Shown here: positions 1 to 50,157 of the stretch, in pieces | How positions within the stretch are numbered: the first letter of the stretch is position 1 | How the letters are laid out: each line of letters starts with the position of its first letter | From: Lawsonibacter sp. | GTDB taxonomy: Bacteria; Bacillota; Clostridia; Oscillospirales; Oscillospiraceae | DNA length: 50,157 bases | NCBI GenBank assembly: GCA_022791995.1 | Contig: JAAWAD010000060.1 | Span: forward strand, 1 to 50,157 | Reading direction: 5' to 3' | Made by a program: the position numbers and the translations under genes | The notes under the pieces: generated by a model | What the model saw: the letters and a program-made list of their open reading frames with translations, nothing else | What the model was told of the DNA's origin: nothing | The model's database searches: none

Positions 1-82
1 CTATCTTTTTCCCTTCACCTCCGCCACAAAACTACATTTTTTCCTCGGCCTTTTTTTACATTTTATCACTGGCGCTGACAGA

Positions 83-963
83 ATGAACGTGAACTGTGTA
101 GGCATTGACGTTTCCAAAGGCAAGAGCATGATTGCCGTCATGCTCTTGCCTTTGGGAGAAATGGTGATCCCGCCCTTTGAAGTGGGACACACCGATGTTG
201 AGCTGTGTGAGCTATCGAGCCTGCTGAGAGGGCTGGACGGCAAAACTCGTGTGGTGATGGAGGCCACGGGGAACTACCATCTGCCGGTCGCCAGCTTCCT
301 CTACGATTCTGGGTTTTACGTTTCCGTAGTGAATGCCATGCTGGTACATAGCTATGGGAACAACAGCCTGCGGCGGGCCAAGACCGACAAGAAGGACGCG
401 CTTAAGCTGGCAAACTATGGTCTCGACCATTGGCTGACGCTGTCCAGGTACACCCCGGAAGATAAAGTACGGCTCATGCTGAAAACCACATATCGGCAGT
501 ACCGGCAATGTGCCAAAGTGCAGACTATGCTCAAAAACAACCTGATTTCTTTGCTTGACACCGCTTTCCCAAATGCAAACCGTCTTTTTTCCAGCCCTGT
601 CAGAGAGGACTGCAGCGAGAAGTGAGTGGACTTTGTTGCTGCTTTCCCACACTGTAAGTGTGTTTGCGGGTTGTCCGAAAAGGTGTTTACAGCCAAGTAT
701 CAGAAGTGGTGCAAGAAGCATGGTTACAACTTTAGCCAAGACAAAGCGCTGGACATTTACGCCTCCGCCTGCGGCCATTTCAGCGTCATGCCTAAAACCG
801 ATACGGCCAAGCTCCTGATGGAGCAGGCGGTGTCCCGCTCCGGGCTGCTTCCGCTTCCCTGGCTGCGCTCAGAAACGAGATGCAATCTCTGGCGGCATCC
901 ATGCCGGAGTACCCTGTTGTGTATGCCACAGTGAAGCTGCATCTGGCAAGTCTCGAAGCCTGA
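83..963 (+). pseudogene. IS110-family transposase, broken
   Basis: This is the remnant of a DEDD transposase of the IS110 family. The frame opens at 83 with VGIDVSKGKS, the usual first-Asp segment, and keeps the RRAKTDKKDALKLANY block near residues 92-107. A TGA at 623-625 interrupts the frame, but family-like protein continues directly after it. A further shift near 838-844 moves the reading into another frame, which then reads AASASLAALRNEMQSLAA and stops at 961. The C-terminal catalytic part (Transposase_20, with its Ser) is absent. Three separate lesions make activity very unlikely. The family call rests on the N-terminal half and is firm; the exact site of the frameshift is uncertain by a few bases. 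Confidence 0.85.
114..155. repeat. Perfect 18-bp inverted repeat inside IS110 coding region
   Basis: Bases 114-131 and 138-155 are exact reverse complements around a 6-base spacer (TTGCCG). They lie about 30 bases after the transposase start codon and encode the SKGKSMIAVMLLPLG stretch. In mRNA this would be a very stable hairpin near the ribosome start. Confidence 0.9.
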
Positions 964-1160
964 ACTCCAGTCTCAGAACCGCTTATCCAAGGCCGGTGCC
1001 AAAAATTTCAACTGGCGGTGGCTTGGTTTGGTGTACTCTTTTTTCTGCCTACAAAAAATTGCACATTTTTTCAATTTGGGGCTTGACTTTTATTCGCAGG
1101 TCTTATCAACGCTAGAATAATTGAATTGTATCAGTGATTGGATTAATAACGCATACAGGG

Positions 1161-1201
1161 GAACGGAGATTTTGATACAATAGGTATCAAAATCTCCGTT
1201 C
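1161..1201. repeat. Perfect 18-bp hairpin between the IS remnant and the minus-strand operon
   Basis: Bases 1161-1178 pair exactly with 1184-1201 around the loop AATAG. Neither side has the T-run of an ordinary terminator. It sits 46 bases past the 3' end of the 1248-1772 gene, so it may protect that transcript end, or it may be a small palindromic mobile remnant. The rest of 964-1247 holds an AT-rich stretch resembling IS110 flanks and no gene that I can support. Confidence 0.75.
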
Positions 1202-1247
1202 AGTAATGTCAAGCGTTATGCGCAAATCGGTTATAGGCTCTATCGAT

Positions 1248-1772
1248 TCAGTCCTCATCCGCGGCGGCGTCATAGATATATCGCCCGCCTTCCCGCTGGG
1301 AGGGGGGAGCGGATGCCCCCGCTGCCGCCCGAAAGCGCGCCCGAGACTTTTTAATCTCGTCGTAGGCCTCTGCCACAGCTTCCTCTGTGCGGCGCAGTGC
1401 ATCCTCACAGTACTGGTTGGCCGACCGCCGCAGCTTCAAATCCTCGCTTCTGGCTTTTTGGATGATTTCCTCCGCCTCCCGCTGGGCCTGGACAACGATG
1501 GCACTCTCTGACAAAATCCGCTTGGCCTTATCCTCAGCGGCGCGGCGGATGGCCTCCGCCTCCCGGCGGGCAGAGGCCACCAGCTCCGCCCGGTTGGCCA
1601 TCATCTTTCTGGCCTCGCTCAGCTCCATGGGAAATTGGCCTCGGATGTCCTCAAGCAGATCCAAAGCCCGGTCCCGCTCAATAATGCACTTGTCCGTGGC
1701 GAAGGGGGCGTTTTTGGCCTCGTCGATGATCTCATACAGCATATCCAGCAGTTCTTCCACACCGCTTGCCAT
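1248..1772 (-). CDS. Coiled-coil protein of the ATPase subunit-like (V/F-type stalk, DivIVA-like) type
   Basis: A 174-residue protein, last gene of the rsmD-coaD unit and only 3 bases after coaD. It starts ATG at 1772 with an AAGGAAGG ribosome site inside the coaD end. Residues of about 20-140 are charged, heptad-rich helix (EARKMMANRAELVASARR and following), like the stalk subunits of F/V-ATPases or DivIVA-type scaffolds. The tail is Ala/Gly-rich and acidic and looks disordered. No membrane segment or catalytic motif is visible. Genes of this type often follow coaD in Clostridia and are loosely named ATPase; a real enzymatic role is not supported by the sequence. Function is unknown. Confidence 0.7.
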   Translation of the reverse strand: MASGVEELLDMLYEIIDEAKNAPFATDKCIIERDRALDLLEDIRGQFPMELSEARKMMANRAELVASARREAEAIRRAAEDKAKRILSESAIVVQAQREAEEIIQKARSEDLKLRRSANQYCEDALRRTEEAVAEAYDEIKKSRARFRAAAGASAPPSQREGGRYIYDAAADED

Positions 1773-1775
1773 AGC

Positions 1776-2273
1776 TCAACCTTCCTTTCCTTCCATTTCT
1801 TCCATACGCCGGTTCACATCGTCCACAATCTCCCGGGGCACAAAGTCCGCCAGATTTGCCCCATACCGGGCCATCTCCTTGACGATGGTGGAGCTGAGGT
1901 AGGTATACTTCTCACTGGAGGCCAGGAACATGGTCTCCAGCCTGGGGTTCAGCTTGCGGTTGATAACCGCCATCTGCACCTCCTGCTCAAAGTCGGATAC
2001 CGCTCGCAGTCCTTTGACCACCACATGCGCCCGCCGCCGCTTGGCGTAGTCGGCCAGCAACTCGTTGGAGTAGTCCGCCTCTACATTGGGGAAGCGCTCA
2101 ATGGAGCGGCGCAGCAGCTCCACCCGCTCTTCCGGGGTAAACATCCCCTGCTTATTGGAGTTTATCATGACACACACGATTACCTTATCAAAGCAGGCAG
2201 CTGCCCGCTTGATAATATTCAAGTGTCCCAGCGTCACCGGGTCAAAGCTACCCGGGTAAATGGCAATCCGCAT
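1776..2273 (-). CDS. coaD: Phosphopantetheine adenylyltransferase
   Basis: CoaD joins ATP and 4'-phosphopantetheine to give dephospho-CoA, the fourth step of coenzyme A synthesis, in the cytosol. The 165-residue length is normal. The N-terminal nucleotidyltransferase motif reads GSFDPVTLGH (residues 8-17), with His17 as the catalytic residue of the (H)xGH signature. Later come VVKGLRAVSDFEQE and SSTIVKEMA, the usual substrate and phosphate-binding segments. It starts at ATG 2273, one base after the rsmD stop, so rsmD, coaD and the coiled-coil gene are almost surely one transcript. rsmD-coaD pairing is common across bacteria and supports both calls. Confidence 0.97.
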   Translation of the reverse strand: MRIAIYPGSFDPVTLGHLNIIKRAAACFDKVIVCVMINSNKQGMFTPEERVELLRRSIERFPNVEADYSNELLADYAKRRRAHVVVKGLRAVSDFEQEVQMAVINRKLNPRLETMFLASSEKYTYLSSTIVKEMARYGANLADFVPREIVDDVNRRMEEMEGKEG

Positions 2274-2274
2274 C

Positions 2275-2826
2275 CTATCGTTCTCCCAACCGGCGGCGGA
2301 CCGTCAGCTTGATTTTTCCATACCGATATACCCTCTCCCCCTCGAATTGGGGCGGCAGAGGGGACATCGGCTGATCCGCCGCACTCTCGCATACTATTAT
2401 ACCATGTTCCCGAAGAATGTCAAATCCTGCAATTTCCTCCAGGCACTGCTGCATCAAGTCGGTTTTATAGGGGGGATCCAGAAAGATGATGTCGAACTGC
2501 TCTGTGCAGGAGCTTAGGAAGGCCTGGGCCTCTCCCTGGACCACCCGGGCCCGGTCCGCAAAGCGGCACAGCTTCAGGTTTTCCCGCACCAGGGCGGCTG
2601 CCTCCTGCCGCCGGTCCACAAAGGTGCAGTGCTCCGCCCCACGGGATAGGGCCTCCAGCCCCAGCTGGCCGGTGCCGGCAAACAGGTCCAGCACCCGCCT
2701 GCCCTCAATGTCGAACTGGATAATGTTGAACAGGGACTCCTTCACCTTATCGGTGGTGGGGCGGGTGTCCATCCCCTGGAGCTCCTTTAATTTTCTGCCC
2801 CGGGCGCTGCCGGAAATGATTCGCAT
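2275..2826 (-). CDS. rsmD: 16S rRNA (guanine966-N2)-methyltransferase RsmD
   Basis: RsmD methylates G966 of 16S rRNA in the assembled small subunit, using S-adenosylmethionine. The 183-residue protein opens with MRIISGSARGRKL, typical of the family. It has the SAM-binding loop VLDLFAGTGQLGLEALSRG (about residues 45-63) and the catalytic DPPY motif (FLDPPYK, about residues 117-123). The start at 2826 is preceded by GGAGAGGAAG. It is first in a tight operon with coaD. I see no clear promoter directly upstream. Confidence 0.96.
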   Translation of the reverse strand: MRIISGSARGRKLKELQGMDTRPTTDKVKESLFNIIQFDIEGRRVLDLFAGTGQLGLEALSRGAEHCTFVDRRQEAAALVRENLKLCRFADRARVVQGEAQAFLSSCTEQFDIIFLDPPYKTDLMQQCLEEIAGFDILREHGIIVCESAADQPMSPLPPQFEGERVYRYGKIKLTVRRRLGER

Positions 2827-2914
2827 ATGCTTTCTTCCTCTCCTGCGGGCCTTACAGAGCCCTGTCTGGAATTTCTTAGCCTCTGTTTATCCTTGTCTTC
2901 TGTATACGCGTGTA

Positions 2915-2943
2915 CAGGGGGCGGCTCTTCGGGCCGCCCCCTG
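2915..2943 (-). terminator. Hairpin after asnB
   Basis: CAGGGGGCGGC and GCCGCCCCCTG form an 11-bp stem around TCTTCGG just downstream of the asnB stop. There is no strong T-run on the minus strand, so it is a probable rather than certain intrinsic terminator. Confidence 0.55.
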
Positions 2944-2948
2944 CATAC

Positions 2949-4808
2949 TCAGTGATCCGGGTGGAAGGGCTCTGCTCCGCAGCACTCCGGGAAGTAGACC
3001 TGATACCAGATCAGGAAGGACAGCACGGTATACAGCTTCCGATGGGTTTTGACTGTGCCGGAGCGGTGCAGGTCCAGCAGATGCAGCAGATACTTCTGGT
3101 CAAAGAACTGGGCGGTATAGGGCTGTTGGATCAGGTTTTTTGCCCAGGTGTAATACTTATCCTCCCGAAGCCAAGCGATGAAGGGGACCGGGAAACCCTT
3201 TTTGGGCCGTTTGACCCACTCATCGGGAAGAATGGCCTCGGCGGCCACCCGCAGAGGGTACTTGGTCGTGGATTTGCCTCGCATCTTCTGGCTGCTGGGA
3301 ATGGCCCGGGCCACCGCCCACACCTCCCGGTCCAGATAGGGCACCCGCAGCTCCAGAGAGTGGGCCATGGTCATCCGGTCGGCTTTCCGCAGAATGTCCA
3401 GGGGCTGCCACAGATGCAGGTCCAGATATTGCTTTTTGGTCAGGTCGTCGGCGTCCGCAATGGCGTCGAAATAGGGGCGGGTCACGTCCTGCCAGGTCAG
3501 ACTGCCCCGGTAGGCGGGCTGAAGGACCCGGTCAGCCTCTTCATTGTCAAAGATAAAGGCCTGTCCGGCAAAGGTCTCCTCTACCCCCTTTGCGGCAGAG
3601 GTCAGGAAGCCCTGCCCATGGAAATACGACCGTTTGGCCGCCCAGCCGGCCACTGCCCGCCGCAGAAACAGGGGCAGCTTCCGGTAGGTCCGGTACAGCC
3701 GGGTGGTATGGTAGGTGATATAGCCGGCAAAGAGCTCATCGGCCCCCTCCCCGGACAGCACAACCTTCAAATCCTTGGCGGCCAGCTCCGACAGGAAGTA
3801 CAGGGGTACCGTGGACAGGTTGGCGTTGGGCTCGTCGGCATAGTACTGAATGGCGGGCAGGGCATTGAAAAACTCCTCTGGGGTGATGATACGGGAGGTA
3901 TTGTTCAGTTTCAGCTTCTTACACAGGGCCTCGGCCTCGTGGGTCTCATTAAAGCCATCCCGGTCAAAGCCTACCGAGTAGGTCTTATCCGGTCGGGACA
4001 GGGCGGTAATCACGCTGGAGTCGATACCCCCAGAGAGGAAGGCCCCCACCTCCACATCGCTGAGCTGATGCGCCTCCACCGATTCGGCCACAACCTGCCG
4101 GATCTGCTCCGCCCGCTGCTTCAGGGGCATGGGCTGGGGGTCAAAGGTGAAGACGTGGTAGGAGGCCAACTCGGTCCGGCCTGCCCGATAAATGAAATAG
4201 TGGCCGGGAAGAAGGCGGTACACGCCCTTGAAGAAGGTCTCGTTCAGGGCGGAATACTGGAAGGTGAGATAGAGCTTCAGAGCGTCACCGTTCAGCTCCT
4301 TCCGAAAATTCGGGTGGGGGAGAAAGCTTTTTATCTCTGAACCGAAGAAAAACACATCACCCATGGTGGCATAGTACAACGGCTTGATGCCGAAGGGATC
4401 CCGGGCTCCGAATAACTCCTGCTTCTCCTTGTCCCAGATGACAAAGGAGAACATGCCCCGCAGCCGTTTCATCAGCTCCGGTCCCCAGTGGAGGTAACCG
4501 TAAAGAATGACCTCGGTATCACAGGAGGTGACAAAGGTGTACCCGGCGGCCTTCAGCTCCTCCCGCAGCTCCTGGAAGTTGTATGCCTCCCCGTTGTAGG
4601 AGATAACATAGCGGCCATCGGCACTGTACATGGGCTGCTGACCGGTGGACAAGTCGATAATGGACAGACGGCGGTGGGCCATAGCACAGTGCTCGTCCAG
4701 AAAATAACCCTCCTCGTCGGGACCCCGGTGGCGGATGGAGTCCCCCATGGCGTGAAGGACCGTTTCGTCCGGGACGGCGCGGGACACAAAGCCGGTATAA
4801 CCACACAT
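2949..4808 (-). CDS. asnB: Asparagine synthase (glutamine-hydrolysing)
   Basis: AsnB makes asparagine from aspartate, glutamine and ATP. The protein (619 residues) starts MCGYTGF, so Cys2 becomes the N-terminal nucleophile of the class II glutaminase domain. RHRGPDEEGY and the SYNGEAYN block follow in the first 80 residues. The synthetase half carries the ATP pyrophosphatase loop LSGGIDSSVI (about residues 259-268), then SGEGADELFAGY and the RVPYLDRE segment. The start at 4808 has a GGGAGGAT ribosome site. Single-gene unit with its own promoter at 4859-4888 and a hairpin past the stop. The length and motif set fit the common 600-630 residue bacterial form. Confidence 0.96.
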   Translation of the reverse strand: MCGYTGFVSRAVPDETVLHAMGDSIRHRGPDEEGYFLDEHCAMAHRRLSIIDLSTGQQPMYSADGRYVISYNGEAYNFQELREELKAAGYTFVTSCDTEVILYGYLHWGPELMKRLRGMFSFVIWDKEKQELFGARDPFGIKPLYYATMGDVFFFGSEIKSFLPHPNFRKELNGDALKLYLTFQYSALNETFFKGVYRLLPGHYFIYRAGRTELASYHVFTFDPQPMPLKQRAEQIRQVVAESVEAHQLSDVEVGAFLSGGIDSSVITALSRPDKTYSVGFDRDGFNETHEAEALCKKLKLNNTSRIITPEEFFNALPAIQYYADEPNANLSTVPLYFLSELAAKDLKVVLSGEGADELFAGYITYHTTRLYRTYRKLPLFLRRAVAGWAAKRSYFHGQGFLTSAAKGVEETFAGQAFIFDNEEADRVLQPAYRGSLTWQDVTRPYFDAIADADDLTKKQYLDLHLWQPLDILRKADRMTMAHSLELRVPYLDREVWAVARAIPSSQKMRGKSTTKYPLRVAAEAILPDEWVKRPKKGFPVPFIAWLREDKYYTWAKNLIQQPYTAQFFDQKYLLHLLDLHRSGTVKTHRKLYTVLSFLIWYQVYFPECCGAEPFHPDH

Positions 4809-4858
4809 GGCATAATCCTCCCATTACTTGGCAGAATGCGGACACAATTCGGTTTTTC

Positions 4859-4888
4859 ATTATACCACGCGCACAGCCCCGATTGCAA
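4859..4888 (-). promoter_or_regulatory. Promoter of asnB
   Basis: On the minus strand TTGCAA (4888-4883) and TATAAT (4864-4859) are 18 bases apart, about 50 bases before the asnB start codon. Confidence 0.75.
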
Positions 4889-4916
4889 CCGGTTTTTTTC
4901 CTGCTGCCCCTCTTTC

Positions 4917-5216
4917 TTACAGCCCCAATGCCCCCAGAGCTACCTGAAGAGTCTGCCACTGCTTCAGCAGAGCGGCGTGCTTCTCCCGGCCCCGGGGAGT
5001 GAGCTTGTAGTACTTCCGGGTGGGACCCCCGGAGGTCTCCCCCTGGTACTGCCGGGTAGAACCCTCCCGGCACAGCCCTCGGAGCAGAGCGTACACCGCA
5101 CTCTCCTGGGTGTCAGGAAAAACAGGCTGGAGGCAGTTTAGCAACGCATAGCCATACTGATCCCCCTGGGCCAGCAGGTGGAGCAGACACAGCTCAATCA
5201 ATTCTTTCTTCAGCAT
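4917..5216 (-). CDS. PadR-family transcriptional regulator
   Basis: A 99-residue winged-helix repressor. MLKKELIELCLLHLLAQGDQ opens the protein, then YGYALLNCL, the PESAVYALLRGL-like recognition helix region (TQESAVYALLRGL), and the wing TRKYYKLTPRGRE around residues 66-78, which is the PadR hallmark. ATG 5216 overlaps the stop of the preceding membrane gene (ATGCTGA), so translation is coupled. PadR proteins of this size usually repress their own operon and respond to ligands or stress. The 21-bp dyad at 6046-6066, just after the operon promoter, is a good candidate operator. Regulator and HAAS membrane protein are frequent partners, but here the regulator is the second gene. Confidence 0.9.
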   Translation of the reverse strand: MLKKELIELCLLHLLAQGDQYGYALLNCLQPVFPDTQESAVYALLRGLCREGSTRQYQGETSGGPTRKYYKLTPRGREKHAALLKQWQTLQVALGALGL

Positions 5217-6025
5217 AGCGATACCCCCGTGCCCACAAGGCCCGCCACTGTGACCAAAAGAAACTGTCGGAGCCATGGGAGATACCACGTCTCCACAGAA
5301 ATGTCCAGCGTCATTCTGGTCAGCAAGGCCAGAAGGGACACCGCCAGCGTCACCAGCGTTAGGCTGAGCATATACACCGCCTGCCACCGGCGACCGTCCA
5401 CCCGAGCCTTCCACAGGCCGAACTCCCCTGCCAGCGCCGCCAAAAGGACACCGCGCTCCAGCATAACACCTATCGTCTGTCCAGCTTGAGGGACGTAACT
5501 CAGCCACCCGTCTCCATGCTGCTCTGTCAGCCGAACCAGCCCTTCGGGATGAAACATCGTCAGACAGGCCAGATACCAAACCCCCGCAATCGCCGCCAGC
5601 AATAGAAACAGTGGGATAAACATTTTCTGAGGGAACGCCTTCCCTGGCCCCTTCTCCCGCCGAAACCACACAAAGGACACAATCAGCCCCAGCACCAGCG
5701 TTCCGGCGAAACGGGAGGCGGAGGTGTAGTGTTGGGTGAACATCCGCCAGAGGAAATACATACCAGGCTGCGGGCTGATAGCCGGCAGCAGCAGACAGGC
5801 GGACAGCACAGCAAAGACAACCTTCCACCGCCAGTAGGCCTTAGGCTGGACCAGCAGCCACACCGCCTGCACCGGGTCTCCAAGGTCCCGATACAACTCC
5901 TCCTCTGTCCGGGGCCGCTCTGCTAGCAGCTCTTGATAGTCGGCGATGACCTCCTCCGCCTCCTGGGCAGGGAGCCGCCACCGGGCAGCCTGGGACAGGC
6001 TGTCCATCCAGCTTCTGCGTTTCAA
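5210..6025 (-). CDS. HAAS/DUF1700-type membrane protein
   Basis: A 271-residue protein. The first 60 residues resemble the HAAS (DUF1700) signalling domain: a helical region with IADYQELLAERPRTEEELYRDLGDP, where the closing LGDP is characteristic. After it come about six hydrophobic segments: near residues 68-85, 105-120, 135-155, 187-200, 215-240 and 252-270. The start at 6025 follows AGAGGAGAGGG. It is first gene of a two-gene unit with PadR, driven by the strong promoter at 6077-6105. Such proteins are thought to be membrane partners of PadR regulators; what this one senses cannot be read from the sequence. Confidence 0.75.
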   Translation of the reverse strand: MKRRSWMDSLSQAARWRLPAQEAEEVIADYQELLAERPRTEEELYRDLGDPVQAVWLLVQPKAYWRWKVVFAVLSACLLLPAISPQPGMYFLWRMFTQHYTSASRFAGTLVLGLIVSFVWFRREKGPGKAFPQKMFIPLFLLLAAIAGVWYLACLTMFHPEGLVRLTEQHGDGWLSYVPQAGQTIGVMLERGVLLAALAGEFGLWKARVDGRRWQAVYMLSLTLVTLAVSLLALLTRMTLDISVETWYLPWLRQFLLVTVAGLVGTGVSLC

Positions 6026-6045
6026 ATAAACCCTCTCCTCTCTAT

Positions 6046-6066
6046 CTATTGTTTAAAAAACAGTAG
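6046..6066. promoter_or_regulatory. Dyad, candidate PadR operator
   Basis: The 21-bp sequence has arms CTAnTGTTT and AAACAnTAG around a short AT core. It lies just downstream of the -10 box of the HAAS-padR promoter, where a bound repressor would block transcription. The link to PadR is inferred from position. Confidence 0.5.
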
Positions 6067-6076
6067 TATCAAAGCG

Positions 6077-6105
6077 AGTATACCATAGGGCCTTAAGGGT
6101 GTCAA
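6077..6105 (-). promoter_or_regulatory. Promoter of HAAS-padR operon
   Basis: Consensus TTGACA (6105-6100) and TATACT (6082-6077), with a 17-base spacer on the minus strand. Confidence 0.85.
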
Positions 6106-6204
6106 GGAAAACTACTGCAAAAAATACAGCTTTATTTTTATGCTGCTTAATTTTACATTTTTTTGCATACCCAGGAAATGATTTGAACACCTGTTATAAA
6201 TCTG

Positions 6205-6257
6205 TTGCGTTTTTCGACATTTTTTGTATACTATTCCTTAAAGGAGTACAAAAAATG
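6205..6257 (+). promoter_or_regulatory. Promoter and inverted repeat over the XRE gene start
   Basis: TTGCGT (6205-6210) and TATACT (6227-6232) are 16 bases apart. An inverted repeat overlaps the -10 box (6218-6232, CATTTTTTGTATACT) and the start codon (6245-6257, AGTACAAAAAATG), with a 2-base bulge in one arm. It can act as an operator or as an mRNA hairpin holding the AAAGGAG site (6240-6246) in or beside its loop. Confidence 0.6.
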
Positions 6258-6470
6258 CCAGAGCTAAGCGCATTAGCAAAGCGGGTAAAGGCGTATCGAA
6301 AAAATATAAAGAAGAGCCAATTTGAACTTTCAAATGAAATAGGGATCAGTACGGAGGAACTCAGCTTGATCGAACGTGAAAAAGCAAACCCGACATTGAA
6401 TACGATGCAAAAAATTGCGGCACACATGGGGATAACCGTATCAGAGCTATTAGAAACAGAGGTGCAATAA
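6255..6470 (+). CDS. XRE-family helix-turn-helix regulator (71 aa)
   Basis: A minimal Cro/C1-type DNA-binding protein. AKRVKAYRKNIKKSQFELSN, then EIGISTEELSLIEREKANPT and LNTMQKIAAHMGITVSELL give the five-helix fold over almost the whole protein, with no effector domain. I choose ATG 6255 because AAAGGAG lies 8 bases before it; a longer frame reaches back to 6099 but lacks a ribosome site. Base composition is AT-richer than neighbouring genes, as is common for such small regulators of foreign origin. It stands alone between two other regulatory units. Self-regulation through the inverted repeat on its promoter is inferred. Confidence 0.85.
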   Translation: MPELSALAKRVKAYRKNIKKSQFELSNEIGISTEELSLIEREKANPTLNTMQKIAAHMGITVSELLETEVQ

Positions 6471-6582
6471 GCCATTACGGCTCATCTTTACAATAGCGGT
6501 AAGCACCGTGTTCATCCCGGAATCCTGCTTGTCTGTCTTTCTTGACTCCCCCGCAGACCACATCATTTTGCTGTTCTAGTGC

Positions 6583-6622
6583 TTGACGAAAATTCAAAAG
6601 TATGCTATTGTAATTTCCGTCA
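6583..6622 (+). promoter_or_regulatory. Promoter and inverted repeat of the marR-MATE unit
   Basis: TTGACG (6583-6588) and TATTGT (6606-6611) are 17 bases apart. TGACGAAAATT (6584-6594) and AATTTCCGTCA (6612-6622) are inverted copies with one mismatch that bracket the -10 box. This is a plausible MarR operator. Confidence 0.6.
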
Positions 6623-6635
6623 GGAGGGATGCCCC

Positions 6636-7058
6636 ATGGAAAAACTGCGTGGCTGCGGTTTATTGATTAAACAAATCCACGATGAGTTGCGAAAAAACGC
6701 TAACAACGCCCTGCGCTCCCAGGATATCACCCTGGTTCAGCTGGCCGCCCTGGAGGCACTGAACCAAGCCACGGAAGGACAGTGTTCTCTCAAAGAGCTG
6801 GAGCAAGTCCTCTATGTGGCCCAGTCCACGGCGGCAGGGATCATCGCCCGATTGGAACAGAAAGGCTTTGTTGAGGGCTTCGGAGATGTGGAGGACCGGA
6901 GAATCAAGCGGGTACGGATCACTACGGCGGGCCTTACATGTCTCCAAACCGCCTTGCACTGCCGGTTCGATGCAGAGGAGCAGCTTCTCTCCGGCCTGAC
7001 TGAGACGGAGCGGGATATTTTCTACAGCCTTTTGAAAAAAGTGCGGGATTCCCTGTAG
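6636..7058 (+). CDS. MarR-family transcriptional regulator
   Basis: A 140-residue winged-helix regulator. Helices run from residue 1 to about 50, then the recognition region SLKELEQVLYVAQSTAAGII (about residues 49-68), and RLEQKGFVEGFGDVEDRRIK, whose D-x-R motif (DRR) marks the wing tip of MarR proteins. I start at ATG 6636 because AGGAGG (6622-6627) is 8 bases upstream; an earlier in-frame start at 6579 would overlap the promoter. The gene precedes a MATE pump on the same strand, which is the classic arrangement in which MarR represses the pump until a drug or other ligand binds. Confidence 0.92.
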   Translation: MEKLRGCGLLIKQIHDELRKNANNALRSQDITLVQLAALEALNQATEGQCSLKELEQVLYVAQSTAAGIIARLEQKGFVEGFGDVEDRRIKRVRITTAGLTCLQTALHCRFDAEEQLLSGLTETERDIFYSLLKKVRDSL

Positions 7059-7070
7059 GGACGCATTGTT

Positions 7071-7107
7071 TTTGCCTGCGGGCGGCTGATAGCCGCCCGC
7101 AGGCAAA
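7071..7107. repeat. Palindromic repeat between marR and MATE gene
   Basis: A perfect 17-bp stem (7071-7087 with 7091-7107), loop GAT. The core GGCGGCTGATAGCCGCC resembles that of the hairpin at 8628-8667. It could terminate part of the marR transcripts but lacks a T-run. Confidence 0.75.
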
Positions 7108-7163
7108 GTCCAAAATAACAGCAAGCTATTAACAGTATCATTTCAATTTGAGGAGGGATTTTT

Positions 7164-8510
7164 GTGAATGCCAATTCTATTACCATCTTTGAAAAGGCCC
7201 CTGTACCGAAAGCAGTCCTGCAAAATGCAATCCCCGCCATGGCGGCTATGCTGATGGTCTTAATCTACAACCTGGCGGACACCTTCTTTATCGCTCAGAC
7301 CCATAACGACATTCTGGTAGCGGCGGTATCTCTGGTCACGCCAGTCTTTCTCATCTTCATGGCGGTGGGAACGATCTTCGGTATTGGCGGCACCTCGGTG
7401 ATCTCCCGCTCCTTCGGGGAGGGTCGGGAGAAGTACGCGAAAAAAGTGTGCTCCTTCTGTATGTGGGGCTGCGTAGTGGTGGGAGTCTTCATGTCCACTG
7501 GATTCCTGCTTTTTATGGACCAGATTTTGTCGCTCATCGGGGCCAGCGTGGACACTTGGGAGCCGGGAAAGACCTATCTGACCATCGTGGCTCTGGGAGG
7601 GCCCTTCATTCTGATTTCCAACTGCTACTCCAACATTCTTCGAGCGGAGGGCCATCCCAATCAAGCGATGATGGGGCAGGTTTTGGGAAATCTACTCAAC
7701 GTGCTCCTGGACCCCCTTCTGATTCTGGCTTTCCAATGGGGTATCGCCGGTGCAGCTATCGCTACTGTAATTGGCAATGTAGCGGGAGTTGGGTATTACG
7801 TTTTGTACTATATCACAGGGCAATCTGCCCTTAGTATCCATATCAAAGACTTTTCCTTAAAAGAAAACATCTGCTCTGGTGTATTGGCCATTGGTATTCC
7901 GGCCTCTCTGGGTTCCCTTCTGATGAGCATATCTCAAATCGTTGTCAACGCCAAGATGGCGGGCTATGGCGACATGGCCGTGGCCGGAATGGGTGTGGCT
8001 ATGAAGGTAACCATGATGACTGGCATGGTCTGCATCGGCTTCGGCCAGGGCGTCCAGCCTCTGTTGGGCTACTGCGTGGGGGCACGGCTATGGGAACGAT
8101 TCAAAAAGATCATGCGATTCTCCGTTTTCTTTTCTCTGGGCCTCAGTGTCGCCATGACCGGACTGTGCTATCTGCTCCGAAACTCCATTATCCGGGTATT
8201 TCTGACCGACCCGTCTGCCTTTGACTGCGCCACCACTTTTACCAGCATCCTGCTGACCACCAGCTTTCTATTTGGCATGTTCTATGTGCTAATCAACGCC
8301 CTCCAGGCCATGGGGGCGGCAGTGCAGGCTCTCATCATCAATCTCAGCCGCCAGGGGATTATCTATATTCCGGCCCTGTTCATCCTGCAAGCCGTCCTAG
8401 AGGCCAATGGCCTGGCATGGGCCCAACCGGTGGCCGACCTGCTCTCTACTGCTTTGGTAGCGGCACTGTACCTGTGGACCTCCCGACAGAGGATGGGTGA
8501 AAAAATCTGA
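7164..8510 (+). CDS. MATE-family multidrug efflux protein (first)
   Basis: A 448-residue sodium- or proton-driven exporter with about twelve hydrophobic segments. The N-terminal half has the MATE marks NLADTFFIAQ (about residues 35-44) and GGTSVISRSFGEG, and the second half GMGVAMKVTMMTGMVCIGFG followed by GVQPLLGYCVGA. The GTG start at 7164 has an AGGAGGG ribosome site; a nearby ATG is out of frame. Probably co-transcribed with, and controlled by, the marR gene 105 bases upstream. The substrate cannot be told. Residues NxADTxF and the repeated QPxxGYxxGA pattern fit the DinF/NorM-like bacterial branch. Confidence 0.93.
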   Translation: MNANSITIFEKAPVPKAVLQNAIPAMAAMLMVLIYNLADTFFIAQTHNDILVAAVSLVTPVFLIFMAVGTIFGIGGTSVISRSFGEGREKYAKKVCSFCMWGCVVVGVFMSTGFLLFMDQILSLIGASVDTWEPGKTYLTIVALGGPFILISNCYSNILRAEGHPNQAMMGQVLGNLLNVLLDPLLILAFQWGIAGAAIATVIGNVAGVGYYVLYYITGQSALSIHIKDFSLKENICSGVLAIGIPASLGSLLMSISQIVVNAKMAGYGDMAVAGMGVAMKVTMMTGMVCIGFGQGVQPLLGYCVGARLWERFKKIMRFSVFFSLGLSVAMTGLCYLLRNSIIRVFLTDPSAFDCATTFTSILLTTSFLFGMFYVLINALQAMGAAVQALIINLSRQGIIYIPALFILQAVLEANGLAWAQPVADLLSTALVAALYLWTSRQRMGEKI

Positions 8511-8627
8511 CTTCCAACCGTTCGCGGTGCAGCAGGCTCGCCTGGCAAAATTGCTCACGTACCGCCCCTGTTTATTGATACAACTGGTCCATCGGCCAGG
8601 ACAGGCCTCTGTAAGGTTTTGCTGCCT

Positions 8628-8667
8628 TGGGACGCCGGCGGGCTGATTATAGCCCGCCGGCGTCCCA
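8628..8667. repeat. Palindromic repeat between convergent MATE and cysK
   Basis: A perfect 17-bp stem (8628-8644 with 8651-8667), loop GATTAT. It is central to the 237-base gap between two converging genes and probably works as a two-way transcript end. The remainder of 8511-8747 shows no gene. Confidence 0.75.
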
Positions 8668-8747
8668 CAAAGCGCCAATGCAAAAAAGGATTGTTATTCT
8701 TTTCAGATGCAGGGTACGTCCCCGGAACAGACAGACCCGTTCGAGGT

Positions 8748-9680
8748 TCAGTCCGCAAACATCGGTGTGGACAGGTAACGGTCGCCTGTATCTGGAAGCA
8801 AAACCACAATGGTTTTCCCTGTATTCTCAGACCGTTTTGCCAGTGTCATCGCTGCATGGAGTGCGGCTCCGGAGGAGATACCCACCAGGACCCCCTCCTT
8901 ACGGCCAATCAGGCGTCCAGCGGCAAAGGCATCCTCACTGGAGACCGGGATCACCTCATCATATATGGCGGTATCCAGCACCTCCGGGACAAAGCCTGCG
9001 CCGATCCCCTGGATTTTGTGGGAGCCAGCGCGCCCCTCGCTGAGAACTGGGGAGTCCTTAGGCTCCACTGCAACAACCTTTACTTTCGTATTCTGCTGCT
9101 TCAAATACTGGCCCACACCGGTGATGGTTCCGCCAGTGCCCACTCCAGCCACAAAGATATCCACCACACCGCCGGTATCCTCCCAAATCTCCGGGCCGGT
9201 TGCAGCCCGGTGGGCAGCAGGGTTGGCTGGATTGACAAATTGACCGGGCATAAAGCTGTCAGGGATTTCTTCCGCCAACTCCTCAGCCTTGGCAATCGCC
9301 CCTTTCATCCCCTTGGCTCCATCAGTCAGAACCAGTTCTGCACCATAGGCCTTCATCAGTTGCTGGCGCTCCACACTCATGGTCTCCGGCATAGTGATAA
9401 TGATGCGATAACCCCTGGACGCCGCGACAGAGGCCAGTCCGATTCCGGTATTGCCGGAGGTGGGTTCAATGATGGTGGCGTCCGGCTTCAGCCTGCCGCT
9501 GGCCTCTGCCTCATCGATCATCGCCTTGGCGATGCGATCCTTTGCCGACCCAGCCGGATTGAGATACTCCAACTTGGCCAGGATGCGAGCCTTCAGCCCA
9601 GCTTCCTTTTCTATACGGGTCAGCTCCAGCAGAGGTGTTTTGCCGATGAGCTGATCGGCGGACGTATAAATATTCGCCAT
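8748..9680 (-). CDS. cysK: Cysteine synthase A (O-acetylserine sulfhydrylase)
   Basis: This PLP enzyme makes cysteine from O-acetylserine and sulfide. At 310 residues it has normal length. Lys47 in [12 protein letters not shown] binds [15 protein letters not shown] (about residues 72-83) holds the substrate loop; [15 protein letters not shown] grips the PLP phosphate; [12 protein letters not shown] closes the fold. I use ATG 9680 with GGAGG upstream, rather than the longer frame to 9767 that would run inside the preceding gene. It sits 13 bases after the O-acetylhomoserine sulfhydrylase gene, so cysteine and homocysteine synthesis from sulfide are expressed together. Confidence 0.95.
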
Positions 9681-9693
9681 GATACAGTGCCTC

Positions 9694-10986
9694 CTATTCT
9701 GTTTGTGCCACAGCCGCAAAGCCCTTTTCCAGGTCGGCAAGGATATCGTCGATGTGCTCCGTGCCAACGGACAGGCGAATGGTGCTGGGTTGGATCCCCT
9801 GGTCCAGCAGTTCCTCTGGCGAGAGCTGGGAATGGGTGGTTGTGGCAGGATGGATGACCAAAGACTTTACATCTGCCACATTGGCCAGCAGGGAAAAGAT
9901 CTCCAGACTGTCAATAAATGTATGGGCCGCCGCCTGCCCGCCTTTGATCTCGAAGGTGAAAATCGAGCCGCCGCCGTTGGGGAAATACTTTTCATACAGG
10001 GCATGGTCGGGATGGCCGGGTAAAGAGGGATGGTTGACCCTCTCCACCTGGGGATGCACAGCCAGGAAATCCACAACCTTTTTTGTGTTCTCTGCATGAC
10101 GTTCCAGGCGCAGGGAAAGGGTCTCCACCCCCTGGAGAAGCAGGAAGGCATTGAAGGGGGAAATGGCCGCCCCGGTGTCTCGCAGGAGGATGGCTCGGAT
10201 GTAGGTTACAAAGGCTGCGGGACCGGCGGCATCCACAAAGCTTATTCCATGATAGCTGGGGTTCGCCTCTGCAATCGGAGCATATTTTCCAGATGTTTTC
10301 CAGTCAAATTTTCCGCTGTCTACAATAATGCCTCCCAAAGTGGTGCCATGTCCCCCGATAAACTTGGTCGCCGAGTGAACCACAATATCGGCCCCATGCT
10401 CAATGGGGCGAATGAGATAGGGGGTGCCGAAGGTGTTGTCGATGACCAGAGGAAGCCCATTTGCATGGGCAATCTCTGCAATGGCATCTATATCAGGGAT
10501 ATCGCTGTTGGGGTTGCCTAACGTCTCCAGATAAATAGCCTTGGTATTGGGCTGGATGGCAGCAGTAACCGCTTCCAAGTCGTGGGCATCCACAAAGGTA
10601 GTCTGGACACCGAACTGAGGCAGGGTATGGGCTAGCAGGTTGTAGCTGCCGCCATAGATGGTCTTTTGGGCCACAATGTGGTCTCCTGCTTGGGCCAGAG
10701 CCTGGATAGTGTAAGTAATGGCCGCCGCACCGGAAGCGGTTGCCAAGGCTGCTACGCCCCCCTCCAGGGCCGCAAGGCGCTTTTCCAGTACATCCTGTGT
10801 GGAATTGGTCAACCGCCCATAGATGTTACCGGCATCGCCCAGCCCAAAGCGGGCAGCTGCGTGGGCGGAGTTGCGAAATACATAGGAGGCGGTCTGGTAA
10901 ATGGGCACAGCTCGGGCGTCGGTGGCTGGGTCAGGGTGCTCCTGCCCTACATGGAGCTGCAAGGTCTCGAATTTATAGGAATGCAC
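9694..10986 (-). CDS. metY: O-acetylhomoserine sulfhydrylase (MetY-type)
   Basis: A 430-residue PLP enzyme of the Cys/Met metabolism family, converting O-acetylhomoserine and sulfide to homocysteine. [10 protein letters not shown] opens it, [20 protein letters not shown] is the dimer/PLP region, [14 protein letters not shown] holds the cofactor-binding Asp, and Lys208 in [14 protein letters not shown] carries PLP. The ~430-residue length and the insertion after the PLP lysine ([19 protein letters not shown]) separate it from cystathionine synthases and lyases, which have about 380 residues. The start is GTG 10986 with AAAGGGGAT upstream. First gene of the unit with cysK, from the promoter at 11018-11046. 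Confidence 0.92.
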
Positions 10987-11017
10987 GAAGAAATCCCCTT
11001 TCCATTAAAGTGGCTCC

Positions 11018-11053
11018 ATCATATACCAATAAACCCACTTTGTCAATAGGTAT
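11018..11053 (-). promoter_or_regulatory. Promoter of metY-cysK with overlapping inverted repeat
   Basis: TTGACA (11046-11041) and TATGAT (11023-11018), 17-base spacer, minus strand. ATACC (11023-11027) and GGTAT (11049-11053) form an inverted repeat that frames both boxes, in the sequence ATACCTATTGACA at the -35 end. Rrf2-type sulfur regulators act on such promoters in Firmicutes; that this is their site is an inference. Confidence 0.7.
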
Positions 11054-11120
11054 TATCATCTTTTCGAGAAAGTGCATCCTTTTGAGAACGAAATTTCAAG
11101 TCGTAAAGCACCACAACAAT

Positions 11121-11162
11121 GCAAAAAGGCGGCGTGACCCTGCTATCACGCCGCCTTTTTGC
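11121..11162 (-). terminator. Terminator of the first bactofilin gene
   Basis: 17-bp stem GCAAAAAGGCGGCGTGA (11121-11137) with 11146-11162, which ends in TTTTTGC on both strands, 22 bases after the stop codon. Confidence 0.8.
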
Positions 11163-11183
11163 ACGCTCCACGGCAACCATTTT

Positions 11184-11651
11184 CTAAAACAAGTCGCCCT
11201 CTGGCACAGGCGCAGGTTTCGGCCGGCGAGAAGTGCTCTGTGGCCGAATCATGGTGCTCCGCCCATTGAGGCAACCGCCGTCCTCAATGACAAAGGAGAC
11301 ACTTGTCACATCTCCCTCAATGGTGCCGGAGCTCTCAAGACGCAGATGATCTCGCGCCTGGATGTTTCCCTCTACCCGTCCAGCAATATGGACCACATCC
11401 GCATCAACCGGTCCCTTTACCAGTCCGGTCGAAGTCACCGTTACCGCTCCTTCCAGCCGAATCTCGCCCTCCAGCACGCCCTCTACCTGAACCGTGCCAT
11501 TGCCCTGAAGATTCCCTGTCACTGTAACGCCAGAGGCAATCACGGTGACGCTGCGGGGTTCGGGCAGGGGTACCTCCTCCACCGGCGCAGGTTCCGGCGC
11601 CCGATATTCCTCTGGTTCTGGCGTCTTGGTCTGGCTGCTAAACAAGCCCAT
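11184..11651 (-). CDS. Bactofilin (polymer-forming cytoskeletal protein), first copy
   Basis: A 155-residue bactofilin (DUF583). A short proline-rich head (residues 1-35) is followed by a beta-helix of repeating turns, visible as VTVTGNLQGNGTVQVEG, LEGEIRLEGAVTVTSTGLV, VDADVVHIAGRVEGNIQARD and LRLESSGTIEGDVTSVSFVIE, and a basic/proline tail. Bactofilins self-assemble into nucleotide-free filaments or sheets at the membrane, placing cell-wall enzymes. I start at ATG 11651 (AAAGGAG 9 bases before); a TTG nine bases upstream touches the ribosome site and is unlikely. Own promoter (11722-11750) and terminator. A closely similar paralogue lies at 14106-14639. Confidence 0.9.
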   Translation of the reverse strand: MGLFSSQTKTPEPEEYRAPEPAPVEEVPLPEPRSVTVIASGVTVTGNLQGNGTVQVEGVLEGEIRLEGAVTVTSTGLVKGPVDADVVHIAGRVEGNIQARDHLRLESSGTIEGDVTSVSFVIEDGGCLNGRSTMIRPQSTSRRPKPAPVPEGDLF

Positions 11652-11721
11652 TATTGCCAACTCCTTTCCTTATCTGGTCATACCGCCGGAATAACCCAAG
11701 CGAAATAGCCATTATATGGGT

Positions 11722-11750
11722 ATTATACCATACAGACTGTTGTTTTGCAA
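11722..11750 (-). promoter_or_regulatory. Promoter of the first bactofilin gene
   Basis: TTGCAA (11750-11745) and TATAAT (11727-11722), 17-base spacer on the minus strand. From 11751 to 11986 I see no gene, only a small GC hairpin at 11919-11933. Confidence 0.8.
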
Positions 11751-11986
11751 GGGCCTGTATGCTTTACGGGAGCCAAATTTTGCAGACACTGCAATTGAAC
11801 GTGATTACTCTGCCTGTCAGAATGTCTGTTAAGATGCAATGGGCACTGTAATCCTTACTGCCTCTAACTCCCGATTCACCTTTGTGCCCCTCCAGTTGAA
11901 CACCCTTTTGTGACTTCTGCCCCCTGTGGGGGCGGGAATCACGAAAAAGAATTGGAACATTCTAAAGCAGTACACAAAAATCCCTC

Positions 11987-12015
11987 TTGACAAAAGAGGT
12001 TTTGTCCAGTAAAAT
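11987..12015 (+). promoter_or_regulatory. Promoter of the T-box/leuA unit
   Basis: TTGACA (11987-11992) and TAAAAT (12010-12015), 17-base spacer. Confidence 0.85.
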
Positions 12016-12021
12016 GAAACT

Positions 12022-12290
12022 GAAAATGCAATGACGGGAAAAAAGACGAGTGGTGTGCCCCTTCAGAGAGCCGGTGTTTGGTGTGAACCGGCGGCGGCCC
12101 CTTCGTGTATTACTGGTCCCCGAGCTGTCCGCCTGAACCGCAGTAGGGTGGAACGTGTGGCTCCGTTACCGGCCGCGGCCTTGTTGGAGGCTATGAGGGC
12201 TGTCCGGGCGACCGGCGGCTGAATCAGGGTGGTACCGCGTGTTTGATGCACGCCCCTGACCTTATTTTCAAGGTCAAGGGCGTTTTTCTT
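12022..12290 (+). ncRNA. T-box riboswitch leader of leuA
   Basis: The leader between promoter and leuA has T-box parts in order: a stem I with CAGAGAG (12064-12070) and the apical stem GCCGGT/ACCGGC, a specifier region near 12105-12117, the conserved AGGGTGGTACCGCG (12226-12239), and an intrinsic terminator at 12251-12290. An uncharged tRNA would pair its anticodon with the specifier and its CCA end with the T-box bulge to favour the antiterminator. By my hand fold the triplet in front of ACTGG is ATT (12109-12111, Ile); TTA and CTG (Leu) overlap or adjoin it. With a leuA gene downstream, leucine is expected, so the specifier stays open. The short ORF at 12031-12222 lies inside this RNA and is not a gene. 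Confidence 0.9.
12251..12290 (+). terminator. T-box terminator hairpin
   Basis: CGCCCCTGACCTT (12251-12263) pairs with AAGGTCAAGGGCG (12270-12282) with one mismatch, followed by TTTTTCTTTG. It competes with the antiterminator formed by the T-box sequence. Confidence 0.85.
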
Positions 12291-12322
12291 TGTCTTTGAC
12301 CCAAGTACAAGGAGGAACCAAC

Positions 12323-14011
12323 ATGAAACCCAGCTATCAGAAGTATATCCCCTTCCAGCCCCAGAAAATTGTGGGCCGCACCTGGCCTGACAAGGTCATC
12401 ACACGGGCCCCGGTCTGGTGCTCGGTGGACCTGCGGGACGGCAACCAGGCCCTGGTAGACCCCATGAACCTGACAGAAAAACTGGAATATTTCCATACTC
12501 TGGTGGATATCGGCATCAAGGAGATCGAGATTGGTTTCCCCTCCGCCAGCGAGACGGAGTATGAAATCTGCCGGGAACTCATCGAGGGGGGCCACATTCC
12601 TGATGATGTGACCATCCAGGTGCTGGTTCAGGCCCGGGAACACCTGATTAAAAAGACTTTTGAGGCCATCCAGGGAGCCAAAAACGTGATTCTCCACTTC
12701 TACAACTCTACCTCCACCCTTCAGCGGAAGGTGGTTTTCCACATGGATACGGACGGCATCACGAAAATTGCCACTGACGCCGCCGACCTAATCTATGAAA
12801 TGTCCCAGCCGCTGATCAAAGGCGGCATGAACCTCCGGTTTGAATACTCGCCAGAGTCATTTATGGGGACCGAGATGGACTACGCTGTGGAGATCTGCCA
12901 GGCGGTTTTGGACCACCTCCACGCCACCCCGGACAACAAGGTAATCCTCAACCTGCCTACCACGGTGGAGAACTGTATGCCCAACCAGTTTGCTGACATG
13001 CTGGAGTATTTCTGCAAAAAGATTCCCGGCCGGGACAGCGCTATTATCTCCCTCCACCCCCATAACGACCGGGGCTGCGGCGTGGCCACGGCCGAAATGG
13101 GTCTGCTGGCCGGCGCTGACCGGGTAGAGGCCACTCTCTTCGGCAACGGAGAACGCACCGGCAATGTGGACATTGTCACCCTGGCTATGAACATGTACAC
13201 CCAGGGGGTGGATCCCTGCCTGGACTTCTCCAACATCAATCGGGTGAAGGAGATGTTTGAGCGCTGCACCAAGATGCCCGTGGGCGACCGGCAGCCCTAT
13301 GCCGGCAAGCTGGTGTTCACCGCTTTCTCCGGCAGCCACCAGGACGCCATCAACAAGGGGACCCAATACATGAAGGAATCGGGTAGTGAATACTGGGAAA
13401 TTCCCTACCTGCCCATTGACCCTGCTGACGTGGGCCGGGCCTATGAGCCCATCATCCGTATCAACTCCCAGTCGGGGAAGGGCGGAGCGGCCTATATCAT
13501 GGAGCATGATTTCGGCTTCGACCTCCCCAAAGCTATGCACCCCGAGTTTGGCCATATTGTTCAGGTGGAAACGGACACGGTGGGCAAAGAGATTGCTCCT
13601 GAGCGCATCCTGGAGCTGTTCCGCCAGGAGTATATCGAGGCCAACGAGCCCTACAAGCTTTTGAAGCACGCCTTCCAGGAGACAATCGACGGGGAGGGCC
13701 ACTCCCATGTGGCCTTCCAGGGTACCCTTCAGCACACCGACACGGTCTTCGACGTTTCCGGCGAGGGCAACGGCCCCATTGACGCCTTCTTCAACGCCAT
13801 CAAAGGGGAGAAAATCTCTCGCTTTACCTTCCTGGACTACAAGTCCCACGCCGTCACGGACGGCTCTGATTCCCAGGGCGTAGCCTATATCCTCCTTCAA
13901 GACCGGCGCAGCGGCAAGAAATATTGGGGCGTGGGTCTGTCCCACAACATTAATCTAGCCCCCCTGCGCGCCATTCTCTCCGCAATCAACCGAGCCAAGC
14001 AGGACCGATAA
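12323..14011 (+). CDS. leuA: 2-isopropylmalate synthase (LeuA type 2)
   Basis: This enzyme condenses acetyl-CoA with 2-oxoisovalerate, the first committed step to leucine. The 562-residue protein belongs to the longer LeuA type 2 branch (as in actinobacteria), seen in PFQPQKIVGRTWPDK near the start, CSVDLRDGNQAL (metal-binding Asp), and HPHNDRGCGVATAE with its HxH metal ligands. The C-terminal part from about residue 430 matches the allosteric (LeuA dimer) domain that binds leucine. ATG 12323 has GGAGGAACC upstream. The gene stands alone, without leuBCD nearby, under the T-box, so both charging-dependent attenuation and product inhibition would control it. Confidence 0.93.
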   Translation: MKPSYQKYIPFQPQKIVGRTWPDKVITRAPVWCSVDLRDGNQALVDPMNLTEKLEYFHTLVDIGIKEIEIGFPSASETEYEICRELIEGGHIPDDVTIQVLVQAREHLIKKTFEAIQGAKNVILHFYNSTSTLQRKVVFHMDTDGITKIATDAADLIYEMSQPLIKGGMNLRFEYSPESFMGTEMDYAVEICQAVLDHLHATPDNKVILNLPTTVENCMPNQFADMLEYFCKKIPGRDSAIISLHPHNDRGCGVATAEMGLLAGADRVEATLFGNGERTGNVDIVTLAMNMYTQGVDPCLDFSNINRVKEMFERCTKMPVGDRQPYAGKLVFTAFSGSHQDAINKGTQYMKESGSEYWEIPYLPIDPADVGRAYEPIIRINSQSGKGGAAYIMEHDFGFDLPKAMHPEFGHIVQVETDTVGKEIAPERILELFRQEYIEANEPYKLLKHAFQETIDGEGHSHVAFQGTLQHTDTVFDVSGEGNGPIDAFFNAIKGEKISRFTFLDYKSHAVTDGSDSQGVAYILLQDRRSGKKYWGVGLSHNINLAPLRAILSAINRAKQDR

Positions 14012-14017
14012 CATCAC

Positions 14018-14060
14018 AACAAGACCGGCGCAGCACTCCGCTACGCCGGTCTTGTTTCGT
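14018..14060 (+). terminator. Terminator of leuA
   Basis: A 13-bp stem (14018-14030 with 14044-14056) ending in a T-rich tail (TTTCGTCTGTTT) directly after the stop codon. Confidence 0.8.
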
Positions 14061-14105
14061 CTGTTTGGACACGCTGCCTGACTTCTGCCAGGCGCACTTC
14101 CCCGC

Positions 14106-14639
14106 CTACAGAAGCTCTTCTTCCCCGTCCAGCTGATAGTTCGGGCCAAAGAGGAGGCTGTCCTCCCCATCCCGATGGGGAACCTCCAGAGGGACCTCCT
14201 CTGGAGCGGGGGGCTGAAGCATAGTGCTGCGTCCATTGAAGGCGCCGCCATCCTCCACCACCAGGGAGGCAGTGGAGATATCCCCCTGGATGGAGCCAGT
14301 CTGCTCCAGCCGCAGGTGGCTGCGGGCAGTGATTTCCCCCTTCACCTGACCCGCGATACGCACCAGGTCGGCGGTAATGGGGCCCTGAATCAGGCCAGTG
14401 GCTGCCACTACAACGGACCCCTTCAGACGGATCTCTCCCTCCAGGGCCCCCTCAATCTGTACCGTTCCCTCTCCCTCCAGAGCACCGGTAAGGGTCACAC
14501 CCTTGGCAATCACCGTGTTGGTCTGGGGCTTGGGCAGCTTGGGCAGCCCGTCAAAGGGCTGGGAGGCAGTCTCCTCCTCCATGGCCGTCCGCGGCTCCTC
14601 TCTGAATTCCTGCTTTGGTTGTGCGCCAAAAAGGCCCAT
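14106..14639 (-). CDS. Bactofilin, second copy
   Basis: A 177-residue paralogue of the protein at 11184-11651, sharing the MGLF start, the VTLTGALEGEGTVQIEG turn, LEGEIRLKGSVVVAATGLI, VRIAGQVKGEITARSHLRLE and the end of the helix GGAFNGRSTM. Head (about 45 residues) and tail (about 30, acidic, ending DGEEELL) differ from those of the first copy, which has a basic tail; the two may therefore find different partners or places. The start at 14639 has AAAGGAGAGA. An earlier frame to 14768 lacks a ribosome site. Convergent with leuA. Confidence 0.9.
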   Translation of the reverse strand: MGLFGAQPKQEFREEPRTAMEEETASQPFDGLPKLPKPQTNTVIAKGVTLTGALEGEGTVQIEGALEGEIRLKGSVVVAATGLIQGPITADLVRIAGQVKGEITARSHLRLEQTGSIQGDISTASLVVEDGGAFNGRSTMLQPPAPEEVPLEVPHRDGEDSLLFGPNYQLDGEEELL

Positions 14640-14694
14640 GGTCCTCTCTCCTTTGAAAAATATTGAGGATACAAACGTTCCCCTTCTGTCTTTT

Positions 14695-14723
14695 ATTTTA
14701 TCACGTTTTCTCGCTGGAGGCAA
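14695..14723 (-). promoter_or_regulatory. Promoter of the second bactofilin gene
   Basis: TTGCCT (14723-14718) and TAAAAT (14700-14695), 17-base spacer on the minus strand. Confidence 0.7.
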
Positions 14724-14756
14724 GGGCGAAATCCATCGGATCCTGCCATGCAAAAT

Positions 14757-14780
14757 GCCCCTCCCCATGAGGGGAGGGGC
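14757..14780 (-). terminator. Terminator of the cysteine-rich gene
   Basis: GCCCCTCCCC and GGGGAGGGGC form a 10-bp stem with loop ATGA, followed on the minus strand by ATTTTGC. Confidence 0.7.
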
Positions 14781-14798
14781 CAGCGGCGCAGTTTGGAA

Positions 14799-15038
14799 TC
14801 AGCACCCGCAGGAGGTTACCCGTTTGACACAGGTGGCTGTCACCTGGGGCGGCAGGCTCATGGTCATAAAGCCGCAGTGATGGACGCACACGCAGTCGCC
14901 ACAGGAGAAGCAGCAGGCATTGGGGGTGTGGACCAGCACCTCCTGTCCGGTGGCGTGATCACAGACCAGCAGCTCGCAGCAGTCGATCCCTGTCACCGGC
15001 CCGCAGATGGTTCCCATTCCGTTTGTAATGTTTTCCAA
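14799..15038 (-). CDS. Small cysteine-rich protein (79 aa), unknown
   Basis: Not recognised. Of 79 residues 13 are cysteine, in clusters DCCELLVC, NACCFSCGDCVCVHHC and the C-terminal SCGC, with two His in the middle cluster. The start is TTG 15038, chosen for the GGAGGG site 9 bases upstream. There is no signal peptide or membrane segment. The pattern could bind metals (Zn, Cu, Fe-S) or be disulfide-cross-linked, as in spore-coat proteins; the sequence does not decide. It has its own terminator and lies downstream of cls on the same strand, separated by a weak hairpin at 15078-15097. Confidence 0.65.
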   Translation of the reverse strand: MENITNGMGTICGPVTGIDCCELLVCDHATGQEVLVHTPNACCFSCGDCVCVHHCGFMTMSLPPQVTATCVKRVTSCGC

Positions 15039-15077
15039 GGCAGTTTTCCCTCCACACAGATATTCAAAACCTGTAAA

Positions 15078-15097
15078 GGCGGCGAAGGTCCGCCGCC
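15078..15097 (-). terminator. Weak hairpin after cls
   Basis: GGCGGCG and CGCCGCC form a 7-bp stem, followed on the minus strand by TTTACAGGTTTT. A possible terminator for cls. Confidence 0.5.
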
Positions 15098-15166
15098 TCT
15101 CTCCATCCTATGTCCGGCAGGGCATCCAGGTGCCCCGGAAAACAGAGGACGTCCGAGCTCCCTTCA

Positions 15167-16693
15167 TCACATCAAGGGGGCGAACACCCGCAGAATGCTG
15201 CGGTAGAGCTGGAGGAGAAGATTCAAGTGCCGGAAGCGGCGCAGGGAGATGGCCTCACTCTTCTCCAGGGTTTTCTCAAAGTCCCGGCGGATATCCGGGA
15301 TACAGGGCGCCTCGCACATCCACACACCGTCCTCAAAGTGGAGAAACAGGCTGCGGTAATCCAGATTGACCGTTCCTACTGTGGCAAAACGGTCGTCCAC
15401 CACAAAATTCTTGGCGTGGATGAAGCCGGGGGTATATTCATAGATCCGTACCCCCGCCTCCAGCAGAGGGGGATAGTGGGCCCGTGTCACTTCAAACACA
15501 TAGCGCTTATCTGGAATGTGGGGGGTGATGATCCGTACATCCACCCCGGACTTGGCCGCATTACACAAGGCGGTGTTGGTGGCCACGTCAATAATCAGAT
15601 AGGGTGTGGTGATATAGATATACCGTCTGGCCTTGGCAATCAAATTCAGATATACCGCCTGTCCCACCGCCTCCCCGTCCAGGGGGGTGTCGGTATAGGG
15701 CTGAACATAGCCCGTCCAGGGGCGCACCGGCGCAGCAGGAGGACGGAAGCGGTTAAAATCCTCGTCCAGGCTGGAGATATTGTCCCACATGGACAGGAAC
15801 ATAACCGCCATAGACCAGACCGCGTCCCCCTCCAGCAGGATCGCGCTGTCCTTCCAGTGACCGAAGCGCTCCCACAGGTTGACATACTCGTCCGACAGGT
15901 TCATCCCCCCGGTAAAGCCCACCTTACCGTCGATAATCAGCAGCTTCCGGTGGTCCCGGTTATTCAGGCGCAGGGATATCACCGGGGTCAGGCGGTTAAA
16001 TACCCGGCATTGGAGCCCCTTGGCCTGGAGCTGCTGGTCATAGTCCCGGGGCAGCGTGAACATACAACCGAAGTCGTCGTACATCACCCGGACCTCCACC
16101 CCTTGGGCCGCCTTCCGCTCCAGCACCGCCAGGATGCTGTCCCAAAACACCCCGGGGCGGATAATAAAGTACTCCAGGAAAATATACCGTTCCGCCTTCT
16201 CCAGCTCGGCCAGCATCCGGGGAAAGGCCAGGTCCCCCAGGGAAAAGTACTCCGCCTCGGTGTTGGTATAGGCTGGACAGGCGGCAAAGCGCTCCAGATA
16301 GGAGGCCTGCCCCGCTGCGTCACCCCCCAGGGTGAACAGGTCCTCCGCTTTAAAGTCCTCTCCCAGGGCCTGCTTCGTCTTCTCCACCATATGCCGTATC
16401 TGACGCCGCACTCGCCGGGATACCGTCCCCGACCCGGACAGCAGGAAAAAAATCCCGCCGAACACCGGAAAGGGCAGCACCAGCAGCAGCCATGCGATTT
16501 TGTACCCCGGCTCCATCCGGCTGCCTACAATCGCCAAGGCGGCTGCGATACTGGTCAGAATGCAGCACCAGTAGAAGGTACTGGTGTATTCGGAAAAGAC
16601 CTGAACCACCACCAGAAGGGTGGCAATCTGAATCGTCAGTGCCAGCCCCACAAAGACGGAGCGGTGGAACAGAACATAGAGCAGTTTTTTCAA
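15167..16693 (-). CDS. cls: Cardiolipin synthase (phospholipase D family)
   Basis: The enzyme joins two phosphatidylglycerols into cardiolipin at the inner face of the membrane. Of 508 residues, two or three hydrophobic segments occupy residues 10-90 (the PLDc_N part), followed by two catalytic HKD motifs: HRKLLIIDGKVGFTGG starting at His248, and HAKNFVVDDRFATVG near residue 427. MYDDFGC and PYLIIDVATN are the accompanying family segments. The start is TTG 16693 with GGAGGC before it. It lies 46 bases after a YfcE-like phosphoesterase on the same strand and may share its transcript. Confidence 0.93.
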   Translation of the reverse strand: MKKLLYVLFHRSVFVGLALTIQIATLLVVVQVFSEYTSTFYWCCILTSIAAALAIVGSRMEPGYKIAWLLLVLPFPVFGGIFFLLSGSGTVSRRVRRQIRHMVEKTKQALGEDFKAEDLFTLGGDAAGQASYLERFAACPAYTNTEAEYFSLGDLAFPRMLAELEKAERYIFLEYFIIRPGVFWDSILAVLERKAAQGVEVRVMYDDFGCMFTLPRDYDQQLQAKGLQCRVFNRLTPVISLRLNNRDHRKLLIIDGKVGFTGGMNLSDEYVNLWERFGHWKDSAILLEGDAVWSMAVMFLSMWDNISSLDEDFNRFRPPAAPVRPWTGYVQPYTDTPLDGEAVGQAVYLNLIAKARRYIYITTPYLIIDVATNTALCNAAKSGVDVRIITPHIPDKRYVFEVTRAHYPPLLEAGVRIYEYTPGFIHAKNFVVDDRFATVGTVNLDYRSLFLHFEDGVWMCEAPCIPDIRRDFEKTLEKSEAISLRRFRHLNLLLQLYRSILRVFAPLM

Positions 16694-16739
16694 AGGGCGG
16701 CGCCTCCTTTGCGCCTGTCTGGAGCAGAATGCGACGGCT

Positions 16740-17195
16740 CTACAGCTCTATCACCTGGCAGTGAATCTGTCCATCCTGAATGAGGATTTCTCCAAAGCTG
16801 AAGCGAGCCGCTCCGGGGTTCATCACCCACAGGCCGTCCTCCATCTGTTGGCAGAGGGCCCGATGGGTGTGGCCAAAGAGGAGGATATCCGCGCCGCAGG
16901 CCCGGGCGTCGGCGGTGGCCCCCTCGTATCCCCGCTTGACTCCCCACAGGTGGCCATGGGAGAGAAGGATTTGCTTTCCCTCCAGGGTAATCTGCTTTTT
17001 GGCCGGGTCCATCGTCCAGCCGTCGCAGTTGCCGGGGACCATGCAGATGGGCAGCTTAGGGTAGGCGTATGCCAGCTCCTCCGCGTCCCGCTGGAGGTCC
17101 CCCAGATGGATCACCTGCTGGGGCGCATGGGCTTCGATTGCCCGGTACATGCCGGACAGAGAGCGGTGGGAATCGGAAAAAACCAAAATCTTCAA
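16740..17195 (-). CDS. YfcE/MJ0936-type metallophosphoesterase
   Basis: A 151-residue phosphodiesterase of the small calcineurin-like fold. The metal-binding motifs come in order: FSDSH (residues 6-10), HLGDL (about 31-35), GNCD (about 56-59), SHGH (about 80-83) and GHTH (about 108-111). These bind two Mn or similar ions; family members split phosphodiester model substrates, and the natural substrate is mostly unknown. I choose TTG 17195, giving MKILVFSDSH as is normal for the family, with AGGTG 6 bases upstream; GTG 17204 is the alternative. Divergent from the small-gene cluster that starts at 17265. Confidence 0.88.
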   Translation of the reverse strand: MKILVFSDSHRSLSGMYRAIEAHAPQQVIHLGDLQRDAEELAYAYPKLPICMVPGNCDGWTMDPAKKQITLEGKQILLSHGHLWGVKRGYEGATADARACGADILLFGHTHRALCQQMEDGLWVMNPGAARFSFGEILIQDGQIHCQVIEL

Positions 17196-17264
17196 GTTAG
17201 TCACCTGACCAATCTTTCTGCATATACTGGAGTGAAATCAGAACCTGCGTTTGGAGGGATCATT

Positions 17265-17543
17265 ATGCAGGCAAAAGGAAAAGAATCTCAGAGCAAGGGT
17301 TTTTCGCCGTCAGACCTGGTGAAAAACCGGGGCGCCATTGCACAGCTGGCCCAATCCAGCGACGCCCAGCAGCTGATGTCTCTGCTTCAGCAGCGGGGAG
17401 GTGTTCAGCAGGCTGCCCAAGCCGCCGCCGCCGGAGACCCCAGCCAGCTGATGACGATGGTCAACCAGCTGATGAGCACAAAGGAGGGGGCTGCCCTGGT
17501 GGACCGCATCAGCAGCCAGGCGAAGCGGGCTGGGCTGGAGTAG
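17265..17543 (+). CDS. Hypothetical small Gln/Ala-rich protein (92 aa)
   Basis: Not recognised. The start ATG 17265 has a good GGAGGG ribosome site. The protein is helical and rich in Gln, Ala and Ser (QSSDAQQLMSLLQQRGGVQQ, then QAAQAAAAGDPSQL), with no membrane segment. It is first of three small genes on this strand, the next being 62 bases on. Upstream, CACC and CATATACT lie 15 bases apart, resembling late-sporulation promoters of the sigma-K type; this is weak evidence. Confidence 0.65.
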   Translation: MQAKGKESQSKGFSPSDLVKNRGAIAQLAQSSDAQQLMSLLQQRGGVQQAAQAAAAGDPSQLMTMVNQLMSTKEGAALVDRISSQAKRAGLE

Positions 17544-17605
17544 TACGGCAACAACCGGGCCAGTCTGGCCGACATGATATTTGAAACGGAGAGGGGGAAG
17601 GGGCT

Positions 17606-18004
17606 GTGGCAGAATTTGAAGAAAAGCTCAACGCAATTCTGGGCAACCAGGAGGCCATGGGTCAAATTCTGTCTCTGGCCCGCTCCCTGTCCGGGGAAAG
17701 CGCAGAGGAGACGCCGGCTCAGGAGGCTCTCCCTTCTGCCCAGACGGCCTCTCCTTCTCCCCCGCCGGACCTGTCCTCCCTGCTGGGCGGGCTGGACCCC
17801 AAGCTGCTCCAAATGGGGACCCAGATGTTCCAGGAGCTCCGAAACGGAGGGGGCCGGAGCGCCGCCCTGCTGGAGGCTCTGCGTCCCTTTCTCCGGGAAA
17901 GCCGCCAGGCCAAGCTGGACCAGGCCTTACAGCTGTCCCGAGTGTTTAAGCTGGCCCGGACAGCCCTGAAAACAATGGGAGAGGGGGACGAGGAGGGTGT
18001 ATAA
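17606..18004 (+). CDS. Hypothetical protein (132 aa)
   Basis: Not recognised. It starts at GTG 17606 (MAEFEEKLNAILGNQ), with a G-rich GAGGGGGAAGGGG site before it. Two helical parts (residues 1-30 and 55-125) flank a Pro/Ser/Ala-rich linker (residues 32-54). Small clostridial proteins with this LNAILGNPEAM-like opening often occur beside others as here. It overlaps the next gene by 8 bases, so the two are co-translated. Confidence 0.65.
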   Translation: MAEFEEKLNAILGNQEAMGQILSLARSLSGESAEETPAQEALPSAQTASPSPPPDLSSLLGGLDPKLLQMGTQMFQELRNGGGRSAALLEALRPFLRESRQAKLDQALQLSRVFKLARTALKTMGEGDEEGV

Positions 18005-18368
18005 CCGCTACATACCCGACGACACTGGCTATGTCCCTGTTGAGGAGCCCTCCCAGACTCCGCCCCGCCAGCCGCCGCCTACGCCAGAGCCCTTGCCCAG
18101 GTCGGGGAACCGCAGCTCTCCCTTCTCTCTAGGGAAAGAAGGACTGGGGCGTCTGTTTTCCAATCCAGAGGGAAAAAAGCTCTCCAGCCTTCTGAAAACC
18201 TGGAAGCTGGACCGCCTGGACACTGGCGATATCCTTCTGCTGTTGATTATCCTCTACCTGTTTTTCGAAGGGGATGAACCTGAGCTGGCTGTCGCTCTGG
18301 CTCTGGTGCTGGTGTTGGGCCTTCTGGATGACGCCAAGGAGAGGGACAAGAAGGAGGAAACGAATTGA
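17997..18368 (+). CDS. Hypothetical small membrane protein (123 aa)
   Basis: Not recognised. Starts MYNRYIPDDTGYVPVEEP at GTG 17997, with AGGAGG directly before the codon and no alternative start, so translation probably depends on coupling to the preceding gene (8-base overlap). A Pro-rich stretch covers residues 18-40. Two short hydrophobic helices follow at about residues 78-91 and 96-111, and the tail is charged (DDAKERDKKEETN). Together with the two upstream genes it forms a compact three-gene unit of unknown role, converging on the gene at 18384. Confidence 0.65.
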   Translation: MYNRYIPDDTGYVPVEEPSQTPPRQPPPTPEPLPRSGNRSSPFSLGKEGLGRLFSNPEGKKLSSLLKTWKLDRLDTGDILLLLIILYLFFEGDEPELAVALALVLVLGLLDDAKERDKKEETN

Positions 18369-18383
18369 GGTCTGGTTCCCATC

Positions 18384-19148
18384 CTATGCTAAGGTGTGGA
18401 GCCGTGTTCCGTCTGGGAGTGCAAAGGAGGCGTCCGCTGGACAGGGGGTTACCACACCGCTGGTATCTGTCATCCGGTAGAGCAAAGCTTCTCCCTGCCA
18501 GGTCTCAGCGGCGACCAGAAGGCCGCTGTCAACACTGACCCAGTACCGTTCCAGACGCTCCGGCTCCTCCAGAGTCACCTCCACCTGAATGCAGGGCAGG
18601 GACTCCCAAAGCTCATAACCGGCGGAGCGAATGCACTCCGGGTCCAGGTCCAGTACCGTCTCATAGGTGGGAATGCGCTGAGACAGGTCGGCGGAGTACT
18701 GGTCCGCCGGGGCGGTCCGGTAGGACGGAGCCCCCTCATACCAGTAATAGAGGATCCCCTCCCCCACCAGCTCGTGGCGCACCGCCCCGGAGGGCAGTCC
18801 CTGCCGGCTGTGGGCCCAGCCGCCATCGCTCCACACCTGGACAGGCACCGAGGCGGAACCCCCCTCCCAAAAGGTCTCCGTCAACAGCTCCCGGTAGAAG
18901 CTCTCCGGCCGGTCCAGGGTGCCAATGACACGCTGGACCGTCTGGGGGGTAACCTCCACCGCCTGGTAAAGGCCAGAGCCGGCTCCGCCGGCAATCCCCC
19001 CTGGGGCCTCTCCGCTGGCGTTGGGGCTGGCCAGCTCCACCCGGGGGGTGTTCAGCGCAATCAGACTCCAGCCGAAGCTGGTAAACACCGCAGCCGTAAT
19101 CAGAGCAATGATGGCCACCGCAATCCAGATTCGATTTTTCTGCTCCAT
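18384..19148 (-). CDS. Hypothetical membrane-anchored protein (254 aa)
   Basis: Not recognised. MEQKNRIWIAVAIIALITAA gives an uncleaved N-terminal membrane anchor (residues 7-30); the remaining 220 residues would be outside. That part has many Trp/Tyr and beta-like stretches (VQVWSDGGWAHSRQGLP, LEEPERLERYWVSVDSGLL), somewhat like the folds of outer-layer lipoprotein or sigma-regulator proteins that measure bound ligands. The start at 19148 has GGAGGG 5 bases before. It lies alone after wecB on the same strand, with the hairpin 19208-19229 between. Confidence 0.7.
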   Translation of the reverse strand: MEQKNRIWIAVAIIALITAAVFTSFGWSLIALNTPRVELASPNASGEAPGGIAGGAGSGLYQAVEVTPQTVQRVIGTLDRPESFYRELLTETFWEGGSASVPVQVWSDGGWAHSRQGLPSGAVRHELVGEGILYYWYEGAPSYRTAPADQYSADLSQRIPTYETVLDLDPECIRSAGYELWESLPCIQVEVTLEEPERLERYWVSVDSGLLVAAETWQGEALLYRMTDTSGVVTPCPADASFALPDGTRLHTLA

Positions 19149-19207
19149 CTTCCCTCCTGCATGTCTGGAACTGATGCGGCTCCCGCTTCCATACCGCTTT
19201 AAGAGAT

Positions 19208-19229
19208 GGCCCGCCGGGAACAGCGGGCC
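19208..19229 (-). terminator. Hairpin after wecB
   Basis: GGCCCGC and GCGGGCC pair around an 8-base loop just past the wecB stop. There is no T-run, so it is a weak candidate. Confidence 0.45.
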
Positions 19230-19251
19230 CTATGCTTTCACAGACGGGCTC

Positions 19252-20400
19252 CTACGCCCCAAATTCCTCCGGCGGCTCCTTTCGCTGGCCAAACCGCCAC
19301 TGGATGGCGTCCGCAATGCGGCGGCAGGCCTGACCATCCCCATAGGGGTTGACTGCCCGAGCCATGCTCTCATGGGCAGCCGGATCGGACAGCAGCCGGG
19401 AGGCCATCTGAAAAATGGCCTCCTCCTCCACCCCGGCCAGCTGAACTGTACCGGCAGATACCGCCTCGGGGCGCTCAGTCTCTCGCCGTAGGACCAGCAC
19501 CGGCTTCCCCAGGGCAGGGGCCTCCTCCTGAAGTCCGCCGGAGTCGGTCATCACCAGATGGCACCGGGCCATCAGGTTGTGCATTCCATCCACCGCCAGC
19601 GGAGGAATCAGATGAATGCGGGGGTGTCCATCCAGGTAGGTGTGGGCCGCCTCCTGTACCACCGGAGACAGGTGGACCGGATAGACCAGCTCGGTATCGG
19701 GAAAGGCGTCCGCCAAGCGCCGCAGAGCGGTCATGATCTGGGCCATAGGCTGTCCATAGTTCTCCCGCCGGTGGCAGGTGACCAGAATCACGCGCCGGTT
19801 CACATAGTCCAGCCGGTTCAAAACCGACTCGGGGAAGGAAAAGCTCTCCTTCACCGTCGTCCGAAGGGCGTCAATCACCGTGTTTCCGGTGACAAAGGCC
19901 TCCCCCTTGCAGCCCTCCCGGCGCAGGTTCTCTCGGTTTCCAGCGGTGGGACAGAAGTGCAAGTCGGCGATGTCAGACACCATCACCCGGTTCATCTCCT
20001 CCGGGAAGGGGGACCACTTGTCCCAGGTGCGCAGGCCGGCCTCTACATGGCCCACCTTGATCTGATGGTAGAAGGCGGACAGAGCTCCGGCAAAGGTTGT
20101 GGAGGTGTCCCCATGGACCAGCACCAGGTCAGGCTTGGCCTCCTCCAGTACCCCGTCCATTCCCCGCAGACACTTGGCGGTGATGGTGGACAGGCTCTGC
20201 CTAGGTTCCATGATGTCCAGATCATAGTCGGGCCGCAGGCCGAAGATGTCCAATACTGCGTCCAGCATCTCCCTGTGCTGAGCCGTGACGCAGCACACCG
20301 CCTCAATCCCGGGCCGCCGGGCCAGCTCCAGTACTAAAGGCGCCATCTTGACTGCCTCTGGCCGGGTACCGAAAACCGTCATTACCTTAATTGTGTTCAT
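19252..20400 (-). CDS. wecB: UDP-N-acetylglucosamine 2-epimerase (non-hydrolysing)
   Basis: WecB/MnaA interconverts UDP-GlcNAc and UDP-ManNAc for teichoic acids and surface polysaccharides. The 382-residue length is typical. MTVFGTRPEAVKMAPL (residues 7-22) is the family opening; VHGDTSTTFAGALSAFY, HVEAGLRTWDKWSPFPEEMN and VTDSGGLQEEAPALGKPVL-like (MTDSGGLQEEAPALGKPVL) hold the catalytic and UDP-binding residues (Asp, Glu, His). ATG 20400 overlaps the stop of the upstream transferase gene by ATGA, so the two are translationally coupled; together they cover the lipid-linked GlcNAc start and the ManNAc donor of wall teichoic acid-type linkage units. Confidence 0.95.
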   Translation of the reverse strand: MNTIKVMTVFGTRPEAVKMAPLVLELARRPGIEAVCCVTAQHREMLDAVLDIFGLRPDYDLDIMEPRQSLSTITAKCLRGMDGVLEEAKPDLVLVHGDTSTTFAGALSAFYHQIKVGHVEAGLRTWDKWSPFPEEMNRVMVSDIADLHFCPTAGNRENLRREGCKGEAFVTGNTVIDALRTTVKESFSFPESVLNRLDYVNRRVILVTCHRRENYGQPMAQIMTALRRLADAFPDTELVYPVHLSPVVQEAAHTYLDGHPRIHLIPPLAVDGMHNLMARCHLVMTDSGGLQEEAPALGKPVLVLRRETERPEAVSAGTVQLAGVEEEAIFQMASRLLSDPAAHESMARAVNPYGDGQACRRIADAIQWRFGQRKEPPEEFGA

Positions 20401-21506
20401 GTGCCGCTCTCCTCCCTGGAATGGTCTGAATGCTCCTTGTCTCCGCTTTTTGGGGGATGCTTTCCGTTGTGGCCCAGATAGACCACCGAGGCCACGCTTC
20501 CCGCCGCGCACAGCGCCGCCAGAAAGATCATCGCCTTTATGGTGCCATTGGTGGTGAGCACCACGGCGGACAGACCCAGAATAGCACTGATCAGATAGAG
20601 CATGGCCACTGCCTGCTTCTGGGAAAAGCCCATGTCAATCAGCCGGTGGTGGATGTGGCCCCGGTCGGGGGTCATGGGGGACTGGCCGCGGGCCAGACGG
20701 CGGAGGATGGCGAAGGTGGTGTCAAAAATGGGTAGTCCCAGCATGAGGAAGGGGACGGCAAAGGAAATAATCATATGGAACTTGAACAGCCCCTGGATAG
20801 AGACAGCCGCCAGCACAAAGCCCAAAAATGTGGCCCCTGTATCCCCCATAAAAATCTTGGCCGGGTTCAGATTGTAGGGCAGAAATCCGATGCAGGCCCC
20901 GGACAGGGCGGCCATCAGCACGGCTACATCGGGTTCCGAGACAATCAGGGCAATGACCAGCAGGGTCATGGAGCTGATGGTGGACACCCCGCAGGCCAGG
21001 CCGTCCAGGCCGTCAATCAGGTTGACCGCATTGGTAATGCCCACAATCCAGAACACGGAGATGGGCACCGACAGCCAGCCCAGTTCCCAGTAGGGCTCGC
21101 TGCTGAAGATGTTGAAGTTGGAGAGAATGACAATCCGGCTGCCCCCCAGCACCGCCACCAGGGCGGCCGCAATCTGCACCAACAGCTTGGGTAGGGCCGG
21201 CAAGGCGTAGATGTCGTCAAAAATGCCCAGCACCACAATGATGACCGCCCCCATCAGCATCGTGCGCAGCTGCTGGGTCAGGGGCAGGAAAATCAGGGCG
21301 CTGAGAAGAAAGGCCAGAAAAATGGCCAATCCCCCCATGCGGGGAATGGGGTGGTCGTGCATCCGCCGGTTGTCCTTGGGCACATCCACCGCTCCCACGC
21401 GAAAGGCCAGCCGCCGGACCACCGGCGTGGAAATCAGGGCCACCACCGCTGCCGCCAGAAGCGCCGCTGCCGCCGTGCCCAACAGGTTTGTCTGTATGCT
21501 CATCAT
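20397..21506 (-). CDS. tagO: Undecaprenyl-phosphate GlcNAc-1-phosphate transferase (TagO/WecA-like)
   Basis: A polytopic membrane enzyme (369 residues, about ten to eleven hydrophobic segments) moving GlcNAc-1-P from UDP-GlcNAc to undecaprenyl phosphate. The cytosolic catalytic motifs are DDIYALPALPKL (about residues 97-108), NAVNLIDGLDGLA with its Asp pair (about 159-171), FMGDTGATFLGF, and HIHHRLIDMG (about 286-295), the His motif that marks the WecA/TagO group as against MraY. The start may be ATG 21506 or 21503. A hydrophilic, charged tail follows the last helix. Coupled to wecB by a 4-base overlap. Confidence 0.93.
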   Translation of the reverse strand: MMSIQTNLLGTAAAALLAAAVVALISTPVVRRLAFRVGAVDVPKDNRRMHDHPIPRMGGLAIFLAFLLSALIFLPLTQQLRTMLMGAVIIVVLGIFDDIYALPALPKLLVQIAAALVAVLGGSRIVILSNFNIFSSEPYWELGWLSVPISVFWIVGITNAVNLIDGLDGLACGVSTISSMTLLVIALIVSEPDVAVLMAALSGACIGFLPYNLNPAKIFMGDTGATFLGFVLAAVSIQGLFKFHMIISFAVPFLMLGLPIFDTTFAILRRLARGQSPMTPDRGHIHHRLIDMGFSQKQAVAMLYLISAILGLSAVVLTTNGTIKAMIFLAALCAAGSVASVVYLGHNGKHPPKSGDKEHSDHSREESGT

Positions 21507-21571
21507 TCAGAGTCCTCTTTTTGTCTGTGGTTCATTTGGGTTGCAGGGAGACGCCAGCGCGGTCCCATGTG

Positions 21572-22573
21572 TCATCCGCGGGGCACAAAACCCACCTTTT
21601 TATAGACCTTCCGCAGGGTCTTCTCCGCCACGCGGCTGGCCCGCTCTGCGCCGGCCTTATAGACCCCTTCCAGATAGGCCTTATCGGCCAGAAGGCGTTC
21701 GGTCTCCTCCCGAATGGGGCGCAGCGTCTCCACCACCGCCTCGCCTACGGCAGGCTTAAAGGCTCCGTATCCTTTGCCGGCGAAGGCTTCCTCGATCTCC
21801 TCAAAGGATTTGCCGGTAACGGCGGCGTAAATTTGAATCAGATTGGACACGCCCGGCTTTTCCTGGGGCGCAAAACGGACACAGCGCTCTGTGTCGCTGT
21901 CGGTGACGGCCCGCTTGAACTTGCGTAGAATGTCCTCCGGCTTGTCCATCAGGGTGACGCAGCCCTCCAGATTGGACTTGCTCATCTTGGAGGAGGGGTC
22001 GTTCAGGCTCATAATCCGGGCCCCCACTTTTGGGATGTGGGGAGCGGGAATTTTGAACACCTCGCCATAAATGCCGTTGAACCGCTCTGCGATATCCCGG
22101 CAGATCTCCACATGCTGCTTCTGGTCCTCGCCCACGGGAACAAAGTCGGGCTGGTAGAGGAGAATATCAGCCGCCATCAGGGCAGGGTAGGTAAACAGGC
22201 CGGCGTTGATGTTTTCCTTTTGCTTTGCGGCCTTGTCCTTAAACTGGGTCATCCGGGACAGCTCGCCGAACATGGTGTAGCAATCCAGCACCCACCCCAG
22301 CTGGGCATGGGCGGGGACATGAGACTGAATGAACAGGGTGCACTTCTCCGGGTCCAGGCCGCAGGCAATATACTGGGCCACCTGGGTCAACACCCGGCGG
22401 CGCAGCTGGGCGGGATCCTGGCGCACGGTGATGGTGTGCAGGTCGGCCAGGAAAAAGTAACAGTCAAATTCCTCAATCATCTCCGGCCAGTGGCGCAGCG
22501 GCCCCAGATAGTTGCCCAGATGCAAATCCCCGCTGGGCTGAATGCCGGAGAGCATAACCTTTTTTTCTTCCAT
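21572..22573 (-). CDS. trpS: Tryptophanyl-tRNA synthetase
   Basis: Class I synthetase charging tRNA-Trp. The 333-residue length is normal. The HIGH-type motif reads SGDLHLGNYLG (about residues 14-24) and the KMSKS loop is exact in DPSSKMSKSNLEG (about residues 192-204). DLHTIT and YPALMAADILLY form the tryptophan pocket. ATG 22573 has AAAGGAG upstream. It has its own promoter at 22636-22664 and is separated from the tagO-like gene by 65 bases. I found no T-box in its leader, which is only about 55 bases long. Confidence 0.97.
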   Translation of the reverse strand: MEEKKVMLSGIQPSGDLHLGNYLGPLRHWPEMIEEFDCYFFLADLHTITVRQDPAQLRRRVLTQVAQYIACGLDPEKCTLFIQSHVPAHAQLGWVLDCYTMFGELSRMTQFKDKAAKQKENINAGLFTYPALMAADILLYQPDFVPVGEDQKQHVEICRDIAERFNGIYGEVFKIPAPHIPKVGARIMSLNDPSSKMSKSNLEGCVTLMDKPEDILRKFKRAVTDSDTERCVRFAPQEKPGVSNLIQIYAAVTGKSFEEIEEAFAGKGYGAFKPAVGEAVVETLRPIREETERLLADKAYLEGVYKAGAERASRVAEKTLRKVYKKVGFVPRG

Positions 22574-22635
22574 AGTGTGCTCGGCTCCTTTGTCTTCTGG
22601 GCGCTTCCATATACCGGCGCCCATTTCTATGGGGT

Positions 22636-22664
22636 ATTGTACCACGAAGTCCCAGCTTAGGCAA
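22636..22664 (-). promoter_or_regulatory. Promoter of trpS
   Basis: TTGCCT (22664-22659) and TACAAT (22641-22636), 17-base spacer, minus strand. Confidence 0.75.
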
Positions 22665-22682
22665 CAAAATGTTTGTGATATG

Positions 22683-22711
22683 GGAAAAGCCCCCTGGACG
22701 GGGACTTTTCC
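22683..22711 (-). terminator. Terminator after ppk
   Basis: GGAAAAGNCCCC pairs with GGGGNCTTTTCC just downstream of the ppk stop, with the T-run in the 3' arm. Confidence 0.65.
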
Positions 22712-22714
22712 GGG

Positions 22715-24961
22715 TCAGCGCTTCCGTTTCAGCCGGGAGAGCAGGCCGGGCCGCTTGACGGGCTTGGTCGGGGCAGGCTTTACGGAAGCGGGTTTGGGCC
22801 TGGAGGTCTTGGGAAGGGCCGCAGAAGCCATCGCAGGGCGGGCATCCTGCGCAGGCAGCGGTTCCGGCCTCTGCGGGGCAGGCAGCGCCCAGACCCGCTG
22901 ATAGGCTCTGTCATAGAACGCCTCCTGGGCATTGAAGAGACTCCCCTCCCCCCGGGCACGGATATACGCTCCGTCGGGCTGCTGGAGACGGAGTTTGGCG
23001 GTGTCCCGGAACTGGTCAAAAAACATCTCCTCCAGCTGATCCCGCAGGTCCTCGTCCCGCACGGGAATCGCCACCTCCACCCGGTGGGTGGTATTGCGGG
23101 TCATAAAGTCCGCCGAGGAGAGGTACACCTGCCGCCGTTCCTGGGTACCGAAGAGGTAGATGCGGGCGTGCTCTAAAAAGCGGCCTACCAGACTGCCCAC
23201 CCGGATATGATCCGACAGCCCAGGGACGCCCCCCACAAGGCAGCAGATGCCCCGGACCAGCAAATCCACCTGAACACCAGCCTGGGAGGCCTCCAGCAGC
23301 TTGTCCGCCAGCACCTTGTCTGTCAGGCCGTTGAGCTTGAAGCCCAGATAAGCGCTCTGGCCCGCCCGGGCCCGCTCGATCTCCTCATCCATTCGCTTCA
23401 GAATCTGCGCCCGGAGGCAGACCGGGGCCACCAGCAAGGGGCCTGGCTCCTCCACCACCTCCTCCATGGACAGGCTGTTGAACACCCGGGCGGCGTCAGC
23501 CCCCAGATCATGGGCGGCAGTCATCAGGGCATAGTCGGTGTACAGACGCACGGTGTCCTCGTTGTAGTTGCCGGTGCCTACCTGAGTAATATACTCCACC
23601 TGTCCCTGGTGACTGCGGGTAATCAGCAGCAGCTTGGAGTGGACCTTCAGGCCATCCAGGCCATAAATGACCCGGCAGCCAGCCTGTTCCAGAACCCGGG
23701 ACCAGCCGATGTTGTTCTCCTCGTCGAACCGGGCCCGGAGCTCCACCAAAACCACAACCTCCTTGCCATTCTCCGCCGCGTCCACCAGGGCCTCCACCAC
23801 CTTGCTGTTGTGGGCCACCCGGTAGAGCGTCATTTTAATGGACACCACCTCCGGGTCGTGGCCCGCCTCCTGGAGCAGACGCAGGAGAGGCCGGACGCTC
23901 TCATAGGGATAACGGAGCAAAATATCCCGCCGACGGATCTGGTCAATCACCGACCGGGTCAGATCCACATTGGGAGAGGGCTGAGGCACCCGGCGGGGGT
24001 AGAACAGCTCCCCCTTGTCCCGGAGCATATCCCGCAGCGCCCCGGTAAAGGACAAATCCAGGGGAATGCCACTGGCAAACAGGTGCTTTTTGGACAGGTC
24101 CAGACAGCGGCACAGACTGCTTCGGATGTTCTCCTCCAGCTTGCCCCGATACTCCAGCTTCACCGGATTCAGCCTCCGCCGGCGGCGGACCAGGGTCTCC
24201 ATGCTCCGGCGGTAGGCTTCGGCGTGCATCCCGTCCCCCTCCCCGTCCGCCTCGTCCACATGGATGTCGGCGCTGCGTACCAGGCGGATCAGTACTGAAC
24301 CCTCCACCTTGTAGTGAACGAAAATTTTGGACAGAAGGCCGGCAATCAGGTCCTCTACCAGCACAAAGCGCAGGCCCTCTCCCGGAAGAGGTACCAGACG
24401 GCGCAGAGCCCCCTCTCCACAGGGAACAATCCCCATCCGCTCGCCGCCGCTCTTGGTGCGGAGCATGGCCACCGCATAGGTGGACTTGTTCCGCAGGAAG
24501 GGGAAAGGCTGCTTGCGGCCGATGATCTGAGGGGAGAGCAGAGGCAATACATCGGTATGAAAATACTTCTCCAGAAGGTTCTTGGTCTTGTCCGGCAGGC
24601 TGTGAAAGGAGCACAGCTCCACTCCATAGGCGGCCAGCTCCCCCATCAGCCCCTGGTAAACCCGGTCCCGCTGCCCCAGCAGTCCCCGGGTCCGGTCCAG
24701 TACGGCGGAGAGCTGCTCGGCACTGGTCATTCCCGTCTTGTCATCGGTAACTCCGTTCTCCAGCGTATCCAGCAGCACCCCCACCCGGACCATATAGAAC
24801 TCGTCCAGGTTGCTTTGGAAAATAGAAGCAAAGTTCAGGCGCTCCAGAAGGGGGTTCTCCGGGTCGTCCGCCTCCTCCAGCACCCGCTGGTTGAACTGGA
24901 GCCAGGACAGCTCCCGATTGACATAGCAGCTGGAGGCAGAGGAGATTTCCTTTTCTTTCAT
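22715..24961 (-). CDS. ppk1: Polyphosphate kinase 1
   Basis: PPK1 makes polyphosphate from ATP and the reverse. YVNRELSWLQFNQRVLEEA opens the N-terminal domain and FASIFQSNLDEFYMVRVG follows. The catalytic part has VHSKLLLITR, whose His is the phosphorylated residue, and GTGNYNEDTVRLYTD. 748 residues is somewhat longer than usual (about 690-720): the last 60 residues are an added Pro/Ala/Lys tail ending PGLLSRLKRKR. ATG 24961 has AGGTGATAG before it and lies 39 bases after the nucleoside permease gene, so it is probably read from the same transcript. Polyphosphate and purine-uptake functions would then be co-expressed. Confidence 0.94.
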   Translation of the reverse strand: MKEKEISSASSCYVNRELSWLQFNQRVLEEADDPENPLLERLNFASIFQSNLDEFYMVRVGVLLDTLENGVTDDKTGMTSAEQLSAVLDRTRGLLGQRDRVYQGLMGELAAYGVELCSFHSLPDKTKNLLEKYFHTDVLPLLSPQIIGRKQPFPFLRNKSTYAVAMLRTKSGGERMGIVPCGEGALRRLVPLPGEGLRFVLVEDLIAGLLSKIFVHYKVEGSVLIRLVRSADIHVDEADGEGDGMHAEAYRRSMETLVRRRRRLNPVKLEYRGKLEENIRSSLCRCLDLSKKHLFASGIPLDLSFTGALRDMLRDKGELFYPRRVPQPSPNVDLTRSVIDQIRRRDILLRYPYESVRPLLRLLQEAGHDPEVVSIKMTLYRVAHNSKVVEALVDAAENGKEVVVLVELRARFDEENNIGWSRVLEQAGCRVIYGLDGLKVHSKLLLITRSHQGQVEYITQVGTGNYNEDTVRLYTDYALMTAAHDLGADAARVFNSLSMEEVVEEPGPLLVAPVCLRAQILKRMDEEIERARAGQSAYLGFKLNGLTDKVLADKLLEASQAGVQVDLLVRGICCLVGGVPGLSDHIRVGSLVGRFLEHARIYLFGTQERRQVYLSSADFMTRNTTHRVEVAIPVRDEDLRDQLEEMFFDQFRDTAKLRLQQPDGAYIRARGEGSLFNAQEAFYDRAYQRVWALPAPQRPEPLPAQDARPAMASAALPKTSRPKPASVKPAPTKPVKRPGLLSRLKRKR

Positions 24962-25000
24962 GATCTATCACCTATCACTTTGTCATGGGGAGAAAGCTTG

Positions 25001-25996
25001 CTACCGCTCCTCCCGGTAGTAGTTCAGCCCCAGTGCGGCGGGCTGGCCGGAGCCCTCCCGCTCCCGGATGGAGGAGGCCACCAGTACAATGGCCGTAATC
25101 AGGAAGGGCAGGGCCTTGAACAAATGGGGAGGGACGCTGTTCAGCCAGCCCAGGGCCCCGGGGAACGCGGCGGCCAGGGGCATGGCGTAAATTTGCAGAG
25201 TGTTGAAAAAGCCAAAGACCAGGGTCCCCAGGATCGCCAGGAGGGGGTTCCAGTTGGAAAAAATGACCAGGGCAATGGCAATCCAGCCATAGCCGTTGAT
25301 CCAGCAGTTGGAGCCCTCGAAGGAACCGCTCATATACAGCGCCATATAGAAGCCCCCCAGGCCCATAATGCCCGAACCGGCAACCAGGTGGACATACTTG
25401 TACAGGAGGATGTTCACCCCCACAGAATCGGCAGCGGCAGGGTTTTCCCCCACAGCCCGTAGCCGCAGGCCGGGCCGGGTAAAGGTGAGGTACCACCACA
25501 CCAGAAGGGCAATCCCCACCCCCAGATAAACCAGAGGACTGTGGGAAAACAGGGCCTTTCCCACCAGGGGCAGGCGGGACAGGCCAGGGATCTCCAAAGC
25601 GGCAAAGCCCTGGACCAGACCGTCACAGGCGGTCATCGTGGGCCAGCGGTCCCCCAGTCCCTTGCCCACAAAGAAGTACAGGCCCAGGCCGAAGGTGGTA
25701 ATGGTCAGACCGGTGACGTTCTGGTTGGCCTGGAGAGAGACCGTAAGCAGGGCGAAGAGCAGGCCACACAGGCCCGCTGACAGGAAGGCAACTGCCAAGC
25801 CCACGGAAATGCTGTTGGCGGCGCACCCGGCCAGATACCCAAAGATGGCCCCCACGGCCATGGTGCCCTCTACACCCAGATTCAGGCTTCCCGCTTTTTC
25901 CGTTAAAATTTCGCCCACTGTGCCATACAGCAGGGGAATATTCACCAGCACAATGTTGAAGAGAAACAGGGTGAGCACCTGCACAGAGTCGTTCAT
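25001..25996 (-). CDS. Nucleoside ABC transporter permease (second, NupQ-type)
   Basis: A 331-residue membrane protein of the BPD_transp_2 family with eight to nine hydrophobic segments. Family marks include LYGTVGEILTEKAGSLNLGVEG (residues 23-44) and NPAAADSVGVNI, as in the YufQ/NupQ permease of purine nucleoside transporters. It overlaps the preceding permease gene by 4 bases (25993-25996). Acts with the other permease, the double ATPase and the BMP lipoprotein to import nucleosides. Confidence 0.92.
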   Translation of the reverse strand: MNDSVQVLTLFLFNIVLVNIPLLYGTVGEILTEKAGSLNLGVEGTMAVGAIFGYLAGCAANSISVGLAVAFLSAGLCGLLFALLTVSLQANQNVTGLTITTFGLGLYFFVGKGLGDRWPTMTACDGLVQGFAALEIPGLSRLPLVGKALFSHSPLVYLGVGIALLVWWYLTFTRPGLRLRAVGENPAAADSVGVNILLYKYVHLVAGSGIMGLGGFYMALYMSGSFEGSNCWINGYGWIAIALVIFSNWNPLLAILGTLVFGFFNTLQIYAMPLAAAFPGALGWLNSVPPHLFKALPFLITAIVLVASSIREREGSGQPAALGLNYYREER

Positions 25997-27108
25997 TTCA
26001 AGCCCTCCTGTCTGCCCCGGCCCACCAGACGGAACCGTGTAAAGAAGTCGGCGGCCAGCACCGCAAAGAGAATGACGCCCTGGAGCAGGTCGGCAAAGTT
26101 GGCATCGATGGAGGCATAGCTGGTGCCCGCCACCTGGCTTCCGAACTGGAGGACGGTAATCAGCAGGGAGGCCACTACAATGCCCAGCGTATTCAGATTG
26201 GCCAGCCAGGCTACCACAATGCCCGTCCAGCCCACATCATTGGTGACAGCAGTGGACAGGGTTCCCGCCGAGGACACATAGAAGGCCCCCGCCAGCCCGA
26301 TCAGAGCGGCGGACAGAAACACTGTGCGGAGGATGATCCGTCCCACCCCCATACCGGCGTACCGGGCGGTGTTAGGGCTGTCCCCCACCACAGCAATCTC
26401 ATAGCCGTGCTTGGTGTACCGCAGATAGACGAAGAGGGCCGCACAGATGAAGGCCGCAGCCACCAGGGTCAGATTCAGATGAAAGTCCCCCAGGGAAAGC
26501 TCAAGCATCTGACCCCCGGCGGGAAATTTCTCAAACTTGGGCCGCTCCGACTGGGACGACAGGAAGAAGTTCCAGGTCCCCTTAGTCTCCCCCAGGAAGC
26601 GCAGCAGATACAGGGCGATGTAGTTCAGCATCAAGGTCATCAGGGTCTCGTTGGTCTGGAATTTCACCTTCAGCCAGGCCGCCAGCGCCCCATACAGCCC
26701 CCCTGCCGCCAGCCCCGCCAGCGACATGAGGAGGAGGACCAGCGGCTGGGGAAACACGTCCCCCAGCTTCAGGGCCACGGCGGCTCCGGCAATCGCCCCC
26801 ATGGTAAACTGCCCCTCGCCGCCGATATTCCAGAAGCGCATCCTGAATGCCAGCGACAGGGCCAGAGAGGTGAGGAGCAGGGGGACGAAGAGGCGGAGGA
26901 AGCCCTCCACCTGCTTGAAGGGGTAGCGGCTGCCGGGGATACCCAGGGTGAACATCCCCTTATAATAGGTGAGCGCAGGCACACCCAGCAGGGTCAGCAG
27001 CACTGTACCCACCAGCAGGGCCAGCACCACCGCCGCCACATAGGAGACCGCCAGCCGCAGGGGGCCTCCGCCCTCCCGCTTGACCACGCGAAACAGGGGC
27101 GCGTTCAT
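25993..27108 (-). CDS. Nucleoside ABC transporter permease (first, NupP-type)
   Basis: A 371-residue polytopic membrane protein, the longer of the permease pair. MRFWNIGGEGQFTMGAIAGAA (about residues 88-108) is the typical coupling/translocation segment of YufP/NupP proteins, followed by LMTLMLNYIALYLLRFL and YAGMGVGRIILRTVFLSAAL. It overlaps the ATPase stop by 4 bases and the next permease start by 4 bases, so all three are made in step. Confidence 0.92.
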   Translation of the reverse strand: MNAPLFRVVKREGGGPLRLAVSYVAAVVLALLVGTVLLTLLGVPALTYYKGMFTLGIPGSRYPFKQVEGFLRLFVPLLLTSLALSLAFRMRFWNIGGEGQFTMGAIAGAAVALKLGDVFPQPLVLLLMSLAGLAAGGLYGALAAWLKVKFQTNETLMTLMLNYIALYLLRFLGETKGTWNFFLSSQSERPKFEKFPAGGQMLELSLGDFHLNLTLVAAAFICAALFVYLRYTKHGYEIAVVGDSPNTARYAGMGVGRIILRTVFLSAALIGLAGAFYVSSAGTLSTAVTNDVGWTGIVVAWLANLNTLGIVVASLLITVLQFGSQVAGTSYASIDANFADLLQGVILFAVLAADFFTRFRLVGRGRQEGLK

Positions 27109-28679
27109 TCGTCCACCTCCTCAAATAAAGTATCCTTGGCAATTCCGGCGGGCTTGTCCTCGTACTTTCTCGAAAGGTCCAGGGCGCCGGCCATCATCAG
27201 ACCCAGCTCCTCCTTGGTGGTCTTGTGGGCGTGGACCACCCCCATCACCTTGCCGTGGCACAAAACCAGAATCTTGTCGCACAGGGCCATCATCACGTCC
27301 AGATCTTCCCCCACAAACAGGATCCCCACTCCATCCTGCTTCTGCTGATTCAGGATGCTGTAGATAGCATAGGAGGAATGGATGTCCAGTCCCCGCACCG
27401 GGTAAGCGGTGACCAGTACATTGGGCCCGGCCTGGATTTCCCGTCCCAGCAGTACCTTCTGCACGTTGCCCCCGGACAGGCGGCGCACCGGCGTCTCGGT
27501 GGAAGGAGTGACCACCTCCAGCTCTTGAATGATCCGCTGAGCGTCCCTCCGGCCCATTTTTCGGTCCACAAAGAGGCCTGGAGTGCTCTCATATTTTTTC
27601 AGCAGCATATTGTCCGTGATGGACAGGGAGGGCGCCAGGCCCATACCCAGACGGTCCTCGGGGATGAAGGACATAGAGATGCCCTTCTCCAAAATGGCCC
27701 TGGGAGACAGGCCCACAATGTTGTCCCCCTTGTGGATCATGGTGCCGCTTTCAATGGGGCGCAGACCGGCAATGGCCTCGCACAGCTCCTTCTGCCCACA
27801 GCCGGCGATGCCCGCCACCCCCAGGATTTCACCGCCCCGGATATAGAAGCTCACCTTGTCGATGGCCACCGCGCCCTCGTCCCCCAGGATGGTCAGATCC
27901 CGAATCTCCAGCAGGGGGTGGGTGTGCTCCACAAGGGGGCGGTCAATGTTCAGATCCACTCTCCGGCCCACCATATACTCGGTGAGCTGCTGCTCGTTGG
28001 TGGACGCAGTATCCACCGTGGCGATGTGCTCCCCCCGGCGGAGGATGGCCACCCGGTCAGAGATCTCCATCACCTCGTTCAGCTTGTGGGTGATAATGAC
28101 GATTGCGTGCCCCTCCGCCTTCATCCGGCGGAGCACGTCAAAGAGCTTTTTGATTTCCTGCACGGTAAGCACGGCGGTGGGCTCGTCCAGAATGATGACC
28201 TGCGCGCCGTAATACAGCACCTTGATAATTTCCAGGGTCTGCTTCTCCGACACGGCCATGTTGGCCACCCGCTTTCGAGGGTCAATTTCAAAACCGAATC
28301 TCCGGGCCATTGTGTCCACGGCGGCGTACCGATCCTTCTTCAGCAGCGGACCCTGACCCTCCGCCCCCAGCCAGATGTTGTCAGCAGCGGAGAACACATC
28401 CACAAGCTTGAAGTGCTGGTGAACCATGCCGATCCCCAACCGCTTGGCGTCCTCCGGGGCGCGGATGGCCGCAGGCTTCCCGCCCACCAGAATGGAACCG
28501 CTGTCCGGCTGATAGATACCCGACAGCATGTTCATCAGAGTGGTTTTGCCTGAGCCGTTCTCTCCCAGCAGAGCAAGGATTTCTCCCCGCTTCACGTTCA
28601 GGTTGATGTCCCGGTTGGCCACCACGCTGCCGAAGGCCTTGGTGATACCCCGCATCTCGATGGCGTACTGTTCCTCCAT
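27105..28679 (-). CDS. Nucleoside ABC transporter ATP-binding protein (NupO-type)
   Basis: A 524-residue double ABC protein of the sugar/nucleoside type. The first half has Walker A GENGSGKTT (about residues 38-46), and VILDEPTAVLT. The second half has the altered loop GIAGCGQKELCEAIAG in place of Walker A, LSGGNVQKVLLGREI as signature, and AYPVRGLDIHSS instead of Walker B; this asymmetry is normal for the family. ATG 28679 follows a GC-rich 177-base gap containing two strong hairpins, so it is made at a lower level than the binding protein. Confidence 0.93.
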   Translation of the reverse strand: MEEQYAIEMRGITKAFGSVVANRDINLNVKRGEILALLGENGSGKTTLMNMLSGIYQPDSGSILVGGKPAAIRAPEDAKRLGIGMVHQHFKLVDVFSAADNIWLGAEGQGPLLKKDRYAAVDTMARRFGFEIDPRKRVANMAVSEKQTLEIIKVLYYGAQVIILDEPTAVLTVQEIKKLFDVLRRMKAEGHAIVIITHKLNEVMEISDRVAILRRGEHIATVDTASTNEQQLTEYMVGRRVDLNIDRPLVEHTHPLLEIRDLTILGDEGAVAIDKVSFYIRGGEILGVAGIAGCGQKELCEAIAGLRPIESGTMIHKGDNIVGLSPRAILEKGISMSFIPEDRLGMGLAPSLSITDNMLLKKYESTPGLFVDRKMGRRDAQRIIQELEVVTPSTETPVRRLSGGNVQKVLLGREIQAGPNVLVTAYPVRGLDIHSSYAIYSILNQQKQDGVGILFVGEDLDVMMALCDKILVLCHGKVMGVVHAHKTTKEELGLMMAGALDLSRKYEDKPAGIAKDTLFEEVDE

Positions 28680-28700
28680 AGGCTCCCCCTTTCTTTTTTA

Positions 28701-28769
28701 CAGGGGCGAATGTCATCCGCCCGCCTGCTTCCAGGCACATGGCCGGCGGGCGCATGATATGCGCCCCTG
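28701..28769. repeat. Double palindromic repeat between BMP and ATPase genes
   Basis: CAGGGGCG (28701-28708) pairs with 28762-28769, and CGCCCGCC (28718-28725) with 28745-28752; the bases between them pair almost fully. Each half is also a palindrome by itself, around ATGTCAT and CATGATATG. It is a compact, mobile-looking extragenic element. Confidence 0.7.
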
Positions 28770-28807
28770 CACAGCTTCTCTCTCCCTCCGGGTTCTGCAT
28801 ACATGAA

Positions 28808-28839
28808 ACCGGGCCGGCCGGGTATCCGGCCGGCCCGGT
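28808..28839 (-). terminator. Strong hairpin after the BMP gene
   Basis: A perfect 14-bp all-GC-rich stem (28808-28821 with 28826-28839), loop GTAT, 18 bases past the stop. It has no T-run; it likely stabilises the binding-protein mRNA end and reduces read-through. Confidence 0.65.
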
Positions 28840-28856
28840 GCAATCGGGTCTTGCGA

Positions 28857-30182
28857 TCAGCCGGTGACGACGCCGGCCACGTTGTAATTCATGCTGCCCT
28901 TGATCACGCCGTCATCTACAGAGGGGCCGCCGGCGGGGACAATCTCGGGGTTGGCCATCTCTACCACCTCGCCGTCCTTCAGCTCATAGCCGTTGGACAT
29001 CAGAGGAGCCTCGGTCTGAACAACCTCCACCGAGCCGTCCTCCCCAATGTTGTAGCTCAGCTTTACGCCGGAGAACACATCCCAACTGCCGGAGACGATC
29101 AGCTCCCGTACCGCGTCCATCACGGCCTGGGTGTTGGGAGCGGCGATGGACTCGTTCAGGGGAGAGGCGTCCACAAAGCCCTCCGCCAGACCGGCATAGT
29201 AGGCGTTGCCGCCCATGGCGTCCACAAAATGGGAGCCGTCTACCTTCCCGTTCTGGTCGGTACAGCCCATGGCGGCGTGGATGGCGGTCTCATAGTACAC
29301 ATTCCAGTGCCAAATGGCAGAGGTCAGATGGGCAGCGGGGGCCTGCTCGGTCATGTCGGAGTTGTAGCCGCAACCGAAGGCGCTGTTCTCCGCGGCCACC
29401 AGCTGGGGCTGGGCGGAGTCGCAGTGCTGGGAGATGACGCCGCAGTGGTAGGTGTCAATCAGGGCCTGGGCAGCCTGACGCTCCAGGTTCTCATCCCCCC
29501 AGGTGTCGATCTTGTTCACATAGATCACCGCGTCGGGGTTCACCGACTGGGCCCCCAGGGCAAAACCGTTGATGCCCGAGCAGGTCTCGGCGTACTCCAG
29601 GTTATAGGCAGCCACATAGCCAATGGCATTGTTGCCAATTTCCAGGGACTTCATGCCCGCGGCGATACCTGCCAGATAGCGGGCCTGATAGATGCGGCCG
29701 AAGTAGTTATTGAAGTTGGTGTCGTTGCTCATATAGCCAGTGGCGTGGGAGAAGGCGATGTCAGGGTAGTCCTCCGCCTTATCATTCATGGCGTCGATAT
29801 AGCCGAAGGAGATGCCGAAAATAATATTGGCCCCTTGGTTTGCCAGGGTATCCACGGCGTTGGACACGGCGGTGTAGTCCTCCTTCACGTTGTCTACGAT
29901 CAGCAGGTCCGTGGCAGGGTCCAGGCCCAGGTTCTTCATGGCGGTGGTGATGCCGTTGTGGTGCTGGAAGGTGTACCCGGCGGTGTCGTTCTGGCTGTTG
30001 ATATAGATGGCGCCCACCTTAAAGCCGTCGCTCTCTCCCTCCGGGGCTGTGGCGGAGCCCTGCTGAGGAGCGGAGCCTCCGGCATTGCCGGAAGTCGATC
30101 CGCCGCTGGAATTGCCGCCGCCGCAGGCGCACAGAGAGAGGCTCATGGCCGCAGCTAGGGCCAGCGCAAGAAGTTTTTTCAT
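28857..30182 (-). CDS. BMP-family nucleoside-binding lipoprotein
   Basis: The substrate-binding protein of the nucleoside importer. MKKLLALALAAAMSLSLCAC is a lipoprotein signal with the lipid-bearing Cys at residue 20, followed by a Gly/Ser/Asn linker to residue about 50. The mature part is a PnrA/BmpA-type periplasmic fold: KVGAIYINSQNDTAGYTFQH, NIIFGISFGYIDAMNDKAEDYP, and FGRIYQARYLAGIAAGMKS are typical. ATG 30182 has AAGGAGG. It lies just after xpt, with an attenuator-like hairpin between. Confidence 0.93.
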   Translation of the reverse strand: MKKLLALALAAAMSLSLCACGGGNSSGGSTSGNAGGSAPQQGSATAPEGESDGFKVGAIYINSQNDTAGYTFQHHNGITTAMKNLGLDPATDLLIVDNVKEDYTAVSNAVDTLANQGANIIFGISFGYIDAMNDKAEDYPDIAFSHATGYMSNDTNFNNYFGRIYQARYLAGIAAGMKSLEIGNNAIGYVAAYNLEYAETCSGINGFALGAQSVNPDAVIYVNKIDTWGDENLERQAAQALIDTYHCGVISQHCDSAQPQLVAAENSAFGCGYNSDMTEQAPAAHLTSAIWHWNVYYETAIHAAMGCTDQNGKVDGSHFVDAMGGNAYYAGLAEGFVDASPLNESIAAPNTQAVMDAVRELIVSGSWDVFSGVKLSYNIGEDGSVEVVQTEAPLMSNGYELKDGEVVEMANPEIVPAGGPSVDDGVIKGSMNYNVAGVVTG

Positions 30183-30229
30183 TCTGTTTGTTCCTCCTTC
30201 AATGTCTCAAGTTCGTTTCATCTCTTAAT

Positions 30230-30257
30230 ATTAAAACCGAAAAGCTCCGGTTTTAAT
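30230..30257 (-). terminator. Hairpin spanning the xpt stop codon
   Basis: ATTAAAACCG (30230-30239) pairs with CGGTTTTAAT (30248-30257), loop AAAAGCTC. The xpt stop is in the stem, and the 3' arm is T-rich on the minus strand. A partial terminator before the BMP gene. Confidence 0.65.
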
Positions 30258-30828
30258 CTGCAAACTCCACACCGTGTGCTTCGCTCATCGCCTTCACCCG
30301 GGCCAGGGATTCCACTCGGACGCCCTGGGCCCGAATGCGGTCCCCCCCAGGCTGGAATGCCTTTTCAATGACGATACCCGCCCCCACCAGGACTGCGCCC
30401 GCCTGCTGAACCAAATCCAGCAGCCCCTCCAAAGCAGCCCCGTTGGCCAGAAAGTCGTCAATAATCAACACCCGGTCCTGGGGACCCAGAAACTGTCGGG
30501 AAACGATTACATCGTACACCCGCCCATGGGTAAAGGACTCCACCCGGGTGGAATACACCGCCCTGGCGATGTTCTTTGTCTGACTTTTTTTGGCAAAAAC
30601 AACCGAACAAGAAAAGAACTGCGCCGTGACACAAGCGATCCCGATGCCGGAGGCCTCGATGGTCAAAATCTTGTTCACGCCGCAGCCCTCAAAACGGTGC
30701 TGAAATTCCTTCCCGATTTCCTCAAACAGGGCGACATCCATCTGGTGGTTCAGAAAACTGTCCACCTTCAACACGTCGGTTCCCTTCACAACGCCGTCCC
30801 GCAGAATGCGGGCCTTGAGAAGCTCCAT
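30253..30828 (-). CDS. xpt: Xanthine phosphoribosyltransferase
   Basis: Xpt converts xanthine with PRPP to XMP for GTP supply. The 191-residue protein begins MELLKARILRDGVVKGTDVLKV, and has LTIEASGIGIACVTAQF, VVFAKKSQTKN, and the PRPP loop RVLIIDDFLANGAALEGLL. ATG 30828 has GAGGGCAG before it; longer frames upstream are out of keeping with the family. Gene order with the nucleoside ABC importer indicates purine uptake and salvage as one unit. A promoter with TTGCAT and TAAAAT lies at 30907-30935. I looked for a purine riboswitch in the leader and did not see one. Confidence 0.95.
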   Translation of the reverse strand: MELLKARILRDGVVKGTDVLKVDSFLNHQMDVALFEEIGKEFQHRFEGCGVNKILTIEASGIGIACVTAQFFSCSVVFAKKSQTKNIARAVYSTRVESFTHGRVYDVIVSRQFLGPQDRVLIIDDFLANGAALEGLLDLVQQAGAVLVGAGIVIEKAFQPGGDRIRAQGVRVESLARVKAMSEAHGVEFAD

Positions 30829-30865
30829 CTGCCCTCGCCGCCTTTCCCGAATCGCCCAAATCAGG

Positions 30866-30897
30866 ACAGCGGCCCATTGCCAAGGCCGCTGTTTTTT
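30866..30897 (+). terminator. Plus-strand terminator in the xpt leader
   Basis: ACAGCGGCC (30866-30874) pairs with GGCCGCTGT (30884-30892), directly followed by TTTTTT on the plus strand. No plus-strand gene precedes it; on the minus strand the same hairpin sits in the 5' leader of xpt. Confidence 0.65.
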
Positions 30898-30906
30898 GGA
30901 ATACAC

Positions 30907-30935
30907 GGCTATTTTACAGGATATTTCGAGCTTAT
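30907..30935 (-). promoter_or_regulatory. Promoter of xpt
   Basis: TTGCAT and TAAAAT with a 17-base spacer (AAGCTCGAAATATCCTG) on the minus strand, about 80 bases before the start codon. Confidence 0.65.
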
Positions 30936-30990
30936 GCAATCCTTTTCCACAAATTCTTTCTGTATAAAATGTACAATCTTTGACGGGAAC

Positions 30991-31020
30991 CCCCCCGGAT
31001 TTTTCCACAAATCCGGGGGG
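30991..31020 (-). terminator. Hairpin closing the Hsp90-TPR-like operon
   Basis: CCCCCCGGATTT (30991-31002) pairs exactly with AAATCCGGGGGG (31009-31020), 13 bases after the last stop codon. No T-run follows on the minus strand. Confidence 0.65.
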
Positions 31021-31033
31021 AGACAGCAGGACG

Positions 31034-32194
31034 TCACAGAAGGTCCCTGCCGGCCAGAGCCAGGTTCTTTCGGAAGAAGTCGCTGCCGTTGCGGGCGTCG
31101 AAGGCCCGGCCGATTTTCTCCGCCTGGGCGTAGAACCAGTCAGCCAGAGCCTGGGGGGAGTAGACCCCGTCCTCCCGGTAGAGGGGGAAGGCCTCCGGCA
31201 GGGTGAGCTCCACTGTATCGGCCCGCTTGGCCAGCTGCCGGAAGCAGGTCCAGGCCCCCTTGTCGAAGTCATAGACCAGCTTCTGGTCCCACATGCCCAG
31301 GGACCACTCCAGCCGGGAGACCGCCAGGGTCACCGCCCGGTCCAAATCGGTGAAGGACCAGCACCGGAGCACCGCGCCGATGAAATCCAGGTCGCTCTTG
31401 TCCCGGTTGCCCTTGCGGTACAGGGCATTGGCCCGGGGCTCCGCCTGCTTCAGGTCCCCCCGGTCCAGGGCGTCCTCCAGGTAGTTCAGCCAGCACTTCT
31501 GGGGGGTGTCGGAGCAGGAGTTTGCCATGCGTCCGTCTTCAATGGGCCGGGCGTACTCGTCGGCGGCGGCCCGGTCCCCCATGAGCAGGCAGATGCGCAC
31601 CGCGTTGCTCCGTTCGCAGGCCCGACAGTCGGACACCCCGTCCCGACCGGTCTTCCAGAATTTCTGGAAATACTCAAAGGCCTTCTCTTTGTCAATATAC
31701 TGCCAGAACTGGCACATCTGCCACCAGTAGGTCCGCAGGCCGAGGTGGTACTCCTTCACCAGGGCGTAAAACTGGTCCATCAGCCCCTGCCACTGCTCCA
31801 TCGGGATCTGGGGCAGGCCGATGATGGGCTCAATCCCCATCTCCAGAATCATCAGGTGCATCTCCATAGCCCCCGTAAAGGAGCGGCGTTTCAGAGCCTC
31901 CGGGTGCTCCTGGTAGATGGCGTGGAACTCCGCCGCCGCCGGCATACACTTGGGCGGGTCGTCCCGGAAAGTGGCCTCGCAGGCGTACTCATAGCGGAAC
32001 ATGAGCCGCCAGAAGTGGTCCTGCTCCTCGTCCGCCTGCTGGATGGCGGGCAGCAGCGCGTCCATCCGGGCCTTGCCCCCGGGCAGATTGCGGATGATGC
32101 TCTCCAAAACATCCCCGTCAAACTGCCGCTTGGGCGGGCGGATCTTCTTCTTTCGCTCGGAGCCGTTGCCAATATCATTGAAATTATTTGCCAT
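31034..32194 (-). CDS. Helical-repeat (TPR-like) protein of the Hsp90 operon, paralogue 1
   Basis: No named family recognised. 386 residues; starts MANNFNDIGNGS at ATG 32194 inside the end of paralogue 2 (11-base overlap). The protein looks all-helical, with paired helices like TPR repeats (RYEYACEATFRDDPPKCMPA, EYHLGLRTYWWQMCQFWQYI, DALDRGDLKQAEPRANALYR). It shares with its two neighbours the CxxC in SDCRACERS (Cys190, Cys193), LPEAFPLYREDGVYSP (about 332-347) and the C-terminal FDARNGSDFF (365-374). A basic head (ERKKKIRPPKR, residues 13-23) is unique to it. It is last gene of the operon. Confidence 0.8.
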   Translation of the reverse strand: MANNFNDIGNGSERKKKIRPPKRQFDGDVLESIIRNLPGGKARMDALLPAIQQADEEQDHFWRLMFRYEYACEATFRDDPPKCMPAAAEFHAIYQEHPEALKRRSFTGAMEMHLMILEMGIEPIIGLPQIPMEQWQGLMDQFYALVKEYHLGLRTYWWQMCQFWQYIDKEKAFEYFQKFWKTGRDGVSDCRACERSNAVRICLLMGDRAAADEYARPIEDGRMANSCSDTPQKCWLNYLEDALDRGDLKQAEPRANALYRKGNRDKSDLDFIGAVLRCWSFTDLDRAVTLAVSRLEWSLGMWDQKLVYDFDKGAWTCFRQLAKRADTVELTLPEAFPLYREDGVYSPQALADWFYAQAEKIGRAFDARNGSDFFRKNLALAGRDLL

Positions 32195-33284
32195 TTCCGT
32201 CCCTCCAGATTTTCTCCGTACTCGAAACCGCCCGTTCCAGGTTCTCCTGGTACCATCTTGTTCCATTGCGGCGGTCAAAGGCTTTGGCGATCTTCTCTGC
32301 CTGTTTGCGGGCCCATGCTCCAAGGATGGGGGCGGTACAGGGGCCTTCCGGGGCCGACATATCTGCGGGAAAGGGTACGCGGGTCCCTTCCAGAGCCGGC
32401 GCGGTACACAAACACCAGATTCCTTTATAAAACTCATACATGGACTGTCTATCCCACAGGCCCTCGCTCCAGCCGATTCCTTGACGCAGCAGCTTCACCC
32501 CCTTTTTCGGGTCAGTGAAGGCCAGCCCCCGAATGGCGGCGGCCAGATAGAGCAAATCGCTGCGGTCGTGAAGGCCCTTGTACACCAGGGGAGACAGAAG
32601 GGGCTTCATGCTGTCCACATCCCCCTGGTCCAGGTAGTACTGAATAAAGCTGGCGTAGGTGTGGGAGGGAACCGAGTCGCACACGTACTGCCCCAAAAAG
32701 ATGGGTTTAGCCAGGTATTTGGCCTTCTCCAGGTCCCCGGTGTGGAGGTAGTACCACACCTTGAAGTCCTGCTCACAGGCCCGACAGGAGCTGAACTCGT
32801 CCCGGCAGGGCATCAGGAAGCGGGCAAAATACTGTTGGGACTTCTCCGCATCCACATAGAGATAAAACTCGCACAGGGCCATGTCCCGCCGGCGCATCCC
32901 GTCACCCACCCGCTTGACCACCCGCTCCAGCTGGTCCAGCAGGCCGATGCACACCGGCAGCTCCAGCTGGGGCAGAAGAACGCACAGCTCGGCGGCCTTG
33001 TGGGCCACTAGGTACTGGTTGAAGGCAGCCAGCTCGGCGCCCATGGCGTGGGGCTCCTCCTCAAACAGAGCGAAGAACTCGGCGCACACCGGCAGAATCT
33101 TAGGGCAGTCGTCGTAGAAGCCGGTCCAAAGGACCATGTCGGCCCGCAGGTTCTGCCGCCAGTAGGTGTCCCCGGACAGGTCGGCCTCTCGAATGGCTGC
33201 CAGATAGGCCTCGGTGCGGGCGGGGCCGGCCGGTACAGACTGGACCCGCTTCCGAACCGCCTCACCATCAAAGCTTCCACTCAA
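32184..33284 (-). CDS. Helical-repeat (TPR-like) protein of the Hsp90 operon, paralogue 2
   Basis: No named family recognised. 366 residues, similar over the full length to its neighbours: RADMVLWTGFYDDCPKILPV matches the first repeat of the others, the CxxC is Cys167/Cys170 in SSCRACEQD, and the C-terminus has FDRRNGTRWYQENL (336-349). The xPLYRxDG motif of the other two is lost here (FPADMSAPEGP). The start is TTG 33284, overlapping the stop of paralogue 3 as TTGA, with AGGGAGAG upstream; the rare start and overlap point to coupled, stoichiometric translation. Confidence 0.8.
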   Translation of the reverse strand: MSGSFDGEAVRKRVQSVPAGPARTEAYLAAIREADLSGDTYWRQNLRADMVLWTGFYDDCPKILPVCAEFFALFEEEPHAMGAELAAFNQYLVAHKAAELCVLLPQLELPVCIGLLDQLERVVKRVGDGMRRRDMALCEFYLYVDAEKSQQYFARFLMPCRDEFSSCRACEQDFKVWYYLHTGDLEKAKYLAKPIFLGQYVCDSVPSHTYASFIQYYLDQGDVDSMKPLLSPLVYKGLHDRSDLLYLAAAIRGLAFTDPKKGVKLLRQGIGWSEGLWDRQSMYEFYKGIWCLCTAPALEGTRVPFPADMSAPEGPCTAPILGAWARKQAEKIAKAFDRRNGTRWYQENLERAVSSTEKIWRDGNGK

Positions 33285-34375
33285 AATGGATCTCTCCCTT
33301 CCATCCGCTCCATCCCCTCCCTGGCCCTTTGCAGCAGGGTCTGGTGCCAGGGGGAACCGTTGCGGGTATCAAATTTCAGTCCGATGTCCAGGGCCATGCC
33401 GTAAAAGCCCATGGCCAGCTCCCCTGGGGCATACCGGCCGTCGGAGCGGTACAGGGGAAAGTCCTCCGGCAGACGCAGGGTAAGAAATCCTCCTCGCTTA
33501 TCCGCCTGAACGCAGTAGATCCAGGCCGCCCGGAACAGATAGAACCGCTGGGCTTGGTCCCACTGGGCCCACACCTTGTCCAGCCTCCGCTCCAGCAGCC
33601 CCAGGGCGGAGGCCGGACTGGAGAAGGCGTACCACCGGATGAGAGGGCAGACAAAATCCGTCTCCCCCTGTCCCAGGCAGACCTCCAGCTCCCGGGCAAA
33701 GCGCCGGGACTGGCCCCAGTGCCCCCGGTCTAGGGCCATTTCCAGCATACAGAACAGGGTGTTTCGGGGGTGGAGGTCACAGGTCAGGGTGCCATCCAGG
33801 ATAGGCCGGGCCTGACGGATGGCCTCCGGCCAGTCGTCCGTCAGGTAGGCGTAGTAGACAAGGGAGTGCTGAAGGCAGGCGGAGCAGTCGTGGATGGTGG
33901 CATTGGGCAGCTTGGCCGCCGCCTCAAAATGGGCCTGGGCCTCCCCCAGCCGGCCCTCGCGGACGTACTGAAAGCACAGGCGCTCATGGTAGTCCCGCAG
34001 GCTGAGGCGGTATTTCAGCAGGGCGGAGCGGAACTGCTCCGCCATCCGGTCCCGCTGGTCCAGGGGCAGCTGGGGCAGGCACTCCCACTGGGTCAGGGCC
34101 AGATAGAGCAGGTACAGATAGCACTGCCGGTACTGGGCGAAGGGGGTCTCCTCATACAGGGCAGCGTACTCTGACACCAGGGGCAGAACCTGGCCCAGGT
34201 CGTTGTACATGGCCAGCTCATAGGCCAGATTGTACCGGTTGGCCAGCTGCCAGCTCCGGGCCCTCCGCTGGTCCGCCAGCCTTACCGCCTCTCGCATGGC
34301 CTCCAGCCGCTCCCAGCTGCCCTTGGGCAGGTCGGCATAGCGGTGAAAGAGGAGCTCAAGCTCGTCCTTTCCCAT
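33281..34375 (-). CDS. Helical-repeat (TPR-like) protein of the Hsp90 operon, paralogue 3
   Basis: No named family recognised. 364 residues beginning MGKDELELLFHRYADLPKGS. Helical pairs follow (RYNLAYELAMYNDLGQVLPL, YHERLCFQYVREGRLGEAQA with a clear TPR-like Gly-x-Ala spacing, LEMALDRGHWGQSRRFAREL). It has the shared CxxC as Cys164/Cys167 (HDCSACLQHS), LPEDFPLYRSDGRYAP (302-317) and FDTRNGSPWH (335-344). ATG 34375 is 5 bases after the Hsp90 gene, with only a weak ribosome site, so its translation probably depends on the Hsp90 gene. Confidence 0.8.
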   Translation of the reverse strand: MGKDELELLFHRYADLPKGSWERLEAMREAVRLADQRRARSWQLANRYNLAYELAMYNDLGQVLPLVSEYAALYEETPFAQYRQCYLYLLYLALTQWECLPQLPLDQRDRMAEQFRSALLKYRLSLRDYHERLCFQYVREGRLGEAQAHFEAAAKLPNATIHDCSACLQHSLVYYAYLTDDWPEAIRQARPILDGTLTCDLHPRNTLFCMLEMALDRGHWGQSRRFARELEVCLGQGETDFVCPLIRWYAFSSPASALGLLERRLDKVWAQWDQAQRFYLFRAAWIYCVQADKRGGFLTLRLPEDFPLYRSDGRYAPGELAMGFYGMALDIGLKFDTRNGSPWHQTLLQRAREGMERMEGRDPF

Positions 34376-34380
34376 CTCAC

Positions 34381-36144
34381 TCAGTCAGGCTGTCCTGCCG
34401 CCCCGTCCAGCAGGACCAGCAGGGCCTCGTTCATGGAGGCCAGCTCTCCGCCCCGGAGCGGGTGCCCTCCGGCCAGCAGAGCCTGAACATAGAGCACCTG
34501 GGCCATGGCATACAGCGTGGCAGGACGTCTGGCCTGCACCAGCTTCTGCACCAGGGCGCTGTTCAGATTCAGATAGAGGCTGGCCAGGGGGCGCTCCTCC
34601 ACGCTGGACAGCAGGGACGACAGGGCGTCCGAGAAGATGCCGCTGCTGATATCCTGGGCGGACTGGACCTGGCGCAGGAACTGGACCTCGTCGCTCATGG
34701 CGTACAGAGAGGGCAGGCTGGCGGGGAGGAAGCGGCGCAGCTGCGCCTGACAGTCAAACTCGCCCAGGGCCAGGTTGGCCTGCCGTAGCAAAAGGGCGGC
34801 CTGCTGCTCCTCTATATAGGTGGCGTCATCCATCACCTCGAACAGGCTGTCCTCCCGCAGCGGCTCAATGGGCAGCCGGCAGCGCCTGGTCAGGGCGGAA
34901 ATCAGCTCCTGGTCGCTGGCATAGCCGGTGCAGATTAGCAGACGGCCCTGGGCCATGAAGATGGGCTTAAGCTGCTTGAATTTGGGAACGGAGCCCACCC
35001 AGAAGGCCTCTCCCACCGATTTCAGGGCCCGGCCGGTCATGGTCCCCTCGCTGGTCTCGAAGGGGAGGTAGTCAATAAACAGATCGAACAGCTCCTGATC
35101 CCAGATGGCCATCGCCTTGATGGCCTGGGAGTGGACGGCCACCAGCCGTTCCAGCCGGTCCGGGCTGCTCTGGGACAGGCGGGTGAGGTAGAGGCGCACC
35201 GCTTCCGAAAATTCCTGCCGGGCCGCGTCCAGCTCCTGATCCTCATAGAAGTCCTCCCGAGAGGCGGTGGGCCGCAGGGAGTTCGTGTTCAAAAAGCACC
35301 TCAGGAAAAAGGCCCAGGGAGGCAGCAGGGTGTCTCCATTTTCGGTGAGGAGCATCTGCTTCAGATAGATGCGGTGGCCGCTCTTTACCGAGCGGTCGGT
35401 GGCATAGGACAGTATATAGGCCACTCCCCGCAGATGCGGGGTATGGATGGGAATGGCGTCCAGGAATTCCTCATCAAAGAGCCACTGGCCAAAGGCCAGC
35501 AGCTGGCTGCGGCTGACCATGGAGAAGTCGGTGGGGATGTTGTTCAGCCGCTCTGGATTTCCAGCCAGGTAAATGGGCACTGGCAGAGCCAGACCGTAAT
35601 ACCGCACCAGCTCGGCCACCCGCTCCTCCTGAAAGTAGCCCTCCGCCCCCGGTTTGGCAGTGAGGATGACGGCGGTGCCCTCGGGGCACTCCTCCAGCGG
35701 GTCCAGAGTGTAGGTACCGTCGGGCAGGCCGGTCCACACATGGGCCTGGCCGCCCCCGGCCGGGCGGGTGTGGACCACAATAGTGTCGGATACCATAAAG
35801 CAGGACAGCAGGCCGATGCCAAATCGGCCGATGTAATCTTCAGGGATTTTTCCGTTCACCAGCTCCGTCTTGGAGGATTGTCCAATCACCGCCAGAAAGC
35901 GGTGGATGCCCTCCTGACTCAGGCCCGCCCCGTTGTCCCGAAACACCATGCGTTTCCCCGGGGTCACATGGATGGTAATCTGCCCCTTGGCCCAGCCGGG
36001 CTGCTCCCGCTGCCGCAAAGTAATGGCGTCCACGCCGTTTTGCAGCAGCTCCCGGAGAAAGACGTCCGGGCTCTTGTACAGGTGGTTGGACAGCACATCC
36101 AGCATCCCGCCCAGGTTGACTTGAAAGTGAAATGCTTCGCTCAT
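34381..36144 (-). CDS. Hsp90-family ATPase (short HtpG-like)
   Basis: A 587-residue Hsp90-type protein, shorter than HtpG (about 620-640). The N-terminal GHKL ATPase is complete: SPDVFLRELLQNGVDAI with catalytic Glu32 and Mg-binding Asn36, FRDNGAGLSQEGI (69-80), and GRFGIGLLSCFMV (106-118) as the lid/G2 loop, then PEGTAVILTAKPG. A middle domain follows, with NTNSLRPTASREDFYED like the client/ATP-contact region; the last 200 residues diverge and would hold the dimer part. No MEEVD-like end (ends GAAGQPD). ATG 36144 has AAGGAG. First gene of a four-gene operon with the three CxxC paralogues, from a good promoter at 36209-36237. Client is unknown. Confidence 0.9.
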   Translation of the reverse strand: MSEAFHFQVNLGGMLDVLSNHLYKSPDVFLRELLQNGVDAITLRQREQPGWAKGQITIHVTPGKRMVFRDNGAGLSQEGIHRFLAVIGQSSKTELVNGKIPEDYIGRFGIGLLSCFMVSDTIVVHTRPAGGGQAHVWTGLPDGTYTLDPLEECPEGTAVILTAKPGAEGYFQEERVAELVRYYGLALPVPIYLAGNPERLNNIPTDFSMVSRSQLLAFGQWLFDEEFLDAIPIHTPHLRGVAYILSYATDRSVKSGHRIYLKQMLLTENGDTLLPPWAFFLRCFLNTNSLRPTASREDFYEDQELDAARQEFSEAVRLYLTRLSQSSPDRLERLVAVHSQAIKAMAIWDQELFDLFIDYLPFETSEGTMTGRALKSVGEAFWVGSVPKFKQLKPIFMAQGRLLICTGYASDQELISALTRRCRLPIEPLREDSLFEVMDDATYIEEQQAALLLRQANLALGEFDCQAQLRRFLPASLPSLYAMSDEVQFLRQVQSAQDISSGIFSDALSSLLSSVEERPLASLYLNLNSALVQKLVQARRPATLYAMAQVLYVQALLAGGHPLRGGELASMNEALLVLLDGAAGQPD

Positions 36145-36208
36145 ATTCTGATACGCTCCTTCCGGTATGGTCCGTCCGGCAATTCCGCACAGCGGACAGG
36201 ACACCCTC

Positions 36209-36237
36209 AGTATAGTACCAACGCGATGCAATTTCAA
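36209..36237 (-). promoter_or_regulatory. Promoter of the Hsp90 operon
   Basis: TTGAAA (36237-36232) and TATACT (36214-36209), 17-base spacer, minus strand. I see no CIRCE element (TTAGCACTC-N9-GAGTGCTAA) or CtsR repeat, so ordinary heat-shock control is not evident. Confidence 0.75.
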
Positions 36238-36280
36238 GAAAAGCTTTCCAAAAAAAGAAAGGAAATCCGCTTTCCCATCC

Positions 36281-36309
36281 TTGACAGTGCCGTTCTGCTG
36301 TGATATAGT
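36281..36309 (+). promoter_or_regulatory. Promoter of the MATE-UvrA-like operon
   Basis: TTGACA (36281-36286) and TATAGT (36304-36309), 17-base spacer. It is divergent from the Hsp90 promoter 44 bases away. Confidence 0.85.
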
Positions 36310-36354
36310 TTTTTTGATAAACTGTGCTGTGGATTTTTCTGGTTCAACCATTTT

Positions 36355-36394
36355 CGCCACACGATTGCCTTTCGGCAGTTGTGGGGCGTTTTTT
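36355..36394 (+). terminator. Leader terminator (attenuator) before the second MATE gene
   Basis: A 15-bp stem (36355-36369 with 36374-36388; one mismatch and two G-U pairs), loop TTTC, then TTTTTT (36389-36394). It lies between promoter and gene, so expression needs read-through. Confidence 0.8.
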
Positions 36395-36431
36395 ATCACG
36401 GTCTGCAGCCGGAATAGGAGGGGGTTCTGTA

Positions 36432-37802
36432 ATGAACGAAGCCTTTATGAAGGAACGGCCTGTTCTGCCGCTTCTGGCCTCTATGGCGCTGCCTACGATG
36501 ATTTCCATGCTGGTCAACTCTCTGTACAACATTGTAGACAGCTACTTTGTCGCCCAGATCAGTGAGGACGCCATGACGGCCCTCTCGCTGGTCTTTCCCC
36601 TGCAAAACTTCATCAACGCAGTGGCCATCGGCTTTGGAGTTGGCATCAGTGCGGTGATCGCCCTTCACCTGGGGGCGGGCAATCCAGAAAAGGCGGGGGC
36701 TGCCGCCACCCATGGCGCTGTGCTGTCCGGGCTCCACGGCATTGTGCTGGCTGTCGGCTGCATCGCGGTTATTCCATCCTTTCTTGGCATGTTCACCCAG
36801 TCGGAGCAGGTGCTAGCCTATGGACTGGAATACGCCCGGATTGTCTTCTCCTTTGCCCCCATCATCACCTTCTGTCTGGCTTATGAGAAAATTTTCCAGG
36901 CCATCGGCAGCATGAACACCACTATGCTTTGTCTGATGTGTGGCTGTGTCCTCAACATCCTTCTGGACCCGCTGCTGATCTTCGGATATGGCCCCTTCCC
37001 TGCCCTGGGCATCGCCGGAGCGGCCATCGCCACGGCCATCGGACAGACGGCCAACCTCGCCCTCTATCTGGTCATCTTCTGCCTCCGCCGCCCCGCCTCG
37101 GTGTGGTTCGCCCCCTCCCAGCTGCGCCCCGACCGGGAGGTGGACTGCCAGCTCTACGCCATCGGCATTCCCGCCGCTTTGAACATGGCCCTGTCCTCCC
37201 TTCTGGTCTCCGCCCTCAACGCCATTCTGGCCGTCTATGGGGAGCTCTACATTCTGGTGCTGGGCAGCTACTACAAGCTCCAGACCTTCCTCTACCTCCC
37301 GGCCAACGGAGTGATCCAAGGGATGCGGCCTCTCATTGGCTATAACTATGGGGCCAGAGAGCACCGCCGGGTCCGGCAGATCTACACCCTCACCCTGGCA
37401 ATGACGGGGAGTATCATGCTCTTCGGCACCATCATCTGCCTGTTGTGTCCCGGCTGGCTCATCGGCCTGTTCGCCACCAGCCCGGCGGCCATCCAGGCCG
37501 GACAGACCGCCCTGCGGATCATCAGCGCGGGATTCTTGATCTCCGCTGTCTCTGTCACCTCCTCCGGGGCTCTGGAGGGAATAGGAAAGGGACTGCCCTC
37601 TCTGTGCATCTCGCTGCTGCGGTATGTTGTGTTGATTATCCCCGCCGCCTTTTTGTTCAGCCGCCTCTGGGGCCCTGCCGGTGTGTGGTGCGCCTTCGGC
37701 GCGACCGAGTGGCTGGCAGCAGGGGCATCTATCCTGATCTGTAAGCGGACCGTTCTGCGGCCTGCCCCTGTCCTTGAGACAGCTTCCACAAAGGAGGAGT
37801 GA
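36432..37802 (+). CDS. MATE-family multidrug efflux protein (second)
   Basis: A 456-residue transporter with twelve predicted helices. NSLYNIVDSYFVAQISEDAM (about residues 29-48) is the MATE N-half mark and GVIQGMRPLIGYNYGAREHR (about 294-313) the C-half mark. ATG 36432 has AGGAGGGGG; a GTG at 36324 in the same frame lies in the leader and is not preferred. The stop is 3 bases before the UvrA-like gene, whose AAAGGAGG site is in the MATE end, so both proteins are co-translated. The leader attenuator suggests induction by an inhibitor of transcription or translation, or another small molecule. Confidence 0.93.
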   Translation: MNEAFMKERPVLPLLASMALPTMISMLVNSLYNIVDSYFVAQISEDAMTALSLVFPLQNFINAVAIGFGVGISAVIALHLGAGNPEKAGAAATHGAVLSGLHGIVLAVGCIAVIPSFLGMFTQSEQVLAYGLEYARIVFSFAPIITFCLAYEKIFQAIGSMNTTMLCLMCGCVLNILLDPLLIFGYGPFPALGIAGAAIATAIGQTANLALYLVIFCLRRPASVWFAPSQLRPDREVDCQLYAIGIPAALNMALSSLLVSALNAILAVYGELYILVLGSYYKLQTFLYLPANGVIQGMRPLIGYNYGAREHRRVRQIYTLTLAMTGSIMLFGTIICLLCPGWLIGLFATSPAAIQAGQTALRIISAGFLISAVSVTSSGALEGIGKGLPSLCISLLRYVVLIIPAAFLFSRLWGPAGVWCAFGATEWLAAGASILICKRTVLRPAPVLETASTKEE

Positions 37803-37805
37803 GCG

Positions 37806-40091
37806 ATGGAATTCACGCGAGAAGCGATTGAAATTTACGGGGCCGCCGAAAACAACCTGAAGCACATTGACCTGAAGATCCCCAAGGAGCAGCTGGTGGT
37901 ACTGGCCGGGGTGTCCGGCTCAGGAAAAAGTTCTCTGGCTTTCGACACCGTGGCGGCGGAGGCCAGCCGCCAGTGGCAGGAGTCCTACCCCCTCTTCCTG
38001 CGCACACGGCTGCCCCGGTACGAGCGCCCCGCCGTGGAGCGGATGGAGAATCTGACCCCCTGCATCGTGGTGGACCAGAAGCCCATCGGCAACAACGCCC
38101 GCTCCACTGTGGGCACCGCTACCGACGCCGCCCCTCTGGTGCGGCTCCTCTTCTCCCGGATCGGGGTCCCCTCCGCTGGCGGCTCCATGGCCTACTCCTT
38201 CAACCACCCCCATGGCATGTGTCCCGACTGCACCGGCCTGGGGGAGAAGCTGGAGCTGGACGAGGAGAAGATGTTCGACCTGGACAAGACGCTGAACGAG
38301 GGGGGCCTCCGGTTCAGCCAGTTCTCCGGGGGGAGCTGGCAGGAGTTCTACTACCGCTGCTGCCCCCTGCTGGACCCGGACAAGAAGCTGCGGGACTTTT
38401 CGGAGGAGGAGTGGAAGATCCTCCGCATCGGCCCGGACGAGCCGCTGAAGCTGGGCTTTCTCCGCCACAACACCGGCCAGGTCTCCCAGGTCCCCTACGA
38501 GGGGGTGGTGCCCCGGTTCCACCGGCTGTATATCAACCGGGACATCTCCGCCCTGAAAAAGTCCATCCAGGAGGAGGCCATGTCCTTCATGCTCCGCCGC
38601 CCCTGCTCTACCTGCGGGGGGAGCGGGCTGAACCCCAAGGCTCTGGAATCCAAAATTCACGGCCGGAACATCATGGACTACTACCAGATGCAGGTGAGCC
38701 AGCTGCTCCCCGTGCTGGAGGAGATCCAGGACCCTCTGGGGGCTTCCATCGCCCGGCAGCTGGCCTCCTGCCTGGAGCGGATGGTCACGGTGGGCCTGGG
38801 CTACCTCAGCCTGTCCCGCCGGACGGACACCCTGTCCGGGGGCGAGGCCCAGCGCCTGAAGATGGTGCGCCATCTGGGCAGCGGCCTGAGCAACCTCACC
38901 TATATCTTCGATGAGCCCACCGCGGGCCTCCACCCCGCCGACGCCAGCCGCATTGGCCGGCTGCTCCTGGCTCTCCGGGACAAGCACAACACGGTGCTGG
39001 TGGTGGAGCACAGCCGCCAGATGATCGCCCTGGCCGACCACATCATCGAGCTGGGTCCCCGGGCGGGGAGCCAGGGGGGCGAGATCGTCTATCAGGGGGA
39101 TCTGGCGGAGCTGAAGCACAGCGGCACCCTCACCGCCGAGGCCCTGCAGAAGCCTGTCCAGATCAACCCCGCCCCCCTGCCCTGGACGGAGGGCTTCCCC
39201 ATCGAACACGCCAGCCTCCACAACCTGAAGGACGTGAGCGTCACCATCCCCAAGGGGGTGCTGACCGCCGTGACCGGCGTGGCTGGCTCCGGGAAGAGCA
39301 CCCTCATCTGCCGGGAGTTCGTCCGCCGCTATCCCGAGGCCATCGTCCTGGATCAGCAGCCCATCGGCACCTCCAACCGCTCCACCCCCGCCACCTACAC
39401 CGGGGTGATGGACGAGATCCGCAAGCTCTTCGCCAAGGAGAACAAGGTCAGCGCCCAGTGGTTCAGCTTCAACTCCAAGGGGGCCTGCCCCGTGTGCAAG
39501 GGGAAGGGGGAGATCACCCCCGATGTGGCCTTCGCCGACCCCGTAGCCATCCGGTGCGAGGAGTGCGGCGGCCATCGGTACAACGCCACCGCCCTCCAGT
39601 ATACCTATCAGGGGAAAAACATCGAGGGGGTAATGTCCCTGACCATCGCCCAGGCGCTGGAATTCTTCTCTCAGCCGAAAATTTGCCAGCCCCTCCAGTG
39701 CCTTCAGGAGATCGGTCTGGGCTACATGACCTTGGGCCAGCCCACCAGCACCCTGTCCGGCGGAGAGGTTCAGCGCCTGAAGCTGGCCAGCGAGCTTCAC
39801 AAAAGCGGCAACATCTATATTCTGGATGAGCCCACCACCGGCCTTCACAGCCAGGACGTGTTTACCCTGCTGGCGCTGCTCCGCCGTCTGGTGGAACAGG
39901 GAAACACCGTGGTCGTGGTGGAGCACCGGCTGGAGCTGATTGCCGCCGCCGACTGGATTATTGATATGGGCCCGGAGGGGGGATATCAGGGGGGCGAGAT
40001 CCTCTTCACCGGCACCCCTGACCAGCTGGCCAAGGAGGGCGGCACCGAAACCGGACAATACCTGCGGCAATATTCCCTTCCAGAGGCATAA
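37806..40091 (+). CDS. UvrA-like ABC protein (drug-resistance type, UvrA2)
   Basis: 761 residues against about 940 for housekeeping UvrA. Two ABC units: Walker A GVSGSGKSS (35-43) and GVAGSGKST, signatures LSGGEAQR and LSGGEVQR, Walker B YIFDEPTAGLHP and YILDEPTTGLHS. Zinc-type CxxC pairs are kept (CPDC, CSTCGGSGL, CPVCKGKG, CEECGG). The shortened region between the first Walker A and CPDC indicates loss of most of the UvrB-binding part. Such class II UvrA proteins go with antibiotic producers or resistance to DNA-binding drugs (DrrC type). Coupling to a MATE pump supports a drug-protection role over repair. Confidence 0.9.
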   Translation: MEFTREAIEIYGAAENNLKHIDLKIPKEQLVVLAGVSGSGKSSLAFDTVAAEASRQWQESYPLFLRTRLPRYERPAVERMENLTPCIVVDQKPIGNNARSTVGTATDAAPLVRLLFSRIGVPSAGGSMAYSFNHPHGMCPDCTGLGEKLELDEEKMFDLDKTLNEGGLRFSQFSGGSWQEFYYRCCPLLDPDKKLRDFSEEEWKILRIGPDEPLKLGFLRHNTGQVSQVPYEGVVPRFHRLYINRDISALKKSIQEEAMSFMLRRPCSTCGGSGLNPKALESKIHGRNIMDYYQMQVSQLLPVLEEIQDPLGASIARQLASCLERMVTVGLGYLSLSRRTDTLSGGEAQRLKMVRHLGSGLSNLTYIFDEPTAGLHPADASRIGRLLLALRDKHNTVLVVEHSRQMIALADHIIELGPRAGSQGGEIVYQGDLAELKHSGTLTAEALQKPVQINPAPLPWTEGFPIEHASLHNLKDVSVTIPKGVLTAVTGVAGSGKSTLICREFVRRYPEAIVLDQQPIGTSNRSTPATYTGVMDEIRKLFAKENKVSAQWFSFNSKGACPVCKGKGEITPDVAFADPVAIRCEECGGHRYNATALQYTYQGKNIEGVMSLTIAQALEFFSQPKICQPLQCLQEIGLGYMTLGQPTSTLSGGEVQRLKLASELHKSGNIYILDEPTTGLHSQDVFTLLALLRRLVEQGNTVVVVEHRLELIAAADWIIDMGPEGGYQGGEILFTGTPDQLAKEGGTETGQYLRQYSLPEA

Positions 40092-40093
40092 GT

Positions 40094-40135
40094 AAAGGAA
40101 GGACCCTGTGAAACCACAGGGCCCTTCCCTTTTTA
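40094..40135. terminator. Two-way terminator between UvrA-like and third MATE genes
   Basis: GGAAGGACCCTGTG pairs with CACAGGGCCCTTCC (one mismatch), loop AAAC, flanked by A-rich and T-rich runs (CTTTTTAA), between converging genes. Confidence 0.8.
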
Positions 40136-41500
40136 ACCTGCCAATGCGGCCAGCCGTCTGGCCTCCCGCCGGCGCAGACAGATCCAGAAGACGCTCAGCG
40201 TCACCAGGATCACCGCCCAGGTCGCCGGGTAGGACAGGTAGATGTATTCCACTCCGTACCGGCTGGTGTCCAGCACCTGCACCCAAACCAGACGCAGCAC
40301 ACAGGTACCCAGCAGATTGATAATCACCGGAGCAATGGGGATACCATACCCGCGGATGGCCCCCATCAGCACGTCCGCCGCGCCGAAAATCACATAGAAG
40401 GTTGCCACAGTCCACAACCGGGAGGAGCCGGCGGCAATCACTGCGGGGGCCGGGTTGAAAATGGCAATCAGTCCGTCGGAACACAGAAGGATTCCCGCCG
40501 TCAGGACCGTACCAAGCAGGACTGTACACAGCATACACAGCCGGACAATGTCCCGGATGCGCTCATACCGCCCCGCCCCGATGTTCTGGCTGATGAAGGT
40601 CTGGCAGGCGTGGTGAAAGGCGTTCATCGCCGTGTAGAGGAAGTTCTCCACACTCTCCCCCGCGCTGCACCCAGCCATAATCACACTGCTGCCATAGGAG
40701 TTGACAGCCCCCTGAATGGCCACATTGGACAGACTGAACAGACAGGACTGGATTCCCGCCGGGACGCCGATGTGAGCCATCCGCTTCAGGCTGAACCGGT
40801 CTATTTGGAGGTTTCTGGGAGAAAAATGGAAGGGGCCCTCCACCCGGGCCAGATAGGCCAGCACCAGAGCCGCGCTGAGCAGCTGGCTGAGCACTGTGGC
40901 CAGCCCCACCCCCGCCACATCCATGTGGAGCGGGATCACAAAGAGAAGATTCATCCCCAGATTGGCCGCTCCGCTAAGAAACAGATACAGCAGAGGCCGC
41001 CGGGTATCCCCTGCGGCCCGCAGAGCGGCGGCGCCGTAATTATACAGCATCACAAAGGGCGTGCCCAAAAAATAAATGCGCAGGTAGAGCATGGTTTTGT
41101 CGTAAATGTCCGCCGGGGTGGACAGCAGCGTAAGCATTCCGTCCGCGGCCAGGAAGCCCACCGCCCCCAGGGCGGCCCCTCCCACCAGGGCAACCAGCAT
41201 GGCGGTGTGAATGGCCCGGTTGATCTCTGCCTCCCGCTGACCCTCCCCCAGATAGCGGGCAATCACCACATTTACTCCCACAGAAATCCCAATCAGCAAA
41301 TTTGTGAACAGATAGATGGTACTGGAGGTGCTGCCCACCGCCGCCAGACTGCCATAGCCGGCGTATCGTCCCACCACAACCACATCCGCCGCATTGAACA
41401 GCAGCTGCAAAAAATTGGACGCCATCAGGGGCAGACTGAACAGCAGCAGCTTGCCCAGCAGCGGCCCGTGGGTCATATCCATTCCCTGGGTCTGTTTCAT
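40133..41500 (-). CDS. MATE-family efflux protein (third)
   Basis: A 455-residue transporter with twelve hydrophobic segments. FNAADVVVVGRYAGYGSLAAVGST (about residues 31-54) and SQNIGAGRYERI are the MATE/NorM-like marks of the two halves; the last segment ends in a basic CLRRREARRLAALAG tail. ATG 41500 is preceded by GGAGG 9 bases away; a longer frame to 41593 would start upstream of the promoter's transcript. It has its own promoter (41561-41589). It is not closely similar to the other two MATE proteins of the window, so this is not recent duplication. Confidence 0.92.
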   Translation of the reverse strand: MKQTQGMDMTHGPLLGKLLLFSLPLMASNFLQLLFNAADVVVVGRYAGYGSLAAVGSTSSTIYLFTNLLIGISVGVNVVIARYLGEGQREAEINRAIHTAMLVALVGGAALGAVGFLAADGMLTLLSTPADIYDKTMLYLRIYFLGTPFVMLYNYGAAALRAAGDTRRPLLYLFLSGAANLGMNLLFVIPLHMDVAGVGLATVLSQLLSAALVLAYLARVEGPFHFSPRNLQIDRFSLKRMAHIGVPAGIQSCLFSLSNVAIQGAVNSYGSSVIMAGCSAGESVENFLYTAMNAFHHACQTFISQNIGAGRYERIRDIVRLCMLCTVLLGTVLTAGILLCSDGLIAIFNPAPAVIAAGSSRLWTVATFYVIFGAADVLMGAIRGYGIPIAPVIINLLGTCVLRLVWVQVLDTSRYGVEYIYLSYPATWAVILVTLSVFWICLRRREARRLAALAG

Positions 41501-41560
41501 CCAGGCCGGCCTCCTTATACAAATTGACAGCGGAGATTCCCGCCGCCGGAGTTCCAGAGT

Positions 41561-41589
41561 ATTATAGGAGGCGGCAGCCCTTCTGTCAA
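41561..41589 (-). promoter_or_regulatory. Promoter of the third MATE gene
   Basis: TTGACA (41589-41584) and TATAAT (41566-41561), 17-base spacer: full consensus on the minus strand. Confidence 0.85.
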
Positions 41590-41641
41590 TCATTCTTCAG
41601 GATTTCCTTCGACATCCTCTTCCGCAGAGTCCTTCCCCGAT

Positions 41642-41678
41642 AAAAAACCGTCCGGCATCCAGTGCCGGACGGTTTTTT
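41642..41678. terminator. Terminator of the GntR-ABC operon
   Basis: A perfect 16-bp stem AAAAAACCGTCCGGCA (41642-41657) with 41663-41678, T-run in the stem on both strands, right after the permease stop. Confidence 0.9.
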
Positions 41679-41679
41679 A

Positions 41680-43578
41680 TTAAAATTCCACTCCGTCCTC
41701 GCCCAAGTTGGCGTGGCTGATCTGGTAGCGCTCCCCCAGTACATCGTGGGACTTCAGCCAGTCCAGGGTGTGCCAGGCGTGGGGGGTCAGGGTGATGGCC
41801 ACAGAGGTGGTGTAGGAGGTATTCTGGCCGGTGTGGGGCATATCCCATTCAAAGATCAGGCGAGTGGTGTAGGTGTTCTCGGCGCAGGTCAGATCATTGA
41901 AGAGGTACCGCTGCCCGATGTTCCCCTCGTCAAAGTCCTGGCGCACCGCCTGCCACAGCTCCTCCAGCTGGACGCCGGTGACCATGTCCAGGTAGAGCAT
42001 GGCATAGCGCTCGTCGTTCTCCCGATCATAGAGGTCGTCCAGCTGCACCTCAGTCAGGCGACCTCCCTCGTACCGCTCCAGATCCAGGAAGAGCTTCCGG
42101 CGCTGGAGGACCTGGTTGGCATACCAGGTGATGGAGCCCTCCTGCTCCAGCTCGCTCTGACGGAGGGGAATGGAGTAGTACTCCCGGCTCAGAGTGGAAC
42201 CGTTCTCCAGGCGGTACTCCAGGGTAAGGTAGAGGGATTCGTCCCAGTCGCTGCCGAACCAGCCGCTGTCCAGGCCGCCGCCCTTCTCGGTCCACCAGTT
42301 CACAACGGCCCGGTGCAGATCCAGGAAGGCCTGGATATCCTCCTTGTCGGTGAGCTCCATCCTGATTCGGGTGTCGTTCGGGTAGCCCATGCGGGTATTC
42401 ACATAGAGGCTCTCCACCTCCTCCAGTCTGGGCATCTGGGCGGTGATCCCGAACAGGTCCAGGAAGCAGGCGGCACACAGCAGAAGCATCGCGCCGGCCA
42501 TAGCCGCGGACCCTTTCCAGGCCCGGAAGACCCGGAAGGACTTTCGGAGGAACATCTCCGCCACAAAATAGCCGACCACTGCCCACAGGATAATCCAGAA
42601 AGTGAGGGAGTAGGCATTGCCTGACATGCCAAAGAAGACGGAGGTAAACATACCGAAGGCCAGCCCGGAGCAGAAGGACACCCCGTATTTGAAGATGGGC
42701 CGCACCAGGGGGATAGACACCACATCTCCGGCGGACTCGGCGTGGCGGGTGCGGTAGACCCATAGAGCCGCCAGGGTGAGCAGGACCCCCACCACCGCAT
42801 AGGCGGCGACAACCTCCGGCTCGTTCAGGCAGGAGAGCAGGTGGAAGCGCGAATCGTCCCAATAATAATAGTTCCAGCTGCAGGCCGTGTCCAGCTTATA
42901 GAGGGGAGTAAACCAGGTAACAATGCGCCCGGTGAACTCACTGCCGGTGTAGCCATAGAAAAAGCTGCGGAACAGGGTGGTAAGAAGGGTATACACCCCC
43001 ATAACCAGCCCGTTAAGGATGCCGTAGAAGACGGGCAGGGCCAGAATATGTCCAGTGAACATGGCGCAGAAGACCGCGAAGGAGTAGTAGAACAGGGCCA
43101 GTCCGCACTGGCACACCAGCCACATCCCCAGGGCGGGGAGGACAAGGGCGCACTGGCTGGGCACCATACACACCAGTTCCACCGCCGTGAGGGCGGCCAT
43201 AGCCAGCTGGGGCAGGAGCAGAAAGCTGAGCCCGACAGCGTACTGGGTGAGGAACAGGGCCTCCCGCCGCATGGGCAGAGCGTGCATCATGCAGGACGAC
43301 CGGCTGGAGTACAGATAACCGAAGACGGCCATAGCGCTGAACAGGCCGAAGGCGGCGGCCAGAACATTACCCACGGGCAGCAGGCTGGGGAGGTTGCACC
43401 CCCAGTCCACGATACGCTCCGTCACATTACCGGAGGAATACCGGTCACTGTACAGGGTGAAGCAGGTCAGGGGCAAAGCGAACATCCAGAAGAGGCCGTA
43501 CAGAGCCCACAGGGGCCAGAAGCGCTTCATGGTCTTGGTGTAGAGCGTCTTGTTAAAGTACAATATCCCGGACCGCAT
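41680..43578 (-). CDS. ABC-2-type permease-like membrane protein
   Basis: 632 residues. About nine to ten hydrophobic segments lie in residues 20-415; FGYLYSSRSSCMMHALPMRRE (about 87-107) resembles the membrane-entry loop of bacitracin/YtrC-type permeases. After the last segment, about residue 415, follow some 215 residues of soluble, mostly acidic sequence with many Tyr/Trp (LYLDMVTGVQLEELWQAV and others). ATG 43578 is chosen because GGAGGTGAGG lies just before; ATG 43599 would put that site inside the gene. It overlaps the ATPase gene by 26 bases. Export or signalling function; substrate unknown. Confidence 0.85.
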   Translation of the reverse strand: MRSGILYFNKTLYTKTMKRFWPLWALYGLFWMFALPLTCFTLYSDRYSSGNVTERIVDWGCNLPSLLPVGNVLAAAFGLFSAMAVFGYLYSSRSSCMMHALPMRREALFLTQYAVGLSFLLLPQLAMAALTAVELVCMVPSQCALVLPALGMWLVCQCGLALFYYSFAVFCAMFTGHILALPVFYGILNGLVMGVYTLLTTLFRSFFYGYTGSEFTGRIVTWFTPLYKLDTACSWNYYYWDDSRFHLLSCLNEPEVVAAYAVVGVLLTLAALWVYRTRHAESAGDVVSIPLVRPIFKYGVSFCSGLAFGMFTSVFFGMSGNAYSLTFWIILWAVVGYFVAEMFLRKSFRVFRAWKGSAAMAGAMLLLCAACFLDLFGITAQMPRLEEVESLYVNTRMGYPNDTRIRMELTDKEDIQAFLDLHRAVVNWWTEKGGGLDSGWFGSDWDESLYLTLEYRLENGSTLSREYYSIPLRQSELEQEGSITWYANQVLQRRKLFLDLERYEGGRLTEVQLDDLYDRENDERYAMLYLDMVTGVQLEELWQAVRQDFDEGNIGQRYLFNDLTCAENTYTTRLIFEWDMPHTGQNTSYTTSVAITLTPHAWHTLDWLKSHDVLGERYQISHANLGEDGVEF

Positions 43579-44455
43579 AGTCCTCACCTCCCAGTTCATA
43601 GATGAAAATTTCCTCCAGTGTCAGGGGCAGAGCCTCCATCAGAATGGGGCTGTATACCGCCATCCGGGTCTTCAGCTCCGCCGGGTTCCCCCGGACAATC
43701 AGCGTATACACCCGCCCCACCTGGGTAGTATGCAGAACTTCCATGTCCCGGGGCAGGTCGGGCAGGCCCGACTCCTGGAAGGCCAGCTGGAGCTTCACCA
43801 CATTGTCCTGAAGGTCGGTAAGGGACCGCTCCAGCAGTACCTTGCCGTGGGACAGAATGCCCACATGGTCACACACATCCTCCAGCTCCCGCAGGTTGTG
43901 CGAGGAGACCAGAACCGTGGTCCCCCGCTGGGCCACATCCCCCATGAGCAGGGTCCACACCTGCCGGCGCATCACCGGGTCCAAGCCGTCCACCGGCTCG
44001 TCCAGCACCAGCACCTCTGGATTACAGCACAGGGCCAGCCAGAAGGCGGACTGTTTCTGCATTCCCTTGGATAGACGGCGGATGGGGTGCCGGTCATTCA
44101 CGGCAGGGAAAGCTTCCCGCAGCGCCTCGTACCGTTTGGTATCAAATTGGGGGTACATTCCCCGGTAAAATTTCATCATATCCCGGGTGGAGGCGGAGTT
44201 AAAGTAATACAGATCGTCGGGTATGGCCGCGATCTTTGCCTTGGCCGGGGGATTTTCATACACAGGCAATCCGTTAATCAGAATGGAACCTGCGTCGGGC
44301 CGGTACACGCCCATGATGTGCCGCAGGATGGTAGACTTTCCTGCTCCGTTGGGCCCTACCAGACCGTAGATGGAGCCCTTCTCCACCTGCATGGACAGAC
44401 CGTCCAGCGCCCGAAAGCCGTCAAAGGTTTTCACGACATTGTTTACCTGAATCAT
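43553..44455 (-). CDS. ABC transporter ATP-binding protein (YtrB-like)
   Basis: A 300-residue single ABC domain. Walker A is GPNGAGKST (34-42), Walker B VLVLDEPVDGLD, H-loop VSSHNLRELED. The signature reads RLSKGMQKQ, LSKGM rather than LSGGQ, as in YtrB-type exporters with GntR partners. About 80 residues after the ABC core may contact the permease. Its start overlaps the GntR stop by ATGA, and its end overlaps the permease start, so the three are co-translated. Confidence 0.93.
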   Translation of the reverse strand: MIQVNNVVKTFDGFRALDGLSMQVEKGSIYGLVGPNGAGKSTILRHIMGVYRPDAGSILINGLPVYENPPAKAKIAAIPDDLYYFNSASTRDMMKFYRGMYPQFDTKRYEALREAFPAVNDRHPIRRLSKGMQKQSAFWLALCCNPEVLVLDEPVDGLDPVMRRQVWTLLMGDVAQRGTTVLVSSHNLRELEDVCDHVGILSHGKVLLERSLTDLQDNVVKLQLAFQESGLPDLPRDMEVLHTTQVGRVYTLIVRGNPAELKTRMAVYSPILMEALPLTLEEIFIYELGGEDYAVRDIVL

Positions 44456-44823
44456 GTTTCCACTCCCTCCTCCAACGACCGAACCCGGGCCTCTAGCTCT
44501 CCCCCGGTCACTCCGAGGAACAGCAGCTCTGACACCGCCTGGTCAAAGCTCTGGAACAGCTGGGTCTTTCTTCCTTCATCCACCCCCGTGTTGGGAGCTG
44601 CAAAGGAGCCCTTCCCGGGCACAGAATACACATAGCCCTCTGACTCCAGCGCCTCATAAGCCCGCTGGATGGTGTTGGGGTTGATGGCCAGCGTGCTGGC
44701 CATGGTCCGTACAGAGGGGAGCTTTTCCCCCTCCTGGATAACGCCTGTGACCATCAGACGGCGGAGACCATCCTTCACCTGTTCATAGATGGGGCGGGCA
44801 TCCCGATAATCCAAGCTGAGCAT
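44452..44823 (-). CDS. GntR-family regulator (YtrA type)
   Basis: A 123-residue repressor. Winged helix in residues 1-75: RPIYEQVKDGLRRLMVTG, GEKLPSVRTMASTLAINPNT, then the recognition helix IQRAYEALESEGYVYSVPGKG. The tail is only about 45 residues, the short YtrA-type effector part. ATG 44823 has AAAGGAGG; the longer frame to 44919 covers the promoter. First gene of the regulator-ATPase-permease operon, which YtrA proteins repress until cell-wall or membrane-active compounds appear. Confidence 0.93.
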   Translation of the reverse strand: MLSLDYRDARPIYEQVKDGLRRLMVTGVIQEGEKLPSVRTMASTLAINPNTIQRAYEALESEGYVYSVPGKGSFAAPNTGVDEGRKTQLFQSFDQAVSELLFLGVTGGELEARVRSLEEGVET

Positions 44824-44890
44824 TGCTTCCTCCTTTCCTGCTGTCGGCCCTTGGACGGGCGAAACTGTATGAACCCTCTTAATACACGTT

Positions 44891-44939
44891 AGTATAGCGC
44901 CCCCCTCTTCGGAAATCAATTAAGAATCTCTTAAGATTC
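44891..44939 (-). promoter_or_regulatory. Promoter of the GntR-ABC operon, with upstream dyad
   Basis: TTGATT (44919-44914) and TATACT (44896-44891), 17-base spacer, minus strand. GAATCT/AGATTC (44924-44929, 44934-44939) is an inverted repeat just upstream of the -35 box. The rest of the 44824-45107 gap holds no gene I can support. Confidence 0.65.
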
Positions 44940-45107
44940 CATGAAAATGATGGGCAGCTAAAACATTTCCAGGCGTCCACAGGAATTCTTTCATGACATA
45001 TTTCCGACATTTTGTTACAATCAGCCTTGTCTCCTTTTCCTGTTTCTGATAAGCTGAATAGGAAAACGCTGCGGCATGGTAATAATAACAAAAAGGAGCG
45101 GAACATT

Positions 45108-46166
45108 ATGGAGGACAAAACGATCCCCTTTTCTTGGAAATCCATAACCGAAACGATGGAGAATAGCCTTCTTGATTTTTCCGTCAACATAAACGCATTG
45201 GGGATTCCTGAAACCGTAAAACAACAGCTTCCCAATTTATCTGATATCGCAGGGGTATACCCAGATTCTGGCTGTAAATATTTATCTTCCTGTTTGGCAA
45301 AAAAATATCATATTCGTACAAGTCGGATTTTATGTGGGAATGGAGCGGATGATTTACTTTACCGCCTAGTATTTGCCGCCAAGCCTAAACACGCGGTTGT
45401 GTGTGAACCTACTTTTGAAGAATACAGTCGGGCGCTGAAGTTGGTTGGATGTGAAGTACATCATTACACAGGAAAGGCAGATAATAATTTTTCATTGGAC
45501 GAAGGAATATTGCCCGCAATTCAAACCGATTGTGATATGGTGTTCTTGTGCAATCCTAATAACCCAACAGGGCAGATTGTAAGCCCACAGCTTCTGCACA
45601 GAATTATTGAATGCTGTCAAAGAAATCAAGTCCTGCTTGCAGTAGATGAATGCTTTATCGAGTTCCTTCCTGATTGGGAAAAGTATACATTGAAAGGACT
45701 TGCAGCACAAAGCGAAAACCTTATTGTAATAGACGCATTTACAAAAACGTATTCCATGGCGGGTTTCCGGCTGGGCTTTTGTATTTCTGGTAATGCGGAT
45801 TTGCTTTCCGATATGCGCTTATGTGGACAAAGCTTTGCTGTGTCTACTCCGGCACAACTTGCGGGAGTATGTGCGCTCATGGATCGTTCCTATATGGAGA
45901 AAACATACCAAATGCTCTCGCCAGAACGTGAATGGCTTTTTTCTGAATTACAAGTTTTTCCGCTTAAAGTTTATCCATCAAAAGGAAACTTCTTTCTGAT
46001 CAAAACAGAAAAGCGGAATATCGGGCAAATACTTCTGGAAAATGGCGTAAAGGTAAGAGATTGCTCTCGTTTTTACGGTTTGGATTCAGACTATTGCCGC
46101 ATAGCAATTCTTACGCACGATAAGAACATGGCGTTGGTAAAAGTCCTAAAGACAATATTCATATAA
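45108..46166 (+). CDS. CobD/HisC-like PLP aminotransferase-fold enzyme
   Basis: 352 residues of the aspartate aminotransferase fold. LLDFSVNINALGIPETVKQQ and YPDSGCKYLSSCLAKKY resemble threonine-phosphate decarboxylase (CobD) more than histidinol-phosphate aminotransferase. NGADDLLYRLVFA and NPNNPTGQIVSP bind PLP, and Lys in DAFTKTYSMAGFRLGF is the Schiff-base lysine. The HGGD-type head of CobD is missing. ATG 45108 has AAGGAG. Codon use is clearly AT-richer than the preceding 44 kb and no cobalamin or histidine genes are near, so recent acquisition and another substrate are possible. Confidence 0.8.
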   Translation: MEDKTIPFSWKSITETMENSLLDFSVNINALGIPETVKQQLPNLSDIAGVYPDSGCKYLSSCLAKKYHIRTSRILCGNGADDLLYRLVFAAKPKHAVVCEPTFEEYSRALKLVGCEVHHYTGKADNNFSLDEGILPAIQTDCDMVFLCNPNNPTGQIVSPQLLHRIIECCQRNQVLLAVDECFIEFLPDWEKYTLKGLAAQSENLIVIDAFTKTYSMAGFRLGFCISGNADLLSDMRLCGQSFAVSTPAQLAGVCALMDRSYMEKTYQMLSPEREWLFSELQVFPLKVYPSKGNFFLIKTEKRNIGQILLENGVKVRDCSRFYGLDSDYCRIAILTHDKNMALVKVLKTIFI

Positions 46167-46194
46167 ATCAAGTAACACGAGCGTGGTAGTGAAC

Positions 46195-46548
46195 ATGATT
46201 AAATATGCTGTTTGCGATGATGAACCGCTTATGGCGCCAGGTTATATGAAGGAACACTCGGTCATCACCTACTCCGTCAGCTGCTTTTCAAGCGGTCGCA
46301 CCCTGTTGGAAAGCGTCGGCAGCTTTGATCTGATTTTCCTGAACATCCAAATGGCACCATCGGACGGTATGGAGACGGCCAGACTGCTTCGGCAGCGAGG
46401 AGATCACAGTATGCTGGTCTTTATGACAGTTCTGAAGATTTTATTTGAACGTGCTGCTGAACATTTCATAACAAAATACTCCTGCTGCTCCACCTTGTTT
46501 GCCAGATGGAACGCGTTTTTGCCGCGGAGAATCGCCGCAGTGCAGTAG
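46195..46548 (+). pseudogene. LytTR-type response regulator remnant
   Basis: The frame begins MIKYAVCDDEPLMAPG, with the acidic pocket CDDE, and SFDLIFLNIQMAPSDGMETARLLRQRG, the strand with the phosphate-accepting Asp. That Asp is Asn here (residue 50), and the distance between CDDE and it is about nine residues short of the usual. After VFMTVLKILFERAAE the match to receivers is lost and no LytTR DNA-binding domain follows before the stop. An internal deletion, a key-residue change and a truncation make a decayed AgrA/LytR-like gene. Confidence 0.8.
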
Positions 46549-46561
46549 TTTGTATTCTGGG

Positions 46562-46591
46562 TTGTTTTCGCCAATCCGGGTATGCTATAAT
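46562..46591 (+). promoter_or_regulatory. Promoter of polY-yolD
   Basis: TTGTTT (46562-46567) and consensus TATAAT (46586-46591), 18-base spacer. Confidence 0.7.
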
Positions 46592-46597
46592 AAGAAC

Positions 46598-46611
46598 AGA
46601 ACAAGTGTTTT
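46598..46611. promoter_or_regulatory. LexA (Cheo-type) SOS box
   Basis: AGAACAAGTGTTTT matches the Firmicutes box CGAACRNRYGTTYC at 12 of 14 places, the core GAACAAGTGTTT fitting fully. It starts 6 bases after the -10 box, where LexA would block transcription. Confidence 0.65.
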
Positions 46612-46628
46612 GGAGAGGGGACTCTACT

Positions 46629-48134
46629 GTGGCAGACCGAACCTACATCGCCATCGACTTAAAAAGCTTTTACGCTTCTGTGGAATGCGTGGAGCGCGGC
46701 CTTAACCCCATGACGACCAACCTTGTGGTGGCTGACCTGCGGCGCACAGAAAAGACAATCTGCCTTGCTGTAACCCCATCTCTGAAGGCCTATGGCATTC
46801 CCGGCCGGGCGCGGCTGTTTGAGGTAGTACAGAGAGTCAAAGAGATCAACGTCCTGCGGCAGCGCTCCGCTCCAGGACGGCAGTTTGCCGGCTCCTCCTC
46901 CGATGACGCAGCATTACGAAATGACCCCAGCTTGGCTGTCGATTACATTGTGGCTCCGCCCCGGATGACTCACTATATGGATTGGAGTACAAGGGTCTAC
47001 AATGTCTACCTGAAATACATTGCCCCCGAGGATATCCACAATTATTCCATTGATGAGGTACTGATGGATGTTACCCATTACCTAGATACCTACAAGCTCA
47101 CTGCCCGTGAGCTTGCCAGGAAAATCATTCTGGATGTGCTGGAGACTACGGGAATCACTGCCACAGCGGGAATCGGCCCGAATCTCTACCTCTGTAAGGT
47201 CGCCATGGACATTATGGCCAAACAAATCCAGCCAGATCAACATGGTGTCCGTATTGCCAAGCTGACCGAAAAGAGCTACCGCCGCCTGCTGTGGGACCAC
47301 CGGCCTCTTACTGACTTCTGGCGAGTGGGACCCGGCTACGCCAAAAAGCTGGAGTGGTGCGGCCTGTATACCATGGGTGATATCGCCCGCTGCTCTCTGG
47401 AAAATGAGGCGCTGCTTTATAGGCTCTTCGGTGTCAATGCCGAGCTGCTCATCGACCATGCCTGGGGCTGGGAGCCTGTCACGCTCCCGGACATCAAGGC
47501 GTATAAGCCAGAATCCAAAAGTATTGGAGCCGGACAGGTCCTGCAATACGCCTATGGCTACGACAAAGCCCGTCTTGTGGTAAAAGAGATGGCAGATCAG
47601 TTGGCTCTGGACCTAGTGGACAAGGGTCTGGTCACCGACCAGCTGGTGCTGACAGTGGGCTATGACCGGGACAACCTCAACGACCCGGATAGGAGAAAAG
47701 CATACCATGGAGCGGTTACCAAGGATCGCTATGGCCGGGACATCCCCAAACATGCCCACGGTACCGCCAACCTGGAGGAGTATACCGCCTCTACAAGGCG
47801 CATCGTCACTGCCGCGCTGGAACTGTTCGACCGCATCATCAACCAGAACCTTCTGGTGCGCCGGCTCTATCTCACTGCCGCACGCGTGGCAGATGAAGAG
47901 GTGGCCCCGGACAAAAAGACATTTGAACAGATCGACCTTTTCACGGACTATGCAGCCAGACAGGAGCAGGAGAGCCAGGAAACGGCTGACCTGAAGCGGG
48001 AAAAGAAGATCCAGAAGACTATGCTGGACATCAAGAAGCGGTACGGCAAAAATGCCATTCTCAAGGGTATGAACCTGGAAGAGGGGGCTACGGCAAAAAA
48101 CCGCAACAATACGATTGGAGGACACCAGGCGTGA
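46629..48134 (+). CDS. Y-family DNA polymerase (UvrX/ImpB-like)
   Basis: 501 residues. YIAIDLKSFYASVECVERGLNP gives the first catalytic Asp and the Y-family steric gate region; NYSIDEVLMDVTHY holds the Asp-Glu pair. A helix-hairpin-helix part follows (FWRVGPGYAKKLEWCGLYT), then the little-finger domain, and a basic tail. This clade is the mobile-element/phage type with a YolD partner. The start is GTG 46629 (GGAGAGGGG 8 bases before); the longer frame to 46506 lies before the promoter. It copies past damaged bases and is probably induced by DNA damage through the SOS box. GC content returns to the high level of the main chromosome. Confidence 0.93.
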   Translation: MADRTYIAIDLKSFYASVECVERGLNPMTTNLVVADLRRTEKTICLAVTPSLKAYGIPGRARLFEVVQRVKEINVLRQRSAPGRQFAGSSSDDAALRNDPSLAVDYIVAPPRMTHYMDWSTRVYNVYLKYIAPEDIHNYSIDEVLMDVTHYLDTYKLTARELARKIILDVLETTGITATAGIGPNLYLCKVAMDIMAKQIQPDQHGVRIAKLTEKSYRRLLWDHRPLTDFWRVGPGYAKKLEWCGLYTMGDIARCSLENEALLYRLFGVNAELLIDHAWGWEPVTLPDIKAYKPESKSIGAGQVLQYAYGYDKARLVVKEMADQLALDLVDKGLVTDQLVLTVGYDRDNLNDPDRRKAYHGAVTKDRYGRDIPKHAHGTANLEEYTASTRRIVTAALELFDRIINQNLLVRRLYLTAARVADEEVAPDKKTFEQIDLFTDYAARQEQESQETADLKREKKIQKTMLDIKKRYGKNAILKGMNLEEGATAKNRNNTIGGHQA

Positions 48135-48535
48135 CGGATAAATATGACGATATCATTGACCTGCCGCACCATGTCTCTGCCACATATTCTCACATGTCCA
48201 TGTCGGACCGGGCTGCGCAGTTCCAGCCCTTTCGGGCCCTGACTGGCTACGAGGACACCATCCAGGAAACCGCCCGACTGACGGATAAGAAAATCGAACT
48301 GACCGAGGAGCAGAAAGCAATTTTGGATTCAAGATTACAAGAGCTGGCAGACAGGATCCGCAATCATCCACGAGCAGCAATCACCTATTTCCAGCCGGAC
48401 AAAAAGAAAAACGGCGGCGCATATATCTGTATCACCGGTCAGCTAAAAAAAATGGATGTGTATGCGGGAGTATTGATCCTGGTGGACGGAAAACGGATAT
48501 CCATTGACGATATCCTGAACCTTCAGCTAATATAA
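48131..48535 (+). CDS. YolD-like protein
   Basis: 134 residues of the YolD family: YDDIIDLPHHVSATYSHMSM and DRAAQFQPFRALTGYEDTI are the usual opening, and the end is a small beta domain. Starts at GTG 48131, overlapping the polymerase stop as GTGA. YolD proteins almost always stand beside Y-family polymerases and are thought to regulate or cooperate with them, much as UmuD does with UmuC; the mechanism is not established. A weak terminator stem with TTCCTTTTTT follows at 48532-48560. Confidence 0.92.
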   Translation: MTDKYDDIIDLPHHVSATYSHMSMSDRAAQFQPFRALTGYEDTIQETARLTDKKIELTEEQKAILDSRLQELADRIRNHPRAAITYFQPDKKKNGGAYICITGQLKKMDVYAGVLILVDGKRISIDDILNLQLI

Positions 48536-48560
48536 CATTCTGAATGTTATTTCCTTTTTT
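48532..48560 (+). terminator. Terminator of polY-yolD
   Basis: ATAACATT (48532-48539) pairs with AATGTTAT (48543-48550), loop CTG, then TTCCTTTTTT. The stop codon is in the 5' arm. Confidence 0.6.
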
Positions 48561-48621
48561 AGGGACAGTCCAGTGAAACGAGGACACGAGTGGTTGGTGT
48601 AAACATGAGCCAGCGCCACTC

Positions 48622-48806
48622 TTAGACACAAACCAATTTACACCTGGACGAAAATTGTGCGATGATACCCTCATCGAGCCCGATACTTGTAACGATGAAA
48701 TTGATGTCGTCAATATCACATAGTTGAATCAGGGAATTAGAGAAAAACTTATAATGGTCCGCCAATACAATACGATTTTTTGCACACTCGATCATAGTTT
48801 TGGGCG
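48622..48806 (-). pseudogene. DeoR-family regulator, C-terminal fragment
   Basis: The frame has MIECAKNRIVLADHYKFFSN, then LIQLCDIDDINFIVTS and GLDEGIIAQF, the sugar-phosphate-binding C-terminus of DeoR regulators. Everything before about 48806, including the DNA-binding head, is missing; upstream sequence is a MATE fragment on the same strand. A leftover of deletion. Confidence 0.75.
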
Positions 48807-49201
48807 GCATAATTAAAACTGAAAATGGGATTGCACCCAATGGAAATACCGTTCATAATCGCAACGAAGATGGATGTTACTTTCATAACAATACCAAAGG
48901 CTACTAAGGCGATGCCTGCACCGTAAACAGTCATGAGGCCGAAATAACGCATCAAATTGTTGACTATGGTGCTGATAATGACAATCGCAATCATGTTAAT
49001 TGTGCTGGAAATTCCTACGGCGACAATGTACATTGTGGTACTGCCGTTTAACCGCATATCTGCCCGTGTAACACTGATTGTATGGAAATGAGGAATGTAC
49101 CAAACTGTGATGATAAAACTGACCATCTGCCCAATGACCGTAGCAAGGGCCGCACCAGTCATTCTCATATCAAATCCAAGTACGATAGGAAATATAAAAT
49201 G
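48790..49201 (-). pseudogene. MATE-family transporter fragment (fourth)
   Basis: An internal piece of a MATE protein: FDMRMTGAALATVIGQMVSF at the N-terminal side, GAGIALVAFGIVMKVTSIFV, and CNPIFSFNYAAQNYDRV, the mark of the second half, where it breaks into the DeoR fragment. Both ends are lost. AT-rich, unlike the three intact MATE genes. Confidence 0.8.
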
Positions 49202-49266
49202 TATATCAAATGCTTACCACATCATTTAATTTCTGTATTGAGCTATATAATGAATGTAGGTGGGTG

Positions 49267-49618
49267 ATGTTATATAGCAAAAATTGAAGATTGCCCCAGC
49301 TTTAAAACATTCGGACAGGGTATAAAAGTAGCACGCAAAGCAAAACACTTAACCCGCCAGTCCGTTGCCGAAACGCTTAATATTGCTCCTCGCTATCTTA
49401 CCAACATTGAGAATGAGGGTGCTATTCCAAGTCTACCAGTAATGATAAGACTTATAGTACTTTGCGGGTTTCTGGCGGAACGCTATTTCAATCCTGGGCT
49501 CATTCGCGGTGACAGTGAACAGCGCCAGCGTGTCAGCCACAAATTATCGCTATGCCCGGAAAAATACCTACCCATAATTGAAGCCACCATTGACGGAGCA
49601 ATCAGCATGAATGAATAG
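49267..49618 (+). pseudogene. XRE-family regulator with damaged start
   Basis: The frame from 49268 reads CYIAKIEDCPSFKTFGQGIK, then VARKAKHLTRQSVAETLNIA and PRYLTNIENEGAIPSL, a clear Cro/C1 helix-turn-helix as found on conjugative elements, and runs 115 residues to TAG 49616. It has no start codon: ATG 49267 is one base out of frame, and TGA 49265 precedes. Loss of about two bases after ATG would explain this. An ATT or other rare start cannot be excluded. Confidence 0.7.
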
Positions 49619-49720
49619 AAGCCGCTTTGCAAGGAAGCAAAGCTTTGTGCCTTTTTGCAAATGTCTGTCTTTAACGGGCATTTTTGCTGCTAAGAAACGC
49701 CTTATAGATGAGGGAAAAAG

Positions 49721-49745
49721 GTAGTGTCAAGAGTTTTTCGCACTT
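49721..49745. mobile_element. Probable right end of the IS256-family element
   Basis: The sequence beginning GTAGTGTCAAGAGTTTTTCG lies about 30-50 bases beyond the transposase stop, where the terminal inverted repeat of an IS256-type element is expected. The other end is outside the window, so the repeat cannot be confirmed. Confidence 0.5.
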
Positions 49746-49773
49746 TAAGTTTGCAGACTCTGGAAGAAAGAAG

Positions 49774-50157
49774 TCAGCCGGCAATAGAGACGTTTTCCAG
49801 GATGGTCTCTAAGTGCTTCATATTCATGTACTTCTTGTTGCCCCACTGCGTACCGGCCACATGGCGCAGCCTGGCACAGACAAGCATGAGGGCAGAGTTG
49901 CCATCTGGGAAACAGCCCACTACCCGAGTGCGGCGACGGATCTCCCGGTTGAGCCGTTCTATGACATTATTGGTACGGATGCGCGTCCAGTGTTCGCTGG
50001 GAAAATCGCAGTAGGTAAGCGTCTCTTCGATGCCATCTTCTACCTTCTTGGCGGCTTCTTTCAGTTTCATGGAACGAAGTTCCTCTACAACTGCTTTCGC
50101 CTTCTCCCGGGCGGCTTTTTTGCTCTCCTGAGCATGGATCGCCAAAGTTTGCGAAGC
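49774..50157 (-). CDS. IS256-family (Mutator-type) transposase, partial
   Basis: The C-terminal 127 residues of a DDE transposase, cut by the window end. IHAQESKKAAREKAKAVVEE is the usual helix before the last catalytic motif, and RTNNVIERLNREIRRRTRVV gives the Glu of DDE with its conserved surroundings, followed by GCFPDGNSALMLV. The frame is open to the edge and undamaged, so the element may be intact. It belongs to the accessory stretch starting about 45 kb. Confidence 0.93.
   Translation of the reverse strand, partial: ASQTLAIHAQESKKAAREKAKAVVEELRSMKLKEAAKKVEDGIEETLTYCDFPSEHWTRIRTNNVIERLNREIRRRTRVVGCFPDGNSALMLVCARLRHVAGTQWGNKKYMNMKHLETILENVSIAG

Follow-up and report, generated by a model that had tools for sequence, protein, structure and literature searches.

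A non-canonical bacterial Hsp90 and its TPR-like neighbours: a candidate for a dedicated co-chaperone module

Introduction

Eukaryotic Hsp90 works with TPR proteins of the Hop, FKBP51 and PP5 type, with several partners to one Hsp90. Whether bacterial Hsp90s have co-chaperones of their own is an open question. According to Press et al. 2013, bacteria had yielded no identified obligate co-chaperone of Hsp90, and the divergent B and C Hsp90 clades were left out of that analysis (PMC3708813); a 2021 paper notes that eubacteria appear to lack orthologues of Hop, Aha1 and p23 (PMC8082187). As a counterpoint to a clean blank, an excerpt of a 2023 paper reports direct association of mycobacterial HtpG with DnaJ2 (PMC10269695). 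The question is raised by a locus in a Lawsonibacter sp. contig (the window, meaning the whole stretch of 50,157 nucleotides that was analysed), in which an Hsp90-family gene is followed by three related genes. A sequence-only reading had proposed that these four genes encode a bacterial Hsp90 and TPR-like partners dedicated to it, possibly redox- or Zn-dependent through a CxxC, and serving protein quality control or a conflict system.

Four closely packed genes in an operon-like layout

All four genes lie on the minus strand. The Hsp90 gene (36144-34381, 587 aa, ATG start) is followed by the partner paralogues P2 (34375-33281, 364 aa), P3 (33284-32184, 366 aa), whose TTG start overlaps the P2 stop, and P4 (32194-31034, 386 aa), and these coordinates bear out the tight spacing first noticed, namely +5, -4 and -11 bases. 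In the ORF list the Hsp90 and P4 frames begin further upstream, giving 672 and 467 aa; relatives agree with the shorter starts. Mis-called or chance reading frames are ruled out, as a search with any one partner frame recovers its two paralogues at E <= 1.7e-23. P2, P3 and P4 each fit the partner-family model at 5e-118 or better, in a model that contains all three.

A promoter-like TTGAAA-17-TATACT element, a consensus match only, lies 65 bases upstream of the Hsp90 start (36209..36237, minus strand), and the window holds no exact match to the CIRCE heat-shock operator. Just 3' of P4 there is a G+C-rich 12-bp hairpin (30991..31020, minus strand; z -3.81 for the 66-base stretch), without a clear T tail and not picked up by the terminator scan, which is possibly the end of the operon. 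The one Rfam match in the window is far from these genes. The xpt-like and transporter genes further downstream are unlikely to belong to the operon, since, judged by eye, they are absent beside the pair in the relatives read.

An Hsp90 of a named but little-studied subfamily

The window Hsp90 scores 581.9 bits against NF010683 (PRK14083; cut-off 455) over residues 6-584 and 156.4 bits against the canonical HtpG model NF003555 (PRK05218), below the cut-off of 371. By these scores it is assigned to the named but little-studied NF010683/PRK14083 subfamily and not to canonical HtpG. E32, N36, D70 and R296 are identical in all 11 aligned members and the GxG is kept in all seven aligned; these are GHKL ATPase residues, in line with the complete GHKL ATPase that had been noted. 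The N-M-C layout is the same as that of the HtpG profile (hhalign local 100%, 22% identity). What differs is the middle of the C-terminal domain, which has diverged, while the C-terminal end retains a LYLNLN...LYVQALL stretch. The protein ends in ...LLDGAAGQPD, with no MEEVD-type tail, and the aligned relatives also have none.

A second Hsp90 of the same genome (G000:C91) reaches 164.7 bits to NF010683, below cut-off, and in 7/7 genomes to which the HtpG model was applied a separate canonical HtpG is present. NF010683 probably corresponds to one of the hsp90B/hsp90C clades, the long-branching non-A bacterial Hsp90s of Press et al. (PMC3708813). NCBI names it 'HSP90 family protein', and neither the model name nor its description mentions a partner, so that the conserved neighbour is the addition made here; the papers found on lmo0942 or PA1068 hold incidental mentions only.

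The partners form a TPR-like family with three invariant cysteines

That P2, P3 and P4 are paralogues is far beyond chance: phmmer relates them at E 1.7e-23 to 4.2e-62 (in a small ORF database), and when aligned with P2 the other two are 25 and 34% identical to it. The motifs of the first reading are likewise present in the sequences, with a CxxC in each (DCSACL in P2, SCRACE in P3, DCRACE in P4), FD(T/R/A)RNG in all three and LPE(D/A)FPLYR(S/E)DG(R/V)Y in P2 and P4. By coordinates worked out by hand, the CxxC codons lie, all on the minus strand, at 33875..33886 in P2 (Cys 164 and 167), 32775..32786 in P3 and 31616..31627 in P4 (Cys 190 and 193). The first reading named the CxxC only and missed a third invariant cysteine about 32 residues further on, with codons at 33779-33781 in P2 (Cys 199), 32679-32681 in P3 and 31514-31516 in P4 (Cys 227).

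No residue other than these three cysteines is identical in 66/66 members of the family, and there is no invariant fourth metal ligand. The set joins 20 hand-picked sequences with 46 found by a model built from those 20, and is therefore not independent of them; only matches longer than 250 residues were kept. Purifying selection is indicated by dN well under dS in 7/9 pairs, and dS was not computable in the other two; such dS values as are near or over 1 are close to saturation.

No Pfam or NCBIfam model covers the family; P2, P3 and P4 have no Pfam family and reach no TPR model. Compared as a profile, the 66 members match a threefold consensus TPR (hhalign 93.3%, E 2.7e-7, 95 columns), while 20 column-shuffled control profiles gave at most 0.3% probability. 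A Listeria partner scores 26.1 bits against TPR_8, just over the threshold of 25.7. Among solved structures the best hit of the partner profile is a designed protein (E 0.0034), followed by designed TPRs (0.06-0.09); this search, the sole comparison of its kind, returned no eukaryotic co-chaperone of the Hop, FKBP51 or PP5 type. Against a TPR assignment counts that only 3/16 members of one partner set (A4) reach E 0.1 or better with TPR_8. The profile evidence supports a TPR-like family, and the same match backs the predicted helical nature of the partners for the middle of the protein.

Hsp90 and partner occur together

One expectation, had the proposal been wrong, was that the paralogues would lie mostly away from Hsp90 genes. 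The opposite was found. In the best-sampled family, which is of the same phylum (148 genomes; limits E 1e-100 for Hsp90 and E 1e-10 for partner), 53 genomes have the Hsp90, 53 the partner and 52 both (Fisher p 9e-38 on 52/1/1/94, relatedness ignored), and in 52/52 of the latter the partner lies on the same strand directly downstream, by 12-48 bases. Across the phylum sample (limits E 1e-100 and E 1e-3), the same 6/398 genomes carry Hsp90 and partner. Both samples, which like the others were drawn by the search tool, rule out a pair peculiar to the window. Together with the TPR profile match, this co-occurrence supports the proposal that TPR-like partners are dedicated to a bacterial Hsp90.

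Behind the Hsp90 there is one partner copy in 48 of the 52 genomes and two in four; three, as in the window, is unusual, a point that the first reading also missed. Altogether 57 partner copies were detected in the 148 genomes, and only part of those sequences was retrieved. The pair is also found in Streptomyces (3/3 records with an NF010683 Hsp90), Listeria (2/2), Paenibacillus cellulosilyticus, a faecal scaffold (L073) and three Oscillospiraceae contigs. Actinomycetota are covered by plasmid-collection records and one scaffold, whose GC-rich frames and relatives suggest an actinobacterium. No partner was seen at 28 Hsp90 loci that score below the cut-off and were taken as canonical HtpG, in DNA that extended up to 1.5 kb past each match, part of it being HtpG itself. 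Two corrections to the earlier view are that the Hsp90 falls within a subfamily already named by NCBI, and that partner proteins of this family occur in several lineages, usually with one copy per Hsp90.

The exceptions are few. The sole partner-only genome of the family sample (G603) is explained away by the adjoining Hsp90 frame, which is shortened (532 aa) and misses part of the middle domain. The sole Hsp90-only genome, G613, is a true exception to the pairing, as the 10 kb read there contain no partner. In a record of Actinomyces oris (L070) the partner has no adjacent Hsp90, and none was found in that record at E 1e-40. At locus L037 another gene sits between Hsp90 and partner; its Hsp90 is 96% identical to that of locus L038, whereas the partners share 29%. 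A copy of the P4 type is common to L037, L039 and L050.

Helpers, clients or sensors?

We consider it somewhat probable, judging from sequence, that the four genes form one chaperone module, in which a non-canonical, ATPase-competent Hsp90 would act with dedicated TPR-type co-chaperones or client adaptors. As the partner is nearly always next to the Hsp90 in the sampled genomes, it is a candidate, and one open to testing, for a helper dedicated to Hsp90. The partners would bind the Hsp90 and either deliver or retain its clients or adjust its ATPase cycle, and several diverged partners behind one Hsp90 may serve several client classes, as with eukaryotic Hsp90 co-chaperones. Since the two cysteine-bearing linkers are about one TPR period apart, the CxxC and the third cysteine should face each other along one edge of the solenoid, where they could act as a thiol switch or be stapled by a metal (Zn).

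Linkage alone cannot separate a co-chaperone from a client, which counts against the module as described. So do the exceptions G613 and A. oris, the gene that intervenes in L037, the lack of a MEEVD-type tail to fit a TPR clamp of the eukaryotic kind, and the failure of P2, P3 and P4 by themselves to reach a Pfam TPR model. The downstream proteins might instead be obligate clients: TPR proteins with a Cys3 metal or Fe-S site and some other job, with the Hsp90 dedicated to their maturation. This would equally explain why the two genes occur together and side by side, why diverged extra copies exist, why the Cys3 site is invariant, and why A. oris retains a partner without an adjacent Hsp90. It is nevertheless unlikely in our view, as TPR solenoids rarely require a dedicated chaperone, and as the extra TPR-matching parts in the partners of Streptomyces, A. 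oris and the faecal scaffold resemble scaffolds and not an enzyme.

A stress module, with the Cys3 TPR protein as a sensor of oxidants or metal that turns Hsp90 activity on and off, appears less likely again. It would draw on the three cysteines as the sole invariant residues in 66/66 members and on the ferritin-like gene fri, which adjoins the Listeria locus; but the neighbours beyond the pair vary by lineage (judged by eye from annotation and ORFs), no regulator was seen accompanying the pair, and the family is common to gut Oscillospiraceae, which are anaerobes, Paenibacillus and Streptomyces.

A biological-conflict (e.g. anti-phage) system is very improbable. In its favour, the distribution of the NF010683 Hsp90 over cut-off is patchy (53/148 genomes, and 2/200 in a sample with a limit of E 1e-30), partners seem exchanged or lost behind the near-identical Hsp90s of L037 and L038, the Hsp90 matches phrog_32952 and all three partners match phrog_34905, both being PHROG families without an assigned function, and PADLOC gives weak matches to the GHKL part of the Hsp90. 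Against it, PADLOC matches are absent for P2, P3 and P4 (E 1) and three relatives (E 0.001), and viral contigs yielded no partner to two queries with single proteins, a search limited to close relatives. The two annotated records show neither a nuclease nor a toxin or TIR gene beside the pair (the other loci being ORFs only), and the five phage-collection records that match a partner are all unannotated scaffolds of 4.4-6.6 kb, four of them labelled Listeria phage and perhaps host DNA. Phage or plasmid cargo has little in its favour, as the two Listeria 'plasmid' records look chromosomal (one of 2.9 Mb, the other of 394 kb with housekeeping genes), yet the PHROG families match both proteins. 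Among 14 control genomes, the NF010683 Hsp90 is present in two, Corynebacterium glutamicum and Deinobacterium chartae.

Relation to other Hsp90 systems

The proposed chaperone module resembles the eukaryotic arrangement in joining an Hsp90 to TPR proteins and in having several partners per Hsp90; it differs in the missing MEEVD tail, in the Cys3 loops and in the grouping of all genes in one operon. A second likeness is found in gammaproteobacteria (Pseudomonas, Xanthomonas, Salmonella Infantis and E. coli, the last with the pair in 245/5426 genomes), where an Hsp90-like gene and a gene for a protein of 764-774 aa show the same two-gene layout. These Hsp90s fall below the NF010683 cut-off (292.9 bits for that of Pseudomonas, the only one scored). 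Their partners have a CxxC in the three aligned, and it aligns with that of the partner family; we keep this pair apart nonetheless, because the similarity between the two kinds of partner is not significant (hhalign 5.6%, E 0.007).

More tentatively, and with the balance of our judgement somewhat against it, we speculate that bacteria have an Hsp90 co-chaperone system of their own, in which an ancient second Hsp90 would have an obligatory TPR partner, the three cysteines would bridge adjacent repeats and gate client hand-over through a metal or a disulfide, lineages would shift their client range by duplication, loss and exchange of partners, and the pair seen in gammaproteobacteria would represent a parallel, or a distant, offshoot of the same invention.

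The NF010683 Hsp90 and its linked TPR-like family bear directly, as a candidate, on the question of bacterial Hsp90 co-chaperones, and the pair offers a small system for testing how bacterial Hsp90s use dedicated co-chaperones.

A conserved Hsp90-partner pair

The linkage of an Hsp90 to a family of partner proteins is real, is conserved in the genomes sampled and is more general than the sequence-only reading had said. In the window, four minus-strand genes run head to tail: the Hsp90 gene (36144-34381, 587 aa), followed by three for the partners P2 (34375-33281, 364 aa), P3 (33284-32184, 366 aa, with a TTG start) and P4 (32194-31034, 386 aa). A gap of 5 bases and then overlaps of 4 and 11 bases join them, and the earlier description of this run, coordinates and spacing alike, held wherever it could be checked. 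The Hsp90 gene, the first of the operon, has a promoter-like site 65 bases upstream, and 3' of P4 there is a strong hairpin (z -3.81) with no clear T tail, which the terminator scan did not pick up. By eye, the region 36324-41593 holds a MATE-like efflux gene transcribed divergently from the operon, a UvrA-like ABC ATPase gene (761 aa) and a second MATE-like gene (minus strand), and downstream of the operon (25001-31000, minus strand) lie a xanthine phosphoribosyltransferase-like gene and a BmpA/ABC nucleoside-type transporter set. Farther off, at 12022-12260 on the plus strand, is a T-box leader (102 bits; gathering score 93).

In the bacterial family of the window, Hsp90s over the cut-off of NF010683, the NCBI subfamily model, were found in 2/200 genomes, and the partner, using a model built from three sequences (A1), in 3/200, namely the same two and a further genome, G189. 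The sequence-only reading had raised the case of partners lying mostly away from Hsp90 genes, and the opposite was seen: across a phylum sample the Hsp90 and the partner each occur in 6/398 genomes, the same six, and in f33, a family of the same phylum (probably Paenibacillaceae; 148 genomes sampled), each occurs in 53 genomes and both in 52 (Fisher p 9e-38, a value that ignores shared ancestry). All 52 of these pairs adjoin on the same strand, with the partner 12-48 bases downstream as measured between match ends; 48 of the genomes have one partner copy and four have two. In the f33 genome with a partner only (G603), the adjoining Hsp90 frame is missing part of its middle domain and therefore fell under the E-value limit; this shortened subfamily Hsp90 (L081, 4379-5974) still sits beside the partner. 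In the one with an Hsp90 only (G613), no partner was found within the 10 kb read.

Beyond these samples the pair is present in three Oscillospiraceae contigs (L037-L039), Paenibacillus cellulosilyticus, a faecal scaffold (L073), Listeria monocytogenes (2/2 records) and Streptomyces (3/3 records with this Hsp90). The spacing varies: a lipoprotein-like gene separates Hsp90 from partner in L037, and in genome G050 a second partner comes after an opposite-strand gene. Actinomyces oris (L070, 5881-8916) encodes a 1011 aa partner homologue with all three conserved cysteines and no adjoining Hsp90, and its record yielded no Hsp90 at E 1e-40; about 3.7 kb from it the annotation has a VapC-type toxin gene. 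The control was a set of 28 Hsp90 loci that score below the cut-off and were taken as canonical HtpG (26 have an intact HtpG-type frame); none had a partner within at most 1.5 kb beyond the match, a stretch partly occupied by HtpG itself.

The Hsp90

Judged by its score against NF010683 ('HSP90 family protein', PRK14083; 581.9 bits, cut-off 455, residues 6-584), the window Hsp90 is a member of this subfamily; against the canonical HtpG model it reaches 156.4 bits (cut-off 371), in an alignment that stops at residue 367. Residues E32, N36, D70 and R296, which we take to be those of ATP binding and hydrolysis, are identical in 11/11 aligned members, and the GxG motif is present in 7/7. When 26 intact HtpG-type Hsp90s from the same bacterial family are aligned with it by profile (local mode), the match runs over about residues 2-579 (100% probability, 22% identity), with the end of the C-terminal domain matched and its middle diverged. 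On this near full-length match and diverged middle, the protein appears to be a complete Hsp90 whose C-terminal domain is unusual. Two cysteines recur in the subfamily, C115 at GLLSCF (11/11 aligned members) and C283 (10/11); by eye, aligned HtpG-type sequences have A and G at these positions.

On another contig, the genome of the window encodes a second Hsp90, which is cut by the contig, falls below the NF010683 cut-off at 164.7 bits and is probably HtpG. Canonical HtpG was over its cut-off in all seven other genomes scored with that model; six of these have the pair, and in the seventh, G189, the partner follows a piece of an Hsp90 gene at the edge of a contig.

The partner family

The other two partners share 25 and 34% identity with P2, which bears out the proposed paralogy of the three, and no further members were found in the genome. 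None of the three matched a Pfam family at E 1 or an NCBIfam family, bar one chance-level match of P4. Among 66 distinct relatives, only three positions are identical throughout: both cysteines of a CxxC, plus one further cysteine (C190, C193 and C227 of P4) at a spacing from the CxxC of 32 in 59/66 and of 31, 33 or 34 in the others. Next come R368 and A54 (65) and N369, P217, P231 and A192 (64). There is no invariant fourth metal ligand among the 66, and acidic residues adjoining the cysteines (P4 D189, E194) are common.

The TPR-like character suggested earlier has gained profile support, with single members mostly below TPR models. The 66-member profile matches a tandem of three consensus TPR repeats (93.3%, E 2.7e-7, score 47.9), while 20 column-shuffled controls reached at most score 14.0 and 0.3%. 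Taken singly, most partners reach no TPR model; 3/16 reach TPR_8 with an E of 0.1 or lower, and the Listeria partner passes its gathering score (26.1 vs 25.7). A search of solved structures gave weak matches only. A Streptomyces relative of 1033 aa carries the partner domain first and TPR repeats behind it, and long forms occur also in Actinomyces oris and the faecal scaffold L073. In the TPR alignment, the CxxC falls in a lengthened linker before repeat two and the third cysteine in a lengthened linker before repeat three. Neighbouring repeats of a TPR superhelix have their linkers next to each other along one edge, so all three cysteines probably come close in space.

Variable partners can accompany nearly the same Hsp90. 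The Hsp90s of L037 and L038 are 96% identical, yet the single partners found in these two loci belong to different types (29% identity). Across the Hsp90 gene and about 100 bases on either side of it, the DNA of the two loci is 93.6% identical, and in both a small lipoprotein-like gene begins between Hsp90 and partner, the one in L038 being shortened. Either an exchange of partners or different losses from an ancestral set could account for this. In the partner tree, P4 groups with copies from L037, L039 and L050, P2 with that of G189, and P3 stands next to the P4 group on a long branch. dN is well under dS in 7/9 pairs, those with a computable dS, several dS values being near or over 1. The partner has about double the dN of the Hsp90 in L045/L047 (0.069 vs 0.036) and window/L037 (0.28 vs 0.15), and an equal one in L039/L050 (0.21 and 0.20).

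Other Hsp90-like loci

A separate pair occurs in gammaproteobacteria: in records of Pseudomonas aeruginosa, Xanthomonas vasicola and Salmonella Infantis, an Hsp90-like gene is followed directly by a gene for 764-774 aa. All three long partners have a CxxC, and those of Pseudomonas and Xanthomonas have TPR matches under gathering scores; a Nonomuraea relative has neither an adjoining Hsp90 nor a CxxC. Aligned with the window partner family, their profile places CxxC on CxxC, with a match short of significance (5.6%, E 0.007); this may be a parallel system, and we keep it outside the partner family. A 4-kb query that takes in the Hsp90-like gene and most of the partner gene matched 245/5426 complete E. 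coli genomes (each place at least 80% of the query); in the one example read, the pair lies between fdhD and a YiiG-family gene. Such a pair (768-769 aa partner; L074 7974-12121 and L079 9001-13144, Salmonella Infantis / E. coli) forms an accessory chaperone-like locus. A Pseudanabaena plasmid (L059, 7950-12813) encodes an 877 aa Hsp90-like protein that carries an additional C-terminal portion and, at 382.9 bits, stays under the NF010683 cut-off; it adjoins genes annotated as TIR-domain and TPR protein. Two IMG/VR contigs (L075, L076) have open frames of 1060 and 1079 aa with an Hsp90-like ATPase part.

Relation to described Hsp90s

Published work (PMC3708813, PMC1525184, PMC3603443, PMC8082187 and PMC11687934) records ancient Hsp90 paralogues in bacteria, two HtpG genes in Streptomyces coelicolor (638 and 615 aa) and, by 2012, no evidence of a specific function for streptomycete HtpG. 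By 2013 no obligate bacterial Hsp90 co-chaperone had been identified, according to PMC3708813; PMC10269695 reports that mycobacterial HtpG associates directly with DnaJ2. PMC3603443 describes nucleotide and drug binding by the only Hsp90 of Streptomyces hygroscopicus, possibly a member of NF010683, so that 'unstudied' is too strong for the subfamily. PMC9995270, PMC3534079 and PMC10393277 have passages that touch the subject incidentally. The open-access literature (titles and abstract openings among the matches listed; few subscription journals) did not describe this subfamily with a TPR partner. The Hsp90 subfamily is already known by name, and the linked three-cysteine TPR partner family is without description in the literature covered.

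A dedicated Hsp90 machine?

We lean, at somewhat better than even chances, towards a dedicated Hsp90 machine, in which the TPR partner would present clients to the Hsp90 or tune its ATPase, and its three-cysteine site would hold a metal or act as a thiol switch. The main rival, that the partner is the private client of the Hsp90, seems rather unlikely to us; genomic linkage fits it equally well and cannot separate client from co-chaperone. That the module is a stress sensor, a reading that overlaps with the dedicated machine, is distinctly improbable. A conflict system is very improbable: its main point is the matches to PHROG families of unknown function, of the Hsp90 to the viral-protein family phrog_32952 (E 4.9e-94) and of all three partners to phrog_34905 (E 1.7e-15 to 6.6e-12), and a phage or prophage of origin for these was looked for and not found. 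The partner is in no sense tested a eukaryote-like TPR-clamp co-chaperone, because the window Hsp90, unlike that of the eukaryotic system, has no MEEVD tail. An Hsp90 with a TPR partner is a known kind of arrangement, and the dedicated machine proposed here, with its linked three-cysteine partner, would be a bacterial variant of that kind.
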